From the NCBI GenBank assembly GCA_003024785.1, contig PUQB01000022.1, positions 504,001-568,000 on the forward strand: a stretch of DNA of 64,000 nucleotides, given 5' to 3'. Of the stretch, positions 1-64,000 are shown piece by piece. Every line of letters starts with the position of its first letter. Position 1 is the first letter of the stretch. The notes beneath the pieces are model-generated. The model searched no databases and was not told where the DNA came from. It was given only the letters and a program-made list of their open reading frames with translations. Origin of the DNA: Selaginella tamariscina. Taxonomy: Eukaryota; Streptophyta; Lycopodiopsida; Selaginellales; Selaginellaceae. The translations under genes and the position numbers were made by a program.

Positions 1-1769
1 ATTCTTGCTGCGGAGTCTCTAAAAGAAATTGCTGAGCGTGGCATCTTCTGTAAATGTCTTTGGTATCCTGGCCCTGTCCAGCAGGTATATACAAATATAT
101 ACATCTATACACACCTATATATAATGTTGAGACTTTCTGAAGAATATGTATGTAGCGTATTAAAATTATGGATTCAATAACATTGGTTTCTGTTAATTTG
201 TTTTTGTTTAGCCTTTGAGTGGATCTGTTATTGCTCCTTCGGTTCAGATGGTGCTCAAGAAGATCAAAGGCGAAGACGGCAAAAACTTGGAAAGAATACA
301 AGAAGTGACAGGTACCAAAGAATATAAAACATATATATACACATATACGTGTATATAGATATATACAGACAAAAAAATATCTGTGTATAGGTGTGATGGT
401 CGGAAATTACGTTGACGAGAAGACGTCCGGCAAAGGATCTACGATCGGAATCTGTCTGAAAACAGCGAGAAAGAGGGGACTTATGGAAGCTACAAACAAG
501 CTAAGGAGCTATTACACCAAGTGTCTCTGTTCTTCTCTAAGGAGATGGATATTCCAGCGGAGGCAAATATTCAGTCGGATAGAGCCTCAATGGAGAATGG
601 GAGTGAGTTCAAAAACTTGCTCTTTGTCACCAACATACCGGAATATGCCTCAAATCGCATGCTGCGTGCCATATTTGAGAATGTTCTACGTGAGAAACTA
701 AACAAGGTACACACTTTGGTAAATGGAGCTGTCTTTACGAATATCCCTACGTACATGAATAGGGTCTTGTATACATGTGTATGCAATATGTTACATGTAT
801 ATATCTAAATCTGCACTTGTTTATTTATATCTATGTGAGTGTTTTTGCTACATGATGTGGTCCATACACCCGCAAAGACATGCATTGGCATTATATTTAT
901 GAAGTCACAAATGTTTACGAAATTTTGCATATATTTAGGAAGTCAGAAATATTCTTGTTCTTGTATTTACAACATATACAAGTATTATGTTATCTCTCTC
1001 TCTCTCAGCATATGGGCATTATACACAGGCATTCTTAATCCACTTCTTGTCTTACTACAGGAGAACCCACCGGGATTCGACATGGTATCTAACGTGGAAT
1101 ACGCAGCAGAAGAAGGATACGCTTTCGTTGAATTTGCAAGAGACGGGTTCTTCGACTCAGCGTTACACCTTTACACCTCGGACAAAGACGTATTTTGCGG
1201 TCTCAAGGTAGAAATCCCACCCCACACACACGCAAGCTCTATGAACACCTTCTGGACCCCAGCGACCCGAGGTTAGTCCAAAGACGGGCAGTACAGGTGT
1301 CCGAGAGCGAGTCCGAGCACTTTCCTCGGACAGAGACCTCGATTAAGCCGCTCTTCTTAACGGAGCTTATAAGAAACGCAACGCAGGAGAGTATAAAGAG
1401 GCTGTTTGAAGAGATTATTACCAGCCATATCAATCCGTCATTAGATGGTAAGTCTCTAGTACAGGCCGTGCGTCACGTACCTTCACGGGGTTGTATGTTT
1501 GTGGACCTAGCTACACCCGAGCTCGTGGACTTTATGCTGGATTTACACAAGAGGAAGCCGGAGATATTTGGTAATATGAAGATGGAGATCGGACGGGGTT
1601 ATTCTAGCTATGAGTTCTTGGACAGGAAACGGAGTTTTCATGCTCTAGACAAGTCGAGGTCCGACAGGAATATCTCTCCCAGATCCTTGAAGAGAAGGGA
1701 GCTTGATGAAGATGACGAGAATGGGCCTGGATACATGCGTCAGATCTCCAGGAAAAATATGGTAACGTT

Positions 1770-1827
<58 letters not shown>

Positions 1828-2981
1828 AGAGAGAGAGTGGGGAGAGGGAGAGAGACAGGGCTCTTGCACATACAATTTTGTGTATATATAGAGAGAGAGA
1901 CTCCGATGCACTAGACTTATATATATTATAATTTCTAGGAAATCGAACCACATGCATATTCATCCACACATACACTAACTTAAACTTCTGTTTGTATCAT
2001 CCATTTAATAGTATATATTGTAGATATGACATATATCTTCCGAGAGAGAGACAGAGAGAGAGAGAGAGAATGCCCATATATGATATATATGCGTCCGCTT
2101 ATTAAGTTGAGATACACACGTATATAGCTGGTTTTTGTTTGTCATCCATCTATTAGTATATAATACCATCACATGAGATCTGAACAGTATAGATATGTGT
2201 GTGTGTGTGTGTGTGCACTATTGATGCATGGTATCTATACACAAATAACCATCTACTGTCATTAGATACCGTTTATATGGAGAAACAGATATATATTGCA
2301 CTCATGCAGATACACAAATCGGATCCGGAGAAGACAGTTTACGCAGACCACTTACCAGAAAACTCGTCAGACGTGGTAATCCGCAAGATCTTCCGGAGCG
2401 TCCTACTAGAACACATGACACCGGAGCAACGTACCCTATTGGGAGACGAGGTCGTCACCGAGGTAAGACACGTACGCACAAAGTACTGTGCATTCGTAGT
2501 ATTCGTCTCGGAGGAGTTAGCCAGGCTCGCCCTGGAGCTATACAGCCATGACGAGGAGATATTCGATCATATGAGGCTTAAACCACACTTTAACTCTCGT
2601 CTAGAGGATATATACAAGGAGGAGCAGCATGAACATGAGGAGTATGATTATGACTTCCAAGAGGGGCTCAGTTCACGGGGTAGACGGGGTTTTAAGGAGG
2701 TAGACAGACGGAGATCGGTGTATATAGACCGTATACCGGAGAAGTTCCCTGAGTCTGCGATTAAGGAGGTTTTAGACAAGTTTTTAAGGAGGAAGGGGAG
2801 GTCTAATCCCTCTTACGTGGTGTCACACGTATCGTTCTTCAGGGACAAGTATGACTCCTCGAAGCTGTGTGCGTTCGTGGAGGTGAAGAACGAGGATGCA
2901 GTGCAGGACTTGCTGGATTGTTATGCACAGGATGAAGGTGCGTTTGAAGGTATGAGGATCCGCCCTGCTGTTAAGTATTGA
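1..2981 (+). CDS. Multi-RRM RNA-binding protein, 5' truncated by window start
   Basis: Five exons are read: 1-84, 212-311, 420-706, 1061-1761 and 2310-2981. All junctions are GT-AG and the phases agree. The C-terminal part holds four tandem RNA-recognition-like modules, at about 600-1220 (split by an intron), 1345-1590, 2325-2590 and 2710-2975. Each opens with a hydrophobic strand such as LLFVTNIP, VYADHLP or VYIDRIP, and carries a second RNP-like strand (YAFVEF, CMFVDL, CAFVVF, CAFVEV). The long first helix and loop resemble RRM1 of U2AF65. The N-terminal part (exons 2-3) is lysine-rich and faintly KH-like. A role in pre-mRNA binding or splicing is inferred. Near 1215-1235, in a CCCCACACACAC tract, the frame shifts by one base while the protein similarity continues, so an indel is likely there. 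The start lies outside the window; the TGA at 2979 ends the protein. Confidence 0.75.
1773..1850. repeat. (GT)n then (GA)n microsatellite in intron
   Basis: An unbroken GT run of about 43 bases is followed by GC/GT and GA/GAG repeats. It lies just after the donor site at 1762 of the multi-RRM gene, so the tract is intronic. The rest of this intron (1762-2309) is AT-rich with short GA and GT runs. Confidence 0.9.
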
Positions 2982-3285
2982 GTTTAAGGAGTTTCTCTTT
3001 TTGTGAAACTTGGAGAAGAATTAGTTGCTGTTATTAACACGTAAATGGAGTTCAGTTGTTGATATGCACATGCGTGTGTATTGTTCATAGAGCTGAGAAC
3101 ATTCTTACTGTATTCTCTATTATAAATGTGACAATATTTATATACACATATATATTACTCATAGTTAATTAAAAACTTGGATTAGTTGCAAATATGCTAA
3201 AACCTTATACATTTATATTTCTATATACATCCTAAAAAATACATGCAATTAAGGGAGCGTATACATTAAGAAACATTAAAAAATG
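2982..3285. other. 3' flank of the multi-RRM gene
   Basis: AT-rich sequence between the TGA at 2981 and the tRNA. It probably contains the 3' UTR and polyadenylation signals; no further gene is seen. Confidence 0.5.
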
Positions 3286-3366
3286 CGTCAACAGCAGGGT
3301 TCGAACCTGCGCGGGCAAGCCCAATAGATTTCAAGTCTATCTCCTTAACCACTCGGACATGTTGAC
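3286..3366 (-). tRNA. tRNA-Ser (anticodon UGA)
   Basis: On the minus strand an 81-nt cloverleaf can be drawn. The acceptor stem is GTCAACA paired with TGTTGAC, with discriminator G. The D arm has GAGTGGTTAAGG, the anticodon loop reads CTTGAAA (anticodon TGA), there is a long variable arm as in class II serine tRNAs, and the T arm has GGTTCGAACC. No CCA is encoded and there is no intron, as expected for a nuclear serine tRNA. Confidence 0.95.
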
Positions 3367-3745
3367 CACTTTAATCTTCTAATTTGCGGTTTACTTATAA
3401 CTAGGGGAGACTCGAAATACTTAAGTATATAATTGATACTCTTAAGCAATAACAAGCGCTTCTGCAATTGAGAAAGCTGTTCAACAAACATAATACGTAG
3501 TGAAGTCTGACTTCAACAAATAATATATCATTTATGAAGGTTTAAACATCTTAATTTTATGCTTTAAATATTGATACTAAATCAAAAGTCAAATCATATT
3601 AATAATAGCTTATTCTTTTAAACATATACATTTGGTTTTTAAATAATAATAGTAATGCAGAAGAAACGATGGAGTGAAGAGGGTTAAATTCTTAATGACA
3701 TAGATACATACATAGATACATATGCGTACATATACATATACATAC

Positions 3746-3791
<46 letters not shown>

Positions 3792-4041
3792 GTGTGTGTG
3801 TGTGTGTGTGTGTATTACTTTAAAACTATAATTATTATTTTATCAGCTGAATTGTTAAATTAACTGTAAGCTATACATGAAAGCCATGTGTGGTTTGATT
3901 GCGTCGTTCCACGACCTCTAAAGTCTCCCTGTGAAGTCCCTTGTTTGCTAAGCTACTTACGTAAGCGACTAAGTCACATACTCAAAGGGGCATTACATAC
4001 TTTAGTGTTCTACTTGTGTATGCGTGTGCGAGAGTACTACT
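3367..4041. other. Intergenic region with (CATA)n(TA)n(TG)n tract
   Basis: AT-rich sequence between the tRNA and the glycosyltransferase gene. A compound microsatellite of CATA, TA and TG units occupies about 3707-3813. The last 100 bases probably hold the promoter and 5' UTR of the downstream gene, but no TATA element can be assigned with confidence. Confidence 0.6.
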
Positions 4042-5349
4042 ATGAATCCCGAGCACCAGGACACAAAGGGATGGGTAGCAGTAGAAATTCCTTGTCCGGT
4101 CGAAGACAAGAGAATACCAGATTGTACAAAACTTGTCATACCTACATTCTTTGGAGTTTCTATGCTCATGTTCTGGCTCGGTATTCCTGGTAGTACTACT
4201 ACATTGGGCGTGGTTGAGAGCGTGAAATACTCAGTGTACCTCAATGTATCAAGCAACAACCACTTTGTAAGTTCTGATGATATCTTAGTTATGGGTATAT
4301 AAAAAGCAGCTCACCTGTATAGGAATTCTTATGTATACAGAGCGTGGAGGAGATTGAAGGCTTGGATCACGTTCTGACGCAAGCAAGATTAAGGAGTACA
4401 GTTATAGTTGCACCGGTGAACAGTGCATGGGCAGGGAAGGGAGGTATAATGGACAATTTTCTGGAGAGCTTCGAGCTTGGGGAAGGTATTAGCTACTTAA
4501 GAGATCACTTAGTGATAGCTGCTATGGACTCCCCTGCGTACGCTAGATGTACGGAGGTTCACAGGTACTGTTTTCAACTCAAGACGGAAGGTGTCAACTT
4601 TACATTGGAGGAGCCTTTCATGACAGAGGGTTACCTCAAGCTTACACAAAGGAAAACTGAACTGCAAACTGCTGTACTTGAGCTCGGGTTCGACTTAATC
4701 TTTTCGGTAAGTATAAACGTATGAATCCTTTCTTGTAATAAGTGTTAAGTGTGTACTGCATGATTGGATATTTATTAAACATTGTTGTTGTCACCTAACG
4801 ATCTACTTAGTTTTGTTTAAGAGCACGTCTTTTAACCAAACAACACACACACATTGATGTATGCAGGATATGGACATAGTGTGGTTTCGTGAACCATTCA
4901 AACACTTCTCAAGTGACACAGACATGGACTTAGCTTGCGATGGATGGAATGGGAACTCTACAAGTCCAGAAAATGCGCCAAACACAGGGTTCTTCCACGC
5001 ACGCTCGAATCCCCGCACCATCAGATTGTTCAAGTATTGGCAGGAATTCAACGCAGCACACCCTGGCCAGCACGATCAAGACGTGCTTAACATACTGAGA
5101 TCTTCTCCACAGTTTGCGGAGAGTGGTGCGAGGGTGAAGTTCATGCCGACTTTGTACTTTGGTGGGTTTTGTGAAAAGAGTTCGGATTTGGAGAAGGTTT
5201 GCACCATGCATGCAAATTGCTGTATGGGAGGAGATAAAAAGCTTGCTGATCTGAAGCTCACGTTAGAGGATTGGAAAGCTTTCAAGTCTATGACGCCACA
5301 GGAGAGTCGCGAACGGAATATACATTTTAGGGCTCCAAAGAACTGCTGA
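4042..5349 (+). CDS. GT77-type nucleotide-diphospho-sugar transferase (type II membrane protein)
   Basis: Three exons (4042-4266, 4341-4706, 4867-5349) join in frame with GT-AG introns to give 357 residues. Residues 31-49 form a single hydrophobic segment after a short polar N-terminus, as in Golgi type II glycosyltransferases. The rest matches the plant Nucleotid_trans family (PF03407, GT77-like). It contains a segment ending FDLIFS, then DMDIVWFR with the metal/nucleotide-sugar binding D-x-D at residues 198-200, then NTGFFHARS, HDQDVLN and LYFGGFC. Cell-wall or glycoprotein sugar transfer in the Golgi is inferred from the family; the sugar is not known. The ATG at 4042 was chosen because it opens exon 1 just before the membrane anchor. 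The frame is intact, unlike many neighbours. Confidence 0.88.
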
Positions 5350-6112
5350 TTTATACTGTGAAGATAATTACATTTGTATTCGTTTTTCTATAATTGTATC
5401 TGAAACGATATAAGTTACAACAGAGTTAAACCCACACTGCAACTGCAAACTATACACACATTAATTTTATATGTGGTGTGTGTATATTGTTTCACAATTT
5501 TTGAGTAAATTTTAATTTAATTTTAAATTTATTTAAGAAATAATAAATATAAAAAGCTATATATTACAAATATCTTGTGTTTAATGTAAGGGGCTTAAAT
5601 ACCAATAATACAATATAATTAAATAAGATCAAACTATATTAATAATAATATAAATTAATTTGTTTGTATATATTTATATTTATATATTGTACCGAATAAA
5701 ATTAGAAATATAACTTTAAAAAACATTACTTTAAGAAATTTAAACTTCTTTAAATTCATGATTAAATGATATTGAGAATTAATAAAAATTATAATCGAAT
5801 ATAAATTTAGAATATGTTATTTTCACCTCCTACTCTAAACACAGTAAGGCTTAGGGTTCTTGAGCAAGTTTCCAGGTACTCTACATTTCTTAGAATTGCG
5901 GAAAATCCTTCATATTATCACAGCAAATCTGTTGTATTGGATCCTCAGGAAGCCGCTGTACAGACTTACATTTCCCAATGCATCAAGGGGGCGGTAAGAA
6001 TGTACAGCACTCAGATCCGTGTCCGCTTGGATGTACATGTTTTTGGTCGACCGAGGTAGACGACTTACATATATTCTACGTTAGGCCAGGCTCAAGAGAA
6101 TGGGTTTCAAGA

Positions 6113-6198
<86 letters not shown>

Positions 6199-6685
6199 TA
6201 TCATACGCACACATGTATGCATTTATACAAAGTCACTAAAGAGATATGGAAATGCACAGGCCACGTTCAGCAAAGCGATGTTATCTTATGCTTGGAACGG
6301 ATAGCAATGAGGATATCCCTTGAAGGAGTACTTAGAGGTACTCCGGAATACCTACATATAAGCAGGAAATGAACATTGGTGAGTGAGAAAACAAAGAATT
6401 TGGGAGGAGGCTCGGGAAGTGCTTTATTGAAATGAAGAATGGCAGTTTGTTGATGATACTCTCTTCCCCTAAAGGCTGCCAACTATACAGGTGATTACTC
6501 CTTTTGTGTGTGTATGCGTGTGTGTGTTGCAAGCTTATAATCTGTATACACGTGGGCACAGACATACATGTGCCGTGTGTGTGTGTGGAGGGACACATGC
6601 GTGTTTACAATACTTGAAATCGTTCTAGTGCCATTTACATCTATAAATCAATGATATCATATATACACACTGGGACAAGCTAGTT
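5350..6685. other. Intergenic region, AT-rich, with one unassigned ORF
   Basis: Sequence between the convergent 3' ends of the glycosyltransferase and RBR ligase genes. It is mostly AT-rich. An 81-codon ORF at 5814-6059 (starts MLFSPPTLN, contains SQCIKGA) is the only coding-like piece; I recognise no family and cannot find flanking exons, so it may be chance or a repeat remnant. Confidence 0.4.
6115..6198. repeat. (CT)n(CA)n microsatellite
   Basis: About 60 bases of CT repeats pass directly into about 24 bases of CA repeats. Short ORFs of alternating Ser-Leu then Thr-His on this tract are artefacts. Confidence 0.95.
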
Positions 6686-7241
6686 TCACCGCCATCTGGG
6701 ATTATAGTAGTTATAGCTATACATATTGCACTTCTCGGGACCAAAGTGCTCGTCAGGATCTGTTACTTCCTTGCTGCATTCGAAACAGTAGCGAATTCCA
6801 CAGGTCTTACAGTACATATGATTCTTCCACAAATGGTTTTTTCTGCCCGGCTGAAAGTAAAAAATGACAACACCAGTTTAGAGTTGAATGTCTGTGTGTG
6901 TGACTATTAACTTTACATCTCTCTCCAGTTAGATTTGAAGATGTGTGTGTGTGTTCCTCTCTCTCATACACACACACACACACACACAGTCGGTTTACCT
7001 TGGTATTCATGGTGTTGCAGGAGGGACAACTTTTGCTTAAGGGCATCACAAAGTTGTCATTCATATAACGACGACGTAAATCCTGTAGTTCATGGAGTGG
7101 AGCTTGTAGTTCATGGAGGGGAATCCCATCAATTGTGGGATTCTGTTCCCATTTTCTAATGTCTTCTTTTCGAACAGAACACAGGATTCAACCCTGGAAA
7201 ACAAGAACAGGTAATCTCTCTCTCCCCATCCTCCCCCTATC

Positions 7242-7288
<47 letters not shown>

Positions 7289-8872
7289 TCTTATGATTTT
7301 TACCCGAAATGGTCGTATCCTGTGATGGTTCTGCCGCATTTGAAACAGAAGATTGCGCCACAATTCAAACACCGCATCTTGTTGCAGCCGGCTTCCTTGG
7401 TGATGGCAATTCCACAGGTAGGACACTGTGTTGAACTCTTAGAAATCTCTTGCAGTGTTTTAATCTCGTTTAATAGATCCTCCTTTTCCTGTTCTTCTAT
7501 AGTTTTTGTGTGCCCGCGCTCCTGTGCAAATGACATATTAGTGTTTACAAGTTTAATGTTTGTCCCAAGTGTACCTGGAGCTGCACTTGCAGACTAGCTA
7601 ACTCTTCTCTAAACTTCCCTTTGAGCTGCACAGTTCTGGAGCAACCCCGCTGTGCCTGAGACCCCGACAAAGACCACAGAAGGTAAACATACACTTCCCA
7701 CAGATTGCATGATGGTCTTCGTTTTTAATACAAGCAGTCTCACACCGGGGACAGTAAACACACATCGGGCATGGCATTGAGCGCCTTCTGCAAGCTAAGC
7801 CGCTCCCATCGTTCAAATCCCGCAACATCTAGAAGCTCCTTGAGAATGAAAGGCGGGATCCATGCTCTGCAGTCAACTGTGGGGCATTTCAGGTTGGCCA
7901 CTCCGCCTTCTGTAACGTGAATAGAGACGTGCTGCTTCATACAACCCTGCAGTAGATGTGTTCACAAGGGATCTTCACAAACTCCTTGCCTGTTGTGTCT
8001 CAAGAGTCGGAAATATGTATGAAACAGAAATACTAGCTTACCAGAGTACTCTGTAAGACAGATATTGCACACGTGAAAGGAGTCTAGAAAGGACTTGATC
8101 TGCATCTCTTCATTATACTGGAGTATGATAGTAGCACTTTTCTCCGGCGAGACACACCTAACCATCACCTCGGATCATTCAATGCCTTTGAAGGGTTCAA
8201 CATGAGTTGCTTCGAGGCACCTAAGTAGTTCAAACCTGGCAAGAGCTAGTTAAGCTTTATACAATACTGTAAACTCACCTTCAGAATGAATAAACTCTGC
8301 CCAAGCATAAACCACCACTAGACCCTCCTGCTCTTGCCAGATTTTTTGAATTTATGACTAAGCATTACAAGTTTATCACTGGGAGCCAATGTGATTCCAA
8401 CAGAAACAGTGGTAACGATTGTGAAGGATAAGTGCGAGGGTATATATAAGCCAGAGTAATCGGTGGGAGATATTTAACTTTGAACTTGTGTATTTGTGGA
8501 CCAATGTCCAAGGAAACCTCAATAGAATCTCCTCTTTCCACCTGCATTGTGAGCTCAATCTGCGGTGTGTGGGGTTAGAGGTTAGCAGTAAAACTAGCAA
8601 AAAACATACCTTGTAGCAACGATTAGATGTGTCTAACGCCCTGAAACTATCACCATATATAGCTTCCAAGGCCATCATCTGCATAATTGTTAAATGGGCA
8701 GCTCATATGACGATAGTGTATTTACCTCATCATCTTGTTCTTGCAAGTTTTGTGAAACCTCGTCTTGTAGCAGCAAAAAGCCATTAAATTGAAACCTTTT
8801 GAGGAGTTTATCAACTAGGATGCTGTCTACATTACTACCTTCAAGAGGTCTGAGTGAGCAGCCTTCACTCAT
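6686..8872 (-). CDS. RNF14-like RWD and RING-IBR-RING E3 ubiquitin ligase, apparent frameshifts
   Basis: Eight minus-strand exons are read: 8872-8726, 8678-8610, 8559-8279, 8235-8042, 7989-7575, 7521-7304, 7193-6999 and 6850-6686. The RWD domain (ALEAIYGD near its start) spans exons 2-3. RING1 begins [10 protein letters not shown] and continues KIPCEHIYC. The IBR contains YCPRCET and FCGLCRG. RING2 is [16 protein letters not shown] with [14 protein letters not shown]-terminal zinc module (CPSCN, CKTCG, HFGPEKC) is typical of RNF14. The catalytic Cys of RING2 lies in the GCNKMRC region. RBR ligases pass ubiquitin through a thioester; the target is unknown. The reading frame changes about six times (near 8380, 8330, 8165, 7955, 7755, 7630 and 7170), mostly at runs of G, C or A. 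Family residues are kept on both sides, so this is either a young pseudogene or a gene with sequencing indels. Confidence 0.78.
7243..7286. repeat. 44-base homopolymer C tract in an intron
   Basis: An uninterrupted run of 44 C (G on the transcribed-sense strand of the RBR gene) lies in the intron between RING2 and the next exon. It is flanked by CT-rich sequence. Such a run can form G-quadruplex or i-motif structures, and its length in an assembly is unreliable. Confidence 0.95.
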
Positions 8873-10408
8873 CGGAGCAGAGCTTGCCCTATTTAGGGCT
8901 GGCCTAGGGCTCTTGAAAGAATATGCTGGCTGGTCTTATTTAATAATTTACACACACACGTATATATGTACGTATGTATAGAGGGAAAAGTTTATATATA
9001 CATTTCAAATTTATTATATTTACATAAATACTCCTATAAATTTTAAATTTTCATATTACCATTATGAAAGTTTTAAATTTACATTTACACACTTTAAGAA
9101 CTTTAATCCTTCTATATTAATTTTAAATACTAATATTTAATATAAAAAAATGAGTTTAATTTATAACATATTGAGAATGAAATAAAATAAAGTTTATTAA
9201 TTGCTAAACATTAAAAATGTCATAATAGTAAATGTTAAGAAATAAGATATTTTTTAAATAACTATATTATATTGCAAAAAAGGTTAATTGATTGTATTTT
9301 GAAACTAAATAAATTAGAATATAAATTAATCATTTCAAGCATGTATATGTTTTTTCCCCAAAAATTAAATTAAAATATATTTTTTTTATGAGGAAAGTAT
9401 TGAAATTTATCATATTTAGTACATATCTCTTGAAATTTAAAATTTACATTTATACCTACTTTAAAATTAAATTAAAATATAGTTTTAAACAAATGAACAA
9501 ACATAAAAAATAGTGTACTTAAAGAAATTGTACAATAGAAAATTAAAGAAATTATAGTATTTAAAGAAATAGTGTATTTAAAGAAGTATGTATAATTAAA
9601 TGCTTGTTTAATACACTATTTTCTCTTGGTTTTTAATATTTACCAATTAATTAAGTTTTATATAATCACAATTAATAACTTGAACTCACAAGAGAGACAT
9701 TTGCAAAATGTATGTATTTATAAACAATTTAGCTTCACCACACATAGACAAAGTATACAAGACCTATAAGATCTTAAAATGATAATATGTTTAATAAATA
9801 ATATTACATATTTATTTAATATAAATAAGTAAGATTTGAATGAATAACGAAATCCAGGGTCTTTTAAGTAATAATATATAAATTATAACTTATAATTATA
9901 TACTAACATAATTAATTAACTCAATATGAGCATTGTGAATTTTTCACACACACACCTAGCAATTATACAAGGCTCATGTGTGTGTGTCTATACACACACA
10001 CACATAGAGAGAGCTCGAGCTCATAACTATTCAAATATATATTTAATATAAATAGATTACATATACAAGATACACATTTGCAAATAAATATCGTAAATAT
10101 AAAGATATGTTATGTATATATCATATACAAATATATAAATGTGGCCAATGTGTGTGCATGCAAGCGTTGTGTCTTCGTATATACATGTTACATTACAAGT
10201 ATATACTTAGGTTAATAAGTAGCCTTAATCATTTTGTACGACTATTTCTAATCCAAGTAACATGTAACCCTAATCTTATTATCTTATTTTATTAATTATA
10301 ATTAATTTGTAATTCTTATAGCACCAAGAATGACAAACTTAAGTGCACCTCTATAGTATAAAATGCATCACCCTTAACATAAAATTAATATTCAATAGTC
10401 CTTATCTA
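8873..10408. other. AT-rich intergenic region
   Basis: About 1.5 kb between the start of the RBR gene (minus strand) and the GDSL pseudogene. The first 100 bases probably contain the RBR promoter. The rest is very AT-rich with degenerate A/T runs. No gene is seen; a dispersed 145-bp repeat is listed separately. Confidence 0.6.
10050..10195. repeat. Dispersed repeat, copy 1
   Basis: This segment matches 12605-12735 with scattered differences, in the same orientation. Shared landmarks are TTACATATACAA, GATAAATATC-like and TATACATGTTACATTAC. The two copies lie on either side of the GDSL pseudogene. Confidence 0.75.
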
Positions 10409-11406
10409 ATGGATTCCATTCTTACATTCATTACATTCTTTTTTATTTTAACACTCAGCGGTTTTGTGAATACACACGAGTTTCCTTCTTGGTTGTGTCC
10501 TATTGCTGTGTTTGGCTTTATAAATTCACTTGGAGACACCAGCAACTTGAACTTGAAGGCCAATAACACAAAACCATCTGGTCACTATCCTTACGGTGTC
10601 ATGGTCGGCCAATCATCTGGTCGGTACTCAAACGAGTATATCCTCATCGACTTTCCTAGTTGGAATCTCAGCTTAGGAGATGTTCTTCCTAATCTTGCAT
10701 ATAATGGCACTTCTTTCTAGAACTTGAACTTAGTTATGCTGGTGCAACTGTGGTGACTGTCCCAGACACTACTATCTTTAGTCCATATATCTTCTCTCTC
10801 CAAGTTCAAGATTTTCTCGAGCACAAAAAGAGAATGCAACACCAGTTTCCTAAGGAGAGTTAACAAGAGTTTACTACATTCAGATTGGAGGGGACGTCAA
10901 TGCTAACATTTTAAATGGGATTAATTATGTCATTAACTATATCATTCCTGCAGCTATAAATGGTCTTAGATCGAGCATTATAAAGCTTTATAAGGTAGGT
11001 GCAAGAATTTTTTTGTTGTTTGACATGCCTACTACTGGTTGTGTTCCAATCTATTTCCAAGTTAATCAAGTTCTGGTGTATGACTTAGTGGGATGTATTG
11101 GCCCCATCAATAATCTCGTTCAATATTATAATTCTTTGATTACACCAACATGAATGTATATTACTTTCATTGGTTTGTCTAAGGTAGCGATTCAATTGTG
11201 CAATTGTGCAAGTATGTGTGTTTGTAATGTGTATTCTATATAGATAATGTAATGTATTTACAGGTCTGAATGGTTTATGTGGTTATTTAATGGATGGGTA
11301 TACACTGTGTGATGATCCTAAGAGCTACATTACGTTTGATGGTGTTCATTTGAGTCAACACTTTAACAAGATCATGGCCGACTTTATATGCACCATAAGT
11401 TCGTAA
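10409..11406 (+). pseudogene. GDSL esterase/lipase pseudogene
   Basis: The ATG at 10409 opens a hydrophobic signal peptide (MDSILTFITFFFILTLSG), as in secreted plant GDSL lipases. Block I is altered: the usual FGDS core reads FGFINSLGDTSN. Then PYGVMVGQ and SGRYSN match the family. After NGTSF a stop at 10718 interrupts the sequence. The homology continues in other frames: a YAGAT block near 10735, IGGDVN (block III-like) near 10885, a long helical block with LYKVGARIFL near 10985, and a GC-P block. After an intron it reads YITFDGVHLS near 11325, which keeps the catalytic Asp-x-x-His. The TAA at 11404-11406 ends the frame. Several stops and shifts and the damaged block I argue for a pseudogene. 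Confidence 0.82.
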
Positions 11407-12440
11407 CCCCGTCTATCATATTAAATTCTGGTTGTTAAGTTTTAAATGTTCCTAATGATTATTAAGTTAAGAGTTTAAGATTACTTGCTTATGATGTAGT
11501 TGCCTTTGAACAAGCATTAATTTTTACATTTTTTGCACTGAAGATTGAAAGTTGCTTTATGTACATTATGTGCGTACATAAATTTTTAATTTTATTAATT
11601 TTAATTTGTCAGTATGAGAGAGGTGTGAACATGGAACCTTACAAGTATAATAAATAGATAATTTACTAATTTATGTTATATGTGATGTCTTCTCTCCTCT
11701 CTTTCTATTTTCTCTTTTAAATAAAAAATAATGTGTTTATTTAGACCGAGGAGTACACTCTAACTATGTTTTATGGATCTCTATTCAACTTGATTAGCAA
11801 AGTTTTATACGTTTTTGTTAAAATCAAAGTATGAAAAATGTTTGTGCAATTATAAAACTACTCTATTGAAAATATTGATGTGTGATCACTATTAATTACT
11901 TAAATAAATAGTATGGTTAGATCTGGTGAAAACGATTCAAAAACCACTCCTACTAAATATAATATTATCTATATTTTCATTAGTAGAATCTTATTTTCAG
12001 TCTCATTATTAAGATATAGAAAGAGCTTTATTATTAAAAACCTCTGTCATAGTTCCACGCACACATACACACACACAATTATACATTGGTATACAAAGTT
12101 ATAACAATATATAGTTTTAAATTTCAATTTCAATTCTAATTACAGAAACAGAATGGAAATGCATTATGAATTAGAATTTCAAAGAAAGAAGCTTAACAAA
12201 ACTATATTTATTTATTATTGCCAAAGTCTAGTGGTCTGTATATGCATCCTTGTATCTTACAGTAAGGCATTATGTACATTATACACAACCTTAACGTATA
12301 TAAACCTCCACATACACGTATACGCATAATATACATATTATAACAATAGAGAGAGAGAGTAATGAATGAGAAATAATCAATAGTTCAATAATAACTAAAA
12401 GCCGGTTGTGTAGTAAGTTAAACTCACTTAAATAAGGCAA
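11407..12440. other. AT-rich intergenic region
   Basis: Sequence between the GDSL pseudogene and the 3' end of SURF6. A 63-codon ORF at 11913-12104 has no recognisable features. The stretch near 12200-12430 probably holds the SURF6 3' UTR. Confidence 0.5.
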
Positions 12441-13098
12441 TTACTTGTTCTTCATCTCGTTTAAGAAACCCGATCTTCTTCCTTCAAAGCCTGGTCGCAT
12501 CAGCTTCTTTTCCCTCTGTAACAAACACAAATCAGAACTCACACACACACACACACGTAGTCTCTAGGTGTATAAAATCATACATATGCCATAAACATGT
12601 AAGTAGATTACATATACAATATACACATTCACAGATAAATATCATAAGTATAAAGGTATGTTGTGTATATATTACATACAAATATATACATGCATAAGTA
12701 CAGCGTGTTATGTCTTCATATATACATGTTACATTACTCCCCCCCCCCCAAACACACACACACACACTCTCTCTCTCACACACAAACAAACACGACATAA
12801 AAATGATGCTTGTGTACGTGAATGTATCTATATACAACTTATGTCCCATGCAATCACAACGTATTCACACACCTTGGCAATAAGTCGTTCTTTGCGTGCA
12901 TCAATACGCTCTTTAATATGTGTAGCACGAGCCTGCTGCTTTTCTTGTGCTTTCTGTGTCTCGGTTTCATGTCTCTCTTGCCTGCATATGATTTAAAATA
13001 TGGTACCATATATTAATGAAATTGTTATTGTGATTCGTATACCATATAATAATACTAAACATTATAAGATAAGAAGCACGCATCTCTGTACGATAATA

Positions 13099-13136
<38 letters not shown>

Positions 13137-14181
13137 AGTTACCATTTGTGGGCACTTTTTTCACGACGCTGTTGGTCTCTTTTTAGACTTTGCTTTAGAA
13201 GCTTGGGATTATCGAACACCTGTAATTAAATTAAAATAAGTCATATTAACGTAGTTGACAGGGATGTTAATATATGTGCGCGTATGTGTGTCTGTGTGTG
13301 TCCTCACCTTCTCCCCTAAAGCTCGGCTAACAGCAGCATCCCACGAGTGCTTTGTAGCAATTTCCTGTATATACGGTTAAAATTTAGACATAACAATAGG
13401 GTATGGAGACAATTATATGTAAGATAAATACATATAGATAGGCAACTTACGCACAATTATTACAGATAATTAAGCTATTTTAAAATATGTTATCTGTACG
13501 CGATTACCTTCCCTTTCTCGGAATCCTGCATATCCTTCTGAAGCTTGGTAGCCTAACACATTTCATAGGTAAAAGTTAAAGAACTTAATATTTACATTAA
13601 ATTGAATAAAACCAAATGTATCATTTCATGCAAGTGTGTGCGCGTGTGTGATTTACCTGCTCCAGTAATTTTTCTTTGTGTTTCCGATTTGGTATCTTCT
13701 TCTGAGAATCTATTTTCACACGACCAAACTCCAGATCGGGAGCAATAGCAGGTGCATCATTCTGCAATATAAAGTTATAATATAGTATACATATATGCAT
13801 CATTATTATAATCCATAGGTACACACATGTTCACTATAAGTGTCTGCATGCATACATATATACAATTACTTGTATGTCTTACTACCACAATTAAAAGTCA
13901 ATTTCAAAATAATCTTACTTGCTTTTGACGCTTGTTATGAACAACAGTCTTTTCCTCAGATTTCTTGCGTTTCTTAGAGGCGTCTTTAGTCTTCGTTTGC
14001 CAATCTCGGGCTTTATTTACAAGCCTTTGTGCACGTATTGCCTCAATTCGCTATACGATAAAAAATTATATGAAATGAGTTAATGTAGTCATAGATATCT
14101 ACTAGCTCAATACCTTGTGTAGACGGGCTCTCAGTTCCTGACTCGACTTCACTCGTTCAACATCCGCTGTAAAATAAAACG

Positions 14182-14232
<51 letters not shown>

Positions 14233-14955
14233 TCCTAACAGTATATGCACATTTTCATGTTTAATAAAAACATATATTACCTCGAGGTGTCGGAGGTGCT
14301 TCAACTTCATCATCTTCATTTTGTTCCGTCGCTTGATTACGTTGCTGTAGTAGCTGCGAGGTTGTTGCAATTTTACCTGGATCAAGCTGGAAATTCCATA
14401 ATCATACAAATAATTAATAATAGAAAAAACATCACAATATACATATATATACTTCATTTAAAAAGTACATATAAAACATGAGTATTTATCGAATATCCTG
14501 GATATCTGTATGGTGGTGAGCATACCATATAAATATTAAATATGATAACAATAGTTATGTAATACATACACGATCTCTCCGAGCTTTCTTCAAGTTCTCC
14601 TTTGTTTTCTTCCTGGCTTCCCGCTTTTGTTTCTTAGACATACCAAATGCCTGAAAGGGATAATACATTAAATCCCAAACAACTCTCAGAATACTTTCTA
14701 CCAGCTGCAATGTAAAATTACATACATCTGCAGATAGATATACATATATGTATATAGAGGCTTACCCATTGTTTGTCATCGTCATTAGCTGGCAAATAGA
14801 ACTTCGGATGGATCAAATCCACGAGCTGATCAAAGTCTGTTTCACAAGAGAGACAATCGATGTATTGAGAGAGAGAGAGAGAGATGAACCGGCTTACACT
14901 GTGAAGTAGATTGGACAAGTGCCGCAAGATCAATCGTTTCCGCTCCTGCGCCCAT
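12441..14955 (-). CDS. SURF6: SURF6/Rrp14 ribosome-biogenesis protein
   Basis: Twelve exons join in frame with canonical splice sites to 322 residues: 14955-14898, 14836-14766, 14650-14570, 14386-14281, 14166-14114, 14050-13919, 13761-13657, 13552-13508, 13364-13308, 13219-13143, 12981-12873 and 12515-12441. The N-terminus is acidic and mixed (FYLPANDDDKQW). The middle is rich in Lys/Arg. From about residue 178 the SURF6 domain begins (LEFGRVKID) and runs through HSWDAAVSRALGEK, NPKLLKQSLKR and MRPGFEGRRSGFLN to the C-terminus. SURF6/Rrp14 proteins are nucleolar and act in pre-rRNA processing of both subunits. The length is normal for a plant homologue. No frameshift is present, so the gene looks functional. 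Two telo-box motifs lie just upstream of the ATG. Confidence 0.93.
12605..12735. repeat. Dispersed repeat, copy 2, inside a SURF6 intron
   Basis: This matches 10050-10195 in the same orientation. It lies in the last intron of SURF6 (12516-12872), so one copy of a small repeat family has entered, or been copied from, an intron. Confidence 0.75.
14179..14230. repeat. (CA)n microsatellite in SURF6 intron
   Basis: An uninterrupted CA run of roughly 50 bases lies just upstream of the exon at 14166-14114. Confidence 0.95.
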
Positions 14956-14960
14956 TCCCC

Positions 14961-14990
14961 AAGCCCTAAACCTCTTCCGATAAACCCTAA
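14961..14990 (-). promoter_or_regulatory. Telo-box motifs upstream of SURF6
   Basis: On the minus strand TTTAGGGTTTA and GGTTTAGGGCTT lie within 40 bases upstream of the ATG, on the plus strand as TAAACCCTAA at 14981-14990 and AAGCCCTAAACC from 14961. Telo-boxes of the AAACCCTA type are known to be enriched near transcription starts of plant ribosomal-protein and ribosome-biogenesis genes, which fits SURF6. Whether they lie in the promoter or the 5' UTR cannot be told. Confidence 0.7.
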
Positions 14991-15377
14991 AATGTGAAGA
15001 ATGCCTTATAAAATCAAATTAAATTTTAATATTCCAAATGGAAGGAATTTGTATAAGTGGATTTATATTTATTAAACTATAAAGGTGATTATTAATCATT
15101 TCATTTATAACATTATTTGATTTTATGAATTTAGTTTAATTAAATTTTAATGACATATTTGAGAATTTAAAACAAATATCATTAACAGTTATTTTTTAAT
15201 CTAAAAGGATGATCTAACATATATCAAGCAGTTTTATACACTAAATCTATTTTATTAATAAACATTAATAATATCAACAAATTAATTTTCTTTTTGGTTG
15301 TTTTTTATCTCAAATGTCAGCAGGAATAAAAATAAATTATTAAATAAGAAAAGCTCCGTCTTTTTTAGTTTTTCATT
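14991..15377. other. Intergenic region between SOG1 and SURF6
   Basis: About 390 bases of AT-rich DNA separate the SOG1 stop from the SURF6 5' region. It must hold the SOG1 3' UTR and the SURF6 promoter; both genes read leftward. Confidence 0.6.
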
Positions 15378-17754
15378 TTAGAACCACTCTCGCATTTCCT
15401 GAGAAGAAAATTCCTGAAAATTTTAAGAAAGTGAGAATCTAATGTATATATCTCTCGTACACGTATATATACATGTACACAAACAGACACACACGCACAC
15501 ATACACGTACACACACGCATGTAATATACATGCCTCAATAGCTTGTATGTCAAGGCTTCCGAAGTCTTCATCGTCCAGGTTTAATCCAACCTCTGTAGCA
15601 AGGTCTCGTATATCCTGGCTATTCAGTTGTTCCTCCTCTGGAAGATTCTCATCGCAGAAGAGCAGCTCCAGATCTAACGTCTCTCCTTCTTCCCCGGGTC
15701 TGTTAACAGCTGAATGAATAGAGTCAGGAGTCCCCGCATTCTGCTAAGCACACACATTAGTAGCGGACACACACACACACACACAGTGCGTTCATATGTG
15801 TTTCATATACACATACAACTCATATGTCGAGAGATATATCCTGCTATCAAGTTCAAACACGCACACACACACAAACCGAGACATCTCTATACGGGAGGCG
15901 ATGGTGTGTCTGTGTGTGTTGTGTGTGTGTGAGAGAGAGAGAGAGAGATTATACTATGCTTGACTTACCAAAGCTGATGGTTGAGGAACTTCAACAACAG
16001 TTGCTTCTCTTGTAGGGCAAGGCCTGACGGGAGTAGATTGCACTGGCCTCGGAGGAGCTGGTACAGTTTCCTAATCCAGGTGGTAAACCACACGCACGCG
16101 CACACGTACATGTATATGTATATAAATACATACATAAAGTAAGGGAATACATAAAATTGCAGTGGAAAAGTTAACATATGTTATAAAGAACTCCATGACC
16201 ACGGATACGGCACGTATACAGGCGTGTGCTTGCACGTACATATATATTATACCTCAAAACCACCATTAGCAGAATCTGGATCATCATCACCGTCGTCCGA
16301 TTCCCCATTAGCAGCGGCTCCGATTGCAGCAGTGGCTAGCCTCTGCAGTTTATTGCTGGGTACACGCGGCTGCGTCTGATAGAACACCTTCGAGACAACG
16401 AGCTCTCCGTCGCCCTCTTCTTCGTCTTCTCCACAGTGGTATTGGTGCATAACCCAGTTTGTCTTCTTCGGCTTAGCTTTCCTATTACTAAGTAATTAGT
16501 AAAATACAAGTTTAGTATAGTTGCTATAAAATATGCATATACATATATTTAAGTACTACGAGTTCTTGTATGTAAAAAGAAAATTTAACATCACAGAGAG
16601 AGAGAATATATTTACACAAAAATGGCTTAGATAGTATGTATATATAATACGTGAGATTTTATGTCATGTACTTAACGATTAGTAAAAATTCATGAAACTT
16701 GGTGTACATTATAATGTGTACATGTATGAATATATATACACAATGCTCTATAAATGTATCATATTCATAAACATATACCCAATATAACACACATACGCAT
16801 ACGCATACACACACCTTGATGTGAAGTTGGTGTAGAGGACCATGATCTTCTTCCAGCCGATTCTCTCCCCATTTTCGACCACAGGTCGAGTCTTGCCCGT
16901 CTTGTGCCAACGCATCTCTCCCCCATCCGTACAGATTCTACGCCGCTTGCGCGTACCCTTTCCGTACGCACATGCCGGCCGATGGAAGAAATGGCTGCTG
17001 CTCCCATCGCTCTTCACACCTGGGTATACATATGATATACACAAACATAGATAGTATTATATGTATACACAACCTGGCAGATTCTCGGGGTGTGTGTAGC
17101 ATATTCCGTCCTCCTCCCTCTAGAGTGGGTATGAACTCATCTAGATATGGATGTGGCATGGCAGCGGATACACCACTCTTTGCAGCAAGATGCTCGAGAA
17201 TCTGTTTGTCACTGGGATCGAACTTGACACCAGCTGGGAACCCAAAAAACTCTTGCTTAGCCTGCAAGATTAGCATAATACATATTGCCTCACGCACACA
17301 CCTTTTGTTGCATCCACCACCTTCTCGTTAAGGTGGCTTCTCAGCTCATTTCTGTTGAATATCTATATTAAAGATATATACTATCTACGTGCGTTTGTCT
17401 TTGGGCTATTGTGCATGACTGAGAGAGAGAGAGAGGCACATAAACATTTCTGCATACGCATTAAAGGCATATATCGACACATAAGAGAAGATATGCAGTG
17501 CTAACGGTAACCAGAAAGCTTGCTTAACATATTTGAACCCTTTACTGAAGCTAAAACATAAATATATAGATGCGAGCTTACGTATATACACATGAGTACG
17601 CACATATCCACATAAATGTATACAAGTATACACATATACATACCAGCTGATGACCACAGTCTGGACAAGAATCCTCTTCTGCATTGTCGTTAGAAGTGCT
17701 AGCTTCACTACTTCTTTTAACTTTCTTAGCAAACATCCTCCCTGTCCAAGTCAT
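15378..17754 (-). CDS. SOG1: SOG1-like NAC transcription factor (DNA-damage response)
   Basis: Seven exons: 17754-17644, 17261-17074, 17019-16815, 16487-16253, 16070-15969, 15740-15534 and 15413-15378, about 360 residues. The protein begins [16 protein letters not shown], a SOG1 signature, with a CPDCGH motif at residues 30-35. The NAC DNA-binding domain then carries [54 protein letters not shown] and [14 protein letters not shown]. The acidic C-terminus has two SQ sites (LNSQD and FSSQEM); SQ sites in Arabidopsis SOG1 are ATM/ATR targets. The role inferred is transcriptional control after DNA damage, in the nucleus. Exon 2 has one extra G near 17107, after which the conserved [11 protein letters not shown] reads in another frame. 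The last intron (15533-15414) starts with GC. The ATG directly follows a possible 5'-UTR splice acceptor. Confidence 0.92.
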
Positions 17755-19943
17755 CCTGCAACAAAAAATAAACATTTTCATTAAACATATTTACATATAT
17801 ATTAGATAAATGAAAGTATCTATGACATATATAGATGTACTGTATAGAATAGTTTTACTACTATATAGATGTATATGAGAAATAGACCAGATAGTGTAGT
17901 TAGAATAACACGTGCGTGCGTGCGTGTGGTATCTAAGATAGAGCATCCAGTTCAACTAGAATAACATATATTTGGAGTAATACTACATGATCTTATTTAA
18001 TATTAGATGATACGAGTGATGTTCAGTACTCAGGCATGCACACATATATTTGTACATAATGCTGCATGTCTGTATGTACATATGTAATGTACCCACGTAT
18101 GTATATATGTATATGCCTCATTAATATGGTTGAGATCAAATGCCGCACTTGGGCATTTGCAATAAGATGATGGGCATTGCATCTTCTACATTTTCTGCAC
18201 TTGGGCATTTCATGGGCAATAGGTAGTGTCATTCGGACAACACAGATTATGCATTGGGCAATGCGATAAATAGTCAATGTAAGTCAATTTCTTGATAGGG
18301 ACGAAATGGGTCGATCTACAAATGCAAGAAAGAGAGAGAATCCATACTTGATTGGAAAGAAGAGGCCGAAGAACACCAAAATCTTCACACTGGAATATCA
18401 GAAATCGAACCCTGTACACAGATTTCCTCCCGCGCGGGTTGAACACACGGACGCATTCGAGGCGCTGGCGTGAAGAACAAGCTGCTTACACGAAACCCCT
18501 GAAAAGCCCTGTCCGCCATACACACCTGGGCGCCATGGATTTTTTTACTAGGGCTCGGTTCAAATCACAATACAGTGCATGACCCTGTTGAGTGTTGCTC
18601 AAGCTTTCTACGTGGCACTTTTTAATTAATTCTCTTTGGACCAAGTTATCCACGTGGCAGTATTTTAATTGTGTTCTGTGAGCACTGTACGATTTAATAT
18701 TTTGTAAACTGGTGAATTATAAACCATATACGAAAGTATATTGTCAAATTCAATCAAGTAAAATAAATACAGATATTATGAAATCATCTTTCAATAATTA
18801 AAAATATTATGTTAAAAATTTTAAAAATTATTATATTTAGGAATATTAAATTTTAATGCAAACATATATATCAACACACACATGCACATATACATACAGA
18901 TGTGTACCCGAAATATATATACATTGTGTATGTACACACAAACACACACGAATGTGTACCCAGGACATTTTAATGCTCAATTAAACACAGTCTTTACATT
19001 GAGCTTTTAAATCTCCATGCAAGAGCATGTTTTTACGTTCCTAAAACTACGTGTTGTATTGATTAAAAATAAAAACCAATAATAACTTAATATATTCTTA
19101 TTTAAATTATCAGAATATATAACCTTTAACATGTATAATATATCTTAAATTTATTTATACCAATGTATATATAAATCAGATGTAAATAATAAATATATAA
19201 ACTAACAAATCATAGTATATACCGTGTAAAAAAGTTATATACTTTAGTGCAATACATCTTATAAGCATATACCTCACACATTGCTTGTTTTTGTACATTG
19301 TACAGCAATTAAGCAATTTGTTTTCTATACGAATGAGAAATTTATTATATTTTTAATTATTATTATTTTATTACCTTTATTTATTGGAATATTTAAATTA
19401 AATTCTCTCGTTTTATACATATTTAATTTAGTATATACTAACTAAATCTTTAAAAATTTCATTCCACTATTAAATCTATTGATATTTTAATTATATGCTT
19501 TATGTCATTAACTCATTTATTTTAATACACTTAAGCTTTAAAATAATGACATTTAATCTTACTTTATCCATATTAATCACACATGTTTAAGAGAGATATC
19601 TATTGTCAAATTTTTCTTTGTATTTATTTTTTTAAATTCTCTTTAATTAACATATATAATAAATACCTACCTTATATATTTATTAAAGAATCGTATAAGT
19701 ATATAGTATATATAGATTCCAATATACACATTATATATTTCATTTGAACTGAAAAATTATGATTTTTCTTTTCAAATTAAATTTTTCTTAATGATTAAAA
19801 ATAACTTTGTTTATATACAAATAATTAAATAAACCATGCCACTCACATAAATACGCTGTGCCTCAACATTAAACGATATTAAGTCGATTACTTTTATTTA
19901 ATAAAAAAAAACATACAGTTTCTTGTAAAAGCTTGTCAAATTT
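17755..19943. other. SOG1 upstream region and AT-rich spacer
   Basis: The first 900 bases contain the probable SOG1 5' UTR intron and promoter. Short GGGCATT-type repeats occur at about 18145-18265. A 76-codon ORF at 18352-18582 lies in slightly GC-richer DNA and has no family resemblance. From 18600 to 19943 the DNA is AT-rich and appears empty. Confidence 0.5.
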
Positions 19944-20858
19944 TGATTAATTAATTAGTACACACGCTCACCATTGGTGGGTTTAATTATTTAATAATAA
20001 TTTATATATTAATAAATCATTAACTTAATTATTATTTTTAATCAAGTTTATTCTTAAATTAAATCTTTAACTTAATTATTATCCTTTTCAAGAGCCACTA
20101 TTGTTGAGGACAGTAAAACATAACCCAGAAGTTCCTTCTTGAGATATTGGAGACGTAGCTACTTTGAGAACCTTCGTATATAACGTATCCAGGTAAGTAT
20201 ACATGTGTATATCTTATGTATATATTAAACACACCCACTCACCTGCAAACACTATGATTATCATTTTATCAGGAATACTCGTATCAGGAAATGCATGAGT
20301 GATTGTTGCCCGAAGTACCTGGGAATTAAAGTCACCTTAGAATTCTTACTTAAAAAATTTGATATAGATGTAGTAGTATTGTATGTGTGTGTGTGTGTAT
20401 AGACACACACACAAAATATTCATATACGATTGCCTCAAGACTAGGCTATGGAGCTTTGACTATCTTTACGAATATCACCTAATCTGCAGCGTGTCCACAT
20501 TACTATGCACACGCATATAGAGATGTTCAAATTATATACATAATTTAATTTATTAGTATTATTCTAGAGCATTTTAAAACATATTTACTATAGTGTATAT
20601 AGATAGATATATATATTTTCTTCATATTGATTGATATGGGTGTATGGTTGAGAGAGTTATGAATCTTTGCAATATTGAAATGGACTTGTGTTTAATCTTC
20701 AATATATATGCAAGGATAGCAAACCCTTTTTTATATATAAGGAGGCTAAGCTATCTTACGCAACCTTTATTTAATCCTTTCATCCTATTTGGCATTCATA
20801 TTTAATTTTAGTATATGCCTTGGAATATATTTAAGGTATATTTTGTAAAATCCTTACA
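19944..20858 (-). repeat. 3' LTR of the gypsy element (contains extra DNA)
   Basis: Its outer part (19944 to about 20110) and inner part (about 20683-20858) match the other LTR. The middle 570 bases do not and look like an insertion or replacement. Part of that middle (near 20505-20560) also resembles 50965-51015. Confidence 0.75.
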
Positions 20859-20874
20859 TTACTCCCTCTTTTGG
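20859..20874 (-). other. Polypurine tract of the gypsy element
   Basis: On the minus strand CCAAAAGAGGGAGTAA directly precedes the 3' LTR start TGTAAGGATTTT, the expected place and composition for second-strand priming. Confidence 0.7.
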
Positions 20875-23874
20875 ATTCGAATGTTGATGGTATGGAGACA
20901 GTCATTGAACATGTACATTCTGATTCACTCCATATGAATCGCGGATCGTGTACACTTGAAGACCCAATCTTCGTACAATGGGATATAGACCAAGTCGTTT
21001 GGAAATTAATCCAAAGGACAACCCTTTGGAATGCATCTTTAGATATAAAATTAACACACAACATAATCAGGACCAAATGAATGCCGAGCATTATAGTGTT
21101 TTATTGTACTTTCTGAACATGAGATAACTTTGTTAACATCTCCTTGTGTAGTATTGGAAGAGTCTGATCCAAATACCAGATCCACGTTTGTGCATCTGTT
21201 GAAACATGACGAAAAGAAGGGGAACCAACATCAGAAGGAAACACAGGGAATGACCATATAAGGAATGAAATGGGGAGACTCTAGTGGACTAGTGCACAGA
21301 AGACACATAAGTAAACTGAAGGAGGGGCAAGTACTGATCCCATTCAGTCTAGTGCTGATTCACATATTTAAACAACATACACTTGAAAGTACGATTGAGT
21401 CACTCCACTATACCATTCGTTTCCGAGTGATAGGGTGTTATGAAAACTGTTTGATTCCCAACCTTGTAGTTAGCAAACCCAAAAAAATGGGGTCTTTGAT
21501 ACGAAAGAATCAGCTCTGGACATCCATGCCTTAACACAACTTGATAAATAAGAAATTTACCACATAAGTTGCCTTGGCATCTAGAAGAGCTCGGACCTTC
21601 ACATATCGTGTCAAATAGTCCGACAGAACAATAGCATATGTATTCTCTGTTGTTGTTGTCGGAAATGGTCCAATGAGATCATATGCAACCAGCTCAAAAA
21701 GATGATGAACTTGAATAAATTGTAGATGACTACACAAAGGAGTGGAATGAGGATTCTGAACTTGACAGAGATGACATATTTGTAAATATTGATGAAAGTC
21801 ATGTTGGAGCTGAGGCCAATAGAACTGTGAATGTAACTTGTTTAACACTTTGTGAAACTCAAGATGATCAAAAAGAGTGAAATGCATGAAGAAAGTGAGG
21901 TACATAACATGATGAAATTATCAACTGAGGTGGGGTACTTATACTACTTTGTCTCACAAAATAAAGAAGATTCTCTACCATCGTGAAGTTTGTAACACGG
22001 TCTTGAAAATCAGTATCAACATCTGCAACCAACTCAGAAGCTTAGAATGCATTTATTATCCATTGACTCCATAGTTCCAAGTGTTGTGCCAATCTAATTT
22101 AGCAAAGACTATGCAAAGGTGTAGGTTTTAAAGATGGTAAGACACCTACAGCAACTAGTGCCCTTAACAAAGCATCCATATTTGCCATGGAAGAACCTAA
22201 ACAATGATGAATTATGAATTAATAATCTTGTAATGCTAAGGTTGACCGATCGCGCACGTTGACCCATTAAATGTTTCTTCTTTAATACCGAATGTACTAC
22301 AACATGATCACCACATTCCACCAAGGTCAAAGAATCATGAAAATAAGTATAAAACTTATGGAATGCCCAAACCACAGCTAAACATTCCTTATCCATAGTT
22401 GAATAATTAAATTCTGGACCACTGAAACTTCAACTGACATATGCAATGGGATGCTGTTGACCTAATTTTGGATCTTCTTGCATAAGATCAACACCCAAAT
22501 TAATATCTAAAGCATTAATATGAAGAACAAAGGAGTGATAGAAATCAAGATAATCAAGAAAGGGAGCAGAGGCCAAGAGATGATAAAAAACTCAAAAGAG
22601 GACTGACATTCAGAGGACCATGAGAAAGAAGGAGAACAAAGCAAAGCACACAGTGGAGTTGTTTCATCTATCAAACTTGGAATGAATTGCGCCAAGTAAG
22701 TAACCTTGCCCAAAAATCTTTGAAGTTTGTGAAGAATACGACCCTGAACGAATAGGGGCATAATAAGCTTGGGAAGAAATAGTGGAAGACTTATTGTCTC
22801 CATACAATATTCAAAGTGTTCGCTGAGTAGGTTTCACCGAAAGAGAACATTGTGTCACTAAGGAATGTCGAATGGACAAAATGGTTAACCCAGAATTAAG
22901 AAGAATTGATATTAGACAATCACACACAAAACCTTCAAAAGAAAAGACAATAGATTCCTTCTCGAGTGTTTTAACCACACCTTGTAACATCACACCATGA
23001 AAACATAGAGGTTGTAAAACCCCATCACACAATCCCTCTGTTGCATTGGTGACGGGAACTAGTTTTCTTGTTAATTATCAAAAAGAGGTAATACATTCAC
23101 TGGTGGAACTACAACTTCCTTGTCTTATACCTCTTGATGAGCCGGACGTTGATGATTGGCACACTAAACTACTAAGTGCCCAAATCCCTGGCATTCAAAA
23201 CACTATATTCCACATCCACGCTATTGACCACGTCCACGGCCTGCATATCCACGACCATGTCCTCGTCCTTGTCCTTATCGCATGGGCTAGAATGCAACCT
23301 ATGGAACTGCAACATCTACCTCCATGGGTTGTGGATGAGCAGCTGGTGGAAGAGGGGTTGGTCCAAGCAATCTAGGTTGAATGCAAGTAGTAGAGGAGGC
23401 AGCACCATCTTCAAGTGCTTGTGCAATTTGAATAACATCCTCCAAGGTTTTTAAATGATGTCCATGAACATGGACTCTTGCTATACCAAGCACTTGATAA
23501 AAGAGCCCTTTCTTAACTACCTCGAACATGTTAGGATCCACTCAGACCAAGTGATTCTTAAAGCAGACTCCAAACTATGCAGCTATTTCACCACCTTTTC
23601 GCTGCAACCTTAAAACTTCATCTAACAACATAGAAGCATCCACATGACGCCTAAATGCAATTGCCAATGTTGATAAAGACAAATTAATCGTAGCCTTAGA
23701 TGCTGGGGCTACGTGTTGAAACCACAAGGCAACAGATCCTCGTAGGCAAGGTGGCAACTCACGAAACTGATGAAGGGATCCCACTAGTGATATGCAATCA
23801 CGATACGAAAGTGCTCAACTCAAGCATGTGCATCTTTTGTAGCTGCTCCTGAGAAAGAGTCAAGGCAAAGACAA

Positions 23875-23885
23875 GGATTATACCA
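23875..23885 (-). other. Probable primer binding site of the gypsy element
   Basis: On the minus strand TGGTATAATCC lies four bases beyond the 5' LTR end and resembles the TGGTATCAGAGC complement of initiator tRNA-Met. The match is partial. Confidence 0.5.
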
Positions 23886-23889
23886 GTCT

Positions 23890-24547
23890 TGCATAAATTA
23901 GTACACATGCCTGCCATTGATGGGCTTAATTATTTATAATAATTTATTATTTAATGGAATTTTTAACCTTTTAATTTAATAAGTTTAATTATTATTTTAA
24001 CTTGACAAATTTATTATTAAGTTGAATTTTTAATTCAATTATTATGATGAGATTATTCTTAAGTTGAACTCCTTTAACTTTTTATTGGGTTTAACTATTT
24101 ACTAATCCTTATTGTTATTCATGTCTGGCCTAATAGTGCCACATGAGTTTAGAATTTATGATGACTGTTAAATAAGATTTAAAATGGCATTAATGACATA
24201 CATTTAAAGATTTATGATGAATAAAATTTACGTCAAGACACTAAGCAATTGTTGTGTCTGAACCTGGGACTCTACTGTGGCTTGCAAAAGGTGTTCCACA
24301 AAGACAACCATAGCTAAATAAGGAAAGAGGAAAAAAAAACTTAAGAAAGAAGATGAACTAAAGACTACCGGACATCTCCATCAGTGAAAAGGATGTGTAT
24401 TCAACCTTTAAGATACATACAAAGATAGCAAACCCTTCCTTATATATAAGAAGATAAGCTATTTTAAACAACCTTTAATTTAATCCTTTGGCAATTCTAG
24501 TGCATGCATTGGAATATACTCAAGGTATATTCTATAAAATCCTTACA
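23890..24547 (-). repeat. 5' LTR of the gypsy element
   Basis: A 658-bp LTR reading TGTAAGGATTTT at its minus-strand start and ending in TGCA. Matching blocks to the 3' LTR include ATAGCAAACCCTT and TTGGAATATA. Confidence 0.8.
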
Positions 24548-24818
24548 ATATATAGACTTACTTCATTATCCCAGTGTCTTATGAGCTTGTGACTAAATTA
24601 ATTGACTCCACAATCATTAATTTTCACAGTATTTAAAATTGGGCTTACTTCAAGGAAAGCTGGGATAACTCAAAGATATGCATAAGATATTATATATATG
24701 AACATATACATACATCGTAACTAACCCTAATCCTAAGCTGATAATAGGATAAAGACAGAATTGAATGTAAGAATAGAAATCCATTAAGGAAAATTCAAGG
24801 AAAAAAGCACTTGAATGC
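24548..24818. other. Spacer between gypsy element and SKP1-like gene
   Basis: About 270 AT-rich bases with no feature. Confidence 0.5.
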
Positions 24819-25242
24819 CTATGCCTTCTCCTTCTTAACCTTAAATATTGTACAAATCTCCTGAGGTGTCTTACCCTTAATCATATCAGCTACTGTTTGA
24901 CAAGTCAAGTCGAGCAGACTTTTGTTATTGAGATAATTTGCAGCTAATGTGAGATCACACAACACCGGCTGCCTCACTTGTATAAACTCTTTATCCCAAA
25001 CCTTAATCTCACAGTCATTCTTAGCTACTTTACCGCTCTCGTCCTTCTTCACAGCATCAAGATGGTACTTAATATACTTAATCACCTTGGCAAGAATTGA
25101 ACCTGTAACATTTGGCAAGGGCACTAAGACATGGCCACCAATGTCCTCTAGTAAGTTCTTCACTGTTACCATCTCAAAGGCAACAGCTTCATCGACCTCG
25201 AACATCTTGTTCGCTGCTCCTAAGCTGCACTTTCTTAGACAT
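24819..25242 (-). pseudogene. SKP1-like gene, truncated and frameshifted
   Basis: The minus-strand ATG at 25242 begins MSKKVQLRSSEQ. A one-base shift near 25205 leads to MFEVDEAVAFEM, and the frame then stays open to 24819. The body matches plant SKP1/ASK: a BTB/POZ-like N-terminal half, VPLPNVTGSILAKVI, AANYLNNKSLLDLTCQ and TVADMIKGKTPQEI. SKP1 proteins bridge cullin 1 and F-box proteins in SCF ubiquitin ligases. The usual C-terminal helix, with acidic residues and a WAFE end, is missing; this copy stops after FKVKKEKA. With no intron, it may be a retrocopy. The missing F-box-contacting tail and the frameshift suggest a pseudogene, though a sequencing indel could account for the latter. Confidence 0.8.
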
Positions 25243-26559
25243 GTTCACTGGCTTCCTAGGGTTTTCCACCCTAACTCACAACCTAATTTGGATATCCTTT
25301 TAGACACAGTAATAAATAGTTTACTAATTGTGTGTGTGTGATTCTATATTAAGAAGTATATAAAGACTTGTATAAATACTGTTTATGTTATAATATAAAA
25401 TAATTTATATAATAGATGCAGTTGTATCGATATTTTTAGTATATAAGTACCTTTGTGTATGTGCGCGCGAGAGTGTGTGTGACTCAAATATGTCCAACTC
25501 TATATATTATAGCAAATATATAAAACTTAAACGATGATAAAATTATAAATGCCTTGTATGGTATTATGTGTACTAATATAATTATCTTATCAAATTGATT
25601 TACTATTATTAGCATGCTAATTATATTATATTATATTAATAATACTATTTCTTACCAGATGCTTGTAAGTTTGACATGACTTTCTCAGATGTTTACCAAT
25701 TGCACTCCTCTTATCAGCTTGGTGCGATTCCCCACAGTTAAAAGAGCGTTTCTCTGCATTTAGCATAACATCAGTGTGTGTGTGCGTGTGTGTGAGAAGA
25801 GAGAGAGAGGGAGGGAGAGTAACAAACCTGAGTACTGGTCACTGTGAGAACTGTATATAATCCTTGAAAAAGAAACCAACACGTAAACTACAAGTGGTAA
25901 ATTAATTATAAAAGTATCGTAATTAACTTAGACTCTATGCTGATTTGCGTGTTTTAACAATGGGATAAACCTCCTGTTTAAGCAGTTTAATTGCTGCTAA
26001 TATACCTTGAGCAGTGAGAGTTTACCACAAGAAACTCCTCCACTTTACTAACACCATGTATATGCAAGCCTTAAATCTTCAACTTTGTATAGAACATCTA
26101 AACAATGTATATAGATTTTAAGTATACATTACATATACACAATCACACACATTACATACACACACTCTATATATACTAAAATATATATAGTCTGAATGTT
26201 ATTTTTAAACTTGAGCAATTAATTGAAACTTACATTACTCCTTAATGTAAATTTATATGAAGTCTTCAATTGTTTTTATTTTTTAAAAATTAAATTCAAA
26301 ATTTAAAAGAATGAAACTTATAAACTTACTTGACTAAAACAAAAAGGTTAGAATATTAAATTAAACTAAGTGAAAAAATAATTACTTAAAATATATATGT
26401 TTGTTTTCTAGAGTATACTGCATGCAGTATATACACACATGCATACAGTAAATACTTCATGTTATTCTTCCCTCTCACTCTTTTGACTCAGAGTAGTTAT
26501 AACTTGTCAATCTAGGTCAACCCCCTAGAGTTAGATAATGGCCTGGTTGACGAGAAATA
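25243..26559. other. AT-rich spacer upstream of the second gypsy element
   Basis: No gene is seen. Short GT/GA microsatellites occur near 25770-25820. The expected 5' LTR and primer site of the gypsy element that begins near 26560 could not be identified here. Confidence 0.5.
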
Positions 26560-27717
26560 ATGATGGATGCCCTTAATAAACTTCGAGAGGATGTTTTAGG
26601 ATTGAACAATCGAATCGATAATGTTGTTGTTTATGTATGTTATCCAAACATTATAAGTTAGGTTGCATGGAGCATTGTTAACTTATGCATTAAGTTCGTT
26701 TGAATTAAATTCTTCAACAAAAGTAGATGGTGGAGGTCCCAATAAGTTCAAGCCGATCAAACTTTCGGATTTCATGGGTTCAAAGGATTACAAGATTCTG
26801 GATGATTGGTTGTAAGTTATTTCGAGGTCGCTTCTGTGAGAAAGACACAAAAGAAGAAGTTAAGACTTGGTGGCAGATTGTGGAAGGTGAACGTGGATAC
26901 CGAAATAGCTGAAAACACATAAAAAAGAAGATAAAAAAGTAATATATGCTGAATGACCTCGGTTTGCAATTATGTGCTGACTTGGCACTTTGTAACCATG
27001 GAGCTTGGGAAAGTCCAATGGACTATGTTTATCAATTCAAAAGTGTATAGAGTTTGATGCCAAATATGAGTAATGATGAAGCTCGAAGTTGCTTCATAAC
27101 TAGCTTGAATGAAAAGACTCGAAAGGAGATCTTAAGGTACAAGCCAACAAGCTATTAGGAATGTTAAGAGGCAGCACAAAAGGTTGCTTATGACATGTAG
27201 TGAAAAGACTTGTACAATAAAGGCAATGAACCAAAACGTAAACCACATAGTTATCCTCCAAGGTCTAGGTGGAGAGGGTTTGATAGAAGACCAACTCAGT
27301 CACCATCAAATCGAGTGCAAGTTCTTTTGTCGATAGTTCCAAGTTTTCAAACACATCAAGACTCACCAAATTTTGGAAACCGTTAGTTTTACCACCACTT
27401 CAGCATGCCAAGGGTCCGACTCCAAAGTCTACTCCCTCGCAGGTTGCAACCAGAGTTCTAAAATGTCATAATTGTAACAAGCTTGATCATTTTGTTAGAG
27501 AATGTTGGGCATCTTCATAATAATTGGGTTGTTTCAAGGTAATGGTAAAGGAAGTTGTTGAACCTGAAACGCTTGAAGATTCAGAAGATGAGTCAGAAGA
27601 GGTAATGTTGTGCCAGAACAACCTGCCTTATTCACTATTTAAAACAAAACTAACCCTTTGCTATATTTGATAAGAAGGATATGAAAGGACCAAGTTCAAA
27701 TGATGATCGATACTAGA
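26560..27717 (+). mobile_element. Ty3/gypsy element 2, gag part (left of the insertion)
   Basis: A decayed gag region is read in several frames: KPIKLSDFMGSKDYK, a region with SLNEKTRKEIL, then a zinc knuckle CHNCNKLDHFVREC (CX2CX4HX4C) near 27466-27510. It ends in the start of the protease active-site motif (Asp-Thr at 27709-27714), where the 14.5-kb element is inserted. The rest of the retroelement resumes at 42246. Many stops make it inactive. Confidence 0.8.
27714..27717. other. Left target-site duplication (TAGA)
   Basis: TAGA at 27714-27717 recurs at 42242-42245 on the other side of the 14.5-kb element. A minimal reading is a 3-bp AGA duplication. With one copy removed, the gypsy protease frame runs on across the join. 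Confidence 0.75.
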
Positions 27718-27747
27718 AATGCACGTTGTAACTAAAGTGGGCATGAT
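27718..27747. repeat. Left terminal inverted repeat
   Basis: Begins AATGCACG and continues TTGTAACTAAAGTGGGCATG. It pairs with 42212-42241 in inverted orientation. Confidence 0.85.
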
Positions 27748-28006
27748 ACGTGAAAATGGGAATATAAAATAAATTACTAATTAATACTTAAGTTTTAATT
27801 ATTAATTAATCATTTAATTAATATGTAATTAAGCCTTAAATATTAATTAATTAATTAATTAATCCTTCAATAACCTTACTTAGTAAGGAATATTCCTAAA
27901 ATATCTTAGAATATTCATATTATTCTAAAAATAGTTTACAATAATGAAGAAATACTATCAAACATAATTACAAATGAAATCATTTTCTTATCAACATGTT
28001 AATTTT

Positions 28007-29180
28007 TTATAAATACTTTCTTCTATCATACAAAGAAATCTTCATTTTGTCTAAATCATCACTCTCCGGATTAATCAAATCATTTTGGTCAATATCTTGA
28101 TGTTGTTGCCACCACTTAACACTCTCACGAATGCAATTGGGAGTTGCCATCCTTGTTAATACATAAGATGTGATAAGAGAAGGTCTGCATAAAGGCTCAT
28201 CTAAAAACTGACGTTCCTTAAGAATAATATTATAAAGCGCCCGGTTGCTATCCTTCATTTTATAAAATTCAATATCACGAGAAAGAAAAGCTTCAGGAAA
28301 TGTATGATACGGTGGATACTGCTCACAAAAATTTTCGAGATTCTTCTTTCTGAGGCACGTATCCAAGTAGTTCACTAGCTCATCCATGATATCGGTATCA
28401 GAATATGGATCGAAAGTGATTGGATGAATACAAGCAATGTTTTGGTTGAGCATAGCCTTCTGAGGAGAGTCGTCTACTACTAACATATGCGTTCTTCATT
28501 ATCCTTAAGCGACTGATCTCCCCATGAGTCCCAATTATTCTTTCATTCTTGAAGAAGTATGGCTTGCTTTCCTTTCTTATATTGTGAAATTCGAGAGGTT
28601 TATAACATATTCGCTGGTCAAAAATCCAATCTTTACGAATCACCTCTTCTGCAACACTACAATGTTTCTTAAGTAAATTCAACAGCGGTGTTAAGTTATG
28701 AATCTGCATGCATGACCAAATCCCCACAAGCGCACCCATCTCCTTAAGCTTTTGAAAGAGACGATCCAACCCTGGACGAAAAATAATATCATATCGAAAT
28801 TTACCATGACAAGGAATGAAATCTCCTTGTTTGATTTCTTTTTTCTATCCTCGGGCCTTTGTCGATGAAGCAGAACACCATTGACATCCAACAACACAAT
28901 ATGGCCATGAGTAACATGAGATAGCGTTGCCTCTTGAATACTTTGCAAATCACTTGTTTGCTCCCTTTCACATTTATCCGTTGCCACTATCGTTGCCTAT
29001 CCCTTCATCATTTAATTGTACATCATCCTTACAAGATTCAGATATTGCATGCGCTGAAGAAATTGATTTCGGAATTGAAGCCAATAAAAATGATGATGAA
29101 GTGGCCCCCATGGTAACGATGTTTTGAGCTGCATTATTATCCATTTCCTGCATGAACTCTGTCATTCTGACATGTGGCAC
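28007..29180 (-). CDS. FCP1/NIF-like HAD phosphatase carried by the element
   Basis: A leftward gene with the HAD phosphatase order of the FCP1/SCP family. Motif I is IVLLDVNGVLLHR near 28895, where the usual DxDGT/V reads DVNGV, keeping the first Asp but replacing the second with Asn. Next come FRPGLDRLFQKLKEMG, a motif II-like GIWSC, and LLVVDDSPQKAMLN near 28470 as motif IV. The protein ends with a basic, aromatic-rich tail (WWQQHQ). An acidic Ser-rich N-terminus precedes the domain. FCP1-like enzymes remove phosphate from proteins such as the RNA polymerase II tail; the Asn may reduce catalysis. The frame shifts near 28825 and 28490, with conserved sequence on both sides. The start is uncertain; the ATGs at 29180 and 29165 are both possible. 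Confidence 0.72.
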
Positions 29181-29437
29181 AAGAAATTGTCGCCAAACCC
29201 CTCTCTTACCTCATGGCAATGCTGAAAATCCATGTTCTCAATTATTTCATTACATCTGCAAAATGATAATTAGCTGACCTTAAAATTATCAAGGTATATT
29301 ATTTACCTTGTTAATGTGTGACCCATGTTTGAACTAAAAGCTTCATTAATCCTTGAGAATTTATTTTCTGTACAAATATAAAAGAAATATACAAAAATGC
29401 CTTATGTTACACTCATTTACAACTATTCACTCTATCA

Positions 29438-29761
29438 TCAATTCATTATCAATTCTTCTTCGCTATTACCTTCTGAGTGAGGCGAAGAAGGTCTAAGCCG
29501 CTTGTGAGATGGTTCAAGATCTTCTGCATCTTCTATTGATGTTTCCATGGGTCCTGGAGTGTGCGAATGTTCTGTACTCCTCGAGATAACTTCCGGTCTA
29601 ATATCTGATTGAAGTTCGTTCTCAGACTCCGAGATTGAACCAGATTCACCTTCAGAGCTATCGCACTTATCTGGAGGGAACTTTCTCAAATACGCCTTTA
29701 TGGAATCGTTGGGGTACTCAGTTGAGACCCAATCTATCCACTTGTTCAGGTCCTCAACCAT
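29438..29761 (-). CDS. Acidic, Ser/Glu-rich ORF of unknown function
   Basis: An ORF of 107 codons: a short structured start (EDLNKWIDWVSTEYPNDS) then a low-complexity tail rich in Ser and Glu with a basic patch HKRLRPSS. It lies between the HAD phosphatase and the next leftward gene and may be a separate gene or the C-terminal exon of that gene after a frameshift. No family is recognised. Confidence 0.4.
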   Translation of the reverse strand: MVEDLNKWIDWVSTEYPNDSIKAYLRKFPPDKCDSSEGESGSISESENELQSDIRPEVISRSTEHSHTPGPMETSIEDAEDLEPSHKRLRPSSPHSEGNSEEELIMN

Positions 29762-29813
29762 GGTCTTATCCTTTCAACGGCAAACACACATGTATGCCGA
29801 AGGTAACACTCCT

Positions 29814-31378
29814 TCAAGACGGACCCCCTAGTGCAGTAGTCAAAAACCCACGCATCACTGTGAGGACCCCTATCAAGTTGACGATGCTCCGTGCCGCTTG
29901 ACTTGTAATGTTTGGATAACGTACATTGCCGAATACGTCACTCATACCTATCGGTGTATCGGATGGAGGTTCAGGGCCGTTGGAGTGCAAACAGATGCCT
30001 GGCCAGTCATTTGGAAGCTTGAAATTGTTTGGCGCATTCCTAACAACCAAGTGAACAACGTATCAATGCACTTGGGATTAGCATCGTTCATATAAAATCC
30101 TGTCCAACGATGTCTATTCTTCTTGGCGAAGGCGAAGGCAAAAGTATCGGTGACATGAGCAAGAATCAAGAAATAAATACCTGAAAAAGTAGGTATCAGT
30201 GAAGAGCGCAAGCATGAATTCAATAATAAATACCTTCTATGTATATGCTTGCACGGCTAAGTTTCTCCACCAGATCCTCTAGTGCCCTATCTGTCGAAAG
30301 ATTTTTTGACACCCGCCGATCCATCACGAACAATTGAAACGGTTTCCTACAAGCAGTGATGTTACCCCATAAAGTCTCCGAATCTAACAACAAACATCTG
30401 TAGGGCTTGTCGTGATTCGTAGCATCCTCCTTTATAAGGTTCAATTCGGTTCTCCGCTGCTGAAGGACTGCCATAAGAGAAGGCGTCATCCCAATGTTCT
30501 CCTTTTTGGCGTTGGCGTGCAATAGATTCTTGCCTAGATCTTCCGATTGGTTCACCCATTCGACAAGCATATCATCGTTCGTCACATGCAAATATTTGCT
30601 GACCTCTTCATATGTTGAAGTCGAGGTCCAACCCAGTTTGTGGCAGTGTATTCCCAACCACTCCTTGAAATGCCTGACCGTCTTCAACTCCATTGCCTTG
30701 AGATGAAAAGGAGAGGTTGGGCTGCTGTTATTAATTTGTAGTTTGCCATCGATCACCAAATCAGCCAAGACTTCCATCTCCTCCATCGTTGTTCCATTTA
30801 AAGGCTTCAACCATGTGAGCTTGAAATCGTTGTCTACATCCTTTGTAGATTGAACAGACTTAGCCTTCGGCGTCTTACTGGGTTTCTTTGCAGACTTTTC
30901 TGAGGGCTCCCCTTCACTTGTCTGCTTCTTCTTCAGTGTTCCTTTTGAAAAGGATTCCATAATCCCCAACCATTTGGCAAAGATCCTATCTTCGGGGCAA
31001 GAAATCAACATCATCAGAAAGGATGTTTCCTTCCCGCCCACCTGGGCAAAATCAACTGCTGCAATTTCTTCAACTCTCTGAGGAAAAAGACAGATTAATA
31101 TACCGGCGAGATAAATCCCGCCCAAACAATTTGCTTACCCGGTATTCCGCAGATTGTGTATTCCCTGCGGTAGCTCTTTGTGGTCGCTGAAGAGATTCCC
31201 ACACGGCTCGCGTGTGTTTAAACTTCTCCCATATTTTGCTGTTGTAGTGGTTGGTGTCGGCAGCGTCCCATTCCGCCGATAACTTATGGTACTGCTCGAT
31301 TGTGAGATTCGGCTTAGCTAAAAACGCCGATCTTTTTGTCAGCTTCTCACGGGTATGCTCGGAAAGTTTTGTTGCCAT
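29814..31378 (-). CDS. Unrecognised element protein with coiled, Lys-rich middle
   Basis: Exons are 31378-31137 (starts MATKLSEHTREKLTKRS), about 31080-30230 and 30191-29814. Intron 1 joins SAEYR to RVEEIAAVDF by GT-AG splicing. Intron 2 (donor after IYIEG) leads to YFLILAHVTDTFAFA. The N-terminal 80 residues look helical (IEQYHKLSAEWDA). A Lys/Ser-rich linker near residues 130-165 is followed by a globular part with KEWLGIHCHKLGW, CLLLDSETLWGN and DRRVSKNL. A frameshift near 30085 precedes NAPNNFKLPNDWPGICL. I recognise no family. Intron 1 contains a variant of the element's palindrome (GGCGAGATAAATCCCGCC, 31106-31123). Role unknown; regulation or transposition is possible from context only. 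Confidence 0.6.
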
Positions 31379-31418
31379 CGTTCCTTTGTTGTGTTCTCGA
31401 GAAGTCGTTGGGCTGCCG

Positions 31419-32531
31419 TTATTGTGTGCTGGCCACTAATGATGTAGTACTTGATAGATTTTTATTCTCCGTCTGAATCTTCATGAGTTGTTCTGGTGTT
31501 GTGATCCAGACTTTGTCAGCGCCCTTCCTTCTTTCATAGTATGGACACAAAACAGCATTATGTGGAACGGTATAAGAATTGTCGTCCTTCATCTTCTCCA
31601 TGAGCTCAGCTACACGTTCCTGGTTGAGTGGCCTGTAATTGAAGTTTGGGTTGACGCTGCAATATTTAACCCTACAAGGATAAATCTTATCATCCAACAT
31701 CATTTCCTTGTGACTTATTGCAGCATGAGATGCCACAGGTGCAGCTGACAAAACGATTGATGATTTTCTTTTGCGATCCGAATCAACATGTGTGATCCCC
31801 GACTGCAGCTGTTCTAGTGTTCTCGGCACACTCTTCCAGCTCCCAAGCTCCTAAGCAAATTGAACGTGATCTGTAGAGAACCTGAGACCGAGCCACCTCT
31901 CAATCTCCATTATGATGTCGCTGTGTTCTTCTTCAATGTGAAGAGGGAAGATTGCTCCACTTGCTGATTTTCTGTATTGTGAAGCAATATCTCCTGACAA
32001 TACACCTACTCGATGAGTCTGAAGATTTCGAAGTAGACATCCAGATGGATCCCCTCCATAGATGGGCTTTCGTTGAGTTGAAGAAGAACTCCAAGGTCAA
32101 CATCATTAGTGAACACGTGAACGTCATTATCCACAAGTCGACAAAACCACCCGAAATTAATGTTGTAACTGACGACCTCTGGATCCGAGAACGTGACATT
32201 GGATGGAACAAGGCATATGTCGAGATCGTCCAATCTGGGTTCGCAGCCTGCTTTCGGGTGCTTGACTAGCGAATCTACTTTCCATTGTTTTGCTTGTCCA
32301 TGAGATGTGACAGAGGTTAATTTGACAGCAGCCATGGTTGCTCCAATGCGCTTCCCATTTATCTTAAAATATGGCCAAGTTGATTCCAGAATCCCCCTGC
32401 CCATCTCTTCTCCTGCTCTTGTCTTTAATGTCACCTCAATTCCACATCTGAATACAAAAATGATTAGTTCAAGTATCCGAGTATAACAGATTTTATTTTA
32501 ATTCTTACCCAGAATTTGACGACGACTCCAT
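31419..32531 (-). CDS. Element protein with possible ParB-like segment
   Basis: The ATG at 32531 opens a short exon (MESSSNSG), spliced across an intron to CGIEVTLKTRAG at about 32448. The first part (ESTWPYFKINGKR, KVDSLVKHPKAG, NINFGWFCRLV) has no known relative. A stop appears at LIE (about 32006), but a shifted frame runs on with SASGAIFPLHIEEEH to a TAG at about 31853. The next open stretch contains NYRPLNQERVAELMEKMK near 31640, which resembles the start of ParB/sulfiredoxin-fold domains (P-x-x-x-x-R-V-x-x-L), then VLCPYYERRKGADKVW. One gene with a shift and a TAG, or two adjacent genes, both fit. The ParB relation is only motif-level. Its promoter side carries the hairpin and palindrome array 1. 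Confidence 0.5.
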
Positions 32532-32674
32532 ACTAATGACTCGATCTCCTTGTTTGATCAAATCGTCCTTCTGCAAAATAATACACTATGAATAAAATAT
32601 ATATAAAAACGCACACACACTTGTATAAACCCGAATATACAAAAATAATACACAGAGAGAAGTAGACGTAATTA

Positions 32675-32759
32675 ACTGTCCGAAGCTCACATTTGTGTTA
32701 GTGCAAAAGAAAGATAACATTTCGTTTTAGAACCACCACAAATGTGAGCTCTGGACAGT
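32675..32759 (-). repeat. Near-perfect hairpin upstream of the leftward genes
   Basis: Arms 32675-32697 and 32737-32759 pair at about 21 of 23 positions (ACTGTCC, then two differing bases, then AGCTCACATTTGTG) around a 39-nt loop. It lies about 150 bases upstream of the first leftward ATG. Confidence 0.85.
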
Positions 32760-32873
32760 TTTACATAGATTCCTAGCTTTTACTCGAAATATTATGATAA
32801 GATGATAAAAGTAAATAAAATGAGATATGCAACTTATATATACTAATACACATATATATTCACATGGAAGGTG

Positions 32874-34272
32874 CGGCGGGATTAATCTCGCCACCCCTTC
32901 AATGCCTCCTGAAAGAGTGGGCGGGATTAATCTCGCCACCTTTCTGGAGGCCTTGAACGGGAGTGCGGAATTAATCTTGCCACCCTTCTCGGTCTCAGAG
33001 AGAACTGGGCAGGATTTATTTCTCACACCCCTTCAGTGACTCCAGAAAGGGGCGGGATTAATCTCGCCCACCATGTAAGGATGGTTAAATGAATTTCCCC
33101 ACCTTCCCAATTCTCTCCATTGGTATGTTGAAAACCTTCTACGTCTCAGACAGAAACGTTTGGGATTGGTCCGACTCACCAATGGAGAAAAAAAGAAGGG
33201 TGGCGGGATTCATTCCTCCAACAGGCATTGAAGACTCGGCGGGATTAATCCCGCCGCCCAGGGCCTTCACTCGGTCCCTATGCGGCGGGATTAATCCCGC
33301 CGGACGCCAATTCCCTGCGCGGAATCGGGCGGGATTAATCCCGCCGCCTAGGCACTTCAGGCAGGCCAATGGCGGCGGGATAAATCCCGCCCGATTCGCA
33401 GGGAATTGGCGTCCGGCGGGATTAATCCCGCCTCCCAGGCCCTTCACTCGGGCCTTAGTCGGCGGGATTAATCCCGCCGAACGCCAATGCCCTGTGCGAA
33501 ATCTTGCGGGATTAATCCCGCCGCCTAGGCCCTTCAGGCAGGCCAATGGCGCGGATAAATCCCGCCCGATTCCGCGCAGGGCATGCGTACGCGGCGGGAT
33601 TAATCCCGCCCACCATGTAAGGGATGGTGAAATTAATCCCACCACCCTTCTCAGTTCCCTCCATTGGTATTTTGTAAACCTTCTCCGTCTCAGACAGAGT
33701 TAGTCGGGATTGATTCAACATACCAATGGAGGAAAAAAGAAGGGTGGCGGATTAATCCGCCACCGGGTAATGAAGGTTCGGAGAGACTAATCCCGCCGCC
33801 CTCTCGTAAATCATGCGCTCACACATATATATTGGCTGCGGCATTTTGAACAGGGATGGGTGGGGGCGGGATTAATCCCGCCGCTTATATCCTGCGGAAG
33901 TGCCTGAGCGGCGGGATTAATCCCGCCGCCCTCCGCGAAGGGCATGAGCGTGGGGCCGGATTAATCCCGCCGTTCATGTCCTGCGTGAATTCCCTGGGCG
34001 GGGGATTAATCCCGCCGCCTTACGCGCAGGACATGTCATGCAGGCTCTTCGGTTAGCCTTCCGTGCAGGATCTTTCATGCAGGCTCTTCGGTTAGCCTCA
34101 TGAGCGGCGGGATTAATCCCGCCGCCCATCCCCTGTAAATGCCCTGCGCGGAATCCGGCGGGATTAATCCCGCCCATTAGGGCCTTCACACAGGCCATTG
34201 CCGGCGAGATAAATCCCGCCGCATTCCGCGCAGGGCATGGGTGAGCGGCGGGATTAATCCCGCCGCTCGAGG
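32874..34272. repeat. Palindrome array 1 (GGCGGGATTAATCCCGCC)
   Basis: Twelve exact GCGGGATTAATCCCGC cores and about fifteen variants (TAAAT centre, CTCGCC right half, or single losses) are spaced mostly 25-60 bases apart. Spacers recur in forward and inverted form (ACGCCAATTCCCTGCG, GGCCTTCACTCG, AGGCCAATGG), building larger hairpins. An approximately 90-bp block with CCATTGGTAT and CGTCTCAGACAG occurs twice, at 33118 and 33659. Reading frames here give GGINPA and AGLIPP repeats on both strands because the unit is palindromic; they are not treated as genes. Confidence 0.95.
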
Positions 34273-34981
34273 CTTAGCGTGTGTGAGAGATAAATTAATA
34301 AAATAAAAAATTATACAGACACATATATATATGTGTGTTGTATATATATATATATATATGTATGTAGTATGTATGTTAGGATGTACGTGTGTGTGCAAGA
34401 GATAGATAATAAATAAATATACAGTACTGGTACACATAATATATGTGTACATAGTGTTATATCGTGGTATGCGTTGAGCGAAACAAATAAAATCATACAG
34501 ATAAACAACACACACACACAATATATATACACAGGAGTGTGCGTGTGTGTGCGAAAGATAAAACTAATAAATAAATAAAATTATACAGATAAACAACACA
34601 CATATATATGTGTGTATATAATATATAATCCATAGAGAAAGAAGAGAGATCTGTGAATATATAAGCAATATATATAAACTAGTGTTGTATGTATGTATAT
34701 ATGTATATAGGTATATATATATGTGTATATGTATATTGTGTGTATGCGTGTGTGAGCGAAACAAATAAAATCATACAGATAAACAAACAAACACACACAC
34801 ACACACATATACATACACAGGAGTGTGCGTGTGTGTGCGAGAGATAAAACTAATAAATAAATAAAATTATACAGATAAACACACACATATATATATGTGT
34901 GTATATAGATATATAACCCATATGAATATATAAGCATATATATAAACTAGTGTTGTATACTATTTGTTAATATGCATTGAT

Positions 34982-35040
<59 letters not shown>

Positions 35041-35395
35041 TGTTAAAGCAGTGTGCGTGTGTGTGGGAGAGATAGATCAATAAAAAAAAATTTACAGATA
35101 CTGGTACACATAATATATGTTTATGTATATAGGTATATATATATGTGTGTATATGTATATCGTGTGTATGCGTGTGTGAGCGAAACAAATAAAATCATAC
35201 AGATAAACAAACACACACCCACACACACATATACATACACAGGAGTGTGCGTGTGTGTGCGAGAGATAAAACTAATAAATAAATTTATACGCACACTCCT
35301 ATACATATATACATACATACACACAACACACACACACACACACAGAGATCTCACTGTGTGCACAGCCGCCGCCGCCGATTTCACAAGCCGCCGCC
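34273..35395. repeat. Tandem microsatellite block in the element centre
   Basis: Repeated units of about 230-300 bases mix TA/TG/CA microsatellites with a shared core (AACAAATAAAATCATACAGA, GAGTGTGCGTGTGTGTGCGA). At least four unit copies run from 34300 to 35300. A (TA)n(TG)n tract stands at 34982-35039. ORFs of alternating His-Thr or Tyr-Ile are artefacts. Confidence 0.9.
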
Positions 35396-36310
35396 TCTTG
35401 AAACCCTAAGAATATACCTAAACCCTAAAGGAATTAAATATATATATTAACCCTAATAGAATATTCCTTCTGAGAATATACTTAAACCCTAAAAAGAATA
35501 AAATATAGATTCGCCCTAAACGAATATTCTTTCATTATATTATTAGCGCGTGCGTGTGCGTGGGTGTATCACATACACCCCAAAAATATAAATCATGCAG
35601 GGATTTAACATGTGTGTGTCCATGAGAGTGTTAAAGTTTCATGTGTATCAATACATACATACACATTGCATATATTAATACACATAATATATACATACAC
35701 ACGTGTATACACACAGACATATATACATATTACATGGGTTTAGGGTTTAGGGTTTTGGATTTAGGATGGATCATGCATGGTGTGTATGTATGAGAGAAGA
35801 GAGAGTGTTGAAAAATTATTTTTGTACACATTGCATATATTAGTACACATATATACTTACACATATTATACACAGATATACATACATAGTATATGAGAGA
35901 AGAGAGACAGTACATATTATGGATCATGCATGTGGTGTATTATACACACAGACATACATACATATTAGTACATAATATTAGAGAGACCGAGTACATATTA
36001 TAGATCATGCATGGTGTGTATGTTTGAGAGAAGAGAGACAGTACATATTAACATGGATCATGCATGGTGTGTATGTATGAGAGAAGACAGAAAGTACACA
36101 TATATACATACAGAGTACACATATATACATGCACACGTGTATACACACAGACATACATACATATTACATGAGTAAATTCATTGTGTTACATATTAGGGTT
36201 TAGGGTTTTAGGTTTAGGATGGATCATGCATGGGTGTGAAGAGAGAGTGTTGAAAAATTATTTTGTACACACATGTATACACAGGGTTTAGGGTTTGCTC
36301 CCAACAAGCT
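35396..36310. repeat. Interspersed telomere-like motifs and degenerate tandem repeat
   Basis: AAACCCTAA-type motifs recur at 35402, 35421, 35484 and, reversed as TTTAGGG, at 35739-35757, 36195-36210 and 36286. Between 35760 and 36250 a unit with GGATCATGCATGG and GAGAGAAGAGAGACAGTAC repeats at least five times. These are interspersed, so not a telomere. Confidence 0.8.
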
Positions 36311-37883
36311 TAATATAAATATTACACATGTAAATTCAATGTGTTACATACACACAGATTGAGTACATATATCATACATGCGTTGAACATGATGTTTTCA
36401 ATAAAGAAGCAACATATTTCTTCAGTTTGGTTTAGGGTTGTGCATGTGTGTGCATATGTGTTTTTGTAAGTTCTTGTAATGCGTGTGTAAATTTATGATT
36501 GTGTTTATATATGTGTGCAAAACAAACATCGAATAATTAAGAAAATAATATTAATAAACACACTATGAACATATTTTAAATTATACATAAAATATATGAT
36601 TTTATCTAATATATAGCCATATATAGTTTTAATTATATATTAATTTAATATTGATAAAAAGGTTTAACATTGAAATATTCTTGAAATAATAAGAAATTAA
36701 TTGAGAAAATCCCATTAATATATACAAATGTAAATTAAGTACTCAAATAATTAACTAAATTAATTATCATAATCATGTTTAATATTGGAATATTCTTGGA
36801 ATAATAAAAAATAATAAAGAATATCCCATTAATATAAAGAAGATTAATTACTCAAGTAATTAAGGAAATGATATTAATATATATATTATTAAAACTATAT
36901 ATGACTATATATTAATAAAATGATTATTATTATGTATAATTTAAAATATGTTCATAGTGTGTATTAATTTAATATTGATAATAAGGTTTAACACATGAAT
37001 ATTCTTGAAATAATAACAAATTAATTGAGAAAATCCCATTAATATATACAAATGTAGAATAATTACTGCAATAATTAAGAACAAGACTAATTTAATTATG
37101 ATAATCAGGTTTAATATTAGAATATTCTTCAAATATTAATAAAATATTAAAGAATATCCCATTGATACTAGGAAATGAAAACTAAATACTCGAGTAATTA
37201 AAAAATAATAATAATAAACAGACTATGAATATATTTTAAATGATACATAATAATATATCAATTTATTTATTGTATAAGTATATATATATATATATATATA
37301 ATATAAATATACTTGAATACTAAGAATGTAGAATATATCTAAAATTTCGTAATATTAAACAGCTTGAATCACTTGAATAACATTAAATGCAATTTTAAAA
37401 TACTCATTGGAACTGGAGAGTATATATGTCAGAGTGTCGGATATTTGTGTCAACTCATCTTAAATTTTATTTTCTGTTCTTTTTAAAAAATTTGAATTTC
37501 TGACATATGTATTGTCGGTCTGACATGTAAATTTGAAAATGCATTTAATTTCCCACTCAAATTCAGATCTGGTTCTTTCTCCGGCAAGGGTTTCTTCATT
37601 TCTGTATTTTTCACTCTTTAGATCTTCTTTTTTCTTCATAGTGATCATCTCAGGAGCGAGATTAAATTGGGTGCTATTCTTTATAGGAAAGCACGGCGCC
37701 TTCAGTGCTGTTTACAAGTAAGTATTATAAACAAATTTAAAAATACTTATAAAGATTCACTCTCTTACATTCTCTCTTAAAATTACAATTTAGGGGTTTA
37801 GGAATGCATTAGGATTATAATATATTCCGTTAGGGATTTATCCCGTTTAAATATCCTTTTAACTTAATATTCTAGGTTAACCG
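36311..37883. other. AT-rich centre with a duplicated 310-bp block
   Basis: Blocks starting near 36645 and 36960 match each other closely (shared ATATTCTTGAAATAATAA and GAGAAAATCCCATTAATATA). The stretch 37533-37717 is less AT-rich and ends in a good splice donor (CAAGTAAGT), so it may be a 5' exon of the rightward gene whose first intron would hold palindrome array 2. Otherwise empty. Confidence 0.55.
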
Positions 37884-38478
37884 GGCGGCGGGATTAATCC
37901 GGCCATTTCTTTTTCGCCTCTTCGAAGAGGTGGGATTAATCCCGCCACCATCTCTCGGGCAATGCTTCTCCGCCACTGAAAAAGAGTGGCGGGATTAATC
38001 CCGCCGATAACCTTCTCAACTGATGAAGAGTTACCAGAATTTATTAGAAAGAGTTGTCGGGATTAATCCCGCCAACCATTTTAGGAGGCAGGGAAGGGGT
38101 GGCGGGATTAATCTCGCCACCACATCCCTGTTTTAAGGATTTGGGGACAGGATTTATCCCGAGATCTCTTTGAAATCATAGTTTTGGAGAGAGTTATGTG
38201 CGGGTTTAATCCGCCACCCATTCCCCGTCGTAAGAATTGTGGCGGGATTAATCCCGCCTTGGACTCCCTCCGACAAGGAAGAGCCGGCGGGATTAATCCC
38301 GCCGGACTCCCCCGAGAGGAAAGGCGGCGGGATTAATCCCGCCGCTCTTCCTTGTCGGAGGGAGTCCAAGGCGGGATTAATCCCGCCGACTCTCTCCGAA
38401 GGGGTTGAGTCGGCGGCGGGATTAATCCGCCGACCGTTCCTCGTCGGAGGGATTCGTGGGCGGGATTAATCCCGCCCA
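37884..38478. repeat. Palindrome array 2 (GGCGGGATTAATCCCGCC)
   Basis: Six exact GCGGGATTAATCCCGC cores plus at least seven variants. Two of the cores and their spacer form a perfect 43-base inverted repeat: 38250-38292 and 38344-38386 (TTGGACTCCCTCCGACAAGG and complement). It ends about 150 bases before the ATG of the rightward transposase gene. The spacer sequences differ from those of array 1, so the palindrome itself is what the arrays share. Confidence 0.95.
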
Positions 38479-38628
38479 TCAGTTGTATTAATCAAACATG
38501 AGATATTATCTCTAAACATAATTATGTATTATTGCATATGCATATTATTAAGTAACCGTAATTCAGATTTCTTAAATATTGCATAAACAGATATCATAAA
38601 TAATACAATTATTTATGTGCAGGACAAT

Positions 38629-41600
38629 ATGTTTAATACTGGAGATAAAGTATGTCTTCTTCGGAACAACGAGATAGTTGGCACTGGAACTGTGGAAGTT
38701 CGAGATAATAATGCATCATGTCACAATATTGCCCAAGGATCTTGTGTGTACGTATGGGTGAACACCATTTACAAGCATGTTGAGGTTCTGGGAATGGAAT
38801 TTGAGGAGGGTTCTCCTGTATTGTGGAATTTGGATGAAGTCAAGGCTGACACAGAATATGCAGAGTCACAAACAAATAGTAGCACGAGTTTACCAGATGA
38901 TGGCTTGCCTGCTGTGATGGATGAGGTGATTCTCTTTCTTCGTGAGATTGAAGTCGGAAGAGGCATCATCACAGCTATAAATCCAATGGAAGCAGTGTCA
39001 GAAGAGAAACTAGGGTCCGACTTCGTGGGTGTAGTTGTGACAGAGGTTTCACCTAATGGCACATTGTATCCTGGATCCCTCGTGAGGTGGCGAACATCTG
39101 AATTAAGACGGCAAGATGGTTCAACATATTCTGGGTTGGATTTCAATAATAACAACCCGGAAGAACAACTCATATTTGAAGAGGTTCCTTGCATTGGTCC
39201 TATTGTAAGAAAAAGGCGATTCATGGGTTGTAGATCTTCCCCTGCAAGTTTCAGCAAGAGGGTAAAGATGGATCCTACATCTTCCGAAAGTGTTACGAGC
39301 ATTTCCACGATTGACTGTTGCAAGAAGAAGTGTTGTCAGATGGCAGACCGGAATGAAATTACCCAATGTAGACATGTCTTTCGTATGCTCACCCAAAAGC
39401 AAAGGCATGAGTTTGTATATGCTGCACTAACTGGGTGTATTGATGGAATGGCCTCGGACACAGGTTATCAGAGTACATCCATGGTATTTAATAAGTGGCC
39501 ATCTGCTTCAAAGCTTGGTACAGTATATACGGGATCCCAAAGACCACGTTCTACCGTCGGAGGGATGAGTGGCTAGATGGAGCGCGAACCTCAGTTCATG
39601 GGAACACTCGCTTGGTCAAAACCCGCTCTCACATCATGGCAGCCATAGAGATACTCAAGGCTTTTGTGGAAGCAAATGCAGACAGGATGCCTCACAAATG
39701 CCGAACCACAAATGCAGGGTCAGGGAAAATCTCAAGGTTTTGCCTTCAATCTACACTCAATTGAAACTGTGTGAACATGTGAACAAGTGCCTCAGTTTGA
39801 TGGGGCTCCAAGCAATCTGCACTGGTACCTTCAACAACATATGGAATACTCATTTTAAGGATGTGGAGATTGCAAAACACTCTAGCTTTTCCAAGTGTGA
39901 CACTTGTACATCATTGAAGGCTGCAGAGGCTTGTGCAAAAACCTTGGTGGAGATCACTGCCATTCAAAGGAAGATGGAGGCCCACATGATTGCACAACAA
40001 ACTTGCCGGTCTCAGTACTATGCACACCGCATGCTTTCTGTGTCAGCCCATCAGAGTACCTGTGCTTGATCCATGACAAGATGGATCATTCAAAGACCAG
40101 CATTCCAAAGCTCTTTGCAACACCAAAGTGCCTTGGAAATGTCATGAAACTTCCGATTTCATTGACAGGTGTGCTAACACATGGACACGGTTGTGAGTCA
40201 TATGGACACTTTTCACTTCCACATTTCTAGCGACTCCAATTTCACTATTGGGTCGTTAGCCATGTGTTTCAGAAACCTTGAAGCCCACTCACAGACAAGT
40301 CCTATCAGTGATCTCAAAGTGAAGAAACAACACCTTCAACCTTTACATAATGCTCTCATGAACATCTGCACTTGAGGCTACTTGGGAATATGAGAGGCAT
40401 TGTCAACAGCCTGCACAAAAACAGATGGCCCTGTTGAGAGTTCTGGTTCAGTGGAGGGATCTAGCTCAAATAGTGTACATGTGTCCTCAACATCAAATAA
40501 GCTTCCTCGTCATTTGCTTTTACAGATGGATAATTGTGCAGGCGAGAACAAAAATAGGTAAATCATTTTACTTAAGGGTTTCTCAAGCTCATACTTACTT
40601 TTATTTTCTAGATATGTGCTAGCATACTTGTCAATGCTTGTTGCCAAAGGTGTGTTTGAAACAATCACGCTCAGTTTCCTTATGGTTGGTCACACTCATG
40701 AAGATATTGATGCGTTCTTCAGCAAGGTCTCCAACTCTACAAAAAGGACAAGTGCACTTACCTTACCGCATATGATGAATCTTTTTGAAAATTGCATCTC
40801 CAAAAAAAGTTGCTTTGCTTGGACTGAGGTGCCAGACTTCAAAAAATTTCTCAAGGAGTATATAAAAGAAGGGAGTGATTCTTTAGTTGGTCACCTTGTG
40901 CCGCTACAATTCTTTTTCTCCATACGAGATGGTATACCTATTATGCAGTACAAGTTACGGCCATCAGAGCAGGAGTGGTTACCGAAAGAGGGGTTAATGC
41001 TCTTCAAAAGTGGAGAGGATGGAAAGCCACTTCTCCCAGAAGGACAACCAGACCCTATTCCATTGAGTGCCCAGCTCAAGGAACAAGAGGTTATTATTGA
41101 TGGCATCAAAAAATATGTGGCATGGGTTCAAAAATCGATGCCAAAGAATTCTGATAAGGCAACTGGTTACTCAGAACTATATAAGCATGTGGTCAACTAT
41201 TGGGAGACTGTTGTTCGAGAGTTGGAAGGGCCTACTGTCACAAGTACAGAATTGCAACACCCTTTCTGGCCTAAAACAAGGTGGCGAGAGGAGATTGAAA
41301 TGACATCACTGAGCATAGACGACATAGAAGCCAGTAGTGATGTGGAAGTGCAAACCCCACACTTTGTTGGACAAAGGAACCAAAAACCTAAAGCATACTT
41401 TGATTGCTGCCAGGATCTTCAAAAACTAATGATGGTTTCATTACTCCAGATGCGTCATATAATCAGCCTATTTGGATGGGTCAAATTATCGACACACCTG
41501 AAGTAATCACAAAAAATAGTATTGTTAAGGTTGCATGGTTCAAACCACAAAAAAGGCGACACGAGAAGGAGAGCGAAAGATATAATGGATGCCTAGAGAA

Positions 41601-41736
41601 AACATGGTCTCCCAATCAAAAAGACCCAGCATGTTTTATAAATGTTAAATCCATTCGATATGGGTGGATGTCAAGAAGCGTTGATAAAGTCACGATTAAC
41701 AAAACTGCAAGGGAATGTATGTTTTCTGAAGCTTAA
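38629..41736 (+). CDS. DUF7869-like transposase (DDE/D-type candidate), frames broken
   Basis: The ATG at 38629 follows a splice acceptor (TGCAG). The N-terminal domain (CVYVWVNTIYKHVEV) resembles a segment seen in plant En/Spm-type proteins. A Cys cluster CCKKKCCQ lies near 39322, and an HTH-like YGIPKTTFYRRRDEW near 39530. A core follows: HSSFSKCDTCTSL, MDHSKTSIPKL (40081), MDNCAGENKN (about 40513), then, after an intron 40557-40611, FLMVGHTHEDIDAFFSKVS (about 40676). The three acidic positions fit an RNase H-fold triad, by inference. The C-terminal stretch 41404-41736 (PIWMGQIIDTPE, KVAWFKP) looks like a BAH- or chromo-like module. Shifts occur near 39500, 39700, 40050, 40230, 40370 and 41450. 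Copy 2 of the gene (62758 on) is open across several of these, so some are indels peculiar to this copy. Confidence 0.75.
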
Positions 41737-42241
41737 AGCAATTACAAAATTATAAAATATCATATATTTAATATTCATAATTATTATAAACTCTTTAATA
41801 ATAGTACCAAATTGTATACTTAACTATATAAATTTAAAAAATGATATGGAAGATTGACTATATTATTATAGGATTTTATATATATATTATTACTACTACA
41901 AATTTTTAATTAATAATGTTATTTTAAATATTAATATTTTAATAACAACATCAATATTTATATAATGTACCTCTTATGCTCTTCCTTAATTGTTATATTA
42001 GGCAATATATTATATAATTTAATACATTCTACTTTTATAATGTTATTAATTTTGTTCAATGAATGCTATAATTTATTAAAGGGTAGAATACAAAATAGAA
42101 TATTCTAAAGAATATTCTCTTTTCAAACATATATTCTAAAGAATATTCCTTTAATATTAGAAAATGCTAATTAAATAGCTAAAATTGCTAATTATTAAGA
42201 AATGGGACTATAGCCATGCCCATTTTAGTTACAAACTTGCA
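41737..42241. other. Right end of the large element with terminal inverted repeat
   Basis: AT-rich 3' region. The motif AGAATATTC/TTAAGAATATTC repeats near 42100-42150, echoed at the left end near 27890-27920. The right TIR occupies 42212-42241, followed by the TAGA target duplication at 42242-42245. Confidence 0.8.
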
Positions 42242-42245
42242 TAGA

Positions 42246-43970
42246 GCAACATACAATTTTATATTGACTAGTCTAACTCATCGATTAAATTTGGATGAAT
42301 AAATAAAGATCAGTTTTGGCAAGGTTTTCAAAATAATAATTATATAACAAGGACAGTTCCTGTTTAAAATTAAATGTTGAAAGGCTAAGTTAGACTTGGT
42401 TGTCTTGAATATGAATGGGGTTTGACTTTGTGTTGAGTATATAATGGTTTCATAAACATGTAGTCAAAATAAGGGGTTTCGGAAAATAATCGAATCACGC
42501 TTGTAGCAGACAAGAAGGACATTAGAAAAACAACGTTCAAGATGGAAACGCTAACTGTGAAGGAGGAATCCCATGTTCCTTACCTTAACTTAGTTACGTA
42601 AGGTAGTTATACATTGAGAATGTGTATATTCTTGCAATGGTTTTGGATACTAGTGTGTCAAGATAAAAGATGGTTAAGAATCTGTTTTGGAACCTAATTA
42701 GAAGTCTTAAATATGTTTAAAGATGTGTTGTCAAAAGACTTGTCACCCGAACTACCTTCATGTCGAGGTGTGAACCACAAGATAGAGATTTTGTTAGGTT
42801 CGTCTCCACCAACAAGAGTCCCATATTGGTTGAATCCTTAAGAGTTGATGGAATTGAAAAGACAATGACATAATTAATTAGTCGAGGGCATATTTGGCCT
42901 AGCCAATCCTCGTATGGTGCACCGATCCCGTTTGTAATGAAAAAGTGTACGATGCGGATGTGTGTGGACTATCGAGTGCTGAATGCAATAACTATAAAAA
43001 ATAAATACCCTCTTTCATGAGTGGACAAATTATTTGATAGGCTATCAAAAGCGAAATATTTTTCAAGAATAGACTTGAGATATAGGTACCATCAGTTTCG
43101 GGTAGCAAAGAATGACATTGAGAAGACCGCTTTTCTAATGCATTATGGATTATTCGAATTTTTAATCTTGCAATTCGGATTGTGTAATGCTCCAACAACT
43201 TTTTGCACAATGATGAATGATGTGTTTAGAGACTATCTAGGATGAATTCGTAGTGGTCTATATTGATAATATTCTGGTTTTCAGTTTGACAATTAAAGAA
43301 CATGCAAAACACTTAAAAAAAGTGTTTCAAAGGTTGAGGGAGAACTAGTTGTAATGCTAAGAAAAGTAAGTGCGCATTTGGTCAACAAATTTCTTGAGAC
43401 ACTCAATCTTAGGTGAGAAGGTTGCCATGGATTTAAAGAAAAATTCAAGCTATTACCAAGTGGTTGACTTTGAAAGACATGTATAAAGTTAGATTATTAC
43501 TTTGTCTGATAGGGTATTATCGAAGATTCATAAAAAGTTACTCGGAGATAGCGGCATCATTGACGAATCTCATGAAGAACGTTTCATGACATTTGATTCC
43601 AGAGTGCCAGCGGGTGTTTGTTAAACTCAAAGAAGCTATTTCTTTTGAGTAAGTTTTGTAGTTGCCAATTTTCAAAGATCCATTTGAGGTAGAATATGAT
43701 GCTTCCAACTTTGCAATTGGTAGTATATTACAACAAAAAGGACATCTAGTGTTTCTTTTTCTCAAAGAAGCTGGATGCTACAGAAATTCGATGGCTTACT
43801 CACAAAAAAGAGATGTATGCTATTGTTGCTTATTGACATCATTATCTTTCAAGGCATGGCACTATGGTTTGGACATATAGTGTAACTCTAAGGTACTTTG
43901 AAACACAGCCGAAGCTATCATCAAAGTACGGTAGATGGCAGCAGAAATTAACTCAATTTCAGCTTGAAAT
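42246..43970 (+). mobile_element. Ty3/gypsy element 2: protease, reverse transcriptase, RNase H
   Basis: The second half of the protease motif resumes at 42246. The start of reverse transcriptase follows near 42710. The core (YFSRIDLRYRYHQFRV and FGLCNAPTTF) lies at 43021-43245, with YIDNI of the YxDD catalytic region near 43258-43275. RNase H (YDASNFAIGSIL) is at 43662-43880. Frequent stops and shifts show an old, inactive copy. Confidence 0.85.
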
Positions 43971-44242
43971 CAACGATTGTCAAAATTGATTTTAAACCAT
44001 GGTTTCACTATTCATGAATAGTAAAATCAAAATTTAGGGTTAAATATATATATTATTATATATAATTATAAATTAATACTATATATTCATAATATTAAAG
44101 AATATAAGATTTAATTTATGTATTTTATATAATTGAAGATCATCAAAAATTATTATATATATTGAGTTAAATTTTTTTTATTTAAGCCATCATGGTTTTT
44201 TAGTGGTCTAGATCATGGTTTAAGTCAATTTTGTCAATCTAT
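43971..44242. mobile_element. Mutator-type MITE, 272 bp
   Basis: A perfect 9-bp direct repeat GCTTGAAAT (43962-43970 and 44243-44251) flanks the unit. Ends are inverted repeats: GATTGTCAAAATTGATTTTA and, reversed, GATTGACAAAATTGACTTA, both followed by AAACCATG. It has no coding capacity. Terminal repeats and a 9-bp duplication are typical of Mutator-like elements. It interrupts the RNase H/integrase junction of the gypsy element. Confidence 0.88.
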
Positions 44243-44251
44243 GCTTGAAAT

Positions 44252-44791
44252 TATACATAAAGCTAAAAAAGATAATGTGGTAGTTAATGCACTCAGTAAG
44301 AAGGGTCATCTTCGCATTATGTCAGCACCAGTGTCAACTTTGGTAGATGAATTTGTAATGGCATATTCTCAAGGCGAGTTTGCTAAGAAAACTTTGAAAC
44401 CTAGTAAAGAGAAAACATGTTCATCAATTACGAAGAGATAGTAATAGAAAGTTGAATGGATGCACTCAAGTGAGTGCATTTTGCAGTGCGGGATGGAGTT
44501 CTCTATTATAAAGAGAAAAGACTTTATGTTTCAAAAGGGACATGGAGGCAAAGATTGTTAAGTGAATGTCACAATCTTTCTTTGGCAGAACATGGTGGAA
44601 GACATAAAATGTTGGCTCTACTCAAACAGGGATTTTATTCGCCGAGGATGATAAGAAATGTTGTTGAGTATGTTAAGACATGCCCCATATCAACAAGTGA
44701 ATAGTTGATCGCAAAAACGAGTTGGGAAGTTGTAGTGTATATCAATTTTAGAGCGGCCATTTCAAAGCATTACTTTGGACATTGTCACGGG
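44252..44791 (+). mobile_element. Ty3/gypsy element 2: start of integrase
   Basis: Continues with DNVVVNALSKKGHL (end of RNase H), then the integrase zinc region (LSLAEHGGRHKML...CPIS, 44474-44704) and the first integrase core residues near 44765-44790, where solo LTR A is inserted. Confidence 0.8.
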
Positions 44792-46460
44792 TGTCATAGT
44801 TTCTACTATAACTCCTCTTTTACTTTGGATGTTGACTGTTATTATCTACTGTACTATGTTGATAAGCCCTAGGTATAGAACAAACAGGCCCGCTTAGTGC
44901 ACTTGGATATCTAGTGATGGTCCGGCCGGGTGTCATTAAGTATTTGCAAAAAACTCTGGGCGAAGCTAGCACTTCCATCTAAAAAACTCTTACCCTGGTT
45001 TTTCGTGTCCTAATTAGGTTTTTGGGTGGTTCCGGTGGGTAGAAACACCCCTAGGGTTGACCTAACCCTAGGGTTGCCCTAACCCCACACCCTAGGGTTA
45101 ATGAGTCATTAATTAACTCACCAAGTATATTTCTTCTAGGAATGAGATTCTGTGCCAACCCGCTTATGTAAACAGGAAAACAAGGGGGGGGGGGCTCTGT
45201 CACATAAATAAGGTAGTATATAGGAGTGAGGGTTCCTGGGTTCATGAATGAGCTTGTTACTCTTCTCCCGGTGCAAGCTCTAACTTGTGTTGTCAAGGCA
45301 CAACCCTTTATTGTGCCGCCCTAACTTCCAGATAATAGGGGTACGTCCCACCTTTAAGGTAGCTTACCCTTAACGTTAGCGAATCCATGCCTGGGAGGTC
45401 TTGTCGGAATGCATGTTCCAAGAGGCAGAGGTTGAGGCTTGTCTCCAGCCTCCTCCTCCACGTCAAGCTAGGTGTAGCATTCACGGCCAAGCAAGGCACA
45501 TTCGTGTCTTTGTCCAACCATGGGCGTGGGATCTTGTTTGACGAGTTTACATTACCCAATTCCTGAGGGTTCACTAAGGGGTTCTAGAGTTAGCATTTAA
45601 GAGCCACGTTTGTGGCACTTGGGTGCAATTCTCGAATCTAAGGGCTATGGCAAGATAGCCCACATCGTGGAAGGCAGTGTCACATGGAGATGTGACACTG
45701 GGATAGAAGTCACATGATACAACGCCCGAGGCACGCCCTTTGGGGTCGTGTCATGGGTTTGTCGCCAAAGGGTTGGATACTCTAGTAAACATACATGCTT
45801 ATGTTGCACTAGGGTGCTAAACCTTGGGCATTCGCTCAAGGGAGGTTAAGTCTCGTAACTGGGTGTGCTTTGGCACACCTGGTTAGAGGTGTTCTCCTTA
45901 GGATCTAAGGGTTGAACAACCTAAGCTCATTAGCAAAAGCCTTATCATGAGACATCACAAGGTCATGTACTTAGGGTTATCCAAACTTAGCCTTAGGGAG
46001 TTTACTTAGTAGAACACTTATGTCCTCACTAAGTACCAGCCTTAGGTCTAGGTTATGACTTGACCACTCAAACCCTTAGGGGTTTGTCGTGGTTCAAGGT
46101 ACCCCTTGTCACCCCAAAGGGGTTGTACTCCCAGATGAGGGTGATTCCTCAAGGGGTAAGTGACAATGCCTTAGCTCTGTCCCAAGGGTATGTGTGAGAC
46201 ACATCTTCTTTGTGGGGTTAGGACATGAGCCTGTCTAGGTCTACTAGGACAGGATCCTAAAGTCTACTCGAGTTATCCTTAGGGTTTAGAAGATGGTCAT
46301 TCTAGAGGACTTAGGGTAGGACTCTAAGTCTTTTGCCTAATTGGGCCTCTGAGTCAAACTCTTAGGGTTATCTTGGAAGACTTAGCGTTGCTCACATAAG
46401 GTGATGACGCCTAATGGCCACTTGGCAGCCACATGTTGCCATGTGTCCCTTCGGGTTAAA
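44792..46460 (+). mobile_element. Solo LTR A
   Basis: Starts TGTCATAGTTT and runs to about 46460, where the end TTAAAATCTT is degraded. It matches, in inverted orientation, copies at 47792, 53566 and 59000. It interrupts the integrase core of gypsy element 2, and integrase resumes (VFMVVVNRFSKVAHF) at 46475. It carries a 10-G run at 45184-45193 and a conserved hairpin at 45676-45699. Confidence 0.82.
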
Positions 46461-47791
46461 ATCTTGTGGTTTCAAATGTCTTCATGGTGGTGGTCAATCG
46501 ATTTTCAAAGGTTGCTCATTTCATTCTAATTATAGAGACAGTGAATGCAAAATAAGCAGCAAAGTTGTTCTTCTACAAGGTCATAAGAGTGTGCGGTCTA
46601 CTGATATGATGATCTCATATCGGGATCTTTGATTTACGGGAAAGTTTTGGGAAACATTATTTAAAAAAATTTGGCTAGATGCTGAAGTTCAATACAGCTT
46701 ACCATCTACAAACATATGGAAATAAAGAGGGTGAATCAGCAAGTCGAGGACTATCTTAAATGTTATGTTTAAGGGGATTAACTTGATTGGGTTGACTTGG
46801 ATATGGTTAAGATATGTTACAATAACTCGACACACACTGTAATTGGTTGTAGCCCGATGGAGGTGTTAACTAGGAATAAGAGTGGTATTTCTAAGAACAT
46901 GGTGTTACCAAAAGACGATGTCAATCAAGTTCCCACTATAGTAGAGTTCACTGGACAGTTACATTGTACATGGGAAGCTGCTTGCCAAGCAATGACTATA
47001 GCATAGGAAAGGTATTGTCAGCAATATGATAAGCATCAATGAGATTAGAGTATCAAGTTGGAGATATGGTATTGTTGATACCCAAAACCTGAAGGTTTTG
47101 GAAATTCTTTCGAGGAAGTTTTTATCGCACTACATATGTCTGTACAAGTGGTAAAGTGAGTAGGAAAGGTGGCTTATGGGTTAGATCTTCCTCCATAGTT
47201 GGGAGCAATACACAATGTGTTTCATGTCAATTTACTTGAACCATTTCACAAGAATGAGAAACATTTGGATAAATATCATAGTTTACGTCCGCCTCTAGAA
47301 TTAGTTGGCGAGAAGAAAGAAGTCAAAGTTGAAGCGATATTAAAAGAGAAGAACATTTATGAACAACAAAAATGTAACATGAATATCTTATTAAGTGAAA
47401 GGGTTACTCGGCATGCGAGTTGACATGGGAACCATTAAAGAATCTACAAAACACGATGGAGTTAGACAAGGAGTTTAAGGCAAGGTCTTAAGCTGTTTGT
47501 AATGATGATGATAAATAAAGTGAACTTTATTTCTTATTGCTGTCTGTGTCGGGTGACAGACTTTGCAAATGTGCAAAGGTCTTTAAATAACTTCATGTTG
47601 TAGGTGGTACCTCTGACAATTGAGTTATACTCAGTGAACAACAGTTCTGAAGCACTTGGTTTTTCTTAATGAAAGGGGGTAATAAAACTTGTGAGCTTTT
47701 TGTTGACTCCACATAAAGTGATTAAAGTTCGTTTTTAGTTAATTTTTTCTAATATAGTCTAGTCTTGGAGTTAAACGTCAACGAGGACATT
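46461..47791 (+). mobile_element. Ty3/gypsy element 2: integrase end, chromodomain-like tail, 3' region
   Basis: Integrase core resumes at 46475. GCSPMEVLTRNKSG at 46797-47006 is the integrase C-terminal part. HNVFHVNLLEPFHKN at 47205 is the pre-chromodomain region usual for chromoviruses. The untranslated 3' region (about 47520-47791) resembles the interior of the LARD-like element at 55344-55640 on the opposite strand. Confidence 0.8.
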
Positions 47792-49435
47792 TGTCAGAGT
47801 TTTAACTCAAAGGGCCAACACGTGGCTATTTAGTGGCCATCTGGTATCATCACCATGTGTGAGTAACGCTAAATCTTTTAAGATGACCCCAAGAGTTTGA
47901 CTCATATGCCTAGTTAAATAGAAGAGTTAAAGTCCTACCATAAGTCCCCTAGAATGACCATACCCCGAACCTTAGACGATATCTTGAGTAGACTTTAGAT
48001 CCTATCCCAGTAGACCTAGGTAGGCTCATGCCTTAACCTCATAAGGAGATGTGCCTTACACATACCCCATGATAGAGTTGAGGCATCATCACTTACCCCT
48101 TGAGGAATCACCTTTATACAACCCCTTTAGAGCGACAAGGAGTACCCTGAACGACGACTAACCCTTGAGAGTTTGAGTGGCCAAGTTATAGCCTAGACTT
48201 AAGGCTAGTACTTAATAAGGACACGAGTGTGCGCCATAGGCGAACACGAGTGTTCTGCTATGCAAACTCCTAAAGGCTAGGTTTGGATAACCTTAAGTAC
48301 ATGACCTTGCAAATGCCTCATGAAAGGGTTTTGCTAATGAGCTTAGGTTGTTTAGCCCTTAGTTTTGAAGGAGAACACCCCCTAGTCAATTGTGCAAAAG
48401 CATACCTAGTTACGAGACCTAAACTCCCTTGAGCTTATGCCCAAGGCTTAGCACCCTAGTGCAAGCACAAGCATGCATGTTTATTAGAGTATCCAACCCC
48501 TGGTGATAAACCCATGACACAACCCAAAGGGCGTGCCTTAGGCGTTGTACTGTGTCATTTAGCCTAATGTCACATGAAGATGTGACATTGTTTCTCAAAT
48601 ATGGGTTATATGCCATAGCCCCTTGGATTCAAGAGTTGCACTAGGTGCCACAAATGTGGCTTTCAATGCCAACTCTAGAACCCCTTTGTTATCCCTCAGG
48701 AACTTACCATGTGAACTAAGAATAGTTTAGACAGGGACACAAATGTGTCCTGATTAGTTGTGAGTGTTGCTCTTAGCTTGACATGGAGGGGAAGCTAAAG
48801 ACAAGCCTCAACCTTTGACTCTTGGAACGTGTTTTCTTACAAGACCTCCCAAGCATAGATTAGCCAGTGTTAAGGGTAAGTTACCCTAAAGGTGGGACGT
48901 ACCCTTGTTATTTGAAAGTTAGGGCGACACAATAGAGTTGTACCTTAACAACACAAGTTAAAACTTGCATCGGCAGAAGAGCAATGAACTCAGTCATGAA
49001 CCTAGGAGCTCCCTGCATGTATTACTTAATATATGTGAGAGAGCCCCCCCCTGGTTTTCTTGTTTATATAAGTGGGCTGGCATGGAATCCCATTCTCAAA
49101 AGGAATATACTTGGTGAGTTAATTTGGGTTTAGGGCATGGGGTTAGGGCAACCCTAGGGGTGTTTCTATCCATATCCAATATGTTGAACTCACCAAAACC
49201 ACCTCAAAACCTAACTCGAGCATGGAAAACCAGGGTAAGATTTTTCTAAATGGAAGTGCTAGCTTTGCTTAGAGTTTCCTACAAATACCTAATGACACCC
49301 GACCAGACCATCACTAGATACCCAAGTGCACTAAGTGGGCATGTTTCATTTACACCTAGAGCTTATCAACATAATTCAGTAGGTAACAACAGTCAACGTC
49401 CAAAGTAAAGAAGAGTCATAGTAAAAACTATGACA
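47792..49435 (-). mobile_element. Solo LTR B with 5-bp target duplication
   Basis: A 1644-bp LTR (plus strand TGTCAGAG...ACTATGACA) flanked by a perfect 5-bp repeat ACATT (47787-47791 and 49436-49440). With no internal domain, it is a solo LTR left by LTR-LTR recombination. It shares the family of copies A, C and D but is more diverged. Confidence 0.9.
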
Positions 49436-49465
49436 ACATTGACATTTTCAAAGGGGTGGTGCTGG
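49436..49465 (+). mobile_element. 3' end of gypsy element 2 with purine tract
   Basis: After one ACATT copy the retroelement resumes with GACATTTTCAAAGGGGTGG, parallel to the purine tract that precedes the 3' LTR of the LARD-like element. The 3' LTR expected next is not recognisable. Confidence 0.6.
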
Positions 49466-50100
49466 AGCGGTCTCGAGTTTGATTCTCATCAAGAGATGAA
49501 CTTTGAGTAAAGCTCACGCCATTAAGGTTGGCGCACTTATCCTTGCCTAACTAACCCGTTCACATGTGTATACCAAGTGTCTTTGGGATCGCCTCTTGCC
49601 TGATTAACATGTGATGCAAGTACAGCCAAGCAATCACACAGTGTGGGGCTCGCCTTTAAGTTAGGTGCGAGCCAAGTGTAGCGTGTATGGGACTGCCTCT
49701 GAGCTCCACCTTCTGGAGGAAGGCATAGTAGCAACCCTTGAGTCCGTGGATGAGGGCATGGGTTCAAATCATTGTCCTTGATTTTCTTGAGTCTGTGGAT
49801 GAGGGCATATTTCCTACCATGAAAAAAGTTGAAAAGGAGAAGGAGAAATGAGCAAGCAAGAGGAATACTCAATTTCTTCACCAATAAAGAAAGCAAATAA
49901 TTATATAAACAAATGATGTACTATAATAAGGGAAAAGCCTTCCTAACACGTGGCACACATGCAACACATGGCCTTGACACATGGGAGGCCATGTCAACAC
50001 CCATGTGTCAATATGATATATTGCATGCAATATATACACACATGGATACAGTATGATAGACATATTATTTTAATATAATTTACACTAATTATACTTTACG
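49466..50100. other. Unassigned repeat-like region
   Basis: GC-balanced DNA unlike the AT-rich spacers. A 24-bp segment with GTGGATGAGGGCAT occurs at 49744 and 49796. A GGGTTCAAATC box-B-like motif at 49760 hints at a tRNA-derived SINE, but box A is weak and no ends are found. Confidence 0.35.
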
Positions 50101-52949
50101 CTGGTCACAACCAAATCAGTAAGCAGAAAACAAAATGTTTTAAGTATAATGTTAAATAATCAAATACATTTGTAATGTGTTTGTCAAATGTATTTCAATA
50201 TAATGCATAGAAATAGAAGTAGTGTTCTCTAACGTAATGGCAAGTTAACAACTTAAACTAAATATATATTATAAATTTATAATAAATATAAGAAACTAAA
50301 TGTGATTAAAATCATATAATATTCAAGGCTTAACAATTTAATTTAGAATATGGTTTAAGTTATTGAATAAACTAAGATGGCTTATTTCAATAAAGTTCAA
50401 ACCAATTTAATCATGATTTTTAATTATAAATATATAAATATAATCTTATATTTTTAATTTTGTAAATATTTTTAAAATTTATTAATAATTTAAACTTGTG
50501 TAGTAAACTAAACCTATATCTATATTACATTTATATATACGCGCTTGGATACTTAAATATACATATATATATTTATTATACAAATGACTTGGTCAGTATT
50601 CAATGTTGCTGAATACTTATATAAACCGTGCATATTCCTATATATATACAAATAATAATTCTAATTATATCCTTGTGATTTACTGGAGATAGTAAATTCA
50701 ACAAAATCAATTGATTTCCTGTCGATAAGCAAGCAAGGATGTTGAATTTCAAAATATTAGCTATAGGATATCGAAATTTAAAAATTAACTATATGTGCCA
50801 CGTAGATAACGTTAAAATATGCAAAATAAACAGTTGTTTTTATGATAAGTTTTTGAGAGTTTTTTTTCTTGTTGCTATATATAAAATATAGCATAACTTA
50901 TATGTTCATCCAACACACATGCATACCGTGAATTGTATATTCTACATTGAAGTATACAATTGCCTACACAGATGTTCAAATTATATACATAATTTAATTT
51001 AATAATATAATCATATACATAATTTAACTTATTCATATTTTCTAGATTGATGCCAATTGTATAAAACTATATAGTGCACTTGTTTTATATATGGAGAGGT
51101 TTTTCTTGCTGCTATATATAAAATACAGCATAACATATATGTTCATACAACACAGTCAGACCATGAATTGTATATTCTACATTGAACGTAGTAATCTTTC
51201 TCTCGTACACACAAAAGTTAAGTGATTATGACATATATGAAATTAGTAATACTCAATTGTAAATGCTGATGTATGTTGTATATTAAATCATCTCGCAAGT
51301 AACGTGTGTGTGTATATGTGTGCGTGTGTGCATATTTACAACTTTCTGGAAACATAACTTACTTCTATATATTATATATATATATATATGCACTTACACT
51401 GTCGTAAACATGAGTTTCTGTCTCTCTGTCTCTTTCTCGACATGGCATGTTCATACCCACTTATATGTACACTTCATGTCCCTGTAAATATCTGCTTATG
51501 TGCTTAGTGTATGTGTGTGTGCGCGTGCATTCATATAGTATAAAAAGTGCATGTATGTGAGTGTAGGAACTCCTGAGTCCAGCATCTCCGTGGCAAGAGA
51601 ACAGTACCACGAGAGCCGGTAGATTTAGAACAGCTTATATGTAAAAAAGATATATAGTAGCTGATATGATTACGGGTAAGACTCCCCAGGAGATAGATAC
51701 AGTAACTTATATAGATACAGTAGCTGATATGAATAAAATAAGTTTTACATAACTAATTAATAAGAATACAATGATAAAATATGGATTTTTGAAATAAGGT
51801 TCAGGATTAATTAATTAATAAATAATTTTTTTTATAAAGAATATTATATGTAAGGTGGTCAAACATCACAGCAATGCAATATATATAAATACATATTAAG
51901 TAGATGATTAGTCGAGAAATATAACATTGTACAAGGGAAATTCACCCAATTGACAATTGTGTAACCCTAAATTTGATTAAGAAATCATATATATGCATAT
52001 TTTTTTGCTTCGTTACTTCGTTATCCCAGCTTTCCTTTAACCAAGCCAATTTTTAAATACAAATTAATATTGTAATGTTTTGCATATGGTTTAAGAATCA
52101 GATATTATCCTATATACTTTGCTGTTGAATTAGCCTCATAGAGAACTGAAATTGTTGATATACAGTATAACCGTAATAGAGTGCCCAAACGTGAAGAAAG
52201 CAGCTGACAGAGCTATGTCCTCAGCCAATTACTTCTTAGTGGTAAAGGGATCTTCACAATGTGCCATGACAAGTAGTATAATATTTGGCTGGTTCGGAAG
52301 TCGAACATCATGTTACCAACTAAAAGAGCATGTTAATTAATTATGTAATGCACTAAGACAAAGTCATTATCAGCAATGCTGTAACATTGGTTATTTAAGG
52401 TTAAGAACATATGAAGATTTAATTTTTTCTTAAAAACTATTACCAGACAATATTGACTTAAACCATGGTTTAATTCACCAAATAAACCATGGTAGTTTAA
52501 ATCAATAAATTTTAAATCAAATTATATAATGATTTTAGACTAAATTAAATACATAAATTTTTTTATATTCTTTAAATTTATAAATATTTTTTCAATTTAT
52601 TTATTATAAAATTATTAAAATTTATTTATTATAAGATTTACTATTCATGAATAGTAAAAATCATGGTCTAAGTAAAAAAAGTTAATCTATGCTTATCACT
52701 CAAGTATCTTGTGTGAAGTATGTTTTAAAAGTTATGAAACTCTCTTATCCATGGTATTTATTATGGACTAGGGCTTTGAGGTAATCTTCTTGAAGTATCG
52801 AGAGAGTTTGCTATTGCATGCCAAGTATTATGGGAGAATTGCCAAATGCAAGTTTAGGGGAAATCTCTTCATGCTTGAATGTATTGTCTAGCTTGCTACT
52901 AACAGCATGGGTGCAGAGTCATTGACCCCAATCCATGGTCAATAGTTGG
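50101..52949. other. AT-rich spacer with direct repeats and a second MITE-like unit
   Basis: Two direct repeats at about 50862-50957 and 51107-51192 share TTGCTATATATAAAATA and GAATTGTATATTCTACATTGAA. A MITE-like unit at about 52455-52690 has ends like the one at 43971 (ATTGACTTAAACCATGG; reversed TTAACTTTTTTTACTTAGACC) and the same internal ACTATTCATGAATAGT. No gene is supported. Confidence 0.55.
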
Positions 52950-53565
52950 TAATAGCTATTATACACAACAAGGAAGGGACAATAATAACGAATATCAATA
53001 TGCACTATGGCCATATTAATGCACATTGACTTGTGTATGCTAGCAACAAATAGATTTTGACAGTATGAAAATACTTCCCTCTTATTTAGATTTTGCAAGC
53101 CTTATGTCCTTGGCAAGCAACAAAAATTCCCATTAATTCTGGAGTCAACAATCAAGTTTCATGGCCCTTTGAGTTGGTTCATTCTAATAGTTGTGGACCT
53201 ATGCAAACTTAGACCCCCATGAAGAAGCTCTATACTTTGTGGATGACAATTCCTGCCAACAAAATGGTGAAGCTTCTAGTTCACATGTCCAATGCTCATA
53301 GAATAGAGGCAAGTCTCAGAGCAAAACAATGTAGCAAAGAGAATGAATAAGACATTAGTGGAGTGTGCTTGTAGCATGCTCCAAAATTCAAGTCTCCCCA
53401 ACACATATTGGGGTGAAGCCACTAACTCCTATAGTTGTTGTGGAGCAAGGCAAAACATCAAAGGAGCTATGGACTAGTTGTAGGTCAGATGTCTCTATCT
53501 TAAAGGTTTTTGGCTGTATGCCATATGTTCTCGTGCTTGAGGACGCAAGGCAGAAGTGGGACCCA
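52950..53565 (+). mobile_element. Ty1/copia element, pre-integrase and integrase part
   Basis: A pre-integrase-like HYGHIN segment near 53003 is followed by VLGKQQKFPL and the integrase stretch SWFILIVVDLC near 53170. The integrase end is NTYWGEA, then VFGCMPYVL and RQKWDP just before the LARD-like insertion at 53566. Several stops: inactive. Confidence 0.75.
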
Positions 53566-55343
53566 TGTCAGAGTTTTAACCCAAAGGGCCAACACGTGGC
53601 AACACGTGGCTGCCATGTGGCCATTTGGCGTCATCACCCTGTGTGAGCAACGCTAAGTATCCCAGAACAACCCCAACGACCCCTAGGTTAGTCTCTAATG
53701 CCCAAGTGGACAAGAGACTTAGGGTTTAGCCTAAGTCTCCCTAGAATGTCTGCCCCCAGACCCTTGAGAATAACCCTAGTTGACTTAGGGTTTAGCCTAA
53801 GTCTCCCTAGAGTGTCTACCCCAAACCCTTGAGGGATAACCTAAGTTGACTTAGGGTCTTGCCCTAGAAGACCTAGACAGGCTCATGCCCTAACCCCATC
53901 AAGGAGACGTGTGTTCCACACACATACCCCGTGACAGAGCTAAGGCATTGTCACTTACCCCTTGAGGAATCACCCTCATCCGGGAGTACAACCCCTTTAG
54001 GGCGACAAGGGGTACCCTGAACCACGACTAACCCCTAAGGGTTTGAGTGGCCAAGTTACACCCTAGACTAGGGCTAGTACTTAGTGAGGACACGAGTGTG
54101 CGCCGTAGGCGAGCACGAGTGTTCTGCTAAGCAAACTCCCTAAGGCTAGGTTTGGGATAACCCTAAGCACATGACCTTGCGAGTGCCTTACGAAAGGGCT
54201 TCTGCTAATGAGCTTAGGTTGTTCAACCCCTGGATTCCAAGGAGAACACTCCCCTAGCCAAGTGTGCCAAAGCACACCTAGTTACGAGACCTAACCTCCC
54301 TCGAGCGGATGCCCAAGGCTTAGCACCCTAGTGCAAGCACAAGCATGCCTGTTTGCTAGAGTATCCAACCCCTTAGCGACAAGCCCATGACATAACCCCA
54401 AAGGGCGTGCCTCGGGCGTTGTACCATGTGACGTTTAGCCCAGTGTCACATCCCCATGTGACACTGCCTTCCAAGATGTGAGCTATCATGCCATAGCCCT
54501 TAGATTCAAGAGTTGCACCAAGTACCACAAACGTGGTTCCTAAATGCCAACTCTAGAACCCCTCAATGAACCCTCAGGAACTAGGTAACGTGAACCTGTC
54601 AAACAAGATCCCACGCCCACAGTTGGACAAGGACACGGATGTGCCTTGCTTGGCCGTGAGTGCTACACCTAGCTTGACGTGGAGGAGGAGGCTGGAGACA
54701 AGCCTCAACCTCTGCCTCTTGGAACGTGCATCCCGACAAGACCTCCCAGGCATGGATTCGCCAACGTTAAGGGTAAGCTACCCCGAAGGTGGGACGTACC
54801 CCTGGCATCTGGAAGTTAGGGCGGCACAACAGAGGGTTGTACCTTAACGACACAAGCTGAAGCTTGCACCGGCAGAAGAGCAACGAACTCATTCATGAAC
54901 CCAGGAGCTCTCCTACATACACTCTACCTTATTTATGTGACGAGCCCCCCCCCCCCCTGTTTCCTAATGAGTAAGTGGGCTGGCACAAATGCCAGCCCTT
55001 AGAGAAAATAGTTGTCCTAAACCTAACCCTAAACCTAACCCTAGGGGGGGGTTTAGGGCGTGGGTTAGGGCAACCCTAGGGTTAGGTCAACCCTAGGGGT
55101 GTCCCTAACCCTTTTTGACAAGCTATATTAAGGAAAACCTACGTCAAAACTGGGGGAGGTTTTCTAGAGGTAAGTGCTACCTTCCTAGAGTTTCTCATAC
55201 CTAAGACAGCCGGCCGGACTACCCTAAACACCTAAGTGCACTAAGCGGGGCTGTTTTCACTACATCTAGGGTCGCCACAAATCAGTAGGTAACAACAGTC
55301 AACGTCCAAAGTAAAGGGTCGAGTCATAGTAAAAACTATGACA
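53566..55343 (-). repeat. 3' LTR (copy C) of the LARD-like element
   Basis: 1778 bp, plus-strand ends TGTCAGAG and ACTATGACA. Contains a C10 run near 54945, interspersed CCTAAACCTAACCC motifs near 55018, the conserved hairpin 54442-54465 and a terminal hairpin at 55323-55342. Confidence 0.92.
54566..54847 (+). other. ORF in LTR C, antisense to the element
   Basis: A 93-codon ORF beginning MNPQELGNVN. Copy D has an equivalent 100-codon ORF at 59978-60280 and solo LTR A an 88-codon one at 45574-45308. It is closed in solo LTR B. No domain is recognised, and copies A and C differ by many amino-acid changes, so protein-level constraint is doubtful. Confidence 0.4.
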
Positions 55344-55361
55344 CACTCCCCGCCTTTGAAA
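55344..55361 (-). other. Polypurine tract of the LARD-like element
   Basis: Minus strand TTTCAAAGGCGGGGAGTG immediately precedes the LTR start TGTCATAG. Confidence 0.8.
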
Positions 55362-58300
55362 ATGTCAACGTCCTCGTTGACGTCCAACTCCAAGACTAGA
55401 TAATGTTAGAAAAAACTAACCAAAACTAACATATCACTCTATGGAGTCAGCCAAAAGTTCACATAAGTTTTATTACCCCCCTTGCATTACGCGAACCAAG
55501 TACTTCAGAACCGTCGTTCACTGAGTCGTAAACCCAGCTGCCGGAGGCACCACCTGCGACATGAAGTCCTGGAGACCTTTTGCACGTCTGCAAAGTCTGT
55601 CACCCGACGCACACAACACTGGTTAATTTCTTTACTTAACTAGAATTTATATTGGAGGCCTCTAGTTAGTGTTGTTGCCGGCCCCTTGGTTAACAAGAAA
55701 TAAAGACTTGCTTTATTCCTTAATATTAAATGCTGTTGACGACCTCTGTCGTCTAACACAACAAGCACTTCTCAAATGCTTGACCAAACACCTCGCATTT
55801 CTTTTGATTTTCCAATGGTCCCACATCTCCACATGTTACAATATTATAGCTTACATCTCTGCATCCCTCGGTGCTTCTCATTACCCCTTTTCATAAGGGT
55901 CTGCTACTATACCTATCTCTCATTAGTATATAGTTACGCAAGACTAAGTATGAGACTTTTATCGGAATCAAGCTCTTTTCCGATATAAAGAGTACAAGTC
56001 GTAAAACCCTGTTCTTTGTAAACATGTCAATCTGGCCAGAGGCGATCACAGAGGCGCATGGCTGTACACATGTATACAACAAGGTCTTGCCAACTGCCAT
56101 TCATCTTTCACAACCAACTTTGTACTCTTTCATAACACCGACCAGTTCAGGGACCAGATAAGCTAACATACCTTTCTTATAAACCAACGTGGAAACCAGG
56201 AAATTCAACCCATCTCTAATGCCTAATCAACAATCTTTGTCTTAATTAGTACCCTCATTGTACTCATTCTCCAAAGAGCACAACATACTAGGTGCCATTC
56301 AATAATTCCTAACTCCTTATCGTACTAAGTTCAAAATACGAATTTTAAAACTTAGTTTCACGATAAGAGTCTCCCTGAACTCGTAATACTGTACGCCTCC
56401 GTAACATTATATTTATTTCCAACTCTTAAACTATTTCGTAAATGTTTTCAACACTATACCGAAGTATAGCATTTCACTAATTGAACAACTAGTGTTTTTG
56501 ATAAACATTTTTAAAACTAATCCTTATTCTATAAATAGTCACAATTTCGATATTGATACTCTCGAATGGATAATGATCGTTTTAACGTTCAAATCCTAAG
56601 CTTATCAACTAGTTGTTATACTAGTGGATATAAACTTACAATCATATCAATTTATCGAAATGCTACAACTACATTATAGATATGGTCTTAGTTTACATGA
56701 ACCGAACTTCAATTTTGAGACGGAAATATAATGTTAGACAGTATTTCGAGGAACTTTGTTCAGAGACTAAGAGGAATCATGAACTAGTGTCTGGTTCATC
56801 TAATTGATTTAGTAAGATATAAACCTCCACATAAATGCTATCATAACACTGAAGTGTTAGATCAACTTCATGTTTTAGTCATACCTTATATTTCAATAGA
56901 TCTCCCCAAACATGAATAAAATATCTAGTTCAGTACATTGAACTAAGATACATTATTCACTCTAGACACCTAGCAATCCAGAAAGTACACATTGCCCCTC
57001 AAGCAATGTATTGAGAAATGTCTCATTTCTCAACTAACTTGAAAACACGTTTCAAGTTATAACACTAAGGTAGTGCCTTACCAAAGTGTCAGACTCAAAT
57101 CCACTTGAGTCTTTATATTATATGATTACGGCCACCTCATGTGATCATAACCAAGTTTGATATTGAGCGCTCCAAACTCAATATTGAAGAGATATCATAC
57201 TATACTTTGACAAGTCATTTATAACCAATCTTGAAAAGATTGTCACAAATTCTCAAAGTTTAAATATAAATATCTCAACAGATGAGGTGATAGGAAACCT
57301 CATATTCTCGAACCGGATATTGGACGAACCTTGAACTACAATCATCAAGAAGGGACACCATCTTCTTGAGCTAATCCCGCTACACAATATCATATTATTG
57401 AACCAACTCAAGGAACACCATCAAACCTTGAGATAGAACTAACAACTAACCAAGGAATACAATCAAACCTTGAGTCAAGAATAGTTCTATTTTTCAATAT
57501 TCCAAAGATTGAAGATACATACTTTATGTTCTTTAAGTGCCCACATTTGCGACCATGATGCAAGTCAAGAAACCATCTTTGAATAATCGTATTCGACTCT
57601 AAAATGAAATTGATATTGAAAATCAATACCAACTTCTAATTCCATCGAAAACTATCTCTAAGGAGGTACATGCACTTAAACCTCCAAAATGTATACCGAC
57701 TGTTATTGACTCATTGATATTCTCAACATAAGTTATCAAACTTAGCAAGTTTCCTTACTTAGTAATAAGCAAAGTGGAGAATAAATCATGCTCTTCTTAA
57801 CAAGGAATCACCCTTGTTCAAGAGCTTATCCCACATTGCAAACAACGTTACAAATTTCAAGATTAAAGAGTTAATAATGAAAATGCAAGTGTGCGCCGAA
57901 CGCCTTCACTATGCAAGTCCTTCATTACTCAGTAAACTGAAAATGTAAACGTATGTTTCCAACATTTCTCTTTCTGATAGATCATGCCATCTATCCCAAA
58001 ACCGATATTGGTAAGATAACGAAATTCTCTAGCTATTATCCGAAGTTTCTCTCATGATCTCTTATGAGACAACTTCATAATCAAGTTAGTCGAGCTAGCT
58101 AACTTGAATACAGAGTGCGCGCTTACAACTAACTAAGGTTTCAAGTTGTACTAAGGTTCAAATTAGGTGACTTGAACTTAGTAAACTATTCACCTAATGT
58201 TACTTGCAGCTAGCGTCATCAAAATATTGCAACATCAGACAATACTTTGACTACATTGGATCTTCAAACCCATTGCTTAACATATTTATCATATGTCAAT

Positions 58301-58984
58301 ATTTGACATTCCATTGTATTATAAGTTCATCACTATAGTCTGCTTCTAGAGTTACACTCTCGGAACATGCACTATAATAAGAGCTTATTTTACACTTTAT
58401 GTCAAAATGTAGTGTTCATTCTTATGTTTGAATATGCCCCTTCTCCCGAAGTCAAAGACGCACTTCTGAACATAAGTCTTTCCCCGTTTGAACACTACAG
58501 TTGGATCCGATATTGAATCTTGACATAAGCCAAAACTCAAAGGACATTGTCTGTTTCCAAATCATGTGTTATCCCAAATTCAAACACCTTAAAGAAAAAG
58601 AAAAATTTTCAATAATGGGTAAGCTTAGATATCACATGATCCACTTCACAAGACTTAGTTTGTAAGCCAGAACAAACTAACACACCATGTCTTGTGGAAC
58701 ATATGGTAAAGTAACCTGGATAACCTTAAGGTAAGTAACCTAGAGAAAACGTAACCTGGCATGCAACTTGGAAGTTGCCTTCCGAGTGCTACCTTCGACA
58801 TTGGAGTCCATAACCCACACCCACTTATTAAGTAGATGTTTTCGAAGAGTTATAGATCTCAGGACCAACTCTCTGCGCAGAATTCAGACGTTAGCCGAAA
58901 GTGATAGAGTACTTCAAAAATTTAGAACTAACTAAACCCTAAAATACACTACACTTTAGGTAGTCCTACTGACCGCAGAGAATA
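55362..58984 (-). other. Non-coding interior of the LARD-like element
   Basis: About 3.6 kb. The longest ORFs are 70-75 codons with no motif. The part nearest the purine tract (55362-55640) resembles 47520-47791 of gypsy element 2 in opposite orientation, for example TAGTCTTGGAGTT, GTCAACGAGGAC and GTCGGGTGACAGACTTTGCA. Confidence 0.75.
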
Positions 58985-58998
58985 GGCTCCGATACCAA
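58985..58998 (-). other. Primer binding site of the LARD-like element
   Basis: Minus strand TTGGTATCGGAGCC begins two bases after the 5' LTR end and matches the initiator tRNA-Met 3' complement (TGGTATCAGAGCC) with one mismatch. Confidence 0.85.
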
Positions 58999-58999
58999 T

Positions 59000-60778
59000 T
59001 GTCAGAGTTTTAACCCAAAGGGCCAACACGTGGCAACACGTGGCTGCCAGGTGGCCATTGGCGTCATCACCCTGTGTGAGCAACGCTAAGTTCCCAGAAC
59101 AACCCCAACGACCCCTAGGGTTAGACTCTAATGCCCAAGTGGACAAGAGACTTAGGGTTTAGCCTAAGTCTCCCTAGAATGTCTGCCCCCAGAACCCTTG
59201 AGGGATAACCCTAGTTGACTTAGGGTTTAGCCTAAGTCTCCCTAGAGTGTCTACCCCAAAACCCTTGAGGGATAACCCTAGTTGACTTAGGGTCTTGCCC
59301 TAGAAGACCTAGACAGGCTCATGCCCTAACCCCCATCAAGGAGACGTGTGTTCCACACATACCCCGTGACAGAGCTAAGGCATTGTCACTTACCCCTTGA
59401 GGAATCACCCTCATCCGGGAGTACAACCCCTTTAGGGCGACAAGGGGTACCCTGAACCACGACTAACCCCTAAGGGTTTGAGTGGCCAAGTTACACCCTA
59501 GACCTAGGGCTAGTACTTAGTGAGGACACGAGTGTGCGCCGTAGGCGACACGAGTGTTCTGCTAAGCAAACTCCCTAAGGCTAGGTTTGGGATAACCCTA
59601 AGCACATGACCTTGCGAGTGCCTTACGAAAGGGCTTCTGCTAATGAGCTTAGGTTGTTCAACCCCTGGATTCCAAGGAGAACACTCCCCTAGCCAAGTGT
59701 GCCAAAGCACACCTAGTTACGAGACCTAACCTCCCTCGAGCGGATGCCCAAGGCTTAGCACCCTAGTGCAAGCACAAGCATGCCTGTTTGCTAGAGTATC
59801 CAACCCCTTAGCGACAAGCCCATGACATAACCCCGAAGGGCGTTGCCTCGGGCGTTGTACCATGTGACGTTTAGCCCAGTGTCACATCCCATGTGACACT
59901 GCCTTCCAAGATGTGGCTATCATGCCATAGCCCTTAGATTCAAGAGTTGCACCAAGTACCACAAACGTGGTTCCTAAATGCCAACTCTAGAACCCCTCAA
60001 TGAACCCTCAGGAACAGGTAACGTGAACCTGTCAAACAAGATCCCACGCCCACAGTTGGACAAGGACACGGATGTGCCTTGCTTGGCCGTGAGTGCTACA
60101 CCTAGCTTGACGTGGAGGAGGAGGCTGGAGACAAGCCTCAACCTCTGCCTCTTGGAACGTGCATCCCGACAAGACCTCCCAGGCATGGATTCGCCAACGT
60201 TAAGGGTAAGCTACCCCGAAGGTGGGACGTACCCCTGGCATCTGGAAGTTAGGGCGGCACAACAGAGGGTTGTACCTTAACGACACAAGCTGAAGCTTGC
60301 ACCGGCAGAAGAGCAACGAACTCATTCATGAACCCAGGAGCTCTCCTACTATACTCTACCTTATTTATGTGACGGACCCCCCCCCCTGTTTCCTAATGAG
60401 TAAGTGGGCTGGCACAAATCTAGCCCTTAGAGAAAATGGTTGTCCAACCTAACCCTAAACCTAACCCCGGGGGGGGTTTAGGCGTGGGTTAGGGCAACCC
60501 TAGGGTTAGGTCAACCCTAGGGGTGTCCCTAACCCTTTTTGACAAGCTATATTTAACGGAAAACCTACGTCAAACTGGGGGAGAGTTTTTTAGAGGGTAA
60601 GTACTACCTTCGCCTAGAGTTTCTCGAGTACCTAGTGACAGCCGGGGACTACCCCTAAACACCTAAGTGCACTAAGCGGGGCTGTTTCTCACTACAACTA
60701 GGGTTCGCCACACAACTCGGTAGGTAACAACAGTCAAACCCCAAAGTAAAGGGTCGAGTCATAGTAAAAACTATGACA
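59000..60778 (-). repeat. 5' LTR (copy D) of the LARD-like element
   Basis: 1779 bp and nearly identical to copy C; the differences seen are mostly single-base indels or substitutions (for example GGCGAGCACGAG against GGCGACACGAG). Confidence 0.92.
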
Positions 60779-62757
60779 CCCCAAGTCTAAACTCGCCATC
60801 CTCCTTGGCTATAGTGAGGAGAGCAAGCCCTACAAGCTCCTCAACCTCGATACATACAAGTTGATTGTTGTCAGGCATGTTATTTTTGACGAGTCCCAAA
60901 CTTATGGTAATCGAACAAGGCAATCAAATCAAGATGGATATGAGAATCATGGTGCCTCATATTTGGAGTTTCTACCAATAGGACAACCAAGGGGAGCAGG
61001 GACGAATCAAATGTTAGGGGGAGTAGGGTAACAGATTGGTAATTATAGTGATCAACCCTCTACTAGTCGTAATCCTCTAGCTAGCAACAACATGCCAATA
61101 GGAGTAGGGTTAGGGTTTAGGGACAAGAGTTTTCTTGTAGCCCCAACTCCAACACCTCGTCGTTCCTCTCAAATTCCATCCCTCTAGCTATGTAGATAGC
61201 CCTAATAGCATCCCACCACGAGTCTCAAGAGTGCTCATCCAAGCCCACAACCTGGAGAGCTTTTCTACTTTGCAACAAATGGGCATTGCATGCCATAAAC
61301 TTTTTTAGCAAGCCATGTAAAGCTCAGATGCAATTGCATGGAAGGAAGCAACAAACAATGAGACGAACAACATTATCAAAAATAAGGTATTCCTCACAAT
61401 AGTTGAGCTCCCACCAAGTAAGAAAGCAATGGACACAAAGTGGTTGTTCAAGATCAAGCCAGGTTCAGATGGCTAGCTTGAGAGATATAATGCGCACTTG
61501 GTTGCATGCGGATTTTCTCAAGTGGAGGGAGTGGAGTTTACAGAGACTTATTTGCCAATGGTTAAGCTTGTAACTATATGTCTCCTAATGGCACTAGCTG
61601 CACAGTTTAATTTACATGTGGAGAAATTGACAACCTTTCTGTATGATAAATTCATACATATATATCATCAAGCTGCTGATAAACATAAATATAAATTTAT
61701 AATGTATATAAACTCTTTCCAAGGTCATGTACTTAGGGTTATCCAAAGGGAGTTTGCTTAGTAGGGTTCACATTACCCAGTTCCTAAGGGTTTACTGAGG
61801 GTTCTAGAATTTAGGAGCCACATTTGTGACACGAGTACACTACGTTAACTGAAATAGGTTCTCAATGAATCAAAATGAGTTTTTAGTGTACTTCATTTCT
61901 TCATGGAACCCCAAGTTCATCTTCAGCAGGCATAAAAATGGTACAAGCGTCACGCTGATGCTCATCGTCAGCCGGCACCTATATGGCTACATTAAGAAGG
62001 AGGTGTATGTCACTATGCTAAAGGGTTTCAAACTTGAGGGGAGACATGCAAGTATTACAAGCTATTGAAGTCCCTATACGGCCTAAAGTAGAGTCCATGA
62101 GCTTAGTATGAGTGGATTGACAACTTCTTTATTAATCAAGGCTTCAACAAGAGTGATGTTGATACTAACGTATATATTAAGCTTGGGGAGCAACTCATCA
62201 TTGTACCAGTATATGTTGATGATTGCATTGTTTTATCGAGTAATTCAATACTCATGCTGAAGATTAAACAGTAGCTCAAGCACGAGTTCAAAATGAATGA
62301 CATGGGCAAGATAAATTATTACTTGGAAATTCAAGTGTTACCATGTGATGGGGTCGTGGTCTTATCACAACAATAGTGTATCCAAGATCTTCTTAAGAGG
62401 TTTGGGTTTAATGACATGAACTCTTTGCCAATGTTGATGTTGCAAAATGTGCACTTATCCAAAGAGATGTGTCTAAAGACTGAGCAACAAAAAGAGCAGA
62501 TGGTCAAAGTTCCTTATTGCTAGGTAGTGGGCAATTTGATCTACCTGATGGTGTGTACGAGGCCAAATATTGCATATGCTATTGGACAAGTCTCATAGTT
62601 TATGGAGAACCTAGGTTGGCAGCACTAGTTACTAGTTAAGCATATATTACACTACCTCAAGGGAATTGCAAATTTATCATTGGTTTATGAGCACCATAAA
62701 GCTAAGTATTTTAAACTTCTTGGGTTCTTATATGCAAACTATGCATGAGATGCAGGC
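60779..62757 (+). mobile_element. Ty1/copia element, reverse transcriptase and RNase H part
   Basis: Resumes with AILLGYSEE-type sequence. Reverse transcriptase follows: HLVACGFSQVEGVEFTETY near 61495 and YVDDCIVLSS near 62213, which retains the YVDD catalytic box. MVCTRPNIAYAIG lies near 62550. It breaks off at about 62757, joined to transposase copy 2. Stops and shifts mark it inactive. An LTR-derived fragment interrupts it at 61721-61832. Confidence 0.8.
61721..61832. repeat. Rearranged LTR-family fragment inside the copia element
   Basis: 61721-61760 matches solo LTR A at 45958-46013, and 61765-61832 matches 45541-45618. In the LTR the second piece comes first, so the order is swapped here. 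Confidence 0.7.
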
Positions 62758-64000
62758 TGCAAGCAATCTGCATTGGTACCTTCAACAACATATGGAATAC
62801 TCATTTTAAGGATGTGGAGATTGCAAAACACTCTAGCTTTTTCAAGTGTGACACTTGTACATCATTGAAGGCTGCAGAGGCTTGTGCAAAAACCTTAGTG
62901 GAGATCACTGCCATTCAAAAGAAGATGGAGGCCCACATGATTGCACAACAAACTTGCCGATCTCAGTACTATGCACACCGCATGCTTTCTGTGTCACGCC
63001 CATCAGAGTTGGATCATTCAAAGACCAGCATTCCAAAGCTTGTTGCAACACCAAAATGCCTTGAAAATGTCATGAAACTTCCGATTTCATTGACAGGTGT
63101 GCTAACATATGGACACGGTTGTGAATCATATGGACACTTTTCACTTCCACATTGGTCTAGCGACTCCAATTTCACTATTGGGTCGTTGGCCATGTGTTTC
63201 AGAAACCTTGAAGCCCACTCACAGACAAGTCCTATCGGTGATCTCAAAATGAAGAAACAACACCTTCAACCTTTACATAATGCTCTCATGAACACGTCTG
63301 CACTTGAGGCTACTTGGGAATATGAGAGGCATTGTCAGCAACCTGCACAAAAAACAGATGGCCCTGTTGAGAGTTCAGGTTCAGTGGAGGGATCTAGCTC
63401 AAATAGTGTACATGTGTCCTCAACATCAAATAAGCTTCCTCGTCATTTGCTTTTATAGATGGATAATTGTGCAGGCGAGAACAAAAATAGGTAAATCATT
63501 TTACTTAAGGGTTTCTCAAGCTCATACTTACTTTTATTTTCTAGATATGTGCTAGCATACTTGTCAATGCTTATTGCCAAAGGTGTGTTTGAAACAATCA
63601 CGCTCAGTTTTCTTATGGTTGGTCACACTCATGAAGATATTGATGCGTTCTTCAGCAAGGTCTCCAACTCTACAAAAAGGACAAGTGCACTTACCTTACC
63701 GCATATGATGAATCTTTTTGAAAATTGCATCTTCAAAAAAAGTTGTGCTTTGCTTGTGACTGAGGTGCCAGACTTCAAAAAATTTCTCGAGTATATAAAA
63801 GAGGGGAGTGATTCTTTAGTTGGTCACCTTGTGCTGCTACAATTCTTTTTCTCCATACGAGATGGTATACTTATTATGCAGTACAAGTTACGGCCATTAG
63901 AGCATGAGTCGTTACCGAAAGAGGGGTTAATGCTCTTCAAAAGTGGAGAGAATGGAAAGCCACTTCTCCCAGAAGGACAACTAGACCCTATTCCATTGAG
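62758..64000 (+). pseudogene. Second copy of the DUF7869-like transposase gene, 5' truncated
   Basis: It begins abruptly with sequence matching 39809 (AAGCAATCTGCA, then TTGGTACC) and is nearly identical to the copy in the 14.5-kb element through the window end. The frame 62745-63458 is open for 237 codons and spans shifts seen in the first copy. It lacks 23 bases present in copy 1 just before DHSKTSIPK. The same intron follows MDNCAGENKN, and HTHEDID appears near 63640. The N-terminal domain, Cys cluster and HTH are absent, so this copy is a fragment. The 3' end lies beyond the window. Confidence 0.8.

Follow-up and report, generated by a model that had tools for sequence, protein, structure and literature searches.

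Giant transposons of the Sola-1 type have already been described in algae. Sola1-1_Ec32 of Ectocarpus measures 21.5 kb and encodes, on the opposite strand from its transposase, a 1,104-aa protein combining ParB and N4/N6 methyltransferase parts, and Sola-1 makes up 0.17% of Ectocarpus in the paper's table (PMC12477816). The Sola superfamily is described as having 4-bp target duplications, a DDD transposase and inverted ends of 11-1,124 bp (PMC10741241), all of which are features of the element reported here, and Sola1 is listed for Physcomitrella (PMC9033089).

In this work, we analysed a 64,000-nucleotide stretch of the Selaginella tamariscina genome (the window), in which a 14.5-kb element interrupts an old gypsy retroelement. 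We consider it probable that this element is a giant cut-and-paste DNA transposon with terminal inverted repeats, of Sola-1 type, a placement made from published descriptions of Sola. As described rather than by sequence, it shares with Sola1-1_Ec32 its giant size and the coding, on opposite strands, of a transposase and a roughly 1,000-aa protein, which we read here by eye as ParB-methyltransferase, and differs in being 14.5 rather than 21.5 kb, in its vascular plant host, in a phosphatase gene and palindrome arrays, and in a far higher copy number (PMC12477816). The initial annotation had called its size, cargo and layout unusual for a plant cut-and-paste element; for size and cargo this holds in flowering plants, but both resemble those of the giant Sola-1 elements of algae (PMC12477816). 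No report of it in Selaginella was found in a search of one literature library.

An insertion in a gypsy protease

The element, its ends and its host are laid out as follows.

27287-27517, strand not given: gypsy zinc knuckle, a weak piece (E 2e-4)
27715..27718, no strand: left target duplication AGAA (host AGAG), from empty gypsy sites and the 4-bp duplications of other copies
27719..42242, no strand: whole element, 14,524 bp; termini common to 22 left-end places (28 loci) and 20 right-end loci
27719..27745, plus strand: left terminal inverted repeat, ATGCACGTTGTAACTAAAGTGGGCATG, termini read in the left-end loci
27888..27916, no strand: left subterminal GAATATTC motifs (at 27888 and 27909), counted in the window
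42098..42148, no strand: right subterminal GAATATTC motifs (at 42098, 42110 and 42141), counted in the window
42215..42242, minus strand: right terminal inverted repeat, with one additional A in the window copy relative to the family right end
42243..42246, no strand: right target duplication AGAG, on the same basis as the left
43021-43242, strand not given: gypsy reverse transcriptase, a domain match
43662-43877, strand not given: gypsy RNase H, a weak piece (E 2e-4)
44474-44701, strand not given: gypsy integrase zinc finger, a domain match

The gag zinc knuckle, reverse transcriptase, RNase H and integrase surround the insert in the order of a Ty3/gypsy element, and, as first proposed, the gypsy frame runs on (IDTRATYNFI) once the insert is removed. 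Stops occur elsewhere in the frame of the same gypsy. Empty relatives read GATACTGGA up to the junction and GCAACATACAAC beyond it (GCAACA lies to its right), cleanly in all eight loci inspected, and the sequence at the empty junction spells the protease motif D-T-G-A-T. From 993 first-look candidates, 40 gypsy matches were scored, and every one (85-86% identity) spans the junction without the insert. The proposal of a DNA transposon lodged in a gypsy protease is thus borne out by these empty sites, by copies with other flanks and by the 4-bp duplications that flank 7 of the 15 two-ended copies. Neither outcome that the initial annotation would have taken as a refutation was observed: the ends recur in the genome, and the scored gypsy copies are free of the insert.

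The literal agreement of the ends in the window copy was found again at 19 of 20 bases (TTGTAACTAAAGTGGGCATG versus TTGTAACTAAAATGGGCATG), and the family right end, ATGCAAGTTGTAACTAAAATGGGCATG in the inward direction, agrees with ATGCACGTTGTAACTAAAGTGGGCATG at 25 of 27 bases, which supplies the terminal inverted repeats of a Sola-1 element. An A precedes TGCACGTTGTAAC in 28 of 28 left-end loci (22 distinct places, including the window) and a T follows CTTGCA in 20 of 20 right-end loci. Both bases can thus be counted as a normal part of the element, which therefore spans 27719-42242; two copies read later (C1042 and C965) begin without the A. The initial annotation was right about a 14.5-kb insert but, at 27718..42241, one base off, and the TAGA that it saw on both sides is present, although the right-hand T is the last base of the element; the true duplication is 4 bp, AGAA/AGAG, matching at three of four bases. 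The GAATATTC motif occurs ten times in the element versus none in the remaining 49.5 kb of the window.

Transposase, accessory genes and palindrome arrays

Two divergent gene sets lie inside, in the layout originally proposed.

28007..29232, minus strand: NIF/FCP-type HAD phosphatase-like gene, start uncertain
29438..32531, minus strand: gene 2, about 976 aa in several exons, frames read across copies
31105-31122, no strand: single site of the palindrome GGCGGGATTAATCCCGCC, within gene 2
32875..34264, no strand: left array, 19 sites of GGCGGGATTAATCCCGCC (at most 2 mismatches; 0 in shuffles), adjoining the gene 2 start
37887..38476, no strand: right array, 10 sites of GGCGGGATTAATCCCGCC, just upstream of the transposase
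38629..40557, plus strand: transposase exon 1, about 640 codons, read from copies, relatives and models; frames broken in the window copy, open throughout in copy C444
40558..40611, plus strand: predicted intron, GT...AG, whose removal places YVLAYL directly after DNCAGENKNR, a junction also present in relatives P0003 and P0008
40612..41736, plus strand: transposase exon 2, DUF7869 (E 4.4e-26), with GHTHEDID carrying the third Asp

The transposase, which the initial annotation had assigned to a poorly described family, can now be placed in Pfam DUF7869 (PF25273). Exon 1 holds the first two catalytic Asp motifs (HDKMD and DNCAGENKN), and the stop-to-stop reading frame of exon 2, 392 codons, is open in copies C837, C1311 and C488. 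In the model of a shorter relative, chosen for the fold comparison since that of P0003 had too many domains for Foldseek, the protein adopts an RNase H (DDE/D) fold in which the three aspartates at RNase H positions are invariant, as in a DDD transposase of the Sola-1 kind with predicted activity. The model of P0003 suggests two N-terminal SH3/Tudor-like modules in exon 1 and a C-terminal BAH-like region in exon 2. Homologous DUF7869 proteins (P0001-P0087) are 29-48% identical to it; those with a named source belong to mosses, a liverwort and a sea cucumber, and Physcomitrium patens proteins are among them; Pfam gives the family no function, and neither DUF7869 nor PF25273 was mentioned in the one literature library searched. 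Mos1/SETMAR transposases and retroviral integrases likewise adopt the RNase H fold and carry three acidic residues in it, but are only 7-13% identical in the compared rows and have other ends and duplications.

The phosphatase first noted inside the element matches PF03031 (E 7.4e-13, on a read-through protein), despite which a protein search found relatives in 0 of 1,430 candidates at E 0.001. Gene 2 was read by eye: a ParB-like SGQHTITAAQ, within YYIISGQHTITAAQ, is followed by MDRRV ... VFDYCTRGSVLKE ... CVFAVEKD, a beta-class methyltransferase-like part whose motif order we take to be that of beta-class N6/N4 methyltransferases. A protein search with gene 2 returned 0 of 5,702 candidates at E 0.001; Pfam, PHROGs and NCBIfam gave no useful match (one PHROGs family of unknown function, E 0.052), and PDB sequences no relevant one, the sole matches being two designed repeat proteins. 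Rfam had no match within 27700-42300.

Between the gene sets lie 29 of the 30 sites of the 18-bp palindrome GGCGGGATTAATCCCGCC found in the window at up to 2 mismatches, where 0 are expected; all 30 fall inside the element, as do the 17 exact copies, versus 0 in the other 49.5 kb. The length of the left array differs among copies. ParB proteins act on clustered palindromes, and we therefore propose these sites as natural candidates for gene 2.

Copies across the assembly

The left end (33 bases from TGCAC on, at most 2 mismatches) occurs at 778 + 762 = 1,540 places. For the transposase core (37 bases, at most 2 mismatches) the count is 983 + 1,003 = 1,986. Both reversed controls gave 0, so that chance recurrence of the ends is rejected and further copies with these ends, as anticipated, recur genome-wide. 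The right-end pattern gave 3,470 places, a count not to be taken at face value because 2 mismatches admit left ends too; subtracting the 1,540 would leave about 1,930. Proximity was sampled at 67 of 100 listed exact left-end matches, those on contigs up to C147, the reach of the core listing. Among the matches listed, at least 41 of the 67 have a core on the same strand within 20 kb, and at least 33 have one at 11.6-13.5 kb (12.9 kb in the window). Extrapolated, this suggests at least about 760 near-full-length copies, or 11 Mb (3.7% of the 300.7-Mb assembly), and 22 Mb (7.4%) if all left ends were full length. Some loci have flanks in common (L019, L020 and L027), and duplicated haplotypes therefore inflate these counts to some extent.

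Ten further copies, picked from 15 with both ends found, are 14.5-14.8 kb long, align over their whole length with the window copy in the same gene order, as the initial annotation had foreseen, and differ pairwise by 0.5-2.1%; where lengths differ by at least 15 bases, the difference lies mostly in the palindrome arrays or in the middle, which is rich in microsatellites. Nesting also occurs, one copy in L121 beginning 249 bp inside another. The best reading is that the element is present at well over a thousand places after a recent burst.

Target duplications were sought in regions of 0.7-1.9 kb at the expected distance, for 20 copies via the left end and 17 via the right. The opposite end is present in 15 of these 37 regions, a lower bound because five others (L072, L076, L077, L084 and L086) by eye start with element sequence near the left end. 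Contig C1207 stops short of the expected position. An exact 4-bp duplication flanks five of the 15 two-ended copies (ACTA, ATAC, AGTG, AGCA and GGAG), and two more (AGTT and ATTT) have one and are without the element's first A, giving an identical 4-mer, the Sola-1 duplication length, in seven; one is partial (ACTT with two extra A) and seven have no matching duplication (C669, C582, C980, C1233, C269, C1 and C438), for which copies recombining with one another, or an assembly that switches between haplotypes, could be the cause. Among the distinct right flanks, 21 of 25 begin with A.

Variants in 11 copies were compared with an expectation of about 3.0-3.5 changing per synonymous. Those common to at least two copies gave synonymous-to-changing counts of 9:1 in exon 1, 1:3 in exon 2, 7:6 in gene 2 together and 1:8 in the phosphatase, and single-copy variants gave 9:27, 6:8 plus one stop, 10:18 and 0:4, respectively. 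This suggests constraint on exon 1 and, weakly, on gene 2; these small numbers indicate none for exon 2 or the phosphatase. Single-copy variants may include sequencing errors.

Affiliation and a proposed role for gene 2

CACTA/EnSpm transposons have CACTA ends and a 3-bp duplication; here the ends begin ATGCA, the duplications are 4 bp and PF03017 (TNP1/EN/SPM) appeared at E 0.12 only, and this family was rejected. So was a Mutator-like origin, which is described with duplications of 7-12 bp (PMC10741241), where those present here are 4 bp.

The Sola-1 name is given mainly because of the apparent match in layout and content to Sola1-1_Ec32 (PMC12477816), with the 4-bp duplication, the DDD motif and the moss distribution (PMC10741241; PMC9033089) in addition. 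A DDD transposon of another superfamily, described or unnamed, whose likeness to Sola-1 is convergent, seems to us quite unlikely. It is favoured by the placement having been made from published descriptions, by the silence of the searched library on DUF7869, and by AcademX, whose published description includes 3- or 4-bp duplications, which fit, and a nuclease gene, of which no family appeared among the translated pieces (PMC10045372, compared by description). Against it stand the unusual opposite-strand accessory gene, as in the named Sola-1 element if our reading by eye holds, and the report of Sola-1 from Physcomitrella (PMC9033089), whose proteins are among the DUF7869 relatives. That a large gypsy captured the internal genes as cargo, with incidental ends, has practically no likelihood left: the element does sit between gypsy gag and reverse transcriptase domains, but the empty sites and the differing flanks (24 distinct beside left ends and 25 beside right ends among the fetched loci) already refute it.

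No copy among the 11 has both transposase exons free of frameshifts, as though the element were now immobile, or mobile only in trans, and present copies the dead progeny left by a burst. We regard this as somewhat unlikely, since the copies diverge by so little and the breaks vary among them, with single-copy gap columns outnumbering single-copy substitutions, as expected of long-read assembly errors.

As a mobile Sola-1-like transposon, the element would have its 27-bp inverted ends, and perhaps the subterminal GAATATTC motifs, bound by the DDD transposase, which would excise it and insert it into target DNA cut with a 4-bp stagger, the first base mostly being A. The element probably multiplied recently, with many copies staying near full length, and it inserts into other repeats, including the old gypsy protease and its own copies. 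The Tudor- and BAH-like modules may steer the transposase to chromatin. For gene 2 we propose an accessory role as a ParB-methyltransferase, which would bind the palindromes adjoining the two gene starts and mark or shield DNA of the element itself.

Short derivatives commonly exceed in number the large autonomous DNA transposons that they come from; in this genome 1,986 transposase cores stand against 1,540 left ends, and at least 33 of the 67 sampled left ends belong to near-full-length copies. One speculative account, which we think rather improbable as it stands, is that the 18-bp palindromes serve the element as a parS-like address of its own. Gene 2 would load on them through its ParB-like part and recruit the methyltransferase (or methyl-reading) domain, keeping the element expressed and allowing the 14.5-kb form, instead of miniature derivatives, to take up several per cent of the genome. 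Pfam DUF7869 gains a likely fold and role, and Selaginella may offer a vascular-plant system, with candidate binding sites, for testing transposon self-marking by a bacterial-type ParB-methyltransferase.

Other features of the window

Features of the window outside the transposon include a Skp1-like gene, a predicted tRNA and two tandem arrays:

3285-3366, minus strand, predicted tRNA-Ser (TGA)
24822-25244, minus strand, Skp1-like gene (Skp1_POZ, 3.2e-15; Skp1, 4.4e-14)
53716-53877, tandem array, unit 66-67 bp
59149-59313, tandem array, unit 66-67 bp

The two arrays, which are separated by 5.4 kb, have nearly identical consensus sequences (GACTTAGGGTTTAGCC...).

Motifs within the element

The subterminal motif GAATATTC, found near the element ends, also occurs at five mid-element sites (35459, 35522, 36788, 36997 and 37120), and a search of the whole window found it nowhere beyond the element. 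A single degenerate palindrome (31105-31122) lies inside gene 2, the minus-strand gene of about 976 aa, where it seems to be intronic, falling between SAEYR and RVEEI.

Neighbouring, nested and truncated copies

Among the genomic loci fetched, L120 and L121 provided between them a head-to-head pair of copies spaced by about 222 bp and, in L121, a copy nested 249 bp inside another; these two loci give no sign of target immunity.

A truncated second copy occupies 62755-64000 of the window and continues to 65173 in window numbering (contig C527, loci L117-L118). It corresponds to the right-hand 2.4 kb of the element, at 96.2% identity and with the right end present, and truncated remnants of this kind may be part of the reason that matches to the transposase core outnumber those to the left terminus.
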